DNA of 64,000 nt from Loxodes magnus (taxonomy: Eukaryota; Ciliophora; Karyorelictea; Loxodida; Loxodidae), in the NCBI GenBank assembly GCA_946699065.1, contig CAMPDV010001242.1:62001-126000 (forward strand), given 5' to 3'. The position numbers and the translations under genes are program-made. Every line of letters starts with the position of its first letter. Position 1 is the stretch's first letter. The notes beneath the pieces were generated by a model that worked only from the letters and a program-made list of their open reading frames with translations, searched no databases and had not been told where the DNA came from. Shown one piece after another: positions 1 to 64,000 of the stretch.

Positions 1-22
1 CATATTAAGATTTTTTTTATTT

Positions 23-247
23 TCATATGCTTGATAAGATAATTTTCCAATATTTTATTTGCAATAATAGCAAGCAAAAAGTTTCATGCAAATGAAAGTT
101 ATTCAAATCGTCATGCTTTTCATAAGGACTATTTATTATTTTTATGATTGCTTTTATAACTCTTGGATTTACAGCGAAGCTTCTGGATAATTTAGTAAAA
201 GTGCTCTGTTTAAATATTATTTTAAATAAATTTCTAGTTAATATCAC
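23..247 (-). CDS. Hypothetical ORF, possibly partial
   Basis: A 74-codon frame ending in TGA near the left edge of the window. It contains no in-frame TAA, TAG or internal TGA, which is unusual for this composition. The middle is mildly basic with alternating Ile and Lys (VIKAIIKIINSPYEK) and the end is hydrophobic. No domain is recognised. There is no upstream ATG that clearly defines the start, and the codon used here is only the first plausible one. The gene could be the end of a longer protein or a chance frame. Its neighbour is the divergent gene starting at 548, with about 300 bp of A+T-rich DNA between them. Confidence 0.22.
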   Translation of the reverse strand: MILTRNLFKIIFKQSTFTKLSRSFAVNPRVIKAIIKIINSPYEKHDDLNNFHLHETFCLLLLQIKYWKIILSSI

Positions 248-547
248 TTAAATATATAACTAACTCAAAATTACATACTTAAAGATAAAAATCTAATTAA
301 AATCTCTTAGTCATACTTAGATACTAGTAATATTCTCTTAGCTATTTATTGACAAAATGATATCATTCTTTATGGTGATAGTTACCAACATACTTTTATT
401 AAAATGTGAATGTTTAATAATTAAATTACCTTTAACTTATACTCCATATTTAGCATATAGTTAGTCAAGGACTTTTAATATGTTATTAAATTAATTAAAC
501 CTTCAATGAGATTTAAATTGCTCTAAGCATTTTATTTTATAACAAAA

Positions 548-1541
548 ATGTGGAAGCAGGATTCAGATGAACGTCAAAAACACATAAATATAAGAAGAAA
601 TTAGGAGAGTTTGGGGTTAGAGGGTAAGAAAAATATGCTTTCTATGGGTAAATAAGGGTAGGCGTGTTGGTTATGGACGAGTAACGAGAAAAAAGACGGC
701 GAACAAAAGCTTAAAAGCAAGATGGAATATAAAAGTTACAAAGGTGTTGAAACTTCTAACTTCTAGCCTTTAAAGATGCGATAAGTTTGCGACGATTGAT
801 ATGATGCTGACAAAACGGTCATTACTGAAAAACTTAAAGATTCAGACCAGTCTTTTATAGGAAATTTAGAGAGTCTAAATTAAAGCATGAATAATCAAAG
901 CTAAATTAAGAGATCTATTTCAAAGAATTCAGAATCCACCCCTAATAAAAGAAGTAATTAAGGCTAGTCTAGTTCGAGTAGCTCTTAAGATATTAATTAA
1001 AAAAATTCAGCTAACAAAGTTTAAGCACTCTAATAATAAAAATAAAGCAAATTAAAAGCAAAAGTTGGTAGTATAAGCTCAATATCAATGGAATAATAAG
1101 AAGCATAAGATTGAAAAAAGTTTATGACTTCATAATGGCCTATTCCTTACTGTTAAACAAAAAAAATCAAAGGAAAAAAACTTGGCAGGTTTGAAAAAAG
1201 CTTATAAGAAATAATTCTTGGTAGAAGGTAGCTTTGTGCCCCTAGAATAAGTGAATGAAAGAATGAAAAAAGCAAATAGCACTTAGCCTTTATAAAATTA
1301 AAGCTCATTTTCCAGTCTAAATGCTTTCAACAAAGAAAGCATTTCAATTTCTCAGTCGAGTTAAAGATGATTTTCTAGTGATAGAATATTCTCTAATTTA
1401 TTGCTTCAAAATAATGAAGAAGAAAACGAATAAGAAGTTTCAGAAGAAGGAATTAAAAAATATTCCGACTATGTGGCTTTCTTGCTTTCTTGCTTGGCAA
1501 TTCTATTTCTATTTTATTTTTACCTAGTAGTCTGTATATGA
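548..1541 (+). CDS. Tail-anchored Ser/Gln-rich protein (one apparent frameshift)
   Basis: Read with TAA/TAG as Gln, the frame opens at ATG 548 and runs through a charged region, a CDDWYDADK motif whose Trp is TGA (797-799), and a polar stretch. The polar stretch includes a six-serine run written with four different codons (TCT, AGT, TCG, AGC). Synonymous variation of that kind argues for protein-level coding. Between about 1105 and 1165 the best frame shifts by one base. The new frame continues through Asn/Glu-rich sequence (NNEEENEQE) and ends in one strongly hydrophobic segment of about 20 residues just before TGA 1539-1541. That is the layout of a tail-anchored membrane protein. The CDDWYD motif resembles the second half of a PHD finger, but the full Cys/His pattern is absent, so I do not call that domain. 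The shift could be an A-run sequencing error, a small intron or decay. Confidence 0.5.
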
Positions 1542-2833
1542 GTGATTTGCTTACGAACACTTATACATATTTTTAACTTATTTTTCATCAAATTCCTCAC
1601 TTTTTTATATTCCAATTTCAAACTCTTATTTTCTTATGTTATGTATATTCATAAAATGATATTATTTGAGCTTAGTTCAGAAAATATTAATCCATAAATT
1701 TTGATATAGTTAACATACGCTTCATTTTGTTTAACTAGATGAGTAATAAAAGAAAAAGTAGATATTAAAAGTGTCAAATAAATTCTCTTGAGTGATTTAA
1801 ATGATTAAACATATTAAATTTTTGATAAAGTTCAGTCAAGCAAAATAACCAGCATAGGTAAAATAGATTTAAGGATTTATATTTAATACCTTCATCTATA
1901 AATACAGTCAATTATCAATTTTAGCAACTGGAAACTTAATTTCATATAATAGATGATTTTATTTAAATAGCTGGAGTATATTTAAATGTGATATAATGTT
2001 TAATAATTATAAAATAAATAGGTATAGAGTCTTAATAACTAGCCTCTATTTAAGTATTATTTGCAACTTTATGAGTTTATATTTTAATTATTAGATAGTA
2101 AACTTTATTTTATTACTTTTTCATTTCTAACATTTACCTTTTAATATATTAAAAATATAACAAGCAAAGTTAATATTCTACTCATTCTGTTTGAGTACCT
2201 TATACTTAGATAATTATCTTCAAATTAATATAAACATGAAAATTAAAATACTAATATAAGCTTATAATTTCATCAAAACTTAGACTAAAAGCTTAATTTC
2301 TAACTACTATATAGATAATAAATGCAAAGTATTGTCGAGGAACCATCTAAATTGCTGCTATTAACAAGTTGTATATATCATCTAATTTTATAGCTCATCA
2401 CTAGCAAGACGACTAAAATAGATAGGCTAATTTAAGTTTTTAAACACTTGCATCTTTTCTGTTAATTGATCTGAAAGTTGATATTTGAATACTAAAAAGG
2501 CTAAATTTGTCTAAGCTTAAAAAATGATTTTAGTTATTATACTTGCAGAATATTCATTTAGACTTTAATGTATTTAGATATTTTAAAACTTCCTTTAATT
2601 ACATATATTCTTAAATGATTAAATACTTTAAATAAAGACATTGGAATTTTCTATTAAAACCAACATTTATATTTCAAAGAGAATTAGACAAAGATCGTAA
2701 GAAAAAGGTTTTTAATCTGAGTCTTACTGATTTAATTTAATATCTTTCATTATTTCCTTTGTTGATATTGAGAATTAGACGCTAATGTATTATCATTTGC
2801 ATTATTTATTTATTTTTCCCACTTGATGTAACT
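1542..2833. other. Gene-poor A+T-rich spacer
   Basis: Between the tail-anchored protein gene and the converging ORF that ends at 2834 I see no RNA gene, repeat or frame with domain-like content. The sequence is A+T-rich with no strand-specific purine enrichment. Confidence 0.5.
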
Positions 2834-3451
2834 TCAAATCAGTATCATATTAGTTAATGCTATAAGGGATATTTCTCCCATACTCATCAAGTGTTTGCAT
2901 TAGTTTTAAAAATTTTCTAGAAATAGATTATCAATTACTTTCATATAGTTCATAGTCAAAATTTACTTATAAAGCCTGATACTTCCGAAAAATGTTTCTT
3001 CTTTACACTTTTCAGTTTCAAATTAAAGTTTTCAAAATATGTTACCCAATCTATACGGTATTTATCAGTCTCTCTGAGTTCTATATTCTTATCTTAATGA
3101 TTCAATTTCTAAAGTTATAAATTCAGGGTAATTGAATGTCTCTATTTTTTATTTCATTACATAGCATATTGTATATCTATATGATTGCACCTTTAGTTAG
3201 CTTATACTAATTTGATCAACGCATTTCTCAGTCTTTTTCGAAATCTTAATCCTTCTGACTATGCTTCTAGTATCTTAACTTATTTTAGCTTTTCTAATAT
3301 CAGTAGCTCTCCGTTTTGTTTCATGTTGAATACTAAAATCTGAAGCGTATTTAGTTACTTGATGTAAAATTTTTGCTAAGATATGAATTAAAAATCTGAA
3401 AGCTCTTTATCAATTTAGATGCATCTGAAACTTATTAAGTATCAGATTCAT
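2834..3451 (-). CDS. Hypothetical protein, 205 codons
   Basis: A single uninterrupted frame from ATG 3451 to TGA 2834-2836; the length is a whole number of codons, and the frame stays open upstream to about 3525. It uses several TAA/TAG as Gln. TGA appears at positions that read naturally as Trp, for example LNWQR, RDWQI and IFWKL. The N-terminal half is hydrophobic/basic (AFRFLIHILAKILHQVTKYA), followed by a very basic stretch (ETKRRATDIRKAKI), which faintly recalls a histone-fold or DNA-binding helix. The C-terminal half is mixed. No family is recognised. It lies head-to-head with the ORF at 3620, separated by a short spacer that would have to hold both promoters. The coding strand is A/purine-rich, as for the better-supported genes here. 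Confidence 0.42.
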
Positions 3452-3619
3452 TTTGTGTTTTCGTATCCCTTTGGAATATTGAAATTCTCAGTAAATGGCA
3501 TAATTCTATAAGAGGCAGGTAAGCGGCTATATAGGATATTTTATATGAAAAGCTAAACTGAATGAGCTTAGATATGAAAATTTGTAGACGTAAGGGAAAA
3601 ATGATCATGATATTTTCCG

Positions 3620-3991
3620 ATGAGGAAAGGAAGGGAATTGGAGGATGTTTTGGAGGAAAAGACTAGATTAACAGTAGAGATGAGACATAATTTTAGGCGA
3701 GATGGAAAGTATAGTGATATATTCAGTTTATTCTAGGAATTGAAAATAGATTTAAGGCTCTAGATTCGACTTAAAATCTTTTCAGAAGAGCAAACATAAA
3801 TTTAGTAGAAAAGGGCTAAAATATTAAGTTTCCAACTTGATTACATTAAATTTTTAATAAGCAAGAAAATAGTTTTTTACCAGAAAAAATCAGAAAATAA
3901 AATGGTAAAAATGTAAGTTTTCAAAAGAGCAAGAAAAATTGAAGGATAAAACGAATTTTAGATAGAGCAAAAATAAATATTAAGATCTTGA
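3620..3991 (+). CDS. Small coiled-coil protein
   Basis: A 123-codon frame from ATG 3620 to TGA 3989-3991 with no internal TGA and eight TAA/TAG codons read as Gln. In-frame TGAs lie just upstream of the ATG, which supports this start. The protein is rich in Glu, Lys, Arg and Gln with heptad-like hydrophobics (ELEDVLEEKTRLTVEM, then LDYIKFLISKKIVFY), so it is probably helical or coiled-coil. The coding strand is strongly purine-rich. It converges on the 4064-4963 gene with only about 70 bp between the two stop codons. No family is recognised. Confidence 0.42.
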
Positions 3992-4063
3992 GATTTTAGC
4001 AACAAATCTGTATTGCAGCTCATTAATTATTTATTAAAAAAGATAAGCTTTTAAATGAAACCT

Positions 4064-4963
4064 TCAAAGTAATTGCTTTAGAATCTAATTTTTGTTGAAC
4101 AGAAAGAATCTGAAATTTAAAGTTTAATTGATCCAAGATGTTGAGGAACTTTTATCACTAACAATATCAGAACTGGAAAAAGGATCCTTTTTTATATAAG
4201 ATTACGAAAATGAACTGTTTGATTTTTTATTTCCTGCTAATTCAATGGAAGATAGATTATCCAGTGAATCTTCCATTTAATTGCTCTCATTTGATACCAA
4301 AAGATTTTAACCTTTTTATTTTGAATTTCTCAACATCTTAATTTATTTCTAGAGAGTTTAAAAATTCTTAATTACAAAGGAAGAATGTTATTTTTACTCT
4401 TAGATTTCTCCCTAAGTATCCAAATAACTTCTTTCTTAATACTTCCTCTATTTTATAGTATCTGATTATCCAATTCCCTATAAATTTTCCTTTTAGTTTA
4501 CTTTTTTATCTTAAAATCTTACTTAATATTTGTAATTTGGAGTGAGTAAAGAATTGTTTTGCTAATAACATGGAATAAGTTACTTCTCACTAGAAGATTG
4601 ATTTTTTTTATTTTTACTAAGCTTGTACTATCTCAATATTTTCAGATCTCCTACTTAAGGTTATTCATTGTCTCTTTAGTTTATAACAAAGTCCATCTGT
4701 ATTGTTTGACATCACTTATCTAGAATACGTTTTACTTTTAAATGATTCAAATTATGAACTCTATTCCTCCCATACTACTATTTTATTACCTTGATTGCAA
4801 ACTCCATTTTCTCCTCCAGTTCTATTAAGCTCTAGTTAATTTCTTAACCTTAGTCTTCAATTTCTTCAATCAGAGATTTCCTTAACTTTACTTAATTAAG
4901 CATTGGTCTAGATTTCTATAACTGCTTCACGGTTATTTTAGGGAATACCCTTTATTCCTGCAT
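4064..4963 (-). CDS. Hypothetical Gln/Ser-rich coiled-coil protein, 299 codons
   Basis: The cleanest host gene in the window. The frame runs from ATG 4963 to TGA 4064-4066, exactly 300 codons, with only one internal TGA, read as Trp in DKWCQT. Dozens of TAA/TAG are read as Gln. Residues about 25-75 form a Glu/Lys/Leu-rich coiled coil (LIEEIEDQGQEINQSLIELEE). Two polar low-complexity regions follow, one basic and Gln-rich, the other Ser/Asp-rich (NQMEDSLDNLSSIEL, then DPFSSSDIVSDKSSSTSW). These look like phosphorylatable disordered tails. The coding strand is purine-rich across its whole length. It converges with the 3620 gene and is divergent from the 5133 gene, with about 170 bp between them. 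No domain family is recognised, so no function is proposed. The opposite strand also looks open here but reads as hydrophobic antisense. Confidence 0.72.
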
Positions 4964-5132
4964 TTTATAAAGTATTTAAATGGGATTTTATAAACCTTTT
5001 TCTTTATTTAACTACTTATATAAAAGCGTTTATTCCAAATATCAATTTAACACTAAAAATTTCAAAATACCTTTTAAACTTAAGCTAAATATGGTTAACA
5101 ATAAAAGAACTACTTGATATCTTAATAGGATT

Positions 5133-6083
5133 ATGACCCAAAAAATGAAAAACATCTGCTTAACTTTAACTATCTAAGTACTATCATATGGTTATTTGTA
5201 TTTAATGGATTAGCTTTATATGCCAAACATATGCTGCTAGTTTTATTCTAGAAACTTTATTTATATTAATGCATATTCAGCTTTTTTAGGGTTAATATAC
5301 ACTCTTTTAGCTTTAATTGATATTTTTTATAATGCAAATTACAAGCAAACTTATATTTATAGGTGCTATTCTATAATTATACCAGAGGATGTAAAATAAT
5401 GATTTAAGTTCTTACTTTTTCTGCTTTTTATTTACTCTAATCATTCATAAATCCCTTATTAGATCATACCTAGTTAGTGTATTTTTACCTGGCGTTTTTA
5501 GTATTTATTACGCTAGTTTAAATAGACTCTGGTTACAACTAATTATGTTCTAAATAATCTTATGATATTAAAATAAGATAGGTATAGCTTATTACCCAAT
5601 AATGGTATAATTATGGATAGTCAAGCTAGGCATTTATATGTTAGATAATTAAATAGAAATAAAGATCTGAGGGATTATATGTAAGTAAGAAATCTAGAAA
5701 GGTTAATTATTAGGATATTATTATTATAATCAGAGCTATTCTAGTGTTTTACCTAAATGCAAATTAGCTAAATAATAAGCTTCTACATTTAAATAGATAG
5801 CATTAATAATATTAAGAGTAAAATAGATCATAGGAACGGAGACAGAAATATCAATTTTAATTAGCAAATCAAACTTTGATTTATTGGTAGTAAAGACATT
5901 GAAGATAAAATTGCTGAGAATATAAAATATAGAGTAAGAAATAGAGTGGTAAATGATAAGTGCTCACCAAAACTCTAAGTATCAAGTTAAAAGGATAAAC
6001 AGGAATATATCTCATAATTGCTACATGAGATAGGTAAGGGTAAAATTCTGAGATTAATGAAAAGCATTAAAATATCCTAATGA
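5133..6083 (+). CDS. Probable membrane protein, 316 codons
   Basis: One frame from ATG 5133 to TGA 6081-6083, exactly 317 codons including stop. Two internal TGAs are read as Trp (VKQWFKF and IKLWFIG). The N-terminal half has hydrophobic segments compatible with membrane spans at about residues 45-70 (AFLGLIYTLLALIDIF) and 100-115 (FKFLLFLLFIYS). The C-terminal half is polar and basic (ARHLYVRQLNRNKDLRDYM, then DIEDKIAENIKYRVRNRV) and would be cytoplasmic. The coding strand is purine-rich only in the second half, so the first half is less certain; a shorter gene starting at ATG 5613 is the main alternative. No family is recognised. Confidence 0.4.
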
Positions 6084-8767
6084 GGTAATTAATTTAATTA
6101 AGAGCTTGAAATTTAAGAGATTAGGGACATTTTATAAATTTAATACTTTGAAACTAGCCAAGCTTCTTACTCTTTTTTGAAGTGATATGGTATAATAATT
6201 ACTAATTAATTAAATATAATAGAGCATTAAAAGAAAGTTAGATATAAATAGCAAAATCTAATAGTTAATATGTATTTAATTAAAAATGATAAATGTTCTA
6301 ATCTCTTATAATAGAGATATTTTGAGTAATTAAAATGAAAATCTAAGAGATTTTTCATATCAAACGTTACAAATCATCTTTTTGAGAATAGATTATGAAA
6401 TTAAATTTAATTAAGAGTATATATTCTTAGTAAACTTTTATTTGCTATTATTTATATGAAAACACATCCATATAGTTGAATAAAATCAAATTAAAAGATA
6501 AACATTTGGTTATAATTAAAAATATATTATAGAGCTATCAATTTATTAATGACTTACTCAAAAAATTATCAGAAGATAAATTTTTAAAAGATGGTAGAGT
6601 CTTACCATCTATACATTTAAAATGATATGAAATTCACTTAAAAAACAAAAATTTATTAAATTATATAATACAGATTGTATTATATAATTAGCGCATTATA
6701 GGTATGTATCCTAAAAACTAATCTAAATTCCTTGAATAGCAAAATGATTATAGAATAAAAAATGCCAAATTTGTATATTTTTCTCTTAAAATTGCATCAA
6801 TATATTTTATGTCTCATTCTGTTGAAATAATGAGATAATAGTTAATTTTTTAGCTTTTGAATAGAAGAGCTAATTTTCCATTTGAAAATGTTCAGCTTTA
6901 TTAATCTTATAATTTATAAAATATAATATCTATTAACTGACATCTATGCTTTTAAATATATATTTATTAGAAGTGCTTAATTGGGCATTAATAAATGAAG
7001 TATAACATTTGTTTATTTGAAGATAAGAGTATATTATAAAGGCTATTAAAATTATTCTATAGCATCATTAGTTATAAAGATAGCAAATTATTAAATACAA
7101 TCTTAAGAAATCATTATAGCTCATAAAAATAGTAAATTTTAAATGTTAAAATACCTTATAATTAGTCCCTATAAAAGGTACTTCAATAATTCTAATATTC
7201 AAATATTTCTACTTACATTACTATGTTTTTACCTCGTCAAATTTTATTAAATCATCATCTCTACCATTTTAAACTTTTATTTATCTCACTTCTTTTGTAA
7301 TATTTTCCTTCCGCTTAATAATTACATTTTTTTAATCCTAAATTCACTATTTCTCCAGTTTATTCTTCAAAAATTAAAATAAGCCAGATTAGATATATTC
7401 TAGAAATAGATGGAAATTATTTTTTTAAATTAGATAATAAACATTTTTAAGAAAACTTTTGCTATAATAACCGTAAATATTACAAAATTAGTTGCATTTT
7501 TTCATCATAAAGGTTTTAAATCTGTGTTCTTTCTTAAGAAATTTGCAAATTATTTAGATTTTTTAAAATTTCTGTTTTATGATTTAAAGCAATCATAATA
7601 TTAGGACTAACTATATCAGAAACACTATAATTATAAATAAAAAAAATCAAATCAAGCTTTATCTGACATTTTATACTTTAAAGTCTCTAATTCTATATTA
7701 AGGATTCGTAACCTTTCGAAGGTAAGTTGGCATTTTATTTTTAGCATTGATTATTTGATTTGTGATGTTATTTTAATAAATTTGATATATAAGTGAGTAG
7801 ATTTTTAATTTTAATTTTTTTTAATTTTTTTGACAAATTTTTGATAATCCTGCACATAAATTTTTCATAATGTTAATTTTTTCCTTTTTTGTTGTCTTTA
7901 AATAAATGATTATTATATTTTGAAGATTTAACTTAATAAATTTCCCTCTAGAATAATATTTTCTTTATAAGTATTATTTTAATAGATTTTAAAACTTTAA
8001 ATTTAATTTTCTTTTAGTTTTATATAAAGATTGCTTAAGAGAGTTAACTTAATTCTTTATTTAAAAAAATAATAAGTTTATAAAAGAAAAAATGGAAGAA
8101 TATAACAGAGTATATTAAGATGAGTCAAGCTAATTTTAATAAAAATATATTTAAAATTATGTTGATAAGGGAATTTTAACTTTTCTTTTATTATATTTGA
8201 TTAATAATCTTTTATATATCAATTATGTGCAATTTTAATAAAGGTAAGGGTATAAATCTTTGCTTTCTCCTATTTTATATTATTGAGTGAAAAAAGAAAG
8301 TTAAGAAGTGTGCTATTAATACAATTTTTTTATATTCGCTAAATTATCTTATAACCATCTATTAATTATTATAAAATTAAGAAAAAACTCTTAATTTCAA
8401 TTAAAAACTTAAGAGTATAATTATTTTATTAATTATTAGATATACTATGTCACATGCTTTCTATTTTGTTGCGTTTAATTTAATAAATTTTAAATAGATA
8501 GAATTGTTCAAAGTATTTATAAAATATTTAATTTCTTTTAATAAATATAAGTATACATTCTTTATTATTTTATAGCTATCTAAATTTTAAACTAATATGT
8601 ATTTTTCTTGCTTATAATTATTTTTTAAATAAAATTCTAGGTACTAAATTTAAACATAAATTATTAATTAAGTATTATGCTTTTCTTTTTTTTACTTTTT
8701 TAAAAATAGCACTTTTTATTAATCCTTTTATTTTAACTTTTTAAAATATTTGTTTAGCTAGATTATC
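6084..8767. other. Gene-poor A+T-rich region with one tiny ORF
   Basis: About 2.7 kb of very A+T-rich DNA. The only frame worth noting is 8092-8286 (+), 64 codons from an A-rich-context ATG to TGA, with a polar start (MEEYNRVYQDESS) and a hydrophobic middle. It may be chance. No tRNA, tandem array or inverted repeat stands out. Confidence 0.4.
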
Positions 8768-8916
8768 TAGTCAGAACCACTTCTTCCCTCAGCGTCATCG
8801 ATAACTCCTGCTGGGAAAAGTGCGTTAATCATCTTCCTAGATTGGGTTGGAGTCTCGTTTGTTGGAGCAAACGAGTAGAATCTCCTATAGAAGTGATCCT
8901 GTACGAGTACAGTCTT
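8768..8916 (-). ncRNA. U3 small nucleolar RNA
   Basis: Read on the minus strand, the RNA begins AAGACTGTACTCGTACAGG and continues GATCACTTCTATAGGAG. These match the near-invariant 5' domain of U3 (box A'/A region), which pairs with pre-rRNA to guide the early 18S cleavages. A hairpin follows (CTCGTTTG paired with CAAACGAG). Downstream is a box C-like AGATGATTA, then a long stem (CACTTTTCCC against GGGAAGAAGTG), and a terminal TTCTGA box D at 8771. The 5' end is placed from the conserved AAGAC; the 3' end is placed a few bases past box D. At about 149 nt it is short compared with the roughly 210-220 nt usual in animals, nearer the compact U3 of some protists. The block is visibly more G+C-rich than its surroundings. 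Confidence 0.85.
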
Positions 8917-9661
8917 ACTCTTATTTTTGTTCATTCAATATATAATATTTTCTTTTTATTTTATTAAGGTTTTAATCTTATAAACTAACCATTTCATCTT
9001 TATTTCATCAAATTAGAAATAAATTTTAAGAAAAAAAGATTTTATCATCATAACAATTTTATATCTTATTATTTTTAATGTTTTTATGCTTTAAATAAAT
9101 TCTTTTTAATTATGATTGTAATATTTATTTATTTTAACAAAACTAAACTTATATGTTTAATAATTTTTAAATTATTCTTAATTTAATGAAAGGATAATTA
9201 ATTTTATCTCTTTAGCGATTATATTTTTAATTCAGAAACTTCTAAAAAAATTAAAGTTAATAAATGTTTTTTAGCTTAAAAGCTTTATCATTCTTAATTT
9301 ATTTTTTTATTTATTTATATCCTCCACTAATTATTTCTTATTTTTTTGTACCCTTAAAAATCTCTATCCCATCTCCTTGCTTAAAGTAATTTTCATTTCT
9401 ACGAAAAATAGTGTTTATTCATATTTTGCTTAATTTTATTTAATTTTTTCTTGCCCCCTTTCTTTTATTATTATTTAATCCTCCCTTTCTCTATTATAAT
9501 TTTGCCCTCCTCATTTACCTTCACTTTTTCTTCTTGTAATATCCCTTTCATTGAATACTACGTTATTCTCTGCTTGTTATCTTCCTATATCATTTAGGTG
9601 CTGCTTTTTCATTTTTACTGTTTCTACTCTTCTGCACTGTTTATCAATATATCATTTTTAT

Positions 9662-9922
9662 TCAAATTAGTTGCATTTAAAATTAATAGGTTAGTTTCAT
9701 TAATGTTCCATTCAAATATATTATCTCTGGTATTCTACTTGCTTCCTCAAGGTTTTATAATTTCATATATATCACACACTTTCCTGCTAGTATAGTTGTT
9801 TTCGGGAACGTGTGGAGTTTGTCTCATCTAATATTTCCATATTTCTTTAAGGCTTCTTTAACTTCATTCGTATTCGATAATTCGTATAAGTTGAAATATT
9901 TGGGATAATTATTTAAATACAT
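9662..9922 (-). CDS. Single RNA-recognition-motif (RRM) protein
   Basis: 86 codons from ATG 9922 to TGA 9662-9664 with the full order of an RRM. Beta1 with an RNP2-like KYFNLYEL is followed by helix 1 (NEVKEALKKYG), beta2 (NIRWDKLHTF, its Trp encoded by TGA 9824-9826), beta3 with an RNP1-like GKCVIYMK, helix 2 (NLEEASRIPEII) and beta4 after a Gly (LNGTLMKLTY). RRMs bind single-stranded RNA. The length is one domain with almost nothing extra. Downstream on the same strand (9240-9660) a purine-rich sequence reads in another frame as a basic, Gln/Gly-rich tail (GGQNYNRERED or GKIIIEKGRI), so the gene may continue after a frameshift. It sits about 750 bp from the U3 gene. It could be a host snRNP/SR-type protein or the RRM-type ORF1 of a LINE. 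Confidence 0.58.
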
Positions 9923-9954
9923 AATAATTATGCTTATTTTAATAATTTTAAAAA

Positions 9955-10745
9955 GCATGATGATTAAAATGCCTAATCTAATTTATACATATATTTATTC
10001 ATAATCATGTAAATTTCTTTATTTATTATATACATTTTATTCAGATAGTTATTCTCTATATAAATTGTTACCATCCATCTGAACATTAATTCAAAAATTT
10101 AATTTTGTTATATCATTTCTTATAACATTTTCTTTGAAAGAATTATTTTTAAAGATTTATACTTATATTTAAGTAAAGATATAAGGTATAAATTACCTAA
10201 AATTTAATTTTATTATATATAAATATTTATTAACAATTTTAAAATTTTCTAATTGTTTACAATTAATTTACTTTATATTTTTATAATTTTCTTACTTTTT
10301 AATTAAATAGTCTCATTTCAATTCAATATAAACTTTTATTATCTACTTTTAGCAATTGCTCTCTGCTCATCTATGAAATTCCTCTAATTAAATTATTTTT
10401 ATGTTAATATTAGGTGCTTTTCTGTATCAAAAGATTTTTAACTAAAATTATTTACTTATTAATAAAATTGACGATATTGAATTAACAATATTAACCCCAT
10501 TTAAACTCTATCATCATATTTCACCTCTAAATATTTTCTTTCATATGATACCCTGTAATTTCTGTTCGTCTATTAAAAAACAATTTATCAGAATTTTTTA
10601 TACAGTACTAGAAACTATTTTTCTAGTACTGCAATATTCTAGATTATCAGTCTTATTTCTTTTTATTTAACTTTAATATTTTCTATCTCTTAAAGAAGTT
10701 ATTATTTTATCAAATCCCTTTTATGATTTTATATTTCTTAGCAAA
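9955..10745 (+). repeat. Diverged lone relative of the 1.59-kb satellite unit
   Basis: Several blocks match the array at 17-34 kb in the same order and orientation: ATGATGATTAAAAT near the start, TTCTTATAACATTTTCTTTG, ACTTATTAATAAAATTGACG with AATATTAACCCCATT, CTGTTCGTCT followed by ACAATTTATCA, and finally CTTTTATG. Similarity stops where the array units begin their G+C-richer ORF-like segment. It is a heavily mutated partial unit about 6 kb upstream of the array. Confidence 0.6.
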
Positions 10746-11084
10746 ATATAAGAAGATCGTAAAATACACTTTAATAAAATTTATCCTTAGTACTAAATTT
10801 TAACATTTTACTAAATTTAATAGGAAAACATAAGAAAGATTATTTAGAATGATATAATACTATTACAGAATAATTCTATAATTTTATAATTAAGATTAAA
10901 TTATTTGAAAAGCATCTAAAAACTACTTAAAATACTAAATTTATAATTTTTTAACACTTTATTAGTAATAAATATAAAAGCTAAATATTATAATTTCGTA
11001 TTTAATTCAATTAATACCATTCTTATAAGTGCCTTAATATCTTCGCAGGTACTTTTGGGCAAAGGAGAAGAAAAAAGAAAAAAA
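10746..11084. other. A+T-rich spacer
   Basis: Nothing recognisable; very A+T-rich sequence leading into the G+C-richer retroposon copy at 11.08 kb. Confidence 0.4.
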
Positions 11085-11640
11085 GTAAAGAGTCAGAGCG
11101 ACTCATGAAATTACTCCTCTTCACAAGTCACAAAAGCACGAAAAAGAATCAGGGCAAACCATACTCTTGACTCTAAAAAGCATAAAACTAATAAAACTTA
11201 ATCTCCTTCAAAAATTATATCTTTTAAGGTACATGAAGCAGAATGACACCAAGAAGACTTTGAAGAATGAGAGTGTTGAAAAACTGCGGAAGCTCGCGTA
11301 GCACTAAGATATGAAAATTCATTAATAAAAGAAAGATTAGAACAAATATCACAGGAACTGGTGGATTTCTAAGATATGAAAGTTTCAATGCACTACTAAG
11401 AGAAGAAATATCGAAACTGAACGGATCCAATGTAGAATATATCGTTGTTACAGCTGAATTTAAGCCATCAATACTTGAGGTGGAAATGATTTTGGAGTCT
11501 AAAGTTCGAAAAATTTGTCTTTGCTGTAAGAAGAAGCGGAAAGAATATGAACAAGACCGAGACACAAGATAAAAAATGTTACTATTGGAAATTAACATGA
11601 CATCTTCTACAGTAATACAAGGAATTTAATAATAATAATA
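11085..11640 (+). pseudogene. Decayed zinc-knuckle ORF (ORF1-only retroposon family)
   Basis: A G+C-richer block whose three frames carry successive pieces of one protein: a coiled coil (ALRYENSLIKERLEQISQEL), then a segment in the next frame (LLREEISKLNGSNVE), then back to the first frame for a degenerate knuckle, CYYWKLTWHLLQQY. In the knuckle the second and last Cys are lost, but the Trp-His pair (TGA 11598-11600, then CAT) is kept as in the copies at 47.7 and 60.8 kb. A short AAT repeat follows. Two or more frameshifts mean no intact product. No clear target-site duplication was found. Confidence 0.5.
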
Positions 11641-11780
11641 ATAACATATTAACGTAACATCACCCTTGTTAGGTTTATCACGAGTAAGTTTAAAAATTGA
11701 TTCAAAAATTCATGAATTCTCCAGAATCTTGCTCTTATCTTACATACCGACTGTCACAGAATTAACCCTTCTTAATTATA
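11640..11780 (+). pseudogene. 5' part of an ORF split by a retroposon
   Basis: A frame reading NVTSPLLGLSRVSLKIDSK then HEFSRILLLSYIPTVTELTL runs up to the target-site duplication at 11769-11780. If the insert and one duplication copy are removed, the frame continues directly into 12449-12666, giving NYIRNIKNSKKESQITYEEK and onward. No family is recognised. The restored continuity is the main evidence that this was a real coding sequence before insertion. Confidence 0.4.
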
Positions 11781-12448
11781 GGTATTTTGCTTCAATCTCA
11801 ATTATTACCAAAAGTTTACCTCTTCTCCTATTTTAAGCATTTATAATATCTTTCAATAATGTGGCAACGCTGTATAATTTTTTCTTTCAAAGTATCCTTC
11901 TAGGAAGCAGTATAATTTATTTAATTTGGGCCAAGTATTTCGGCTTTCTTATTATTGTTTTCTCTTAAATCAATAACAATCTTGAAAGCTTCCAATTTTT
12001 TAGCTATAAAGCATTTAATTGGACAGTTTCTTGAAATGTGCCCTATCTGGTAGCATCTTCAGCAGTGTTATAATATTTTAATTTTATTTGTGGGGATTGC
12101 CTTTGTTACATTTTCTACTTCCATAGGATCATATTAAGGATTCGAAATGAGTCGATTGCTATGACTGAATTTTTCAATTTGTTTGATTTTACGTTCCTTT
12201 TTTCCATTTCTTGGTTAAGTTAGAGCATTGGAGGTTTGAGGGAAATTTCTGTTTTTAGCCCAAGTGTTTTCGTTTTAAAGCTGGGTGATAGTATTAGCTA
12301 ATGAACTAATTCTTTAGGTTAAGTCTTAAACTGAATCTTAAAGCATTTTATAATCAACTATCAAAGAGTAAATTTCTTTGAACTGATCTTATTGTCATTT
12401 GATTTTAAGAGCTTTGCTTCTTTGGAACTATTTTTTTTCTTAATTATA
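11769..12448 (-). mobile_element. ORF1-only retroposon with 12-bp target-site duplication
   Basis: The direct repeat TTCTTAATTATA at 11769-11780 and 12437-12448 flanks a 656-bp insert on the minus strand. Its ORF is decayed. An N-terminal piece starting at an ATA where relatives have ATGG (VPKKQSSQNQ, similar to PKNQKSS of the 36.4-kb copy) leads by frameshift into a coiled coil (LTQRISSLANTITQLQNEN), a YDPMEVEN motif and then the best CCHC knuckle in the window, CWRCYQIGHISRNC. The Trp of that knuckle is TGA (12059-12061), exactly where classical knuckles carry an aromatic residue. A basic tail follows. It interrupts a plus-strand ORF. Confidence 0.72.
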
Positions 12449-12666
12449 TAAGGAATATAAAAAATTCTAAGAAAGAAAGTCAGATAACATATGAAGAGAA
12501 GCAAAAAGAAAATAAAAAGATATACGAAGAAAAGCAACAGAATTATTCTACTAACGAGGTAATTTATATAGAAAAAAGCTAACAAGAACACTGGCATATC
12601 AAAGAGGAATCACGTCTTTTACAAATTTTTAGACATATTCCTCTCAGTTCTTTAGAAGAAAAATGA
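12449..12666 (+). pseudogene. 3' part of the ORF split by the 11.78-12.44 kb retroposon
   Basis: Continues the frame seen at 11640-11780 once the insert and one duplication copy are removed. Strongly charged, coiled-coil-like (ITYEEKQKENKKIYEEKQQ), then EHWHIKEESRLLQIFRHIPL, ending at TGA 12664-12666 (or reading through as Trp). Product unknown. Confidence 0.4.
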
Positions 12667-12927
12667 GAGTTCCTTCCATAATTTAATTAAATGTAAATAC
12701 CATTCTTATATTAAAAAAATAGGTAATTATTAAATTTGATTAATAGAGATTTTCAAAATAAATGAAAGTATAAATTTTATTTTATATTCTAACTTAGAAA
12801 ATAAAGATAAGGTAAAATAAACTGTAAATTTAAAATAGGTTACTAGAATAATCTATTGTTATAATCAAAATAGTTTATATATCATGGAAAAAGCAAAGGA
12901 TAAACTATATTAATTAACTACACTAAC

Positions 12928-15900
12928 ATGGAACAAATTAGTAATTAAATAGATTGATTTAAGAAGTTGTTGGCTAAGCAATTCAGATAAACTAAATGGT
13001 TTCAACAGATCAAGATTAAACTGAAGATTACTTCTTATATGCAGAATAGGAGCATTAGAAAAAAATTTTATTAGAATAATAGTAATAATTTTCTAGATAA
13101 GAGCACACTTGATAACTATATTTATAAATTGCTTAATAGAAACAAGCATAGAACTTGAATTAAACATGATTTTGGTATAAATAAATAACTGAAATCTTAA
13201 AATATAATAAATAGCTAATTAATTCTAAATACTATAAAGTTAAATTATAATTTAGAATTAAGAGAAAGAATGCAAGATTAATTATAAATAGGATTAATTT
13301 AATTAATTGTAAGAGAAGTTATAATAAAAATACTTTAGTACTAAAGCACTTTAAATTTGAAATAAGATAAATCTTCAGAATTAATATTTTTTATAAATGA
13401 CAGATTAAGGAGCAATAAATAAAATTTAACTGTATCTACTTGCACTTTTAATGAAACTGTTCTATTTTATCATAAATTTATTTAAAATGTCTTTAAAAAA
13501 ATAAAGGAGTTTGAACTTAAACTTGAACATAATATTTAGAAGTTTCAGTAAACATAATTAAAATGTAGTTAAATGAATAATCTTATTAAGGAAATTTAGT
13601 GATTAAATTAATTAAAACTTGAATAATAATATCAAAAATTTAAATAAACTTTATTTTTAATTATTTGAAATAATATAATATGCCAATAAAAATCTAATCA
13701 ACCAATCAATAACTAAATAAATAGTTATTTGAACAAACTACGAAAATTTTACTAATCAATAAGAAAATTAGACTAATTTTGATTTAATTGAAAAATAGGC
13801 AAATATTATTTTCTAAAAGATCAAAATCTCTCAAAAGAAAATACTAATAGATTTTCTCCAGCAGAACTTTAATTAACTTAGTATAAAATTCTATAAAGAG
13901 TTTATTTAATTAATATTAAATTTTAATTTAGAAGTAATTTAACTTTCAAATTTATCAAACAAAGTTTTTGAAGAATAAACTAACATAAAGTTAGTAATTT
14001 TAAAGGAACATATAACTATCAACTAGAAATTAACTAAAGGAACAATAGATAGTACCTAAAATAAAATAAAAATAGATAAAAAATTGGTAGAATAATATAC
14101 TATTTAAGAGTTTACATTTTATATTTAGTTTTTTTCAGCGCCTCGAATATAGAGATAATTTGTACATATTTAAATAGATTAAAAAGATATTATACATTTA
14201 TGCCTTTTTAAGGAGGAATTTTGACTCTTGCTAAAACATTCTTAATTTCTCAAAATTTCCTTCACATTTTTTGAGTGTCAAAATTGGAAACTTACTTATC
14301 ACAACACATCATTTGCTAATGAACAAAAAACCAAATACAGAAAAGTTATAGTGCTTGAATACCTTAATGATATAATAAATTTTAACAATCAAATTCCTAC
14401 TAATCTTTATGTTAAAATTAAAGGAAGCTAAATTATTAATATTTTTAAATAAGGAATTAAGATTGTTTGTCATAACTGACATACACTACATTGCTTATTA
14501 AAAATATGTGACAAAGCAATACCTAAAGATTATATAAATATATTTATGATCGAAATTCTTTTACCTCCAGCTTAATTTGGATTTATTCGTAAACACTTTG
14601 CAACCTAACAAATTTGAAGTATTTAATAGATTATTGATCTGCATTGTAGATGGTCACATAAAAAATAAATTATTTTCCACTCTAATTGATGTTGAGAAAA
14701 TGTTCGATACTATATCAAGGAAATTGCTTTTGATTTGAGAAGACTAAGATTGGACTTAAACTTAATTTTGCTTTAGAATCATTTTATGAAATAATTGATG
14801 CTAAGTTTATTATAGATATTTGCTTTACAAGATAAATTAAAATTAATAATGGAGCTCTACAAGAAAGTAGCCATAGTTCTGTGCTTGCTATTTTATATTA
14901 TGACATATCTATAAGATATCCAGAAGAAAACGAACATAGATTGGATTAGCTATCTGCCCAAAACTTTTATAGTGCGTGAATTTGCGGATGACTTAGTAGA
15001 ACTTTCAAGTTCATAAACGAATGCTCAAAAAATACTATAAGCCAGATATTAAATTCTTCCTTTAGTAAAGTTTTTCATAAACATTTAAAAATGTGAATTT
15101 ATTAATGTACTAATAACTAGGAAAGTATAAATTAAATAAATTTAAATATTAATGGATAGTCATTTACTAAAAATAAGTAATTACTTACCTAGGATATTAG
15201 TTTGGAAAAGGAGAAAACTATTAAATCTACTGTGCAGCAAAAGTCTCTGTTTTAGAATAATAATCTCTAAAACTATTTCTATACTATCTAAGCATAGAGT
15301 TATTTCTTCACATAACTTTTAAACAATTTGTAGAAACTTTATTTTACCTAAAGCAAATAAGGTGGTGATATTATACATTGGGTTAATTTATCAGGATTTA
15401 AAGGAATTATAAATAAAATAACTAGATCTTAAAAATTCATATCAAGAAAGGCCTTTAATCTTCATTATCTATTTTTGATGGGCTTTGCTTTATTAATATA
15501 AACTTATTTCCTTTTGTCCATTTAGAAGTGAAGTTCTTGCATTTTTGCTTTATGTTAAACAAATTCAGCTAAGAGAACCCAGATTCTGATATTACATTTT
15601 GATGTCAAATTATTCTTAAAACAATTTACCATATCAGAGATATTTAAGAAGAAGCATCTAAATACATCAACTCGATATTTAAAAACTCGTACTTTTAAGG
15701 AGCTTAATAAACACTTTACTTATAAAATCAAATGCAGGTTTTTAAAAATATCATTAGGAACAATCTTTTACCTAATTCAAAAAGAATAATAGATCAAATA
15801 AATAACTAAAGCGTGTTTACTTAAGTATAATACACGAAATTGAAAAAGCACCTTACTTAGTAGATTATTTTCATCAATAAACTGAGAACTTACTCCTATA

Positions 15901-16377
15901 AATTCTAATATGAACTACATTAAAGTCACATTAATATCTTATCAAGTATTTATTGCATATATGACTAAGATTTTGACGAATTGAGCATATTTTTAATTGT
16001 TTTTACTATAGACTTATTTTAGGAATTTTCTAAACATTAGTTACTTTAGGGAAAAGATTAGAAGAAATTATTTCTCCAGATTAAACTATTTAAATTAGAA
16101 TTTCTCAATAACATTATTTCATGAATTAGATAAACTAGTCAAAGTCAGACATAAGAATTTATAGAAAAAAAAAGTTAGAAATGTTAAAGTTAAAAAATGA
16201 AAAATCAATAAATTACTTAAATGAAAAAAAGAAACTAAAGGAAAGATATTTTCAAGTAAATTCGCAAGATGATTTTGAAAACAAAAATGATTGAGATTTA
16301 ATGAAAATAAAAACCTAAATTAATCATAATTTGCATATTACTCCCACCTTAACCTTGAAAACTAAGTTCAAATTCTG
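12928..16377 (+). mobile_element. Decayed non-LTR retrotransposon (LINE) with reverse transcriptase remnants
   Basis: About 3.4 kb of plus-strand coding relics. 12928-13930 is one long frame, Lys/Asn/Gln-rich, with TGA read as Trp (QIDWFKK, RTWIKHD). 14480-15200 carries recognisable non-LTR RT motifs in shifting frames: a degraded NWRPITLLN counterpart, AQFGFIRKHFATQQIW (TGA 14615-14617 for the Trp), LIDVEKMFDTISRKLLL with the first catalytic Asp, GALQESSHSSVLAILYYD, and FADDLVELSS at 14981-15010 with the paired catalytic Asp. Then come LNINGQ and, one frame away, ITYLGYQFGKGE, the YLG box. A basic tail (EMLKLKNEKSINYL) runs to TGA 16375-16377. At least four frameshifts make it dead. The assignment of 12.9-14.4 kb to the same element is inference. 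Confidence 0.68.
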
Positions 16378-17006
16378 AAAATATTGAAATTTTTATATAA
16401 TTTATTAATACTAACGTATCTAATATATAAATAACTTAAAAAATTTATAATGCTTATTCTCTTTAAATATAACTAAACTATTTTTAAACTAATAAAACTA
16501 GCAAGTTGTAAAAAAAAAATTAATATAAAAAAAAATTTGTGTTTACTTGTTTAGTTATAATAAACACTTATATTTAGTATTTTCAAGTAATCAATATAGC
16601 AACAAGTTCTATTAATTTTTATATCAATTTTATTATAATATTCTTTATTCATTTTATTAAAAATAATTTAAAAGTAAAAAATCTTTAAAAAAATTATTAA
16701 ATTTAGTTTAAAAAAATTAAAAACGAAGACTTTGTTAAAAAAACAAAATATCAAAATAAAAAAATAAATAAAATAAAATTTTATTATTTAAAAATTAAAA
16801 AAATTATTCAATATTTTATAAAATTAAAAAAAATTTAGATATATTAGTTTTTATCAAATAATCTGCAAAAAAATTTATACTGAAAAACAAAAAAGTGAAG
16901 CAAAAAAAAAGTTAAAAATTTTAAAGGCTTTAATTAAAAATAAAAAGTTTTATAAAGAAAAGCAAAACTTAAAGTAAAAACAAACTAAAAATTAAAAAAT
17001 ATGCTA
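16378..17006. other. Extremely A+T-rich spacer before the satellite array
   Basis: Runs of A and T with very few G or C and no frame or RNA gene. It ends abruptly where the first satellite unit begins. Confidence 0.5.
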
Positions 17007-20000
17007 TAATTTTTTGAAAATATGATGATTAAAATTATATTCATAATCTAAATTTTCAACTAAAATTAGATAAATATTCTTTAATTAACATCAATGATCA
17101 GTTCAAAATTCTCATATAACATTTTCTTCGTAAACATTACTTTTTACGCTAATATTAAGAAGGTTTATAAATGTTATTACTTATAAGTTAAACATTTTAA
17201 AATGTTCTAATTTTTATTAATTTTCTTGGTATATTTTCTTACTGATTATTTCAATAAAATGTTTTATTAACAGTCTCTCACCTATTCCTAAATTCTGTTA
17301 AATGCTTTTCTTTATCAAAAGGTTTTAACTCCAATTTTTTACTTATTAATAATATTGACAATATTAACCCCATTCTATATATCTCTTGAAAATATTTCGT
17401 TACTGTTCGTCTAACAATTTATCAAAATCCTTTTCTAGAAACCTTCTAGCATTTTATCAATATTTTCTATCAGAAGTGTTATCAATCACTTTTATGCTTT
17501 ATCTTTTTAATTAAAAAGAATGAGTAACACTTTGTCTGATAATACAAAAGTTCCTGGATCCAAGATTTTTAAGGAAACCGGCTTTGTAGAGGAAGACTAT
17601 GAGGTACATATAATAGTACTTTTTGCATAAACGATAGAATATCTTTATTATTGGTAGTTATTAACAAGAATACAATGGTATAATTTAAAAAAGTTGTGAG
17701 ATGGCAGAATATTCAGAAAAAATGATTGTAACTTAGAATGCTCAATTCAAGCGGCTGTCAACAGAAAATGGTTCGAGAGATACTGAGAAAGAAAAGATTT
17801 GTTAAGAGACATGAAGAATGGAACAAATTTAAAGTAGAAGGTGAATTTTTTTAAACTTAACAAACTTTTGACAAAACTAATAATGTTGAAGTCACGTTAA
17901 TCTATTTTTATGAGGCAGACGATAGTTGACAAAGTTAATAATTAAACTTAAAATCGTTTATAAATTAGGAAAAACCAAATTACCTTATAGAGAACTATTA
18001 ATCTGAACTCTACTTCTGATCAATTAGTTTCTTATGTTTTAGTATTATAATAGCTTTTAAAGGTTTCCAATTTTGAAAGTATAATAATAACTGAAAAATC
18101 TAGCTTATGCATTCTATCTTAAAAGTTTTATTATTAAAATCAAACTAATTAATTATTACATATCTTAAATTAATAATATGAAGATCTAAAGAAGTCATTT
18201 ATCTATAGGTTCCTTAAGAATTATAGTTTATTCTATTACATTTTTTTAAATAAGCATTATACAATACTTTAATTTCGTTACTTAAAAAGTTTTGCGTCAT
18301 GCACCTCTATTATTATACTTGCTTATGTATTTACAACTTTCTTAATAACAAATTATCAGTGAATATGATGACACAATTATTTAAGTATGCGTCTTTTTCT
18401 AAGAGTTAACTAATCATCTTAGTAAAAACATGAGTAATAATGAATATTTGCTAATAAAACATTTCGAGTTTCAAAAATGTTTTGATAAATGTCTAAATAC
18501 AAGATTTTTCCAAAAAAGAAATCTCTCGATAATCATAAATCATTTTTTCTCCTACTTTTTTGAATAAATAATTAAATTTTGTCTTAATTAAGTTACTAAT
18601 TTTTTGAAAATATGATGATTAAAATTATATTCATAATCTAAATTTTCAACTAAAATTAGATAAATATTCTTTAATTAACATCAATGATCAGTTCAAAATT
18701 CTCATATAACATTTTCTTCGTAAACATTACTTTTTACGCTAATATTAAGAAGGTTTATAAATGTTATTACTTATAAGTTAAACATTTTAAAATGTTCTAA
18801 TTTTTATTAATTTTCTTGGTATATTTTCTTACTGATTATTTCAATAAAATGTTTTATTAACAGTCTCTCACCTATTCCTAAATTCTGTTAAATGCTTTTC
18901 TTTATCAAAAGGTTTTAACTCCAATTTTTTACTTATTAATAATATTGACAATATTAACCCCATTCTATATATCTCTTGAAAATATTTCGTTACTGTTCGT
19001 CTAACAATTTATCAAAATCCTTTTCTAGAAACCTTCTAGCATTTTATCAATATTTTCTATCAGAAGTGTTATCAATCACTTTTATGCTTTATCTTTTTAA
19101 TTAAAAAGAATGAGTAACACTTTGTCTGATAATACAAAAGTTCCTGGATCCAAGATTTTTAAGGAAACCGGCTTTGTAGAGGAAGACTATGAGGTACATA
19201 TAATAGTACTTTTTGCATAAACGATAGAATATCTTTATTATTGGTAGTTATTAACAAGAATACAATGGTATAATTTAAAAAAGTTGTGAGATGGCAGAAT
19301 ATTCAGAAAAAATGATTGTAACTTAGAATGCTCAATTCAAGCGGCTGTCAACAGAAAATGGTTCGAGAGATACTGAGAAAGAAAAGATTTGTTAAGAGAC
19401 ATGAAGAATGGAACAAATTTAAAGTAGAAGGTGAATTTTTTTAAACTTAACAAACTTTTGACAAAACTAATAATGTTGAAGTCACGTTAATCTATTTTTA
19501 TGAGGCAGACGATAGTTGACAAAGTTAATAATTAAACTTAAAATCGTTTATAAATTAGGAAAAACCAAATTACCTTATAGAGAACTATTAATCTGAACTC
19601 TACTTCTGATCAATTAGTTTCTTATGTTTTAGTATTATAATAGCTTTTAAAGGTTTCCAATTTTGAAAGTATAATAATAACTGAAAAATCTAGCTTATGC
19701 ATTCTATCTTAAAAGTTTTATTATTAAAATCAAACTAATTAATTATTACATATCTTAAATTAATAATATGAAGATCTAAAGAAGTCATTTATCTATAGGT
19801 TCCTTAAGAATTATAGTTTATTCTATTACATTTTTTTAAATAAGCATTATACAATACTTTAATTTCGTTACTTAAGCATTAAAAAGTTTTGCGTCATGCA
19901 CCTCTATTATTATACTTGCTTATGTATTTACAACTTTCTTAATAACAAATTATCAGTGAATATGATGACACAATTATTTAAGTATGAGTCTTTTTCTAAG

Positions 20001-23000
20001 AGTTAACTAATCATCTTAGTAAAAACATGAGTAATAATGAATATTTGCTAATAAAACATTTCGAGTTTCAAAAATGTTTTGATAAATGTCTAAATACAAG
20101 ATTTTTCCAAAAAAGAAATCTCTCGATAATCATAAATCATTTTTTCTCCTACTTTTTTGAATAAATAATTAAATTTTGTCTTAATTAAGTTACTAATTTT
20201 TTGAAAATATGATGATTAAAATTATATTCATAATCTAAATTTTCAACTAAAATTAGATAAATATTCTTTAATTAACATCAATGATCAGTTCAAAATTCTC
20301 ATATAACATTTTCTTCGTAAACATTACTTTTTACGCTAATATTAAGAAGGTTTATAAATGTTATTACTTATAAGTTAAACATTTTAAAATGTTCTAATTT
20401 TTATTAATTTTCTTGGTATATTTTCTTACTGATTATTTCAATAAAATGTTTTATTAACAGTCTCTCACCTATTCCTAAATTCTGTTAAATGCTTTTCTTT
20501 ATCAAAAGGTTTTAACTCCAATTTTTTACTTATTAATAATATTGACAATATTAACCCCATTCTATATATCTCTTGAAAATATTTCGTTACTGTTCGTCTA
20601 ACAATTTATCAAAATCCTTTTCTAGAAACCTTCTAGCATTTTATCAATATTTTCTATCAGAAGTGTTATCAATCACTTTTATGCTTTATCTTTTTAATTA
20701 AAAAGAATGAGTAACACTTTGTCTGATAATACAAAAGTTCCTGGATCCAAGATTTTTAAGGAAACCGGCTTTGTAGAGGAAGACTATGAGGTACATATAA
20801 TAGTACTTTTTGCATAAACGATAGAATATCTTTATTATTGGTAGTTATTAACAAGAATACAATGGTATAATTTAAAAAAGTTGTGAGATGGCAGAATATT
20901 CAGAAAAAATGATTGTAACTTAGAATGCTCAATTCAAGCGGCTGTCAACAGAAAATGGTTCGAGAGATACTGAGAAAGAAAAGATTTGTTAAGAGACATG
21001 AAGAATGGAACAAATTTAAAGTAGAAGGTGAATTTTTTTAAACTTAACAAACTTTTGACAAAACTAATAATGTTGAAGTCACGTTAATCTATTTTTATGA
21101 GGCAGACGATAGTTGACAAAGTTAATAATTAAACTTAAAATCGTTTATAAATTAGGAAAAACCAAATTACCTTATAGAGAACTATTAATCTGAACTCTAC
21201 TTCTGATCAATTAGTTTCTTATGTTTTAGTATTATAATAGCTTTTAAAGGTTTCCAATTTTGAAAGTATAATAATAACTGAAAAATCTAGCTTATGCATT
21301 CTATCTTAAAAGTTTTATTATTAAAATCAAACTAATTAATTATTACATATCTTAAATTAATAATATGAAGATCTAAAGAAGTCATTTATCTATAGGTTCC
21401 TTAAGAATTATAGTTTATTCTATTACATTTTTTTAAATAAGCATTATACAATACTTTAATTTCGTTACTTAAAAAGTTTTGCGTCATGCACCTCTATTAT
21501 TATACTTGCTTATGTATTTACAACTTTCTTAATAACAAATTATCAGTGAATATGATGACACAATTATTTAAGTATGAGTCTTTTTCTAAGAGTTAACTAA
21601 TCATCTTAGTAAAAACATGAGTAATAATGAATATTTGCTAATAAAACATTTCGAGTTTCAAAAATGTTTTGATAAATGTCTAAATACAAGATTTTTCCAA
21701 AAAAGAAATCTCTCGATAATCATAAATCATTTTTTCTCCTACTTTTTTGAATAAATAATTAAATTTTGTCTTAATTAAGTTACTAATTTTTTGAAAATAT
21801 GATGATTAAAATTATATTCATAATCTAAATTTTCAACTAAAATTAGATAAATATTCTTTAATTAACATCAATGATCAGTTCAAAATTCTCATATAACATT
21901 TTCTTCGTAAACATTACTTTTTACGCTAATATTAAGAAGGTTTATAAATGTTATTACTTATAAGTTAAACATTTTAAAATGTTCTAATTTTTATTAATTT
22001 TCTTGGTATATTTTCTTACTGATTATTTCAATAAAATGTTTTATTAACAGTCTCTCACCTATTCCTAAATTCTGTTAAATGCTTTTCTTTATCAAAAGGT
22101 TTTAACTCCAATTTTTTACTTATTAATAATATTGACAATATTAACCCCATTCTATATATCTCTTGAAAATATTTCGTTACTGTTCGTCTAACAATTTATC
22201 AAAATCCTTTTCTAGAAACCTTCTAGCATTTTATCAATATTTTCTATCAGAAGTGTTATCAATCACTTTTATGCTTTATCTTTTTAATTAAAAAGAATGA
22301 GTAACACTTTGTCTGATAATACAAAAGTTCCTGGATCCAAGATTTTTAAGGAAACCGGCTTTGTAGAGGAAGACTATGAGGTACATATAATAGTACTTTT
22401 TGCATAAACGATAGAATATCTTTATTATTGGTAGTTATTAACAAGAATACAATGGTATAATTTAAAAAAGTTGTGAGATGGCAGAATATTCAGAAAAAAT
22501 GATTGTAACTTAGAATGCTCAATTCAAGCGGCTGTCAACAGAAAATGGTTCGAGAGATACTGAGAAAGAAAAGATTTGTTAAGAGACATGAAGAATGGAA
22601 CAAATTTAAAGTAGAAGGTGAATTTTTTTAAACTTAACAAACTTTTGACAAAACTAATAATGTTGAAGTCACGTTAATCTATTTTTATGAGGCAGACGAT
22701 AGTTGACAAAGTTAATAATTAAACTTAAAATCGTTTATAAATTAGGAAAAACCAAATTACCTTATAGAGAACTATTAATCTGAACTCTACTTCTGATCAA
22801 TTAGTTTCTTATGTTTTAGTATTATAATAGCTTTTAAAGGTTTCCAATTTTGAAAGTATAATAATAACTGAAAAATCTAGCTTATGCATTCTATCTTAAA
22901 AGTTTTATTATTAAAATCAAACTAATTAATTATTACATATCTTAAATTAATAATATGAAGATCTAAAGAAGTCATTTATCTATAGGTTCCTTAAGAATTA

Positions 23001-26000
23001 TAGTTTATTCTATTACATTTTTTTAAATAAGCATTATACAATACTTTAATTTCGTTACTTAAAAAGTTTTGCGTCATGCACCTCTATTATTATACTTGCT
23101 TATGTATTTACAACTTTCTTAATAACAAATTATCAGTGAATATGATGACACAATTATTTAAGTATGAGTCTTTTTCTAAGAGTTAACTAATCATCTTAGT
23201 AAAAACATGAGTAATAATGAATATTTGCTAATAAAAGATTTCGAGTTTCAAAAATGTTTTGATAAATGTCTAAATACAAGATTTTTCCAAAAAAGAAATC
23301 TCTCGATAATCATAAATCATTTTTTCTCCTACTTTTTTGAATAAATAATTAAATTTTGTCTTAATTAAGTTACTAATTTTTTGAAAATATGATGATTAAA
23401 ATTATATTCATAATCTAAATTTTCAACTAAAATTAGATAAATATTCTTTAATTAACATCAATGATCAGTTCAAAATTCTCATATAACATTTTCTTCGTAA
23501 ACATTACTTTTTACGCTAATATTAAGAAGGTTTATAAATGTTATTACTTATAAGTTAAACATTTTAAAATGTTCTAATTTTTATTAATTTTCTTGGTATA
23601 TTTTCTTACTGATTATTTCAATAAAATGTTTTATTAACAGTCTCTCACCTATTCCTAAATTCTGTTAAATGCTTTTCTTTATCAAAAGGTTTTAACTCCA
23701 ATTTTTTACTTATTAATAATATTGACAATATTAACCCCATTCTATATATCTCTTGAAAATATTTCGTTACTGTTCGTCTAACAATTTATCAAAATCCTTT
23801 TCTAGAAACCTTCTAGCATTTTATCAATATTTTCTATCAGAAGTGTTATCAATCACTTTTATGCTTTATCTTTTTAATTAAAAAGAATGAGTAACACTTT
23901 GTCTGATAATACAAAAGTTCCTGGATCCAAGATTTTTAAGGAAACCGGCTTTGTAGAGGAAGACTATGAGGTACATATAATAGTACTTTTTGCATAAACG
24001 ATAGAATATCTTTATTATTGGTAGTTATTAACAAGAATACAATGGTATAATTTAAAAAAGTTGTGAGATGGCAGAATATTCAGAAAAAATGATTGTAACT
24101 TAGAATGCTCAATTCAAGCGGCTGTCAACAGAAAATGGTTCGAGAGATACTGAGAAAGAAAAGATTTGTTAAGAGACATGAAGAATGGAACAAATTTAAA
24201 GTAGAAGGTGAATTTTTTTAAACTTAACAAACTTTTGACAAAACTAATAATGTTGAAGTCACGTTAATCTATTTTTATGAGGCAGACGATAGTTGACAAA
24301 GTTAATAATTAAACTTAAAATCGTTTATAAATTAGGAAAAACCAAATTACCTTATAGAGAACTATTAATCTGAACTCTACTTCTGATCAATTAGTTTCTT
24401 ATGTTTTAGTATTATAATAGCTTTTAAAGGTTTCCAATTTTGAAAGTATAATAATAACTGAAAAATCTAGCTTATGCATTCTATCTTAAAAGTTTTATTA
24501 TTAAAATCAAACTAATTAATTATTACATATCTTAAATTAATAATATGAAGATCTAAAGAAGTCATTTATCTATAGGTTCCTTAAGAATTATAGTTTATTC
24601 TATTACATTTTTTTAAATAAGCATTATACAATACTTTAATTTCGTTACTTAAAAAGTTTTGCGTCATGCACCTCTATTATTATACTTGCTTATGTATTTA
24701 CAACTTTCTTAATAACAAATTATCAGTGAATATGATGACACAATTATTTAAGTATGCTCTCGTCTTTTTCTAAGAGTTAACTAATCATCTTAGTAAAAAC
24801 ATGAGTAATAATGAATATTTGCTAATAAAACATTTCGAGTTTCAAAAATGTTTTGATAAATGTCTAAATACAAGATTTTTCCAAAAAAGAAATCTCTCGA
24901 TAATCATAAATCATTTTTTCTCCTACTTTTTTGAATAAATAATTAAATTTTGTCTTAATTAAGTTACTAATTTTTTGAAAATATGATGATTAAAATTATA
25001 TTCATAATCTAAATTTTCAACTAAAATTAGATAAATATTCTTTAATTAACATCAATGATCAGTTCAAAATTCTCATATAACATTTTCTTCGTAAACATTA
25101 CTTTTTACGCTAATATTAAGAAGGTTTATAAATGTTATTACTTATAAGTTAAACATTTTAAAATGTTCTAATTTTTATTAATTTTCTTGGTATATTTTCT
25201 TACTGATTATTTCAATAAAATGTTTTATTAACAGTCTCTCACCTATTCCTAAATTCTGTTAAATGCTTTTCTTTATCAAAAGGTTTTAACTCCAATTTTT
25301 TACTTATTAATAATATTGACAATATTAACCCCATTCTATATATCTCTTGAAAATATTTCGTTACTGTTCGTCTAACAATTTATCAAAATCCTTTTCTAGA
25401 AACCTTCTAGCATTTTATCAATATTTTCTATCAGAAGTGTTATCAATCACTTTTATGCTTTATCTTTTTAATTAAAAAGAATGAGTAACACTTTGTCTGA
25501 TAATACAAAAGTTCCTGGATCCAAGATTTTTAAGGAAACCGGCTTTGTAGAGGAAGACTATGAGGTACATATAATAGTACTTTTTGCATAAACGATAGAA
25601 TATCTTTATTATTGGTAGTTATTAACAAGAATACAATGGTATAATTTAAAAAAGTTGTGAGATGGCAGAATATTCAGAAAAAATGATTGTAACTTAGAAT
25701 GCTCAATTCAAGCGGCTGTCAACAGAAAATGGTTCGAGAGATACTGAGAAAGAAAAGATTTGTTAAGAGACATGAAGAATGGAACAAATTTAAAGTAGAA
25801 GGTGAATTTTTTTAAACTTAACAAACTTTTGACAAAACTAATAATGTTGAAGTCACGTTAATCTATTTTTATGAGGCAGACGATAGTTGACAAAGTTAAT
25901 AATTAAACTTAAAATCGTTTATAAATTAGGAAAAACCAAATTACCTTATAGAGAACTATTAATCTGAACTCTACTTCTGATCAATTAGTTTCTTATGTTT

Positions 26001-29000
26001 TAGTATTATAATAGCTTTTAAAGGTTTCCAATTTTGAAAGTATAATAATAACTGAAAAATCTAGCTTATGCATTCTATCTTAAAAGTTTTATTATTAAAA
26101 TCAAACTAATTAATTATTACATATCTTAAATTAATAATATGAAGATCTAAAGAAGTCATTTATCTATAGGTTCCTTAAGAATTATAGTTTATTCTATTAC
26201 ATTTTTTTAAATAAGCATTATACAATACTTTAATTTCGTTACTTAAAAAGTTTTGCGTCATGCACCTCTATTATTATACTTGCTTATGTATTTACAACTT
26301 TCTTAATAACAAATTATCAGTGAATATGATGACACAATTATTTAAGTATGCGTCTTTTTCTAAGAGTTAACTAATCATCTTAGTAAAAACATGAGTAATA
26401 ATGAATATTTGCTAATAAAACATTTCGAGTTTCAAAAATGTTTTGATAAATGTCTAAATACAAGATTTTTCCAAAAAAGAAATCTCTCGATAATCATAAA
26501 TCATTTTTTCTCCTACTTTTTTGAATAAATAATTAAATTTTGTCTTAATTAAGTTACTAATTTTTTGAAAATATGATGATTAAAATTATATTCATAATCT
26601 AAATTTTCAACTAAAATTAGATAAATATTCTTTAATTAACATCAATGATCAGTTCAAAATTCTCATATAACATTTTCTTCGTAAACATTACTTTTTACGC
26701 TAATATTAAGAAGGTTTATAAATGTTATTACTTATAAGTTAAACATTTTAAAATGTTCTAATTTTTATTAATTTTCTTGGTATATTTTCTTACTGATTAT
26801 TTCAATAAAATGTTTTATTAACAGTCTCTCACCTATTCCTAAATTCTGTTAAATGCTTTTCTTTATCAAAAGGTTTTAACTCCAATTTTTTACTTATTAA
26901 TAATATTGACAATATTAACCCCATTCTATATATCTCTTGAAAATATTTCGTTACTGTTCGTCTAACAATTTATCAAAATCCTTTTCTAGAAACCTTCTAG
27001 CATTTTATCAATATTTTCTATCAGAAGTGTTATCAATCACTTTTATGCTTTATCTTTTTAATTAAAAAGAATGAGTAACACTTTGTCTGATAATACAAAA
27101 GTTCCTGGATCCAAGATTTTTAAGGAAACCGGCTTTGTAGAGGAAGACTATGAGGTACATATAATAGTACTTTTTGCATAAACGATAGAATATCTTTATT
27201 ATTGGTAGTTATTAACAAGAATACAATGGTATAATTTAAAAAAGTTGTGAGATGGCAGAATATTCAGAAAAAATGATTGTAACTTAGAATGCTCAATTCA
27301 AGCGGCTGTCAACAGAAAATGGTTCGAGAGATACTGAGAAAGAAAAGATTTGTTAAGAGACATGAAGAATGGAACAAATTTAAAGTAGAAGGTGAATTTT
27401 TTTAAACTTAACAAACTTTTGACAAAACTAATAATGTTGAAGTCACGTTAATCTATTTTTATGAGGCAGACGATAGTTGACAAAGTTAATAATTAAACTT
27501 AAAATCGTTTATAAATTAGGAAAAACCAAATTACCTTATAGAGAACTATTAATCTGAACTCTACTTCTGATCAATTAGTTTCTTATGTTTTAGTATTATA
27601 ATAGCTTTTAAAGGTTTCCAATTTTGAAAGTATAATAATAACTGAAAAATCTAGCTTATGCATTCTATCTTAAAAGTTTTATTATTAAAATCAAACTAAT
27701 TAATTATTACATATCTTAAATTAATAATATGAAGATCTAAAGAAGTCATTTATCTATAGGTTCCTTAAGAATTATAGTTTATTCTATTACATTTTTTTAA
27801 ATAAGCATTATACAATACTTTAATTTCGTTACTTAAAAAGTTTTGCGTCATGCACCTCTATTATTATACTTGCTTATGTATTTACAACTTTCTTAATAAC
27901 AAATTATCAGTGAATATGATGACACAATTATTTAAGTATGAGTCTTTTTCTAAGAGTTAACTAATCATCTTAGTAAAAACATGAGTAATAATGAATATTT
28001 TAATAAAAAGATTTCGAGTTTCAAAAATGTTTTGATAAATGTCTAAATACAAGATTTTTCCAAAAAAGAAATCTCTCGATAATCATAAATCATTTTTTCT
28101 CCTACTTTTTTGAATAAATAATTAAATTTTGTCTTAATTAAGTTACTAATTTTTTGAAAATATGATGATTAAAATTATATTCATAATCTAAATTTTCAAC
28201 TAAAATTAGATAAATATTCTTTAATTAACATCAATGATCAGTTCAAAATTCTCATATAACATTTTCTTCGTAAACATTACTTTTTACGCTAATATTAAGA
28301 AGGTTTATAAATGTTATTACTTATAAGTTAAACATTTTAAAATGTTCTAATTTTTATTAATTTTCTTGGTATATTTTCTTACTGATTATTTCAATAAAAT
28401 GTTTTATTAACAGTCTCTCACCTATTCCTAAATTCTGTTAAATGCTTTTCTTTATCAAAAGGTTTTAACTCCAATTTTTTACTTATTAATAATATTGACA
28501 ATATTAACCCCATTCTATATATCTCTTGAAAATATTTCGTTACTGTTCGTCTAACAATTTATCAAAATCCTTTTCTAGAAACCTTCTAGCATTTTATCAA
28601 TATTTTCTATCAGAAGTGTTATCAATCACTTTTATGCTTTATCTTTTTAATTAAAAAGAATGAGTAACACTTTGTCTGATAATACAAAAGTTCCTGGATC
28701 CAAGATTTTTAAGGAAACCGGCTTTGTAGAGGAAGACTATGAGGTACATATAATAGTACTTTTTGCATAAACGATAGAATATCTTTATTATTGGTAGTTA
28801 TTAACAAGAATACAATGGTATAATTTAAAAAAGTTGTGAGATGGCAGAATATTCAGAAAAAATGATTGTAACTTAGAATGCTCAATTCAAGCGGCTGTCA
28901 ACAGAAAATGGTTCGAGAGATACTGAGAAAGAAAATATTTGTTAAGAGACATGAAGAATGGAACAAATTTAAAGTAGAAGGTGAATTTTTTTAAACTTAA

Positions 29001-32000
29001 CAAACTTTTGACAAAACTAATAATGTTGAAGTCACGTTAATCTATTTTTATGAGGCAGACGATAGTTGACAAAGTTAATAATTAAACTTAAAATCGTTTA
29101 TAAATTAGGAAAAACCAAATTACCTTATAGAGAACTATTAATCTGAACTCTACTTCTGATCAATTAGTTTCTTATGTTTTAGTATTATAATAGCTTTTAA
29201 AGGTTTCCAATTTTGAAAGTATAATAATAACTGAAAAATCTAGCTTATGCATTCTATCTTAAAAGTTTTATTATTAAAATCAAACTAATTAATTATTACA
29301 TATCTTAAATTAATAATATGAAGATCTAAAGAAGTCATTTATCTATAGGTTCCTTAAGAATTATAGTTTATTCTATTACATTTTTTTAAATAAGCATTAT
29401 ACAATACTTTAATTTCGTTACTTAAGCATTAAAAAGTTTTGCGTCATGCACCTCTATTATTATACTTGCTTATGTATTTACAACTTTCTTAATAACAAAT
29501 TATCAGTGAATATGATGACACAATTATTTAAGTATGCGTCTTTTTCTAAGAGTTAACTAATCATCTTAGTAAAAACATGAGTAATAATGAATATTTGCTA
29601 ATAAAACATTTCGAGTTTCAAAAATGTTTTGATAAATGTCTAAATACAAGATTTTTCCAAAAAAGAAATCTCTCGATAATCATAAATCATTTTTTCTCCT
29701 ACTTTTTTGAATAAATAATTAAATTTTGTCTTAATTAAGTTACTAATTTTTTGAAAATATGATGATTAAAATTATATTCATAATCTAAATTTTCAACTAA
29801 AATTAGATAAATATTCTTTAATTAACATCAATGATCAGTTCAAAATTCTCATATAACATTTTCTTCGTAAACATTACTTTTTACGCTAATATTAAGAAGG
29901 TTTATAAATGTTATTACTTATAAGTTAAACATTTTAAAATGTTCTAATTTTTATTAATTTTCTTGGTATATTTTCTTACTGATTATTTCAATAAAATGTT
30001 TTATTAACAGTCTCTCACCTATTCCTAAATTCTTACTGATTATTTCAATAAAATGTTTTATTAACAGTCTCTCACCTATTCCTAAATTCCTGGATCCAAG
30101 ATTTTTAAGGAAACCGGCTTTGTAGAGGAAGACTATGAGGTACATATAATAGTACTTTTTGCATAAACGATAGAATATCTTTATTATTGGTAGTTATTAA
30201 CAAGAATACAATGGTATAATTTAAAAAAGTTGTGAGATGGCAGAATATTCAGAAAAAATGATTGTAACTTAGAATGCTCAATTCAAGCGGCTGTCAACAG
30301 AAAATGGTTCGAGAGATACTGAGAAAGAAAAGATTTGTTAAGAGACATGAAGAATGGAACAAATTTAAAGTAGAAGGTGAATTTTTTTAAACTTAACAAA
30401 CTTTTGACAAAACTAATAATGTTGAAGTCACGTTAATCTATTATTATGAGGCAGACGATAGTTGACAAAGTTAATAATTAAACTTAAAATCGTTTATAAA
30501 TTAGGAAAAACCAAATTACCTTATAGAGAACTATTAACCTGAACTCTACTTCTGATCAATTAGTTTCTTATGTTTTAGTATTATAATAGCTTTTAAAGGT
30601 TTCCAATTTTGAAAGTATAATAATAACTGAAAAATCTAGCTTATGCATTCTATCTTAAAAGTTTTATTATTAAAATCAAACTAATTAATTATTACATATC
30701 TTAAATTAATAATATGAAGATCTAAAGAAGTCATTTATCTATAGGTTCCTTAAGAATTATAGTTTATTCTATTACATTTTTTTAAATAAGCATCATACAA
30801 TACTTTAATTTCGTTAGCATTAAAAAGTTTTGCGTCATGCACCTCTATTATTATACTTGCTTATGTATTTACAACTTTCTTAATAACAAATTATCAGTGA
30901 ATATGATGACACAATTATTTAAGTATGAGCTCTCGTCTTTTTCTAAGAGTTAACTAATCATCTTAGTAAAAACATGAGTAATAATGAATATTTGCTAATA
31001 AAACATTTCGAGTTTCAAAAATGTTTTGATAAATGTCTAAATACAAGATTTTTCCAAAAAAGAAATCTCTCGATAATCATAAATCATTTTTTCTCCTACT
31101 TTTTTGAATAAATAATTAAATTTTGTCTTAATTAAGTTACTAATTTTTTGAAAATATGATGATTAAAATTATATTCATAATCTAAATTTTCAACTAAAAT
31201 TAGATAAATATTCTTTAATTAACATCAATGATCAGTTCAAAATTCTCATATAACATTTTCTTCGTAAACATTACTTTTTACGCTAATATTAAGAAGGTTT
31301 ATAAATGTTATTACTTATAAGTTAAACATTTTAAAATGTTCTAATTTTTATTAATTTTCTTGGTATATTTTCTTACTGATTATTTCAATAAAATGTTTTA
31401 TTAACAGTCTCTCACCTATTCCTAAATTCTGTTAAATGCTTTTCTTTATCAAAAGGTTTTAACTCCAATTTTTTACTTATTAATAATATTGACAATATTA
31501 ACCCCATTCTATATATCTCTTGAAAATATTTCGTTACTGTTCGTCTAACAATTATCAAAATCCTTTTCTAGAAACCTTCTAGCATTTTATCAATATTTTC
31601 TATCAGAAGTGTTATCAATCACTTTTATGCTTTATCTTTTTAATTAAAAAGAATGAGTAACACTTTGTCTGATAATACAAAAGTTCCTGGATCCAAGATT
31701 TTTAAGGAAACCGGCTTTGTAGAGGAAGACTATGAGGTACATATAATAGTACTTTTTGCATAAACGATAGAATATCTTTATTATTGGTAGTTATTAACAA
31801 GAATACAATGGTATAATTTAAAAAAGTTGTGAGATGGCAGAATATTCAGAAAAAATGATTGTAACTTAGAATGCTCAATTCAAGCGGCTGTCAACAGAAA
31901 ATGGTTCGAGAGATACTGAGAAAGAAAATATTTGTTAAGAGACATGAAGAATGGAACAAATTTAAAGTAGAAGGTGAATTTTTTTAAACTTAACAAACTT

Positions 32001-34187
32001 TTGACAAAACTAATAATGTTGAAGTCACGTTAATCTATTATTATGAGGCAGACGATAGTTGACAAAGTTAATAATTAAACTTAAAATCGTTTATAAATTA
32101 GGAAAAACCAAATTACCTTATAGAGAACTATTAACCTGAACTCTACTTCTGATCAATTAGTTTCTTATGTTTTAGTATTATAATAGCTTTTAAAGGTTTC
32201 CAATTTTGAAAGTATAATAATAACTGAAAAATCTAGCTTATGCATTCTATCTTAAAAGTTTTATTATTAAAATCAAACTAATTAATTATTACATATCTTA
32301 AATTAATAATATGAAGATCTAAAGAAGTCATTTATCTATAGGTTCCTTAAGAATTATAGTTTATTCTATTACATTTTTTTAAATAAGCATTATACAATAC
32401 TTTAATTTCGTTACTTAAAAAGTTTTGCGTCATGCACCTCTATTATTATACTTGCTTATGTATTTACAACTTTCTTAATAACAAATTATCAGTGAATATG
32501 ATGACACAATTATTTAAGTATGAGCTCTCGTCTTTTTCTAAGAGTTAACTAATCATCTTAGTAAAAACATGAGTAATAATGAATATTTGCTAATAAAACA
32601 TTTCGAGTTTCAAAAATGTTTTGATAAATGTCTAAATACAAGATTTTTCCAAAAAAGAAATCTCTCGATAATCATAAATCATTTTTTCTCCTACTTTTTT
32701 GAATAAATAATTAAATTTTGTCTTAATTAAGTTACTAATTTTTTGAAAATATGATGATTAAAATTATATTCATAATCTAAATTTTCAACTAAAATTAGAT
32801 AAATATTCTTTAATTAACATCAATGATCAGTTCAAAATTCTCATATAACATTTTCTTCGTAAACATTACTTTTTACGCTAATATTAAGAAGGTTTATAAA
32901 TGTTATTACTTATAAGTTAAACATTTTAAAATGTTCTAATTTTTATTAATTTTCTTGGTATATTTTCTTACTGATTATTTCAATAAAATGTTTTATTAAC
33001 AGTCTCTCACCTATTCCTAAATTCTGTTAAATGCTTTTCTTTATCAAAAGGTTTTAACTCCAATTTTTTACTTATTAATAATATTGACAATATTAACCCC
33101 ATTCTATATATCTCTTGAAAATATTTCGTTACTGTTCGTCTAACAATCTATCAAAATCCTTTTCTAGAAACCTTCTAGCATTTTATCAATATTTTCTATC
33201 AGAAGTGTTATCAATCACTTTTATGCTTTATCTTTTTAATTAAAAAGAATGAGTAACACTTTGTCTGATAATACAAAAGTTCCTGGATCCAAGATTTTTA
33301 AGGAAACCGGCTTTGTAGAGGAAGACTATGAGGTACATATAATAGTACTTTTTGCATAAACGATAGAATATCTTTATTATTGGTAGTTATTAACAAGAAT
33401 ACAATGGTATAATTTAAAAAAGTTGTGAGATGGCAGAATATTCAGAAAAAATGATTGTAACTTAGAATGCTCAATTCAAGCGGCTGTCAACAGAAAATGG
33501 TTCGAGAGATACTGAGAAAGAAAATATTTGTTAAGAGACATGAAGAATGGAACAAATTTAAAGTAGAAGGTGAATATTTTTAAACTTAACAAACTTTTGA
33601 CAAAACTAATAATGTTGAAGTCACGTTAATCTATTATTATGAGGCAGACGATAGTTGACAAAGTTAATAATTAAACTTAAAATCGTTTATAAATTAGGAA
33701 AAACCAAATTACCTTATAGAGAACTATTAATCTGAACTCTACTTCTGATCAATTAGTTTCTTATGTTTTAGTATTATAATAGCTTTTAAAGGTTTCCAAT
33801 TTTGAAAGTATAATAATAACTGAAAAATCTAGCTTATGCATTCTATCTTAAAAGTTTTATTATTAAAATCAAACTAATTAATTATTACATATCTTAAATT
33901 AATAATATGAAGATCTAAAGAAGTCATTTATCTATAGGTTCCTTAAGAATTATAGTTTATTCTATTACATTTTTTTAAATAAGCATTATACAATACTTTA
34001 ATTTCGTTACTTAAAAAGTTTTGCGTCATGCACCTCTATTATTATACTTGCTTATGTATTTACAACTTTCTTAATAACAAATTATCAGTGAATATGATGA
34101 CACAATTATTTAAGTATGAGCTCTCGTCTTTTTCTAAGAGTTAACTAATCATCTTAGTAAAAACATGAGTAATAATGAATATTTTTT
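17007..34187 (+). repeat. Tandem satellite array, about eleven 1.59-kb units
   Basis: Near-identical direct repeats. The internal landmark ATGAGTAACACTTTG recurs at 17520, 19110, 20707, 22297, 23887, 25481, 27071, 28660, 31653 and 33249, a period of 1589-1597 bp. One unit (landmark missing near 30.07 kb) has lost about 190 bp and carries a 57-bp tandem duplication starting at 29975 and 30032. Units differ by a few substitutions and by small indels: a 7-bp AGCATTA-type insertion at about 19875, 29426 and 30819, and variable bases after AAGTATG at the CGTC/AGTC/CTCTCGTC site. The last three units share private variants (TATTATTATG, AGCTCTCGTC), which points to local homogenisation. The array starts inside TAATTTTTTG and ends after ATGAGTAATAATGAATATT. 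Confidence 0.97.
17520..17940 (+). other. ORF-like, G+C-richer segment of each satellite unit
   Basis: In every intact unit the only compositionally gene-like part starts at this ATG. The first exon-like stretch reads MSNTLSDNTKVPGSKIFKET then GFVEEDYE. It is followed by GTACAT...ACGATAG (34 bp, GT-AG). If that is removed, the frame goes on as NIFIIGSYQQEYNGII and EMAEYSEKMIVTQNAQFK. Without splicing, other frames are also open, for example KRFVKRHEEWNKFKVEGEF then TNNVEVTLIYFYEADDS ending in TGA. I cannot choose between frames. The segment may be a captured gene fragment, a small multicopy gene, or only the least decayed part of the repeat. Confidence 0.3.
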
Positions 34188-34619
34188 AAAAAGATTTAAA
34201 AAATCGTATCTTTTTACATTAATATCTTTTCGATTCTTTTATTTTCTTTTTATTTTAAAATTTTTTATATTTTATTTAAAAGAGATAAGCTTTTATTCAA
34301 AATATTGTAAAATTTTAATCACAATTTTCATTTTTCTCATAATTTACACTTTTTTTAGAAAATTTGAGGCTGATTTTAGTTAATTAACTTTTTCATTTGA
34401 AGAGATAAAAGTTATATTGTCTAAAATGATTTTTGTTCTTTTGATTCTATTTATATTTATTTATTTTTATTTAAATTTTTCTGTTCTAAAAAGAGTTTTT
34501 TTTTTTATCATTTTTTTTTAGATTTAATTTGCTTTTCTCTATTTTATTTAAGAAAATAGTTAAGATTATTTTTTAATTAAAAAAATTAAAAATCTTAAAT
34601 TAACATATTTAAATAAAAC
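34188..34619. other. A+T-rich flank of the satellite array
   Basis: Long T and A runs directly after the last satellite unit. An open frame at 34165-34383 is hydrophobic low-complexity sequence and is not supported as a gene. Confidence 0.4.
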
Positions 34620-35021
34620 TTATTTAATAACACTTATCACCTCGTTTCGCTCAGCTCTTTTTTTATTTTATTTAATATTTTTAAAGCTGTTCTCAAATGA
34701 TTGATTACATTCTTTTTGTTCAAAAAAATACTTCATCTTCTCCAATAGGGGAATATTTTTATCTATAATTTGCCTTAAATCTTGATTCAAGGTATCAGTC
34801 TTCTTGAATAAGGTCCAAATAAATATTAGTTTTTAAGTCATAATTAAATGCTCGTCATTCAAACTTTCATACTTCTGGTTAGAACGCTCGGGGTAAGTTA
34901 GACATTTCTAAGTGATGCTTATCTACCCTTCCCCGTGATGGCTTCTAGTGCAGATTACTCGCAATGCAGTATACACTGCCCCAGATTACCTACTTGTTCT
35001 CCACATGCACCCGACATCCAT
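34620..35021 (-). CDS. Coiled-coil ORF with retroposon-type A(n)TGG start
   Basis: Read on the minus strand from ATG 35021, which follows an A run as in the retroposon family. One frame without internal TGA runs about 133 codons. The N-terminal part is G+C-rich (MDVGCMWRTSRQSG, then RSHHGEGQISITQKCLTYP). A charged helical part follows (ERSNQKYESLNDEH, then TLNQDLRQIIDKNIPLLEKM), and a basic end (QNKKRAERNEV). The frame then runs into A+T-rich DNA without a TGA, so the 3' end is arbitrary (a TAA at 34620). The start context and coiled coil suggest a member of the ORF1-only retroposon family truncated before the zinc knuckle. No target-site duplication was identified. On first sight the G+C-rich 150 bp looked like an RNA gene, but the continuous frame explains it better. 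Confidence 0.45.
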
Positions 35022-36375
35022 TTTTTTGAATATATAATATAATGCTGCAAATAAAATGAATTTTTTTATAAAAAGTCAAATTTAATTTCTTCTTTTTCAT
35101 TCCTATTTTATCTAAAAAATTAATGAGCTTATTTATAATTAAGTAGCAAAGGTTATTAGTATTGTATATTTTATACAAAATAAATTTATCTTAAATAAGT
35201 AAATTTACTTATTTTAATATATTTTTGTAATTTTATAAAATTGAGAATTTGAATTTTTTTAAGTTTTTTTATCAAGTATTAATTTATTAAAAAGTTTTTT
35301 ATAGCTCATTTATTTTGAATAATGATTGCAATTAAAATATAATTTTGACAAATAATTTAAATTTTTAATTTATAAATGTTTAAACAAAAAATATAAACAT
35401 AAGCTTTTTACTAAAAATAAAAATGTTTATAATTTGATTTTTCTATCAAATTACGGGATTTTTGATAGACTTTTAAATATCATATATCAAACTATAAATA
35501 AATTTATTTATCTTTATAAAATAATTAAAAATGATTATATTTATTCTTTAGCGTTAGCATATACTGAAGATTAGTTTTTCATATTGGAAAAAATTTCACA
35601 GTGAAAACATTTTAATCATATTTTGAATGAAATTAGAAAAGCAAATAAAGCAAGATAGTTAAAAATTAAGAAATTAATAATATTAATTTAAAATTTAACT
35701 CTCAAAACAAAAAATATTTCTATAATTTTCAATTTTTATACAATTGAGTGAAGAAAAATTAAATTATTTATGAAAAAATAAAAAAAATTATTTAAATGAA
35801 TTTAACATAATATAAAAACTTTTTTCCTCTTATATTTTTAAAAAATATGAAATAGTTAAAAATATAAAAATTCATTAATTTTTATAATTTGAATAAGATA
35901 AAAATTATAAAAATTAAATAACTTTTAAATTTATTATTTATGCTAAAATAACAAAAGTATATTAAATAATCATAAGAAAAAAAAATTGCTTTATTTGAAA
36001 ATTTATTAATAATATAACTGTAAGTAATAATTTCATAAAGAATATTTTTAATCTAAATTATATTTATTATAATTTAATTTATAGTTAATAAATTTGAAAA
36101 CAAGGAAATTAAAATATGTTATTAATTTTAATTTACGGAATAAAACCTATTGAAGAAAAAAAAAATTTATGAATTTAATTATTATTATTTTATTTGTTTA
36201 AGTAGTTGATTTTCGTTATAAATAAGTATATAAAATTGATTATAAAGCACGTAGTACCTTGTTTGTACAGCTTTTTCATTATTTATATTGATATTAAAAA
36301 GTGTTTTCATTAAAAATAAGTCTTATTCAATTTTAAGTTTATTTTAGATTTAAACAAATTGTTATATATAAAAAA
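35022..36375. other. Gene-poor A+T-rich spacer
   Basis: Very A+T-rich, no RNA gene, no repeat recognised; ends at the A-run that precedes the retroposon ORF at 36376. Confidence 0.45.
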
Positions 36376-37089
36376 ATGGCACCTAAAAACCAAAAATCTT
36401 CAAACTATACTAATAAAATATAATAAGGAATATAAATTTATCTTTAACATCAACTAAACGAGAATCTTATACTCTAACAGGTAGTCTAAGAACTTTCAAG
36501 CAAAGTATGTTTTCTAATTTAGCAAGTTAATTAGCTAAAACAGGAAAACAATTGATTAAAATAAGAAATCGTTAGTAGACCATCTGATCGGCAAATATAC
36601 TCATTAATCCAGCAGAATGAATAAAAATTAAAAAGAATAGAATATGAAAATAATCAGGAAATACAAAATATGATAAACTATGATTTCATGGATGTAGATA
36701 CATAGAAAGAAGAAATAAATTAAGCATTAATTTATACATAAAGAAGACCGATAATAAGGTGCTGATACTGCTAGAAGTAAGATAAGAAACTGTTGGAAAT
36801 TTTAGGAAAAAAGAAAAACAGAAGAACGAAAGACATTAACGAAAATATTTAGAATATACTGCACAAAAGAAGCAAAATTATGCAGAAGAAAAGAACAATA
36901 ATCATTCAAGTAATACCTCGAATACTAATAGAAGCAAGAGAACGGAATAAATAAAATACAGATTTTATGTAGAAAAGCTTAAGAAGACAAATTTCAGTGT
37001 AAACAAAGGAAAGCGAGAAATAGTACAAGTTTATTCCGAAGAAGAAAATTTCTGATTAAAAAAAATTTATAAAAACTCTAATTTTGTGA
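36376..37089 (+). CDS. ORF1-type protein of a small retroposon (coiled coil plus knuckle relic)
   Basis: One frame from ATG 36376 (in TATAAAAAAATGG) to TGA 37087-37089, 238 codons. TAA/TAG are read as Gln and two internal TGAs as Trp, at 36553-36555 (QENNWLKQE) and 36763-36765. Domains in order: basic start (MAPKNQKSSNY), a Gln-rich coiled coil (residues about 30-105), an M-D-V-D motif (NYDFMDVDTQKEE) and CWYCQKQDKK. The last is the first half of a zinc knuckle in which TGA fills the aromatic position between the first two Cys. The His and last Cys are not preserved. A long basic C terminus follows (KKKNRRTKD, RRQISVQTKESEK). The 3' non-coding end TTTAATAAATTATGTTATT near 37120 is shared with the relative at 59.93-61.6 kb. 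It probably encodes an RNA-binding, Gag-like protein. Confidence 0.6.
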
Positions 37090-37396
37090 TTAGCCAAATA
37101 AAGGCGAAGTCACTTTAATAAATTATGTTATTATGTTATAACTTTTTATGCAAATTTAAGAGAAGAGTAATTTATAATTGTCCTAGTCAGTCAAAGAGTT
37201 TTTTATTTAAATTATTTAAAAGGATTAAATTGTTTATTTTTAATTTAAATAATCTTCCTTAAATTTAAATAGATATATTTTATAATAAACATTAGTATTT
37301 TTTAAGTTTTAGCTAATTCTAAATAGATAAAATTAGAATAGATAGCTTTCTTTATTATTAACATATTTAAATACTTTTTATTACTATTTAATTAAA

Positions 37397-37468
37397 TCCG
37401 CATTAGTCTAGTGGTCAGGATATTCGGCTCTCACCCGAAAGACCCGGGTTCAAGCCCCGGATGCGGAA
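37397..37468 (+). tRNA. tRNA-Glu (anticodon CTC)
   Basis: Full cloverleaf: acceptor TCCGCAT/ATGCGGA, D arm with GTGGTCAGGAT, anticodon loop CTCTCAC (CTC, decoding GAG), T arm CCGGGTTCAAGCCCCGG. Discriminator A; CCA is not encoded; no intron. B box GGTTCAAGCCC and a T run downstream fit Pol III transcription. Confidence 0.96.
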
Positions 37469-37505
37469 CTATTTTGTTATTTCTAATAAGTAATAATATT
37501 AAAAA

Positions 37506-37578
37506 CGCCCAACGTGGGGCTCGAACCCACGACCACCAGATTAAGAGTCTGACGCTCTACCGACTGAGCTAGCCGGGC
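37506..37578 (-). tRNA. tRNA-Lys (anticodon CTT)
   Basis: Minus strand: acceptor GCCCGGC/GTTGGGC, D arm AGCTCAGTCGGTAGAGC, anticodon loop ACTCTTAA (CTT, decoding AAG), T arm GTGGGTTCGAGCCCCAC. Followed by a TTTTT terminator. It converges with the neighbouring tRNA-Glu at a distance of about 37 bp. Confidence 0.96.
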
Positions 37579-37609
37579 TTTACTTTATAAGAATGAAATA
37601 ACTTAAATG

Positions 37610-38408
37610 TTAAATAAATTTATATTAAATTAGAAATTATTATTTAACTAAATTATTTATTTAATCTCCTTATTTTTGCTTTACACACTAACAAAATTAT
37701 AACTAATGTTTAAATCTTTAAAATAACTTTATTTAAACCTTAGTTATTTAAGCTTAATTTATAATTAAGTTAAAGAGTATTTTGATTTAAATCTTATAAA
37801 ATAGATAATTTCTAATTAATTAATTTTAGTTTCATAATTTTCTTTTATACTTTAAAATTAATTTTTATTTAATATGATAAGATGTTTGCAAAATCAAATT
37901 TACTATAAATCCATTTAGTAACTATTATATCAAGCCCATAAATATGCCAAGTTAATTTTATCGTAAAGTTATGGAGTTAGGATGGAAACAATATTTAATA
38001 TTTGAAGGCAGAAGATAAAAATAAAACTAAGCGTATTTTATCTTTAATCAGTCTAAAAGTTTCTTTCTAAACATAAGTTTAATTTTTTTGCTACTATTTT
38101 ATTAAATAAAAATAATCTAAAAATAATTATTTTTAAGCTTTACTAAATCAAATGATTGATAACTTTATTTTTACTTTTTTTTATATTAGAAAATAATATT
38201 AATTTTAGATAAAAGATAAAGTGATTTAAAAGCTTTGACGAATTTTGGATTAGATGCTTTCTGATTTCTTTAAAGAAAAAGATAGTAGTTTATTTATTAT
38301 TAAAGCTATTACTTGACTTTTTTAAAATAAGCTGATAAAATAAAGGAATCATTTATTTAAGTAATTAAATAACTTTTATTTATAAAGTATTAATTTAAAT
38401 TTAATTTA
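37610..38408. other. A+T-rich spacer
   Basis: No RNA gene, repeat or domain-bearing frame recognised. Confidence 0.4.
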
Positions 38409-38627
38409 ATGTTTAAGCAGCACTATTATTTCAACAGTAGCCTTGATAAACTTTACATTTATACAAATGAAAGATTTATATAAGTTAAAGAAGCGAAATT
38501 TATAGCTGAGCAATTTATTATAAAATTCAAACAAAACATACAAGTTCTCCTGCTTTATAGCAAAGCAAGATATGAATTAGTTTTTATTAAATAGAATTTT
38601 TAGAAAAAATATTAAATTAAAAAGTGA
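38409..38627 (+). CDS. Small hypothetical ORF, 72 codons
   Basis: ATG 38409 to TGA 38625-38627 with no internal TGA and a few TAA/TAG as Gln. The sequence is mixed and protein-like (YYFNSSLDKLYIYTNERFIQ, then KEAKFIAEQFIIKFKQN). No family is recognised, and a frame this short can be open by chance. Confidence 0.28.
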
Positions 38628-39605
38628 AAATCTTCTAAATTTTGATTGGTAGGTTGTTTCTAAATTTTTATTAATTGAAGATATTTATAACTCTTCACCA
38701 AATAAAACTTAGGTAATAAAGGAGACTGAATATATTTATATAAAACTTAATTTACTCTTAGCGCTGTGGATTTTATTATAAGTGAACATAATCAGAAAAC
38801 TAAGTTCATCAATAAATTCCTTGTTTTCCTTTTATATTTTAAGTTAATTTAAAATAAGCTATAATTATCTGATGTTTTTAGTTATAATAAGCTTCTTTGG
38901 ATAAATTAATTATTAAAAGCATAAAACTTCAAATTTTTCTTTTTTTTGTTTATTTTTTAATTAACTAAATCTCTATAATTTTTTCTTTAATTTGGATTCC
39001 TAAAAAAATTATTTTGAATATGCTTTTTAAATATAAGTTACTAGTTTTGCATAATATCTTTTAAGTTCTAGTAAATAATTATAAAGATAGAAAGAGCTAT
39101 CTACTAGTAATTTAGAATGAAAATAAAAAAATTAAATAAATTAAAAGAATTTTATTAAATCAAAACTTTGCCAGTTTAATATATATTGATTTTAATTATT
39201 CCACCTAATAATTATTAATTATTAATAGATGCTCGATTGTAAAAATTTTTATTTTATAGATTATGAAATAAAAGAAATAATTATTATTTTAGCCTTTTAT
39301 AGGATTCTTTCTTATGCTTATTTGTTTAAGCATCAATTAATACAGTTCTTTATTTTAAAAATTTTTATTTTTTTTCATCTGAAATGTTTCTTATCTTTCA
39401 TTAATCTCTCGAAATTTAAATAAAACTTAAAAATAAAAATTGATAGATATTGTCTTAATTGTAATTTGTAAGCTATTAATTAAGATTTTTTATTAATTTG
39501 TTGTTTATTTTCTAAATCTTTAGTTAATTTTAATTTCTATCAAATAATTAAGAATTAAATTAATAGCTCAACTTTAAATTCGATATTTTTTATTTATTTT
39601 ATAAA

Positions 39606-40563
39606 ATGAATTTTCATACTAAGTCAGAATTGATTGTCAAGTTTTTGTGTCTTAGAAAAATTTGCAAAAAGTCATAGAAAGCAAATTAGCTTGGATTACT
39701 CTTTAGTAAAATACCTTTGATGATCAAAAAGTACAAAATATGTCCAAATTTCTGCTAATAAAAGTTTTAAATGTACTCTACTATTCTGTATTCATCCAAT
39801 ACCTTGTCTTCCTTCAATTTTAGAAGTGGCTTATTAACAAAATCTACAGTAAAAGAAATTTCCGAAACTTATAGGGATAATTATTACGTTGAGTAGATAA
39901 AAGATAACTTATTAATCATTTCTGGAGGAAGCGAATCTTCAAAAAGATTCACTATTCTTCATATAGAAAATGATTAATAAAGCCTAGGAGTTGGAAACTC
40001 TTTTTAGTAGAAAACACCATAGAACTATATTTGATAATAAAGCTTCGGTTTATTTAATAGGAGGAGAAACTACCAAATCACATGAAGTTTTTAGCATGAA
40101 AACTTTAAAGTTTACTCCTTGTTTCGAAGACTTTCCAATAAGACTAAGAACCTTTGGACTTTGCCTAGTAAAAGAAGATTTCTATGTTTTTGGCAGGTTA
40201 GACTTTGATAAAAGTGCTGCTTAAAATTCTATTTATACTTATTCAAATATTGACTAGAAATGAAGACTCTTATAAATTTAACTTGCTAATAAAAGTTCAT
40301 CAAGTGCTGCTTATTCAAAAAAAGATTAAAGTTGCTATATCTGATGTAGTGGTGGGAATTTAAGGAGAACTTTTGCTTATGATTTCAAATAGCTAGCAGA
40401 TCATGGAGAAAAAATGGATGAACCTTCTTATATATATTCCAAGCCTATAGTTCAATGAGATTACATATTTTTCTTTAAAAACTCAGGAGAACTATGGTTA
40501 TATGAAATAAAAGGAGGAAAATGGAATTGAGCGAATACTTGTTGGGAAAAGATTAGAATTTGA
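39606..40563 (+). CDS. Kelch-repeat protein (one apparent frameshift)
   Basis: From ATG 39606 one frame runs to a first kelch blade, LLIISGGSESSKRFTILHIE. Near 39966-39985 the reading frame shifts by one. It then gives RKHHRTIFDNKASVYLIGGE, EDFYVFGRLDF, IYTYSNIDQKWRLL and GELWLYEIKGGKW, the Gly-Gly doublets and spaced Tyr/Trp of kelch beta-propellers. TAA/TAG are read as Gln. TGA 40261-40263 encodes the signature kelch Trp in DQKWRLL, a second TGA gives IVQWDYIFF, and TGG is also used for Trp. The end is TGA 40528-40530 or 40561-40563. Kelch propellers mediate protein-protein contacts, often as substrate adaptors. No intron with GT-AG ends fits the shift, so it is either a sequencing indel or an early pseudogene. 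No N-terminal partner domain is recognised. Confidence 0.62.
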
Positions 40564-41451
40564 TAAAATATGAAAATGAAAATAAACTAATGTATTAACT
40601 TAAATTATATTAAATAGTTAAAAAATATTTATTTAATGTAGAATATTTTATTATCTTTTATTAAGATAAATCAGATTTAAGCTTTTCAATAAATTAATTA
40701 AAACTCTCTTTAATTGCAATTATTTAAATTATAAGAATAAATATATAAAGCATAGTGTAGATTCAATAAATAGCTTAGCTATCCTCATATATCTTAATGC
40801 TTATATAAAATAGTTTTAACATTAAAATTAAAGGAGAAATTAATTACCCATAAATGTTTTATTCTTAGTAAAGAGATAAATAAAAATTCTTAAAAGTTTA
40901 AATAATTATAGAAAATAACTATTTACTAAAGTTTATAAATTAAATTACTAATAATTATAAAAGTCTTACAATTAACTAAAATTAAATAGATTTACTATGC
41001 ATTGCTTGTATAAATATAACCTTTTTAATATATTATATTTAATCAATCATTATTATTTAAGAGATAAACCTATTTTATTATATTGCAATCAAGTAACTTA
41101 TAAAATATAAAGATAACCTTTTATGGATAATTTAATTAATAAAATTGTTATAATCTCTCATAAATTAAGGAATTGCTTTATAAGAGTTTTTGAGAACTTA
41201 AAAAGACTTAAATTAGATAGTAGTAATAATAAATAAAACAATCATAGAATTAAAGGATTAAATTAAATACAAATTTAGTTAATAATGCTGTATACAGTAG
41301 ATCTCTTTTAATTTATAATGTAATTAAGTTTTTTAATTTAGTATGTCTTAAAACTTAAAAAATGTGGTTGATTAGAAGAACTTATAAATGATTATTTGAT
41401 TTTCTTCATAAAAGATTATATTAGAAAATTTTTAAGATAAAAGATAAATAA
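40564..41451. other. A+T-rich spacer
   Basis: Nothing recognisable between the kelch gene and the ORF fragment at 41.45 kb. Confidence 0.4.
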
Positions 41452-41640
41452 TCAAAATAAAAAAGAGCATACAGTGAGACTTGAATTCCCATAGAATTTA
41501 TTCCATTCAAACTTGAGTCTAGCACATAACATTCCTCGGCTATACACGCCTTGTTTTATTAATTTGTCAATTGCTTTTTCCAAATCGCAAACACGAAGTG
41601 AAAAAGTTGGAAATATTTTAGAAGAGAATAAAAATAGTTA
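41452..41640 (-). CDS. ORF fragment of unknown origin
   Basis: An isolated G+C-richer block that reads on the minus strand as FSLRVCDLEKAIDKLIKQGV then YSRGMLCARLKFEWNKFYGN, ending at TGA 41452-41454 after TVCSFLF. No TGA interrupts it and the amino-acid mix is protein-like. It has no credible start codon and falls into A+T-rich DNA on both sides. It could be an exon or a relic of a mobile element ORF. Not recognised. Confidence 0.33.
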
Positions 41641-42267
41641 AAATTATAGATTTATATCTAGTGATAATTTATTTTATAAATAAATAAATTTGATATAACT
41701 TAAGATTTTATTTAATTAATTTAAATCTTGATAAGGATATAAATAAAAATTAACTATTTTATAAATTGTTGTATTAAAGCTAATTTACTTGGTATGATTT
41801 CCTTTTAATCGTAAATATTCTTTAGAATTAATTTAAATTACATCATCAATTTTAAATTTTGTTTATTTTTAATTTAAGCACTAACAAATAAAAAATAAGG
41901 TATTTTCTTATAAAGTCATTTTAAATTTTTCTATAAAGGTCAAATTTTAAACTTTCATACATCAAATTAAAGGTTTTATATTTAATAGATTCTGTTTTTG
42001 AGAATTATTAGGTTAGAACAATTTAAAAAGCCAATCATAATGTTTAAATAAATCTAATTAAATTTTTAATAATCCAACTTTTTCTTTTCTAGAAAGTTTT
42101 ATTTTAAATTTTTAGCAAAATAAATATTAAAAAAAGATAGCCGCATACAATATCAAAAGCTATATAGATTTATTTCTTTATAATATTGATTAAGCAACCA
42201 CTTATTCTTAATAATTAATTAATTCTATATAATTTATTTAAAACTAATAATAGCTGATTTATACTTA

Positions 42268-42648
42268 GATATATGATATATGATATATGATATATGATAT
42301 ATGATATATGATATATGATATATGATATATGATATATGATATATGATATATGATATATGATATATGATATATGATATATGATATATGATATATGATATAT
42401 GATATATGATATATGATATATGATATATGATATATGATATATGATATATGATATATGATATATGATATATGATATATGATATATGATATATGATATATGA
42501 TATATGATATATGATATATGATATATGATATATGATATATGATATATGATATATGATATATGATATATGATATATGATATATGATATATGATATATGATA
42601 TATGATATATGATATATGATATATGATATATGATATATGATATATGAT
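42268..42648 (+). repeat. Perfect heptanucleotide microsatellite (GATATAT)54
   Basis: GATATAT repeats 54 times without a single mismatch or indel from 42268 to 42645, followed by GAT. Such perfection implies recent expansion or strong homogenisation. It does not resemble a ciliate telomere repeat, which would be G-rich. Confidence 0.99.
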
Positions 42649-42799
42649 GAACTATTAACTATTTATTTTGTATATTTTTAATTTAGCTTAATGATTCTAT
42701 AATAAAAATATATAATATAACTATTTATCTAAACTTTCCTTTATTATTTTGTAAGTTATAGTTATAATTAAAACTTTTATTTAAGTCTAGTTTAAAGTT

Positions 42800-43140
42800 T
42801 ATAATTATATCCAAATCTAAATATCTCAAGCTAATTTACAATTAGATAACTTTAATACACTGGAAAGAAAATTGCACCAAGATATTACTCATCAATCAGT
42901 ACCAAGTAATCTTTAAGTATACAAAAAACAAAATAAGATAAAGAAGAAATATAAGAAGAAATGGAAGAGTATAATAAGATATAGGATACACTTAATTAAT
43001 TATTAAAACATTTAAAAAAATATATGAAAGAAGTAACTACGAAAGTTCACAATAAATGTTTAGGTAATTATAAGACAAAAAGGATAAAATGAAGTTATAA
43101 TGGAAAGATGAGGGAAAGTGGATGCGAATTATATGTATAA
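42800..43140 (+). other. Coiled-coil ORF remnant
   Basis: Purine-rich plus-strand block reading KQDKEEIQEEMEEYNKIQDT then LLKHLKKYMKEVTTKVHNK. An earlier part is in another frame (LQLDNFNTLERKLHQDITH). It looks like a broken coiled-coil gene, perhaps another ORF1-type relic, but it has no knuckle. Confidence 0.28.
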
Positions 43141-45268
43141 AGCTAATAATTTAATTTATTTATATTTTTAACTTTAATGTTTAGTGTATTAAATAGATAA
43201 TATTATTTTTCTCTTTATTTTTAATAATTAGTAATCTTAAGAGTTATATAGAAATATATAAATAATTAAAGCTTAAATTTAATATTAATTATATTCTTAA
43301 GATTCATTAAATTTATATAATATGATAAATTACTAATAGAAGCTAAATTATAATAATTCTTAATTAACAAAAATAATGCTTAAAAATATAAAAATTAGCT
43401 TTATTTCTTAAGATTATAATTAATAGAACATTGTAAAATTAATTTTTTGTAATCCTAATAAATAAGAAAATCTAAATTTAATTTTAATTAATAAATATAA
43501 GAAAATAAATATATTAAAGAATAAGTAATTAATTTAATTACACATGTAATAGTTATCTATCTTAAATCTTCTATTTTTTAATTTCAATTATTTCTTATTC
43601 TTTGGATATATATTTAACTTTTTATTTTTAATATCAATTTAGTTTATAGATTTATCGAAAGAAATTTATTTTATGTATAATTTTAAGTTTATTTTATATG
43701 TAATTAACTATAATTGCAATGTGATTTATTATCCAAGTATACTTTTATTTTTTATATACCATAAAGCATTAAAAACTTTATTTATTTATGATTATCTTAA
43801 AGTATTTAAGATAAAGACTATTAATAAATAATCTATCAGTAATATTTTAAAGAGCTTGTAGAGCTTTTTTCTAATTTTATGAAGAAATAAAATGCATTTA
43901 AATTAATTTAATTTAATTATTAAGCTATAATTAGAAAACATTAACTATTTAATCTTAGAACTAAAGTATTTATATTTAGATTTATTATTTAAATAAGTAT
44001 TACATAATTCTAGTAAATCATATTTATGTTTCTTCTTAAAACTATCCTAATTAATTAATCTTTAAACTAAATAAAGAAAAAAAATTATATAAAAGGGAGA
44101 TATAAAGCTAATTATTTTTATTTAACTTTAATTTTTATACAATATTAAGTTTGATGTTGGTCTTATTTGATCAAAAGCTAACTATAATTTTTTAATTTAA
44201 TGTCTAAAGCAAATAATTTAATAACTATAAACATATTATACTTAAATCTAAATTATTTTTTATTTATTCAAATTAATTTATTAGTAATTTAGAATAAATT
44301 AGTATATTTATTTATTTATTTAAGTTTTCTTTAATGATAATATTATTTGATAAAGTTATCAGATTGAAAAAGTTCTTAAATCCTTTTATAGATTAATATC
44401 CTTAGTAGTAATAAATATGAAATTAATTAAATAAACTTTATATTTTAAGATTTTTTATTATAAAGTTTAATAATATAGATAATTATTAAAAACTATGCAT
44501 CTATTTTTATATTCTTTATAATTTGGAAATATTATAATATTATACTTTTTATTCTTAACTTTATTTATTTTATTTAATTATTAAAAATAAATTAATAAAA
44601 GTTTTCTTTATTTAATTAATTAGTTCAAATATTCTACCTTCAATGTTTTATCCCTCATCTAATTAAATATATCTACTAACTAAGGAATATAATATTTATA
44701 TTTAATTTAATTTCTGATTATGTTTTTATAATAATAATATGTATCTTTCAGTTATATGCAACTTTTCTAGATTTATTATTCTATTTTATTTTTATGTTTA
44801 TAATTTTATAAGTTAATTATTTAAAGAGTAATTGTATAAACTTAATTATTTTCTTAATGTTTATTTATTATTTTAGCATAGTATTAATAAAATAAATAAC
44901 TTATTCTATTTATTATTGTTTATATATTATTTTAACATTTTTCTGTATTTATTATTATTTTTCTGAAATATATAAAATCATATAAAACATTAAAAAAATG
45001 TAATAATTATATATATGATAAAATATAATAAAAATATGATGCTTGATACATAATCAAAAACTTAAATATTTTACTAGTTTATATATTTAAATAGATCCAT
45101 GTTTTATAAAAATGAAGTATAGTTAATTAAGAAATAAGATAAAATAACTTATGATAATGATGTATACACTAATTTATTAAAAGTATCCTTGAAGTATTTT
45201 ATTTTATAAAGTTTTATATTAATTAGAAAAATTAAAAATTTAAATAATTAATAATAATAATAATAATA
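43141..45268. other. Gene-poor A+T-rich region
   Basis: About 2.1 kb of very A+T-rich sequence with no supported feature. A short AAT repeat at 45246-45267 adjoins the retroposon copy that follows. Confidence 0.45.
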
Positions 45269-46081
45269 TGCTTAAAGTTAGTAGAGTTTTGCATTCTCTG
45301 GAATTGCAACCAGTTCCTGCGGACAGTTTTTTTAACGTGGGTGTGATCCACGACCTTTTTATTAAGTGGGAGGTTACCACTGTAACCGTTCAAGTGGTCT
45401 TGCAAAAAGCTTTTATTTGTAGATCCCTGTTGGAGTTATTCATAGTTTATTGAGTTGTCTCCATGTTCTTTTCTGCTCTTATTTGTTTATTTTCTTTCAT
45501 TATCAACAGTTTTTTAAAATATGTTGATTTGATTTGCAACATCAACAAAGTTTGTATTATTGTCTTTATTTCGTTCTTTTTTATGATAATTTATTTTCTA
45601 TATTTTCTAATCTTTTAATGAAACTTGTAGCAATCATTTCTTTTTCTGGATTCAATTCTGTTTTTAATTTTATTAGTATTTTTTCTATTTCCATTTTTGT
45701 GTCCTATTTAAAATTTTATTATGATTAAGTTCAGAGTTATTCTTCCGTTATTAATTTGCTACAAATAAGTTATCTTCTAAGTATTAGTAATTCGTTGTTC
45801 TAATCTTCTATGTTACTCATTAGTTCCCGTATTTTTTCGCCTAAGTTGTAAGTTGTTTCTTCATAATTTGAGATTACTTTTTACATTTGGTCTAATTAAA
45901 TTTAAAGTTTTTGATTAGTTTCGTTCTTAGGTTAACTTATCTCTATTTATCTTACCATAACTTTACCTTCTGAAGAAGAGCTCGACTCCTCCTATTGTTA
46001 TTATTTTTTCTAAATTTCTTTTGCCGCTTTTCTCTTTAGGTTTCTAAGTTAATTTTTTGAGAGTCGAAGAGATTAATCCAT
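45269..46081 (-). CDS. ORF1-type zinc-knuckle protein, intact frame
   Basis: From ATG 46081, preceded by an A run, one continuous frame covers about 270 codons. Near the start TAG AAA AAA TAA TAA CAA TAG GAG GAG gives KKQQQQEE next to a five-Ser run, good evidence that TAA and TAG are Gln. Order: basic N terminus (RLSKNQLRNLKRKAAKE), coiled coil (ISNYEETTYNLGEKIRELM, then QNNELLILRRQ), a K-M-E-I-E motif, and the zinc knuckle CWCCKSNQHILKNC with C-x2-C-x4-H-x4-C spacing and TGA for its Trp. A basic, Pro-rich tail follows (GIYKQKLFARPLERLQW). No TGA ends the frame; a TAA at 45272-45274 or an unidentified downstream codon may serve. A probable RNA-binding Gag-like product. A target-site duplication is not clear; both flanks share only AAATTAAA. 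Confidence 0.62.
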
Positions 46082-46848
46082 TTTTTTTAAATTAAAGTAA
46101 TTTTAGTTAAATTTTATCTAAAATAAAATAAATCCATTCATTAAATTAAAAAATTAAAATATCATTAATAAATCAAATCTTAGTTTATATGTAAAAAAAT
46201 GTTCTAGAAGCAAATATAATCTCCACTTTCTTCTAGTTTAAATATTCTAACTATTAAATTATTAAGAAAATATATTATTATTTTAAGAAGTAAGCAATAG
46301 AAAGATTTTAAACTAAAATAAGCTTAATTACAATATTTTAATATATTTTATAAAATAAATAAATTCTATTTATTATTTTTAGGACTAGTTATTAATCTCT
46401 TAAATTTGTTATTTATAATTAATTTAGTCGCTTTTATTTTAGAATAATCCATTTTTTAGTATTTTTACTAAAAATTTGATTATTTTTTTAATTATTAAAT
46501 GATAAGGTTAAACCTTAGATCTTCTATTATTGGGTTTGTATATATTAAAGTAGTTTATCTTTTATTTATTTACTTGCTTATATTAAGTAAAATCATATTT
46601 ATTTCTTAGAAAAATTTTAACAATTAAAAGAAAGCCATATAATTTAAGTAGATATAATGGATTTATAGAAATAGAGTAAAAAGCATACAAAAAAGGATAT
46701 AAAAGGTGTGTTATCAGTATCTTAATAATATAAGAGAAATAAGAAATGCTGCAATAATAAGAGAAAATACTAGCAGTATTATTTATTTATCTTATAATTA
46801 TTAAGTTACTTATTACATATCTTTTTAGTTTAATATAAATTAAATAGA
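46082..46848. other. A+T-rich spacer
   Basis: No supported feature. A minus-strand ATGG after an A run at 46455 opens a low-complexity frame that I do not call. Confidence 0.35.
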
Positions 46849-47051
46849 ACCAAAACTTACTCTGTTGTATGTGAAAAATCTTTAAGCATGCAAATAAGAA
46901 ATTGGAAATAAATTATCTTATGCAGAAAATTATTAAATAGAATCTAAGTAAAGAATCTTCAGAGCAGATAATTTGTCAGAAATGTAAACTAGCAAAGCTA
47001 ACTGATAAAATATATAGACTTTAAATCTAAATTAAATAGGAATATCTATTA
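46849..47051 (+). pseudogene. ORF with Cys pairs, interrupted by a retroposon
   Basis: A plus-strand frame reads NLLCCMWKIFKHANKK (Trp from TGA 46872-46874), then SSEQIICQKCKLAKLTDKIY, up to the target-site duplication. After removing the insert and one duplication copy it continues from 48025 as EQVLNLIKKMKKHGMCC. Paired Cys/His suggest a small zinc-binding protein, but no family is recognised. The frame also runs directly into the ATG of the inserted element. Confidence 0.33.
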
Positions 47052-48024
47052 ATAAAAAAAATGGAAGCTATTAAAGGTGGATTTCTCTTGGGGAAGGAGG
47101 AACGCAAGAAGGTAAAGGCCTAAAGTAAAGAGGCCAGGCACCAAATACCTCCACAGGCGTCACACACTCCTAACCCACCACCTGAAAAGAGAAAAGAACG
47201 ATCAGCTGGAGATACTATAACTCCACCAAAGAAATTCAAATCGAACAGAGAACAAATAACAATAAGATAATTCGATATAGGACAAAACTAAATAGACTTT
47301 GACGAATAGACGATATTGAACATGGACCAACTATAAATGGCTTAACTTTTGCGCCAACTAATGAAAAAGATACAAGAGTTAGAACATAAATTGGAACTTA
47401 TTGACCAAGAAAAGACTCAAGAATTATAACAAATGTTCTGTGACCTAGACCAACATCTCACAGATGGTAACATTCACACTCCCTGCTTCAACTCCAAAGA
47501 AAGATTTGAAGTACGATTGGAAGAATTAGAAGCAGATCTAGAGATCATAATTGAGCAAAACGAGAAGGACATAATAAAACAAGATAAAACAAATCTTACG
47601 CTCGATTCAAAGATCACAAAACTAGAAGATCAGATAAAACTTAATCAATCATAGAAAATATAACTTTTAGGAGATTAAATGGATATTGAAACTGTAAAGA
47701 TGACTAAACCCAAGATTTTTAAGAAAAGATGCTTCATCTGTAACAGCACCTGACATCTATGGAGGAAATGCAAGGAAAATCAGAAAATTAAAAAGAAAAT
47801 ATGAGAAGACTTGGCCACATTTTATCCAGCCTATGACGGGAAATTATGAAGAAAGAAGAAAACCTCAAGTCCTGTCAAAAGACTTGGAAGTGACCCAAGA
47901 AAAAGGTCTTGGCGAGTTCGAGTACCTCCAAAAGGCATTGGAGGAAGGTAGGAGCTTCTAAAGAAACAATCTCTTTCCTATAAACTTTTTAATTTCATTT
48001 CATTTCAAATAGGAATATCTATTA
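47034..48024 (+). mobile_element. ORF1-only retroposon with 18-bp target-site duplication
   Basis: Perfect direct repeat AAATAGGAATATCTATTA at 47034-47051 and 48007-48024 around a 955-bp insert. The insert begins ATAAAAAAAATGG, with the ORF start at its very 5' end, and ends TAAACTTTTTAATTTCATTT. It holds one ORF and no reverse transcriptase. The 3' tail matches those of the 48.86 and 60.54 kb elements. The intact frame and perfect duplication suggest a young insertion. Confidence 0.85.
47061..48005 (+). CDS. Intact ORF1-type protein: coiled coil plus CCHC zinc knuckle
   Basis: One uninterrupted frame through the whole element, about 310 codons. Order: basic, Pro-rich N terminus (KEERKKVKAQSKEARHQ, then PPEKRKERSAGD), a long coiled coil (residues about 90-205; LMKKIQELEHKLELIDQEK, FEVRLEELEADLEIIIEQN), the D-Q-M-D-I-E motif, and the knuckle CFICNSTWHLWRKC with the Trp before His encoded by TGA 47751-47753. 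A basic tail follows with FYPAYDG, DPRKRSWRVRVPPKG. Three TGAs read as Trp; TGG is also used. No TGA stop lies inside the element, so how translation ends is unclear: a TAG at about 47949 or context-dependent termination are options. By analogy with LINE ORF1 proteins it should bind its own RNA. Confidence 0.75.
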
Positions 48025-48858
48025 GAGCAAGTGCTAAATTTAATAAAAAAGATGAAAAAGCATGGAATGTGTTGTCTAATAATATATGGAAAAATAGAAA
48101 TATTTTAGACAGAAATATAAGACTCCTAAAAAATAGAGAAATACGTAATTTATAAAAAAAATAACAAGCATTTCTATTAGATTAAATACAATTTTAAAAC
48201 TTTAATTATAAAAAAATATTAAGAAAGAGATATAAAATAAATAAACAAATAAATAAACTGAATTTTAAGATAATTGGCTCATTTATGTGAAAAGTTAATA
48301 TTAGATGCAAAAAATTTATTTAATAATATATGCTCATATCTATAAAATTGATTAATTGATATATTTATACTAAAGGATAATTTTATTAATATAGAAATTA
48401 AAATATTTTAGAAGAACTATATTTATGGAATTGGCCTATAAAAAACGTAAAATTACAAATTTTTTTCAATGTAAAAAACTTAAAAATGTATAATTCTTTG
48501 ATATATTGATTTGGAAGATTAAAACTTAACTTTCTTCTAAAATTTAGTAAATTTAAAATACATTTATTTATATTTTCAGATAATATAACAAGCTAGTTAT
48601 TTTAGACTATTGACTTAAGTTGAATCAAAAAGAGATATAAATCAAAATAATAAATCTGAATAGTAATATTCTAACACAAATATAGATAATAATAATTAAA
48701 ATCTTTATTTATTTATGTCCTAATTTAAATCAAATAAGTCTAAATCAAGAGTAAATAAAAAAAAAAGTTTTTAAATATATATATAGTTAGAAAATATAAA
48801 TTAAGAAAATATTATAAATAACTACTAAAAATATAATAATTAATAAATAAATTATTTA
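48025..48858. other. Continuation of the interrupted ORF, then A+T-rich spacer
   Basis: 48025-48210 carries the 3' part of the ORF split by the 47-kb element (EQVLNLIKKMKKHGMCC onward). The rest is A+T-rich without features. Confidence 0.35.
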
Positions 48859-49840
48859 ATATGCTGTATTATTTAAATAAAAATGGTAGAAGGGTTCAAG
48901 AAAGGCTTTTATACCACCTCCTAAAAGGGGAGAGAGAGTAGGAACCCTCATCTTTAACTCACACATCTTCTTCCTAGAAATAATCTTCTTCTCAAAACCT
49001 TCAAGAATAATAGACTCAACTAGGAACTTCCAGACAAACCTAAAAGATGGGACAAAAGCGCCAAAAGGCTACCCCGATGACACTAACTGAAGAGGAAAGA
49101 TCTAGAAGGTGCTGGAGACGCAAGAAGCAGCAGCCGTGCGAGAGTTTGCGATGCCATAGTTCCAGGAAGAACAGGCATAAATTTTAGTCGCATTCGCTGA
49201 CCTGAAGGAGGAAGTAAAGAGGCTACGATTAGAGAATAGAGCTCTAAAAAATCAAGTTACTGAGCTCAAGGAATGGAAAGAAAGCTTCTGGGAAGTCTAC
49301 GATCGAGAACAAAACGCTTTCTTCAGGGAAATGGGATTGCTGCAGCAGAGAACAACTGTGCTTGAAGAGAACAGCAAGTAGCAACAGTAGTAGGAATTCA
49401 AAGTTAGGACAATTCAAGATTCAATGGACATAGAAGGAGCTACTATGTTACCGAGGAGTCCTGACAAGAAATTAATTAGGAATAAACCAAGATGATTTGT
49501 ATGCAAACAAACTGGACATAAATATAGACAATGTTAGAAATTGAAATTAATTAAATAATAGTACTGGAATAGAAAATAATAAGAAAAATAATAGTACTAA
49601 TATAAGGATAAGATTAGACGAGAATTCTGTAATTAATTTTATCCGTCAGGAGATCAAATCTACAAACCGAAGTGATACACAATCCAAGGCGACTGAAGAA
49701 AGAGTTCTGAAGGGAGCTGATTCCAGCCAGGTTATCAAACTGGTCCTGTGAACACGAGATTGTAAGTCCTCCAAGTTCACTAAACTCTAATTTAAACTTT
49801 TTAATTTAATTTAGTAATTCTTATATGCTGTATTATTTAA
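48859..49840 (+). mobile_element. ORF1-only retroposon with 18-bp target-site duplication
   Basis: Perfect direct repeat ATATGCTGTATTATTTAA at 48859-48876 and 49823-49840 around a 946-bp insert. It begins ATAAAAATGG, has a G+C-richer 5' leader of about 170 bp, then the ORF. It ends TAAACTTTTTAATTTAATTT, nearly the same tail as the 47-kb element. No reverse transcriptase. Size, orientation and tail agree with the neighbouring element about 0.8 kb upstream, but sequence and target site differ, so this is an independent insertion of a diverged family member. Confidence 0.87.
49047..49710 (+). pseudogene. ORF1-type zinc-knuckle protein with one frameshift
   Basis: ATG 49047 gives MGQKRQKATPMTLTEEERS. 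A one-base shift near 49110 then leads into KVLETQEAAAVREFAMPQF. The coiled coil follows (LKEEVKRLRLENRALKNQV, then TELKEWKESFWEVYDREQ), a TAG/CAA/CAG glutamine run, D-S-M-D-I-E, and the knuckle WFVCKQTGHKYRQC, where the first Cys is replaced by a TGA codon. The tail is basic, with CNQFYPSGDQIYKPKW alignable to FYPAYDGKLW of the 47-kb copy. The single shift and altered Cys make it a probable recent pseudogene. Confidence 0.65.
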
Positions 49841-50214
49841 GATTTAGCTAACTTTTGTAATTTTATTAAGTAAGCATATTTAGTTTATAATATTAAATTT
49901 TTAAGGAAACAATTTTAAAATATTATTTATCAAATTAAATGCTTTCAAGTATTTTAGTTTGAAAAGTAGGAAAACTAAAAAAATATAAATAAAGCAATAA
50001 AATTTGCTTAATTTTATTTTAAAATTTTATAAACTTTTAAATCCAAATCTCCTAAACTGAAATATTAACTAAATTTAAAATAACTAAGATATAAATAATT
50101 ATGATTCAAAGGTCTTAATATATGTAGAAATATTGTTAATGTAATTAAATAAGTTTAATTATTTTAAACAAAAAATCTAATTTATATAAGCATTTCTAAT
50201 ATTTAGGATACTTT
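49841..50214. other. A+T-rich spacer
   Basis: No feature seen between the retroposon and the tRNA-bearing inverted repeat. Confidence 0.4.
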
Positions 50215-50244
50215 ATTTAAGTTATTTCATTCTTATAAAGTAAA

Positions 50245-50317
50245 GCCCGGCTAGCTCAGTCGGTAGAGCGTCAGACTCTTAATCTGGTGGTCGTGGGTTC
50301 GAGCCCCACGTTGGGCG
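50245..50317 (+). tRNA. tRNA-Lys (anticodon CTT)
   Basis: Identical tRNA sequence to 37506-37578 but on the plus strand: acceptor GCCCGGC/GTTGGGC, anticodon loop ACTCTTAA, T arm GTGGGTTCGAGCCCCAC, discriminator G, TTT terminator. Confidence 0.96.
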
Positions 50318-50355
50318 TTTTTAATATTATATGCTTATTAGAAATAACAAAATAG

Positions 50356-50427
50356 TTCCGCATCCGGGGCTTGAACCCGGGTCTTTCGGGTGAGAGCCGA
50401 ATATCCTGACCACTAGACTAATGCGGA
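50356..50427 (-). tRNA. tRNA-Glu (anticodon CTC)
   Basis: Identical tRNA sequence to 37397-37468 on the minus strand; acceptor TCCGCAT/ATGCGGA, anticodon CTC. It converges with the tRNA-Lys of the same arm. Confidence 0.96.
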
Positions 50428-50460
50428 TTTAATTAAATAGTAATAAAAAGTATTTAAATA

Positions 50461-52734
50461 AATTTGATATAAAGCAAGTCTATTATTCTAACCCTAGTAA
50501 TCTTTTAAATCTTGAAAATATTTAGTAAAAAATAATTTAATAAGTTTCATTGTATTAACTTAAAAATAATTAAAAAGGCTTTTTATAGAATTTTTTAATT
50601 TTTAAAGAAATAAAAAATATTTAACTACATAATAATTAAAAAAAGTTAGAGAAATTGTTTTAGAAAAATTAGAAATTAAAAATATTAATTTTTTATTTTA
50701 ATTTTTAGGTGAAGAATCATAAATAAAATTAGAATTTTGTTTTCTCATTAAAATTAAAAAAATATATTATAAAATTTTTTAATTCCTTTTTTCATATCAT
50801 TTACGAAATAAAAAATGTATAAATAAGAATTTTAATAGTGTTAGTTTCTTATTAAAATTTGGTATCTTGACAAAATATTCACAATTTATAATTAAAGAGC
50901 TAAATGATTTTATATTAATTTTATTTAGTTATTTAATCTCTATAAGTTATAAAAGCATTTTTGATTTAAGAAATATAACTTAAACATATTTGTTATTTCT
51001 TAAAATAAATAAGAAATTTCTTATATATCTCTATTAAGATATAAAGTTACAAATAATTTAAGTATATATTTTATAATAATAATTTGTATTTAAAATTAAA
51101 TATTTAAAGTACAATGGAAAAATTACTAATTAATAAATAAGCCATTCTTTAATTTATTTTAGCTTGCCTCATATAAATATAATTGTTAATATATAGTTCC
51201 CAGTCATATCTATATACTATATTTATATTCTATTTATTTTTAGTTTCTTATATATTCTTTCAAAAATTATATTTAAAACAAGTATTAAAAAATTGAATGT
51301 ATGTTCAAATAAATATAAAAAAGAAGATATTTTTTATTCTTTTTCAATCAAAGATTGATTATAAAATAATATTTTATTGCAAACAACTCTAGTTATTTGA
51401 AAGCATTTTAATATTATTCTTTTATCAATAAATTTAAGTAAGAAGATTAATATTTATATAAATTATATTCAATAGCTTTATTAAAATATTGTGAATAAAT
51501 AGAATGAAATAATTAAAAACAATTAAGTAAAGTTTAAATAGAATTTAAATTAAATAATTAAAAATGTAAAAGTATTAAGTTAGAATAGTTATTATAATAA
51601 TAACAGATTTAGTTCTTTATTTTATATTCCTTTCTAAATCAACTAATATACTTTTCTTTTTTATATAAATCAAATAATTATAAAAGTTAAAGAAATTCTT
51701 ATATGAATATTAAAATATATATAAATAAAAGCTTTTAACAGCTATAAGAGAAGATTCTTCATTATATATACTTTATATTTTACCAAATATAATCTTTCAA
51801 TTTCTTGAGCTCAAACCCTATTTATTACTCATATTTAAAGAAAGGTATAAGGTTTGTCTGTTATATTTAAAAAATAACTAAAGTTTAAGCTTAACTAATA
51901 TTTTTGTGATATAACCTATAGTCTCAAATAATATTCTAATGTATATTAATTAAATGCTTGAAGATTATATTATTTTAATACTCCAACATTTAAAAAATCA
52001 GAAGTTGTATGATTGTTTTATTATCTTTGAAAGACTTATACAAAGAATATTTTAATTTACGATTTAATTTAATTTATAAAATATGAATGGTATTACTAAT
52101 CTAATTAATTATTTCATAGTAGTAAATTAAATTTGCATCATAATGCAAACTAATTTAGCTTAAGAAAGCAAAAGCTTTTAAATTTAATAATGAAATGGTA
52201 TTAAATCAAATTTTATTTATACTATTTAGCATTTTAAGATGATAATCATTGCATTTATTTGATTTCTTCTTTAAATCACACAAATTCCTTTTCTAAAATT
52301 TATATAAAATCTGTTTCATAAAATTTATTATAATGCATGGAATAAAATTTCCTGCATACTTACACCATAAAATATTAGTTTAGAGATGAAAATGAAATAA
52401 TTTATTTTTTAGATAATTAGATTTATATTATTAACTTTATAATTTATTTTACTAATTATTAAATCTCTTTAAAATGTTTTAAAATTTGTTAGATTGAATA
52501 TGTTCATTTGCCTTTTTTATAAGTATAATTAAAATTTTTGAATCAAGATTTACTAGAATATTTTTAAGAAATAATTAGATTTTAGTGCTAAAATAATAGT
52601 AATTCCTATTTCAATTAGATATTATTTAATTAGTTACTGAATTTTAACCTTTTATTTAATTAATATTTTCCAAAATGTATATTTTGCAGCTAAATTACTG
52701 AATATTTTAAATTCAATTGAAACAAAAAAATTTT
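50461..52734. other. Gene-poor A+T-rich region
   Basis: About 2.3 kb of A+T-rich DNA without RNA genes, tandem repeats or strand-biased coding sequence that I can support. Confidence 0.45.
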
Positions 52735-53208
52735 TCATACTAAATTTTCTAGTTGTTTGCACAAAATACTCACACAATCGACATAGTCTGAAACTACTTC
52801 TTTCTTTATTTCAACAGTCTTATGGCTAATTATGAATTTAGCTTCTCCCATTGTCTGATATTATTTATATTTATACTTTAACATTTTGTAAGAATAAGGC
52901 TTTAACTCTTTCTTTAGTTTGATCCAATATCTACGACTTGAATGATAATACTTCTATGATATTTTAACAAAAAGCATTGCTTAATTTCTATTCCATTCAT
53001 CGGCTAATAATGGTTTAAGTACATATAATAATCTTCGCTTTATTTGTTTTTCTGTCTTTATAATTTCTCCTTAGTGTATATTCTTATTGAGATGTCTAGC
53101 TATTTTAGTCCATCTATAATAGAAGTTGCGAAGTTTCATTTTGTCAATGACAAACTAATCTTCTTCATACGACCATTAATCTACAAGCTGTTTTAAGTTT
53201 TTAATATT
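52735..53208 (-). CDS. Myb/SANT-like DNA-binding protein
   Basis: Minus-strand frame ending in TGA 52735-52737 with no internal TGA. It opens with a Myb-type repeat: QWSYEEDQFVIDKMK, then RWTKIARHLNKN, then KTEKQIKRRL. That gives Trp-x3-Glu-Glu-Asp at the start of helix 1, Arg-Trp-x2-Ile-Ala in helix 2 and Arg/Lys-Thr-x2-Gln-x3-Arg in the recognition helix. A second, weaker repeat follows (LADEWNRNQAMLFVK, then RRYWIKLKKELKPY). Such repeats bind DNA or chromatin. About 60 further residues end the protein. No start codon is found in this segment. A splice-acceptor-like AAATTAG precedes 53208, and the phase fits the segment at 54069-54259, so this may be the last exon. Confidence 0.57.
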
Positions 53209-54068
53209 CTAATTTTAGATTATTTAAATAAAATAAAATAATTAATTTAAACTAAAGTTTTAAATTAAATAAAATTAAATTAAATAGTTATACTTTAAAT
53301 ATATAAGCATTTCAACTATTCTTATAAAGATAAAAACTAACTACCAAAATTTATCTATTTATAGTTTAAGCTAAAGTAATTAGATATTTCTCATAAACTT
53401 GGTTATCTTTATTAGTTATTTTATCTTAACTTTATATTAATTTAAGATACCAATCATTTAATACTCTTATAATATCACTAATTGAATAATCTTAATCAAC
53501 TTATTTTTAATTTTCTAATTAATATTCCTTCTATCATCCTAAAATAATAATTAATATTCTTTAATCTAATAAATTTTAAAGTTTTTATTTATGCATAAAT
53601 AATAAAAAGTAAATGTTTAAATAGAATATTAGCTTATATATTCACTAGTTATTACAAAAGTTTTTTATATCTTATTACAATTTTATATACCATTATCATT
53701 TAAATAAATGCATAAAGCATTAAATAAAAATAAAATTTAAACTTATGGGTGATTATTTCATAAATATACAATTTAAAAATCTTAATTTTACTTTTATTAT
53801 TTTTAGTTGAATAAGAATTTTAATAATTAACTTAAGTTTTTATATATTTGTTTAATTTATATTTATTGTTGCTAACTAATATTGGAATATTAATTTTTAA
53901 ATAACAAAGTGAAGTTATTTAAATTAATATAAATGTTAATGTTTAAAAAGTTAAATGTAATCGCTTAATAATTTTAAATAAATCTGATATTTATTCTTAT
54001 AAATATTGATTGTATAATAGATTAAATAATCCATATTTTTCCTAAGTTTAAAAGTAGTTTTTGCTTAC
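53209..54068 (-). other. A+T-rich segment between two in-phase coding blocks (possible long intron)
   Basis: On the minus strand this 860-bp segment starts GTAAGC directly after a coding block and ends AAATTAG directly before the Myb block. Removing it joins the two in phase. It is much more A+T-rich than its flanks. It would be a very long intron for a ciliate; simple intergenic DNA is the alternative. Confidence 0.35.
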
Positions 54069-54259
54069 CATTTTATCATAATTGTAATTCTCGTCTTTTT
54101 TTAATAATGATATTAGCCATCTAGCAGTTAAAGGCTGAAATCCGTTTTTTTAAACTATCTATTTTATTATATCCCTTAGTTTTTTTTATTTAATCAAAAG
54201 ATTTCTCTTTAGTTTGTTTATCCCCAAAATTTTAACTATTGCTATGCTAATTTAAGCTC
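54069..54259 (-). CDS. Coding block upstream of the Myb-like segment (possible exon)
   Basis: Minus-strand frame without TGA: ISIAIVKILGINKLKRNLLI, then KKLRDIIKQIVQKNGFQPLT, then RWLISLLKKDENYNYDKM, followed at once by the donor-like GTAAGC. Basic and helical, compatible with a DNA-binding or regulatory protein N terminus, but no family is recognised. No ATG start is identified. It is divergent from the 54340 gene. Confidence 0.4.
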
Positions 54260-54339
54260 TAAAAGATGTTTAAAAGATTTTAATATTAGAATTTTTTATA
54301 TTTTATGCTTTCTTAAATAAATTTTGATAGCACTTAAAA

Positions 54340-54918
54340 ATGGACAATTTAATAAGCAAGAATAAATAATTACAAAACTTATGTGACGAAAATGAAAAAA
54401 GAAAGCTTTCTAATTGCAAGAAAGCAAAAATAATAAATCTATCAAATAAAATAAATAAAGCAAATAATTTAGTTAAATAATTGATATTACAGTAAATTAA
54501 TAAAAATAAAATTAACGATAAATAATATAATATATTTAAGAAATTTACCTAATGCATATAGAAGAAATAAAAACTGAAAGAAATAAAAATTTAATTAAAT
54601 TATATTATTACTGATATTAGAACATATTTTCTGATAAAAATAAAAAACATTTCAATAATTTAGAAATAAATTTATTGGAAAAAGAAAGGATAAAATAATA
54701 TAATTAGAAATAAATTAGGGGATAATAATTAAAAAAAATCTGTAATAATAAGATATACCAACTAAGAATTGATTTATGAACTGAGAGAGTTATTTTTTTT
54801 GCAAAGAGGAGTTAATCGACAAGAAAGTTTGATAAGAGAATAAAAAGAGAAATATTAACAATAAATGAATTTAATTTAACTTCCAAGCTGCATTGGAGGC
54901 TGGCTGGTTAGGGATTGA
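54340..54918 (+). CDS. Lys/Asn/Gln-rich coiled-coil protein, 192 codons
   Basis: ATG 54340 (context TTAAAAATGG) to TGA 54916-54918, exactly 193 codons with no internal TGA and many TAA/TAG as Gln. A run this long without TGA is unlikely by chance at the TGA frequency seen here. The protein is basic and helical (NKQLQNLCDENEKRKLSN, ELIYELRELFFLQRG, ESLIREQKEKYQQQ), ending LPSCIGGWLVRD. The coding strand is purine-rich. The A-run start recalls the retroposon ORFs, but no M-D-I-E motif or knuckle is present. Function unknown. Confidence 0.5.
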
Positions 54919-55042
54919 AATACTCTTAAGAATACTAAATAAATTATTTAATATCTTTCTAAAAAAGGTTTTTTCTAAATTTAGTTATTAAATTATATTT
55001 TTTAAACCACCATAGTTGTTCGAAGGTGAACAAAAAGGTCAT

Positions 55043-55304
55043 CTTCATCAGAGGTTGGGGAAGTTAAGTACCCATAATCGACTTTATGTCTTCCTCTGCT
55101 TTGGTTTGGCCTCGAGACATAAGATTCTTAGACCTTCGACATTGGCTTGGCTTGGCTTGGCTTCGTTTATTTTTAATTCTGGAACGAAAAAGAAATAATA
55201 TTGCGAGCTTCATCAGAGGTGGGGAATTTAAGTACCCATAATTGACACATGTCGTCCTCTGCTTTGGTGATGCAATGAGACACAATCCTGCCATGTCCTT
55301 GGAC
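55043..55304 (+). repeat. Two copies of a structured G+C-rich motif, 166 bp apart
   Basis: Copies at about 55043-55133 and 55209-55304 share CTTCATCAGAGG, GGGGAA, TTAAGTACCCATAAT, GAC...GTC and CCTCTGCTTTGG. Each can fold as an outer stem CAGAGG/CCTCTG enclosing a GGG/CCC and a GAC/GTC stem. The outer stem is invariant while loops vary. A GGCTT pentamer run lies between them (55143-55162). Both strands have short open frames over it, which I regard as incidental. Confidence 0.6.
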
Positions 55305-55326
55305 CTCCAGCAAGTATTAAAGATTA

Positions 55327-55455
55327 CGAGTATTCTAAAATTATATCAGTATTGAACATTTTTATCAGTACTGAATAATTATACCAGTATTGAACAAGGT
55401 TTATCAGTATCTTATAATTTTATCAGTAACAAACATTCTTGTCAGTATGAAACAT
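55327..55455 (+). repeat. Degenerate minisatellite, TCAGTATTGAACA type
   Basis: About six degenerate repeats of roughly 20-24 bp with the core ATCAGTAxTGAACA: TCAGTATTGAACA, TCAGTACTGAATA, CCAGTATTGAACA, TCAGTATC, TCAGTAACAAACA, TCAGTATGAAACA. Confidence 0.7.
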
Positions 55456-55505
55456 TTTTTTAAAGAGCTGCGCACCAACGAGAGTGCTACGCGCTCTATA
55501 ATCAA
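55456..55505 (+). repeat. Terminal hairpin motif TGCTACGCG (copy 1)
   Basis: TTTTTTTAAAGAGCTGCGCAC is followed by a hairpin AGAGTGC-TAC-GCGCTCT and then TATAATCAAA. The same arrangement occurs at 59593-59645 with a different but still paired stem. Confidence 0.6.
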
Positions 55506-55705
55506 ATTTATTTATTTAAAAAAATATAAGAGTAAAATGTTGAAAATGACAAGATAACTTAGTGGAATGTATAATTTTACTGATTTTTATATACTTTTTT
55601 ATATTCACAAGAAAAATTATTTAGTAGGATATAAGAAAAAGTTTGTAATATCTCGAAAAATCACAAAAATAATTTATTCTCTACTATATATTATATTTTA
55701 AATAA

Positions 55706-55770
55706 GGAGGAGCAATCCTCCAACTGAGATTAACTTAATGCATAGTACAAGGAAGTACTTCAGAAGCGAA
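55706..55770 (+). repeat. Structured RNA-like repeat 5' end (copy 1)
   Basis: Hairpin GGAGG-AGCAAT-CCTCC (55706-55721), then CAACT and a second hairpin AGTAC-AAGGAA-GTACT (55744-55759), then GCGAAAAA. The same two hairpins at the same spacing occur at 59318, with base-pair-preserving changes. Confidence 0.65.
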
Positions 55771-55989
55771 AAACTGAGCAAAAGTTTCAATCCTATAGAT
55801 TTTGTTTTGTTTTAAAATCTTAATACTTGTCTATTTTTTAGACATATTATAAGTGATAATCTACTTTGAAGTTCATAATTCTTATATGATTATTTTTATC
55901 TGATATTTAATCTCGTTTTTAAATGGTTTGCTATTCTCATCTTTCAAACTCGACTCTTTTTTGAATTTTCTTATGATATTTGATTTTGA

Positions 55990-56845
55990 ATTTTATTTCA
56001 ATTTAATGATTATTATTATAAAAATGTCTACGGTATCTGACAGTTCACCACCTCAAAAAATTTTGAAGTTTGAGTCACGTTTCCAACGAGCCTCAGCACT
56101 CGAGATTCTTGTCTTATTTTACTTCCATCTTAAAACTTCTAGTTCTTATTACAAATCCACTTTCAGCCTGTAAACTGCTCCATTCTCTACACATCAATCT
56201 AATTTTTCCTTCTCTTTATTTGCTATTAAATTTGTTTTTGCTATATTTTTCCTTGACTTTTAAAACTATGCACAGTTATTCACAGATGATATTTACTTTT
56301 ACAATAATATCATGTTTTCTAAATCCTAATCTGTTTTTTTCTTTTATTTCTTGAGTTCTTTTCAATCTCCATTTTTTTTTCTGTTCTAGTTAAGTCTGTG
56401 TCTTCTGACTCTTTAAAATGTTTTAAATCTAAGAATTATAAGCTTGCATCATCTCCACTTGAGAGTTCGTTTAACTGAATTACTCTCGTTAGTAATTCTA
56501 AAGAGCTTCGATCTTCCTCTCTAGATTGGCCATTCTGAGGTCTAAGGATTCTTGAAATCTGTGCTGGATCTTTTCTGATTATCTTTTCTGATTATCCTTT
56601 CTGAGCTTCCTGCCTTCTTCCTGAAGGTTTAGTACTACTTTTATGAGCTATTCCGTACTCATCTGGCCAGAGAGATCGAACTCTGTAATTTCTTGATGGA
56701 AATAGGACTTCACTTATTTCCTAGAATTTTTCTTCCAATATTGGCATTAGTATATGTACAACTTTTTGAAGCTGTTTCTGCTCCTCCTATTGCCACTAAG
56801 TACCAGCCTACTATTTCTTAGAAGTAAAAATTCTTTTTAAATTTA
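55990..56845 (-). pseudogene. Decayed ORF1-type zinc-knuckle copy
   Basis: Minus-strand relic: coiled coil in one frame (LIKVVLNLQEEGRKLRKDNQ, then LDLRMANLERKIEALQNYQ), a frameshift at an A run, then K-K-M-E-I-E and a degenerate knuckle WYYCKSKYHLW. There TGA replaces the first Cys, and a second TGA stands where other copies have the TGG of HLW. A basic tail follows. No target-site duplication was identified. Confidence 0.55.
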
Positions 56846-57949
56846 GAATTTTTCATCCTTTCAATTTAATTAAATATATTTTATAGTTTTCTCTTCATAA
56901 ATTCTTAGCTTCATTAGTTTTTTCTCTCTAATTCTAGCTATCATTGTAATTTAATTTTTAATATCAATTTCTTAAACTTCTATATGCTAAGTTCGCTTAT
57001 ATTGTAAGCTCAATTTTCTAGAAAAGTGTTTTGTACTATTATAATATAGAAAATTTTGGCGTTAAGCATAAATATGATATTCAAATCATGCAATATTCAA
57101 ATAAAAAATTCTTAAGCATAAATCAAGTCTCTCATTCTAATTTTCCTGATAATTTTCTTATTCTTGATTAAAGAGATTTATTTTATTTTCTTCTTAGAAC
57201 TTGAAAATCTCCAATCTAACTTTCTTAGTTCCTTATAAAAAATTGATGCAAATTATTCTACTTTAGGAATTTGCTTTTATTGAAATTGCAATTTTTATAG
57301 TTTTAGTCATGCAATATTAGTCTTTTGAGATCTTTTCTAATAATAATATGATGAATATTAAATTCCTAAAAAATATCTGTATAATAAAAACAATAGAAAA
57401 TGTGATCGAACTCATCAAAATCCTAACCACTTAAGCAAAATGTATTTAATTAAATATTAATGTGCCGCTAGCTTTGTTCAAACTAAAAATCGTAGGAATA
57501 AACCCTTAGTTTATAGATAGATTATGTTTCCTGTATAAATTACTTATTAAATTTAGTTTAGTAATTTAAGGAAAACTTTTTAATTATTTTATATTTAATC
57601 GGTCATTCTATATGTGATTGACATGATTGCATTCTTCTGAAGACATTCTTAGAAAAATAGTCTGTCAATTTGGTCACGAATGCACTTATTAAATTAATTC
57701 AAGTTCTGGGCTCTTTAAATATCAAATTAGTATAATGCTTGTTTTCATTAATGATTAAAATAAAGTAACTTGTATTCATTGCATTTATTAAATAAGAAAG
57801 CTATATCAAATTGAGGATTATCCTAACTATATTTAACTACCTTTTAAAAGAACCGCATGAATCTTAGTGTTACTATATGTTTGAAAAGAAGTCAATTCAA
57901 ATCAATAAAGCATGACTCATTAAATGTAGATTTTGTAGATATGAAGTCT

Positions 57950-59050
57950 AATTTTGAAATGAGTCTTTTTGATTTTTTTCTCTAACAATTCTTTAATTCC
58001 TGAATTTATAGTTCAAGACGTTATATCACTTCTATATCCAGCTTTTGGTAAAATAAACATTTTAAAATTTTTAAAGCTAATTGGGACGCTATATCATATT
58101 TTGAAAGAACTGCAATGGCTTTAAAAATTGATTTTCTATACTCACAAATCTCTGCTGCACAATGAATTTTATAATTTTTTTAATTTTTTAATTTATTGCC
58201 TAGGTAAGTGATTTAATCTTTTTACACTATTGAAATACCGTTAATATTTAAGTCCACGTTATTATAATCTCCTTATTTCTTCGAAAATTCTATCGCTTCA
58301 CATTTAGCTACATTAATGTTAAGTTTAACTCTAGTAAAATCTGTTGCTGTAGTTTTGAGTAGTTTTTATGTTTTTTAAGAATCTAAAAATATTATTAAAT
58401 TATCTTCAAAACCTCTTGTAACAAAAGTTTTCGAACAAATCTTAAATCCATATTTTTTTAGTTTTCTTCTAAGAATCTTACAAAAATGTCATTTCGCAAG
58501 CAATTGTAGGATTATGACATCTTCCTTACAAAGCTCCGTTTCTAAATTTAAATATCTTGCAAAAGATCTCTAATAATAAAATTAGCAATAATGCTTTTAT
58601 AGAATTATTCTATTGCGAGAATTAAATCCAAAGGTAGTCTAAATCTTCTAAGATGATTAAAAAGTAATTTTCTGGAAATGCTATCAACATTTTCTCTACA
58701 CCTAATAGTGTGGCTCTTAGTTGTCTTTTCCGTGATAATCTTTGATGTAAGTCAATAATATATTAGATATTTCAAATTTATTAAGTGATCGAGAGTTTAC
58801 GAAGAAATTTAAACTAAGCTTAATGCAGATATTACACTCATATCTACAATTGCAAAAGTATTAAGCTATTAATTTTGCCGTACATTCTAACTAAGCAATT
58901 TAATAAAGTAATAGGACGCCAATTTCGTCAATTGCTTTTACTTTCCTTTTTGAAGATAGGAAGAATGTTTATTTTTTCATTGCATCTAGAACATTAAGAA
59001 TTCTTAGCACATTATTAGCAAAATTTGCAACTATTTGATATAATTCATGA
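57950..59050 (-). mobile_element. Decayed LINE reverse transcriptase
   Basis: Minus-strand relic of the same RT family as at 14.5 kb. Motifs in order: NILPIFKK, NWRPITLLNCLVRMYGKI (58894-58925 region), AQFKFLRKLSITQQIW (Trp by TGA 58772-58774, the same codon as in the 14.6-kb copy), a block equivalent to VEKMFDSISRKLL with a frameshift, then FEDNLIIFLDSQKTQK at 58399-58410 onward. FEDN stands where active enzymes have F/Y-A-D-D, so the second catalytic Asp is Asn. Then LNINVAKCEAIEF, VDLNINGISIVQKDQITYLG, and a CAAEIC region. Multiple frameshifts; inactive. Confidence 0.68.
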
Positions 59051-59317
59051 TCTCCTAATTAAAAAATTCAGCTTTTAGTACATCGCTACCTTTAGCTTTA
59101 TTGCTTGCTAGTTTAGTTACGATATCCTTAATATCTATCCCAGTAAAAAGAGGATAAAAGATTTAATTTTATAGATTCCATTTATTTTTATGTTTGATAA
59201 GTTAAAATATGTTAATTTAAGTTTTAAAGCTTATCAAAGACATTAGTTCCTCAATTTTAAATAAATTGCTATTACTAGTTAAGAATAAACTTAATTTTAT
59301 TCATTTTAATTTAAATA

Positions 59318-59645
59318 GGGGGAGCAATCCTCCAACTATGAGCGAAGAAAAATTTTGGTACCAGGAAGTACCTGTTATGCGAAAAAGCGAAAAGCAAGAA
59401 TCTTGGCAGGAATCAAGAGAGAACTCAAACCTTGAGATTTAAATTAATAGCAAGTTGAAAGAAGCTCAGATTCTAAGGTTTCTTAGGCATATATTACGTC
59501 CATAACCCTATAGAGTTAAAGCTGATATAAGGAAATGCTAGCACATAGGTAAGTTTCCGAAAGACTTTCATAATAACTAATAAAACATTTTTTAAAGAAC
59601 TACTCGCCAGTGTGATGCTACGCGATCTATGATCAAAATTTTTTA
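59318..59645 (+). repeat. Structured RNA-like repeat (copy 2, full length about 330 bp)
   Basis: Begins with hairpin GGGGG-AGCAAT-CCTCC (59318-59333) and hairpin GGTAC-CAGGAA-GTACC (59357-59372), followed by GCGAAAAAGCGAAAAGC. It ends with TTTTTTAAAGAACTAC and hairpin GATGC-TAC-GC(G)ATC near 59621. Against the copies at 55.46 and 55.71 kb, paired bases change together (G-C to A-T in the second hairpin; GAG/CTC to GAT/ATC in the terminal one). The element lies just upstream (plus sense) of the retroposon cluster. Possible SINE or structured leader. Confidence 0.6.
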
Positions 59646-59933
59646 CTAATATTTTGGCTTATTAGATGGTTAGCTTACTTAAACATGATTTAAGTATTTC
59701 TGCTAAGATTTTTATATTTTACCTTTGCCTATTATTTTTTTTATTTCTAAAATCTGTGTAGATAACGTTTTTAAGATTATTTTTTAATCTAATAAAGCTT
59801 GATAACTTCTTAATTATGATATCCATATAAAAAGAGTATTTTATCTTTAAATATCGTCCTTTTTAGACAGAGCAAATAATCTGGCTTAATAACTTGGTAA
59901 TTAAATTTTAGAATTTAACTAATTAATACTATT

Positions 59934-61596
59934 TATAACATAACATAATTTATTAAAGTGAATACACTTTTATTTGGTTAATCACAAAATTAGAGTTTGT
60001 ATAAATTTTTTTTAATCAAAAATCTTCTTCAGAGTTAACTGTTATTATTTATTGCTTTTCTTTGCTTCCACTGAGACTTACCTTCATCAACTTTCCTACT
60101 TCAAATCCGTATTGTTTTTTGTTCCGTTCTCTTGCTTCCATTAGTATTTGAGATATTGCTTGAATGATTTATTGTTCTTTTATCCTATATAATTTTTCTT
60201 TTTTTGTGCTGTATATTCTTAAAAGTTTATTTCATGTCTTTCGTTCTTTGTTCTTCTGCTTTTTTTCCTAAAATTTCTAACAGTTTCTTACCTTTTCACC
60301 TTGCTTCTTGTAGTATTAGTACCTTATTATTGATCTTCTTTATGAATAAATTAATGCTTAATTTATTTCTTCTCTCTCTGTCTCTACATCCATGGGATCA
60401 TAGTTCATCTATTTTGCATTTCCTGTTTCTTTTCATAATTTATTCTTTGCAATTCTTCAGTCTGCTGGATTAATGAGTATATTTGCCGATCAGAAGATCT
60501 ACTTACGATATCTTATTTTAATCTATTTTTCCTGTTTCTGTTAATCAATTTGCTAAATGATAATGAAATTAAAATGTTCAACAGTGCCAATCTGGACACC
60601 GTTTAAAATAAGTTGTTTTATCAGCAACACTTCTCATCATTCTTGACTTTCTAATGAAATTATCTTCACTAAGGTCTTCTCAGTTTCTTTGATTTCTTGT
60701 TTTTATTATTTCAAAAGGTACTTCACATCATTTTCTTCTGTAAATATCTCCATGCTAGTTACAATAGAGCCTCTAGTATTTTTCTTATTCTTTACGCCAA
60801 AATTTTTTCTTGAAATTCTAAAATTTTTAGCAATTCTTGTACAAATGTCACTTACTCTTACAGTAGTAGCATTTCTTCCTTACTTATCTGATTGGTTTTC
60901 GATTTATAACCTCTTTTTATTCTATCTCCATCTAATTTGTCTAATTAGTTATGTTAGTGCTAATATTCTTTTGCTTAATAAACTCCAACTCTTGTTTTTA
61001 TACGATATTTCCAAGCCTTGCTGTTTCTTATCTATGTTCAGTATAAATGTACAATATGCTTGGAGTTCCCTTTCTTAGTTAATAATTCTATTCTCTAAGT
61101 TATCTTATCCAAGCGATAATAAGTTTTTTAGTTCTTAATTTTCCTACTTAAGCACTTTAATCTCTTCCTAGAGATTGGATATTTCAAATGCTAACTGTTA
61201 AATATTGATTTCATTTTTAATTATCTTTGATGGAAGTTCTTTTCCTGTTATTATATTAGATTCCTTTCTTTTTATTACTTTAGGAGGTGTTTATTATAGT
61301 TATTAAGTTCTTTATTAGTTTTGTAAGTGAGGAGAAGAAGACTCTTGATACTTTTTTTATGCCTGTTTTTTCTCTAGAGCTTTTTTCTCTTCTCTGCTCA
61401 AGAAAAAGCCGGGAACAAGATTTTAAGACTCCATTTTTTTTATCAATTTGCTAAATTAGAACACATATTTTGCTTGAAAATTCTTAGATTACCTGTTAGA
61501 GTTTAAGCTTTTCGTTTTGTAGATTTTATAGATCAATTTATAATTCTTTATGTATTCTATTAGTCTAGTTTGGAGATTGCTATTTTTTAAGGCCAT
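59934..61596 (-). mobile_element. Older retroposon copy, split by a younger one
   Basis: Minus-strand relative of the 36.4-kb element. From ATG 61596 (A-run ATGGCC) it matches the N-terminal region through CAAGCAAAATATGTG and TAATTTAGCAAATTGAT. It is then interrupted by the 60559-61441 insert and resumes at 60558 with AGCAAATTGATTAACAG and GATCGGCAAATATACTC. It ends near 59934 with the shared 3' tail TTTAATAAATTATGTTATG. It includes D-P-M-D-V-E, while the knuckle has decayed (RYQYYKKQ). Removing the insert restores co-linearity with 36376-37142. Confidence 0.78.
60544..61456 (-). mobile_element. ORF1-only retroposon nested in an older copy, 15-bp target-site duplication
   Basis: Direct repeat ATCAATTTGCTAAAT (plus strand) at 60544-60558 and 61442-61456 around an 883-bp insert. 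On the minus strand it starts with an A run and ATGG at 61434 and ends AACATTTTAATTTCATTATC, similar to the tails of the 47- and 49-kb elements. Its ORF (MESQNLVPGFFLSREEKK, coiled coil ISNLQEEIKVLKQENQELKN) has one frameshift. It then gives the complete knuckle CYYCKSKWHLYKNC with Trp from TGA 60848-60850, and a tail with RLYCNQHGDIYRRKW alignable to the 49-kb copy. No reverse transcriptase. Confidence 0.85.
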
Positions 61597-61671
61597 TTTT
61601 TATATAATAATTAGATTTCAACGGCATATCTTAATGTAAAGTATTCAATAAGAGTTATAATTAAAAAGATG

Positions 61672-61945
61672 GTGGGAGCTGAGATTGACCTTATGAATCA
61701 TACTTTCTGGTTTTATGGCTAGGAACAAGTTCTTTCCTGTCGCTGAGAAAGTCCCTGGTCAAAGTCAACCTTTGCAAGGGAACGCCTTCCTTTTGATTAT
61801 CCACTCCTGGTAGGGGCTTGAAGCCTGGCTGCCCATAGCGATGGAGCTCCCTGGCAGCTGCTTTTCGAAAGCAACAGGATATCCCCGTTATCCCATGAAA
61901 GGAGTGTTGGGGTCGTTAAACTGCAAGAAGTTGCAGTCCAAAACC
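61672..61945. other. G+C-rich, strongly structured island
   Basis: About 270 bp near 50% G+C in otherwise very A+T-rich DNA. Perfect hairpins include CTGCAA-GAAG-TTGCAG (61921-61936), GCTTT-TCG-AAAGC (61860-61872) and GCTGCC/GGCAGC (61828-61833 with 61853-61858). On the minus strand it ends in a TTTTT run (Pol III-like terminator) and contains a B-box-like GGCTTCAAGCCCC. Both strands are also free of TGA in one frame each, so a protein fragment (for example minus-strand VPLQRLTLTRDFLSDRKEL) cannot be excluded. I recognise no known RNA family or protein. Confidence 0.45.
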
Positions 61946-61989
61946 CTTTAAGTTGAAATTAATTAATTAAATAAGAGTTCTGAATTATT

Positions 61990-62766
61990 TACTAGCATAT
62001 AATAGTTTGAAACTCTTATGAGTAAATTGGAAGTAATTAAGTTAAATTTTGAATCTATGTATTAGGAGGATTTAACTATACAGTGAAGTAAAACTTTGAT
62101 ACTATAAGAGTTTATGATGCAAATAAGAATATTTGATTAACTTATAGCAAGATAAATAAAAAAGCTCAGCTTCATGTATTTTCATTTATAGTAATAATTC
62201 GTTTCTCATCTATGGAATCAGAAGTTTTCTGGATACTCAATTTTATAACTTTAGAAAAATAAAGTCTGTGGACAAAAGTTCTATGAATATAGAGTACTCT
62301 GAACCTTTGCTTAGCCAGTTTCAAACTATAATTTCGTGTATTAATTTAACAATGAGAGTCAACTCAAGGCTTTTTATTTGAGTAAAAGCTAGTAGATTTT
62401 AGTGAGAAACTTGAGGAAAGAATTTAGTCATAATTAAACAAAATATACTTATCCCTAAAATATGTTGCTAACTTTAAGGCCTATATATCTATAAGAGTTA
62501 TTTAAATCTTCAGTGTAAATATTGTCTTTATTAAGATTTTTGATTAAGTAATTTATTTGAAATCAAGGATAAAATTAAATTTTTTAAATTTTACGAAAAG
62601 AGATCTGAATATAAAGAATATCCTTAAATGGAATTTCTAGAAATTAATATTTTCAAACTTTTTACTAGAAAGTTAAAGGTTTAATCCTAGAATTTAGCTT
62701 TGTAAATGCTTGTCCTAGAATAATGTTCGGAAAGAGTTTTCATCTTGTATTCTTTCAGATTTATGA
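61990..62766 (+). CDS. Second kelch-repeat protein (partial)
   Basis: Plus-strand frame with a clear kelch blade: VKFWIYVLGGFNYTVKQ, then NFDTIRVYDANKNIWLTYSK, with the Gly-Gly doublet, the Tyr-Asp and the Trp at proper spacing. The signature Trp is TGA 62134-62136; another TGA gives KFWIYVLGG. A weaker following blade reads FITLEKQSLWTKV with TGG. TAA/TAG are Gln throughout. The frame continues through less typical sequence; TGA 62764-62766 is the first plausible stop, and the frame stays open beyond it if read as Trp. No start codon is identified; upstream lies the structured island. A protein-interaction propeller is expected; the later part may be decayed. Confidence 0.5.
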
Positions 62767-63817
62767 TTTTTAAATATAAGCTTGTAATAAAATAATGTAG
62801 ATTTAAGAGTAATCTAAGCATAGAAGCTAATTTGAAGAGAGATTCAAGCTCTAGATTCTTACTTTAGCCAAATAAATAAAATTTAATCTCCTTAATTTTC
62901 AAATTTTAGTATTCTATTCCTTATATATCTTCAAATTAATGGATCTATTTTTAGCTCTATATATAAGCCAGACTCTTTAAAGAATTATCCTAAATTTAAG
63001 GAGATAAATCAATTCATTTAGTTTTTCTTCCTAAATATAATAAGAGAATAATCAGAAAACTTATTTTTTTAAAACTGATTATAAAATTAGAATGTAAAAT
63101 TAAGATATTATGAGATAGTTTCCCTTCTCTATCAATGCTAATTATAAATATTTGTAATAGTTAAAAAGCGAAATAAAAATTCATAAATTAATTACTTTAG
63201 CACTGTTTTCTTAATTCTTTACTTTAAAATTAGATTTAAATTAATTAATAAATCTCTTATAAAAGATTATATATGAATTCTAAGTTGCTCTTCTAGATTT
63301 TTATGAATGTAATTTAAAAGTAATTAGTATTTAAGCATATAATTTATAAAATAGCTTGAATTATAAATTAATTTAAGCCTTTACTATTTTTTAAATTTTT
63401 TTAAGCCTAAAATAAACTTTTAGATCTCTAATGTTAAATTCCTTTTTGAATTAAATCTAAATAATGTTAGTTTTATTATTTACTTAGAAGGATTAATAAC
63501 TTAAATAATACTTTTTGGTATATACATATAAAGTCATTTGTTATTTTTAAATATTTGATGCATTTTATAAATCTATTTTGCTTTTAAGTTTCTTTATTAA
63601 CGCTTTTCTATTTTCTCAGTTCCCTCTTATCATTTATAAGCTTTCAATTGCTTTCATTATTTTACTAATTTCATTTATCCCTTTACTATTGCTATGCTTC
63701 TTACTTATTTTTATTCTATTTTAGTCTCTTATCTTTCCTAATATGCCCAGTATAATGTCCCTAATAAATTGAGTAAATACAAAAAGTATAATTAACTTTA
63801 AACTGTATAGAAAAAAA
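62767..63817. other. A+T-rich spacer before tRNA-Asp
   Basis: No further RNA gene or repeat; a long TGA-poor frame continues from the kelch ORF to about 63.05 kb but lacks recognisable motifs. Confidence 0.35.
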
Positions 63818-63889
63818 CTCCGAGGCCGGGGATTGAACCCGGGTCGTCTGCGTGACAGGCAGAAATACTAGCCACTATACTACCTCGGA
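63818..63889 (-). tRNA. tRNA-Asp (anticodon GTC)
   Basis: Minus strand: acceptor TCCGAGG/CCTCGGA, D arm GTATAGTGGCTAGTAT, anticodon stem-loop TCTGCCTGTCACGCAGA (GTC), T arm CCCGGGTTCAATCCCCGG, discriminator G, T-run terminator downstream. No encoded CCA, no intron. Confidence 0.96.
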
Positions 63890-64000
63890 TCTTAGAATTA
63901 ATAACTTAAGAAGCTTATAAATAAATAGGTACCTAATTACTTAATGAGAGAAGCTGCCTATTATTTACATATTATATCTAGTTAAATCTATTTATTATTA

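Follow-up and report, generated by a model that had tools for sequence, protein, structure and literature searches.

The 64,000-nucleotide stretch analyzed here (the window), part of the 705.7-Mb genome of Loxodes magnus, carries four elements (E1 to E4) and several relatives that are probably non-autonomous, ORF1-only non-LTR retroposons, which LINE machinery would move in trans. The genome uses a code in which TAA and TAG encode Gln and UGA is Trp or stop; excerpts of the genome paper (PMC11441545) give this double meaning of UGA and report reverse transcriptase (RT) and endonuclease domains by the thousand. An earlier note had described E1 to E4 from the letters alone, and its observation is largely genuine. 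As it claimed, domain searches found no RT or endonuclease family inside the four elements (E1 was also searched in its correct frame). We therefore rejected E1-type elements as autonomous LINEs, as they have no RT/endonuclease ORF.

Solo-ORF1 elements in the window

E1 (47052..48006, plus strand) is a full-length element with ends common to 26 of 30 loci, and it lies between exact 18-bp copies of a target-site duplication (TSD), AAATAGGAATATCTATTA, at 47034..47051 and 48007..48024. It begins with a short A run immediately before the ATG and ends with AACTTTTTAATTT followed by ATTTC repeats. Its ORF (47061..47804, plus strand), supported by frame, dN/dS, and a structure model, encodes a basic N-terminus, two long helices (residues 90-135 and 145-213), an MDIE motif, and a CCHC knuckle; the single-sequence model has a mean pLDDT of 62.5, with high confidence mainly in the long helices. 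An in-frame TGA at 47751 falls within the knuckle and is read as Trp, and the TGA at 47802 is a likelier stop than the next TGA at 47847.

E2 (48877..49822, plus strand) is a decayed element between exact 18-bp TSD copies, ATATGCTGTATTATTTAA, at 48859..48876 and 49823..49840. Its frame shifts near the N-terminus, and the first Cys of the knuckle is lost, this position being TGA in E2 and TGC in a related copy elsewhere (L054). E3 (60559..61441, minus strand), also decayed, is bounded by an exact 15-bp TSD, ATTTAGCAAATTGAT (61442-61456 and 60544-60558, minus strand), and its frame shifts ahead of the knuckle. The perfect duplications claimed for these three elements were all located. The single ORF attributed to each element exists in E1, which has one open frame throughout, but not in E2, E3, or E4; similarly, the tail AACTTTTTAATTT, said to be shared by three elements, is exact in two (47983 and 49795), whereas E3 has AACATTTTAATTT.

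E3 sits inside another solo-ORF1 element (59933..61612, minus strand). Joined in silico, the E3 flanks align unbroken (82% over 799 columns) to an uninterrupted, decayed paralogue of this host at 36357..37141 (plus strand), which upholds the listing of both regions (36.4 kb and 59.9-61.6 kb) as relatives. Judged from this alignment, 36357-37141 can be taken as a related (paralogous) empty site for E3. Another listed relative, at 56 kb, corresponds to an ORF fragment homologous to E3 (56067..56630, minus strand; 2.7e-6), and those at 34.6 kb (E = 0.13) and 11.1 kb (E = 0.014, the match being limited to 11562-11642) are weak.

E4 (11640..12431, minus strand, both ends approximate) was delimited by homology to a relative beside a LINE in locus L039. 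The 12-bp TSD proposed for E4 is spurious, because this homology runs through it and beyond 11769, as far as a 3' hairpin near 11673; the true 3' end thus lies near 11640 rather than at 11769. E4 has ATA in place of the ATG start, and the frame of its N-terminus is unlike the rest.

Read in the right frame, the ORFs of E1, E2, and E3 are homologous (4.7e-8 to 9.9e-6), and the E4 ORF matches the 36.4-kb element (1.4e-5) and, weakly, E2 (0.059). The knuckle pattern C-X2-C-X4-H-X4-C, with TGA as Trp, occurs four times in the window, in E1, E3, E4, and a further related ORF (CWCCKSNQHILKNC, 45506..45547, minus strand); the mean in 40 approximate dinucleotide shuffles was 0.05. One ORF1-type ORF ending in a CCHC finger is present in E1 and in a copy (L070) of the abundant family M described below, and E2 to E4 are decayed. 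There were no Rfam matches inside E1 to E4, and we rejected E1 as a SINE (short, non-coding, with a Pol III promoter), given this result and the purifying selection on its ORF.

Genome-wide copies and selection on the E1 ORF

The genome search for E1 used translations from 47058 or 47059 rather than the ORF frame at 47061 and missed distant relatives; its out-of-frame matches still count as homologous DNA, since this code leaves every frame open. The 30 fetched E1-type loci represent 11 insertion sites, and all 11 (28 of the 30 loci) have an exact direct repeat of 12-19 bp, set against a chance baseline of about 0.8% of random stretch pairs from E1-type loci with at least 12 exact bases. The site repeat of L031/L032 (12 and 9 bp, A/T-rich) is weak. 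Twenty-six loci are full length, four (from two of the 11 sites) are 5'-truncated, and the 3' tails are variable simple repeats. The E1 type thus bears the marks that LINEs leave on insertion, namely a TSD (11/11 sites), 5' truncation, and a simple repeat at the 3' end. Contrary to an outcome that the earlier note named as fatal to its reading, in which copies always continue into an RT ORF, all 37 genome-wide matches to the E1 3' UTR adjoin the solo E1 ORF directly, with RT between them in none (30 of the 37 were fetched, and the counts are lower bounds). Searching with the tail pattern gave 16 matches (two for the reversed control pattern), which comprised 13 known E1 copies, L054 (a 5'-truncated E2-type copy), L055 (an old element whose start is E2-like), and L058, which has no recognizable element.

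Purifying selection acts on the E1 ORF between subfamilies: the dN/dS check that had been proposed gave 0.18 (0.11-0.28) between two subfamilies in frame, compared with 0.36-1.14 in the other five frames. The knuckle TGA is kept in 18/18 aligned E1-type loci; the 12 of the 30 fetched loci outside that alignment are all extra copies of the E1 site or, for L023, of the L022 site. We rejected the in-frame TGAs as pseudogene stops because of this conservation, because the RT matches carry such TGAs as well (3 to 9 per listed match), and because UGA is stop/Trp in this code (PMC11441545, excerpts). The E1 3' region (47805..48006, plus strand), which has at least 37 copies, shows little change even at would-be synonymous sites, with a pS of 0.079 past the third TGA versus 0.403 in codons 61-214, and is probably an RNA signal.

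Family M, resident LINEs, and shared ends

With 8442 first-look candidates, of which 150 were scored, family M is very abundant. All nine sampled copies have one common 5' start and end at one 3' hairpin plus repeat, and their flanks otherwise differ. The direct repeats in these nine copies are 6-9 bp long, none above chance, and one machinery may therefore not serve all families. The dN/dS of family M is 0.37 (0.21-0.70) in frame, no different from the 0.44 of another frame. In one copy (L077), LINE-A sequence lies in the 3' flank beyond the hairpin and repeat, which we read as the insertion target.

On contig C97, a LINE-A copy carries coding sequence for an APE-type endonuclease and an RT, and LINE-A and an L040-type LINE both have a CCHC ORF1. 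E1 to E4 had no match at E<0.01 in the LINE upstream regions of L049-L053 (LINE strand), and E1, E2, and family M had none at E<0.4 in those of LINE-B; few LINE copies were sampled, so a parent LINE may exist elsewhere. An E1-like fragment near a LINE-A copy (L002/L053) is on the opposite strand and is therefore not the ORF1 of that LINE. One LINE-B copy has a basic upstream stretch that is coiled-coil-like by eye and lacks the CCHC pattern, and we discarded the idea of a LINE-B without ORF1 because this stretch was found in the longer copy.

The suggested search for a parent LINE sharing either end gave a divided answer: a 3' hairpin is common to the L040-type LINE and five solo elements of the E4/36.4-kb group (GTGA..GCC-AAATAAA-GGC..TCAC in the 36.4-kb element), and the 5' start motif of LINE-A resembles the E2 start, but the search turned up no LINE with the E1-E3 3' UTR, the likeness extending at most to the final bases of the tail. 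In the hairpin set, which consists of six sequences chosen for looking alike and from which the structure itself was drawn, 90.6% of cells are paired versus 31.5-54.7% when slid; shuffles reached the paired percentage in 23/500 and the covariation score in 8/500 cases. A hairpin scan of prokaryote contigs returned 0, as expected. LINE-A was not supported as a partner of E1-E3 via the 3' end, as its hairpin is different and its tail is ATTT. No TSD was found in the one LINE-A copy with a known 5' end, and the chance baseline for LINE-A TSDs is unusable because two loci overlap. LINE-B, a candidate partner, has a tail loosely similar to the E1-E3 tail.

Mobilization, origin, and known systems

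We infer that the solo elements are mobilized in trans by a LINE. The transcript would start slightly upstream of the ATG, and the solo-ORF1 protein (basic N-terminus, coiled coil, MDIE-like motif, CCHC knuckle), translated with UGA read as Trp, would bind RNA and probably coat its own message in cis as an oligomer. A LINE resident in the genome, for E1-E3 a putative one, would then supply the endonuclease and RT that recognize the 3' end and copy from this ribonucleoprotein template by target-primed reverse transcription. Such copying would leave variable simple repeats as the tail and sometimes a truncated 5' end, with a TSD of 12-19 bp in the E1-E3 group.

The 5' start motif common to E2 and LINE-A, and the derivation of HAL1 from L1 (PMC5753468, excerpts), would suit E1 to E4 being copies of ordinary LINEs with the same ORF1 that have lost internal sequence or keep only a 5' fragment. 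We consider this improbable, and for E1 the 37/37 adjacency of 3' UTR and solo ORF largely refutes it; the shared sequence of the nine family-M copies stops at a 3' hairpin and repeat of its own, no ORF1 homologue of E1 to E4 (for LINE-B, of E1, E2, and M) turned up in the sampled LINE upstream regions, and purifying selection on the E1 ORF spans subfamilies. We give still less credence to retrocopying, in which the elements would be processed pseudogenes of one or several cellular genes encoding CCHC coiled-coil proteins. The E1 TSDs and uninterrupted ORF are compatible with LINE-made retrocopies, but the tails have no poly(A) and consist of repeats such as AATTT or TAACTTT, independent copies share fixed short 5' starts, the same anatomy recurs in several divergent solo-ORF1 families, E3 sits inside another solo element, and a hairpin is common to solo elements and a LINE. 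E1 also had 0 homologues at E<=0.001 among 716 candidates from a large protein set in which ciliate proteins may be poorly represented.

Equally far-fetched is a split LINE, in which solo-ORF1 and ORF2 elements are mutually dependent and the solo element supplies the ORF1 protein: selection on the E1 ORF, the great abundance of family M, and the upstream region of one LINE-B copy without CCHC would fit, but LINE-A and the L040-type LINE have a CCHC ORF1 of their own, one LINE-B copy has the coiled-coil-like stretch seen by eye, and nothing points to the dependence itself. Beyond the preferred reading of ORF1-only retroposons mobilized in trans, we tentatively raise the possibility of an old, diversified ORF1-only lineage that is no by-product of present LINEs. 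Each family would have its own 3' recognition structure and its own selected ORF1 protein, which packages the family's RNA, and would parasitize a different LINE (one that makes TSDs for E1-E3, one that makes none for M), with ORF1 acting in cis and RT in trans.

Ciliate solo-ORF1 elements have already been reported from Paramecium tetraurelia (elements A-G; Guerin et al. 2017, PMC5405496), and the Loxodes elements match that kind. Excerpts of that account describe ORF1 alone with a zinc finger at its end, judge trans mobilization likely, and give a (TAAA)n 3' repeat for 3/7 elements, the Loxodes elements likewise ending in simple repeats; the Paramecium solo finger is said to resemble the finger of the resident LINE ORF1s. 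Loxodes belongs to another ciliate lineage with another code (UGA is Trp in its knuckle), and its TSDs, empty site, ORF selection, and LINE-shared hairpin go beyond the excerpted Paramecium account (PMC5405496). The Loxodes elements have unusually clear traces of jumping, and of the protein mattering.

HAL1 (half-L1) of mammals, of which the elements had been called the ciliate counterpart, has a poly(A) tail, whereas the Loxodes solo elements have AT-rich repeats. The comparison stands insofar as these are ORF1-only retroposons with LINE-style marks: HAL1 is non-autonomous and encodes ORF1p alone (PMC5753468, excerpts), and its mobilization by L1 is called likely (PMC4161310, excerpts). The two differ in that HAL1 derives from L1 (PMC5753468), whereas an ORF1 homologous to that of a parent LINE was not found for E1 to E4 among the sampled LINEs (E<0.01). 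Closest at hand are the LINEs of the same genome (PMC11441545, excerpts), which have a 3' hairpin and short repeat in the copies seen and share the 5' motif with E2 (LINE-A) and the hairpin with the E4 group (L040-type); unlike the solo elements, they encode endonuclease and RT, and no match to a solo ORF1 was found in their sampled ORF1 regions. The Tt.REP LINE of Tetrahymena differs in having an ORF2 with RT and endonuclease (PMC6564038, excerpts).

Solo elements are a natural test of the purpose of the LINE ORF1 protein: in an element without RT, an ORF1 under purifying selection implies that the RNA that moves must itself provide the ORF1 protein but need not provide the RT. Their range widens from Paramecium to Loxodes, very probably a ciliate whose genome is not edited on a large scale, and they may explain part of the many unclassified repeats of the Loxodes genome. 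The kept in-frame knuckle TGA points to Trp decoding within mobile-element genes.

Insertion of the solo-ORF1 elements

The window holds four solo-ORF1 elements, which encode an ORF1 and lack reverse transcriptase (RT) and endonuclease: E1 (47052-48006, +), E2 (48877-49822, +), E3 (60559-61441, -), and E4 (~11640 to ~12431, -). E1, E2, and E3 are homologous to one another, and the repeats of 18, 18, and 15 bp flanking them are exact and lie where the earlier note had placed them. E4 matches the element at 36.4 kb and resembles E2 weakly (E=0.059). Its 12-bp repeat is not a target-site duplication (TSD), as had been proposed, because homology to a relative adjoining a LINE in locus L039 runs through 11769 and reaches the 3' hairpin near 11673. 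A single ORF had been ascribed to each element, which is true of E1 with its one clean frame; E2, E3, and E4 all contain frame changes, and the first knuckle Cys position of E2 is a TGA (TGC in another copy).

Alignments place E3 inside another element, of which an uninterrupted paralogue is present in the window. Joining the flanks of E3 after deletion of one TSD copy gives an unbroken alignment to 36357-37141 (82%, 799 columns), whereas the filled sequence splits into two pieces. This empty site is a paralogue and not the same locus from another strain. The ORFs at 36.4 and 59.9-61.6 kb, previously listed as related, are indeed so, being two copies of one solo-ORF1 family, and because of this alignment the latter is identified as the copy struck by E3.

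Elements of this kind are already known in ciliates: seven "solo ORF1" elements ending in a zinc finger are described in Paramecium as "likely mobilized in trans" (Guerin et al. 2017, PMC5405496). The main text of the L. magnus genome paper uses none of the terms "ORF1", "solo", "SINE", or "non-autonomous" (PMC11441545), and the literature covered, outside which most subscription papers fall, yielded no account of the Loxodes families, their empty site, the selection on the E1 ORF, or the hairpin shared with a LINE. The Loxodes elements are ordinary in kind and well documented here.

The E1 family and selection on its ORF

The genome searched comprises 705,730,643 bases in 7,843 contigs (the window is C1242:62001-126000); the published MAC assembly of Loxodes magnus is 706 Mbp (PMC11441545). 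An E1 protein query, translated in a shifted frame, gave 128 matches with 127 of 814 candidates scored, and the best 30 were studied. A common 5' start through to a common tail was found in 26 of these loci, and four are 5'-truncated. Grouped by flank, they represent 11 insertion sites: the E1 site itself (14 loci), two sites with three loci each, two with two, and six singletons. The 14 loci are duplicates of a larger region, not independent insertions; the neighbouring E2 start was found by pattern in 12 of them. Exact repeats of 12-19 bp bracket 28/30 loci, including at least one at each site, against a chance baseline of ~0.8% of random pairs reaching at least 12 bp; the other two loci have repeats of 9 and 11 bp, and the weakest site (L031/L032) has A/T-rich repeats of 12 and 9 bp. 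The large duplicated region around E1 extends to contigs C366, C479, C725, and C1156; in each of these, match coordinates put a LINE RT and an E1 copy ~27 kb apart on opposite strands.

When 165 nt of the E1 3' UTR served as the query, 37 matches were obtained (37/37 candidates scored), every one overlapping an E1-ORF match on the same strand (30 judged on fetched sequence, seven on coordinates alone). The possibility raised in the earlier note, that copies always run on into an RT, therefore does not hold for the E1 type. Two more E1-like stretches adjoin other elements, one in L022 and one in L002/L053, the latter in reverse orientation to the LINE of that locus. At L029, L030, and L033, a LINE-A-type start has a 5'-truncated E1-type copy within the A-run of its 5' junction.

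The suggested dN/dS comparison, made on one copy per site (11 of the 30 loci; four of subfamily A, seven of subfamily B), covered the codons up to the third TGA. The between-subfamily value is 0.18 in the coding frame (bootstrap 0.11-0.28), and the five alternative frames range from 0.36 to 1.14. The point of interest is that an ORF1 is kept under selection in an element without RT. Synonymous-site divergence is 0.119 in codons 1-60, 0.403 in codons 61-214, and just 0.079 beyond the third TGA; the 3' region is therefore conserved past any protein need. UGA in L. magnus is read as stop or Trp (PMC11441545), and in-frame TGA, TAG, and TAA occur together in RT matches of the genome. The knuckle TGA of E1 is kept in 18/18 aligned loci. 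The second TGA (47802) may be the likelier stop, a slight preference resting on few codons, because codons 251-272, from just past it to about ten codons beyond the third, have a dN/dS of 0.79 between and 1.23 within subfamilies. A single-sequence AlphaFold model of the E1 protein (mean pLDDT 62.5) has its high confidence chiefly in two long helices spanning residues 90-135 and 145-213, from which we infer a coiled coil.

Family M and possible ties to resident LINEs

An abundant solo-ORF1 family, family M, is typified by L070, which adjoins a copy of the resident LINE-A and encodes MASKKQQN... with MEIE and CYVCNKQHQWKYC. Its genome search gave 8,442 first-look candidates, 150 of which were scored; most of the listed matches cover nearly the whole query, with identities of 76-87%. 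L070 and eight copies picked from that list (n=9) share one 5' start and a 3' end consisting of a hairpin (..GGCTTTAACAAAGCTTTT) followed by TAACTTT-like repeats. Their flanks differ, and no direct repeat above chance was present in them (6-9 bp, 9/9 copies). The 3' flank is LINE-A sequence in L077 and another solo element in L080, both of which we read as probable insertion targets. The in-frame dN/dS of 0.37 (0.21-0.70) overlaps the 0.44 of another frame.

LINE-A (L001-L008, L049) encodes a CCHC ORF1, an APE-type endonuclease, and an RT, and ends in a 3' hairpin and ATTT tail; one such hairpin and tail lies in the window at 55484 (+). The LINE-A start ATGGTTAGCTTCAAGAAGGGTTTTTATACCAC is similar to that of E2. 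The elements at 36.4 kb and 59.9 kb, E4, and the neighbours in L039 and L080, five solo elements in all, have a 3'-terminal hairpin in common with an L040-type LINE. No LINE carrying the 3' UTR of E1-E3 was found. In the hairpin alignment, 19 columns are invariant, pairing holds in 90.6% of cells, and three pairs differ on both sides; sliding the alignment lowers the paired share to 31.5-54.7%. As evidence of a tie between this LINE and the solo elements, the hairpin is moderate, because shuffles reach its paired percentage in 23/500 cases and its covariation score in 8/500, and the six sequences were chosen for their likeness. The relationship could also be one of mutual dependence, with solo elements supplying ORF1 protein to ORF2 elements; we consider this very improbable, and the coil in LINE-B (L041 type), read by eye, shows no such dependence. 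LINE-B (14,226 first-look candidates, 86 scored) ends in a different hairpin with AATT repeats, and a decayed copy occupies ~13.6-16.4 kb (+) of the window (67% to L041 over 1660 columns).

Other features of the window

A match to U3 small nucleolar RNA above the Rfam cut-off lies at 8765-8916 (-), and two copies of a tRNA-Glu(ctc)/tRNA-Lys(ctt) pair (37397-37578 and 50245-50427) lie in opposite orientations, with equal scores. A long tandem array with a unit of ~1.59 kb spans ~17.0-34.1 kb (ORF starts at 18612, 20209, 21799, 23389 ... 32751), some units of which are altered (57-bp repeat, 29973-30089). At 42268-42648, 54 copies of the 7-bp GATATAT stand in perfect tandem.
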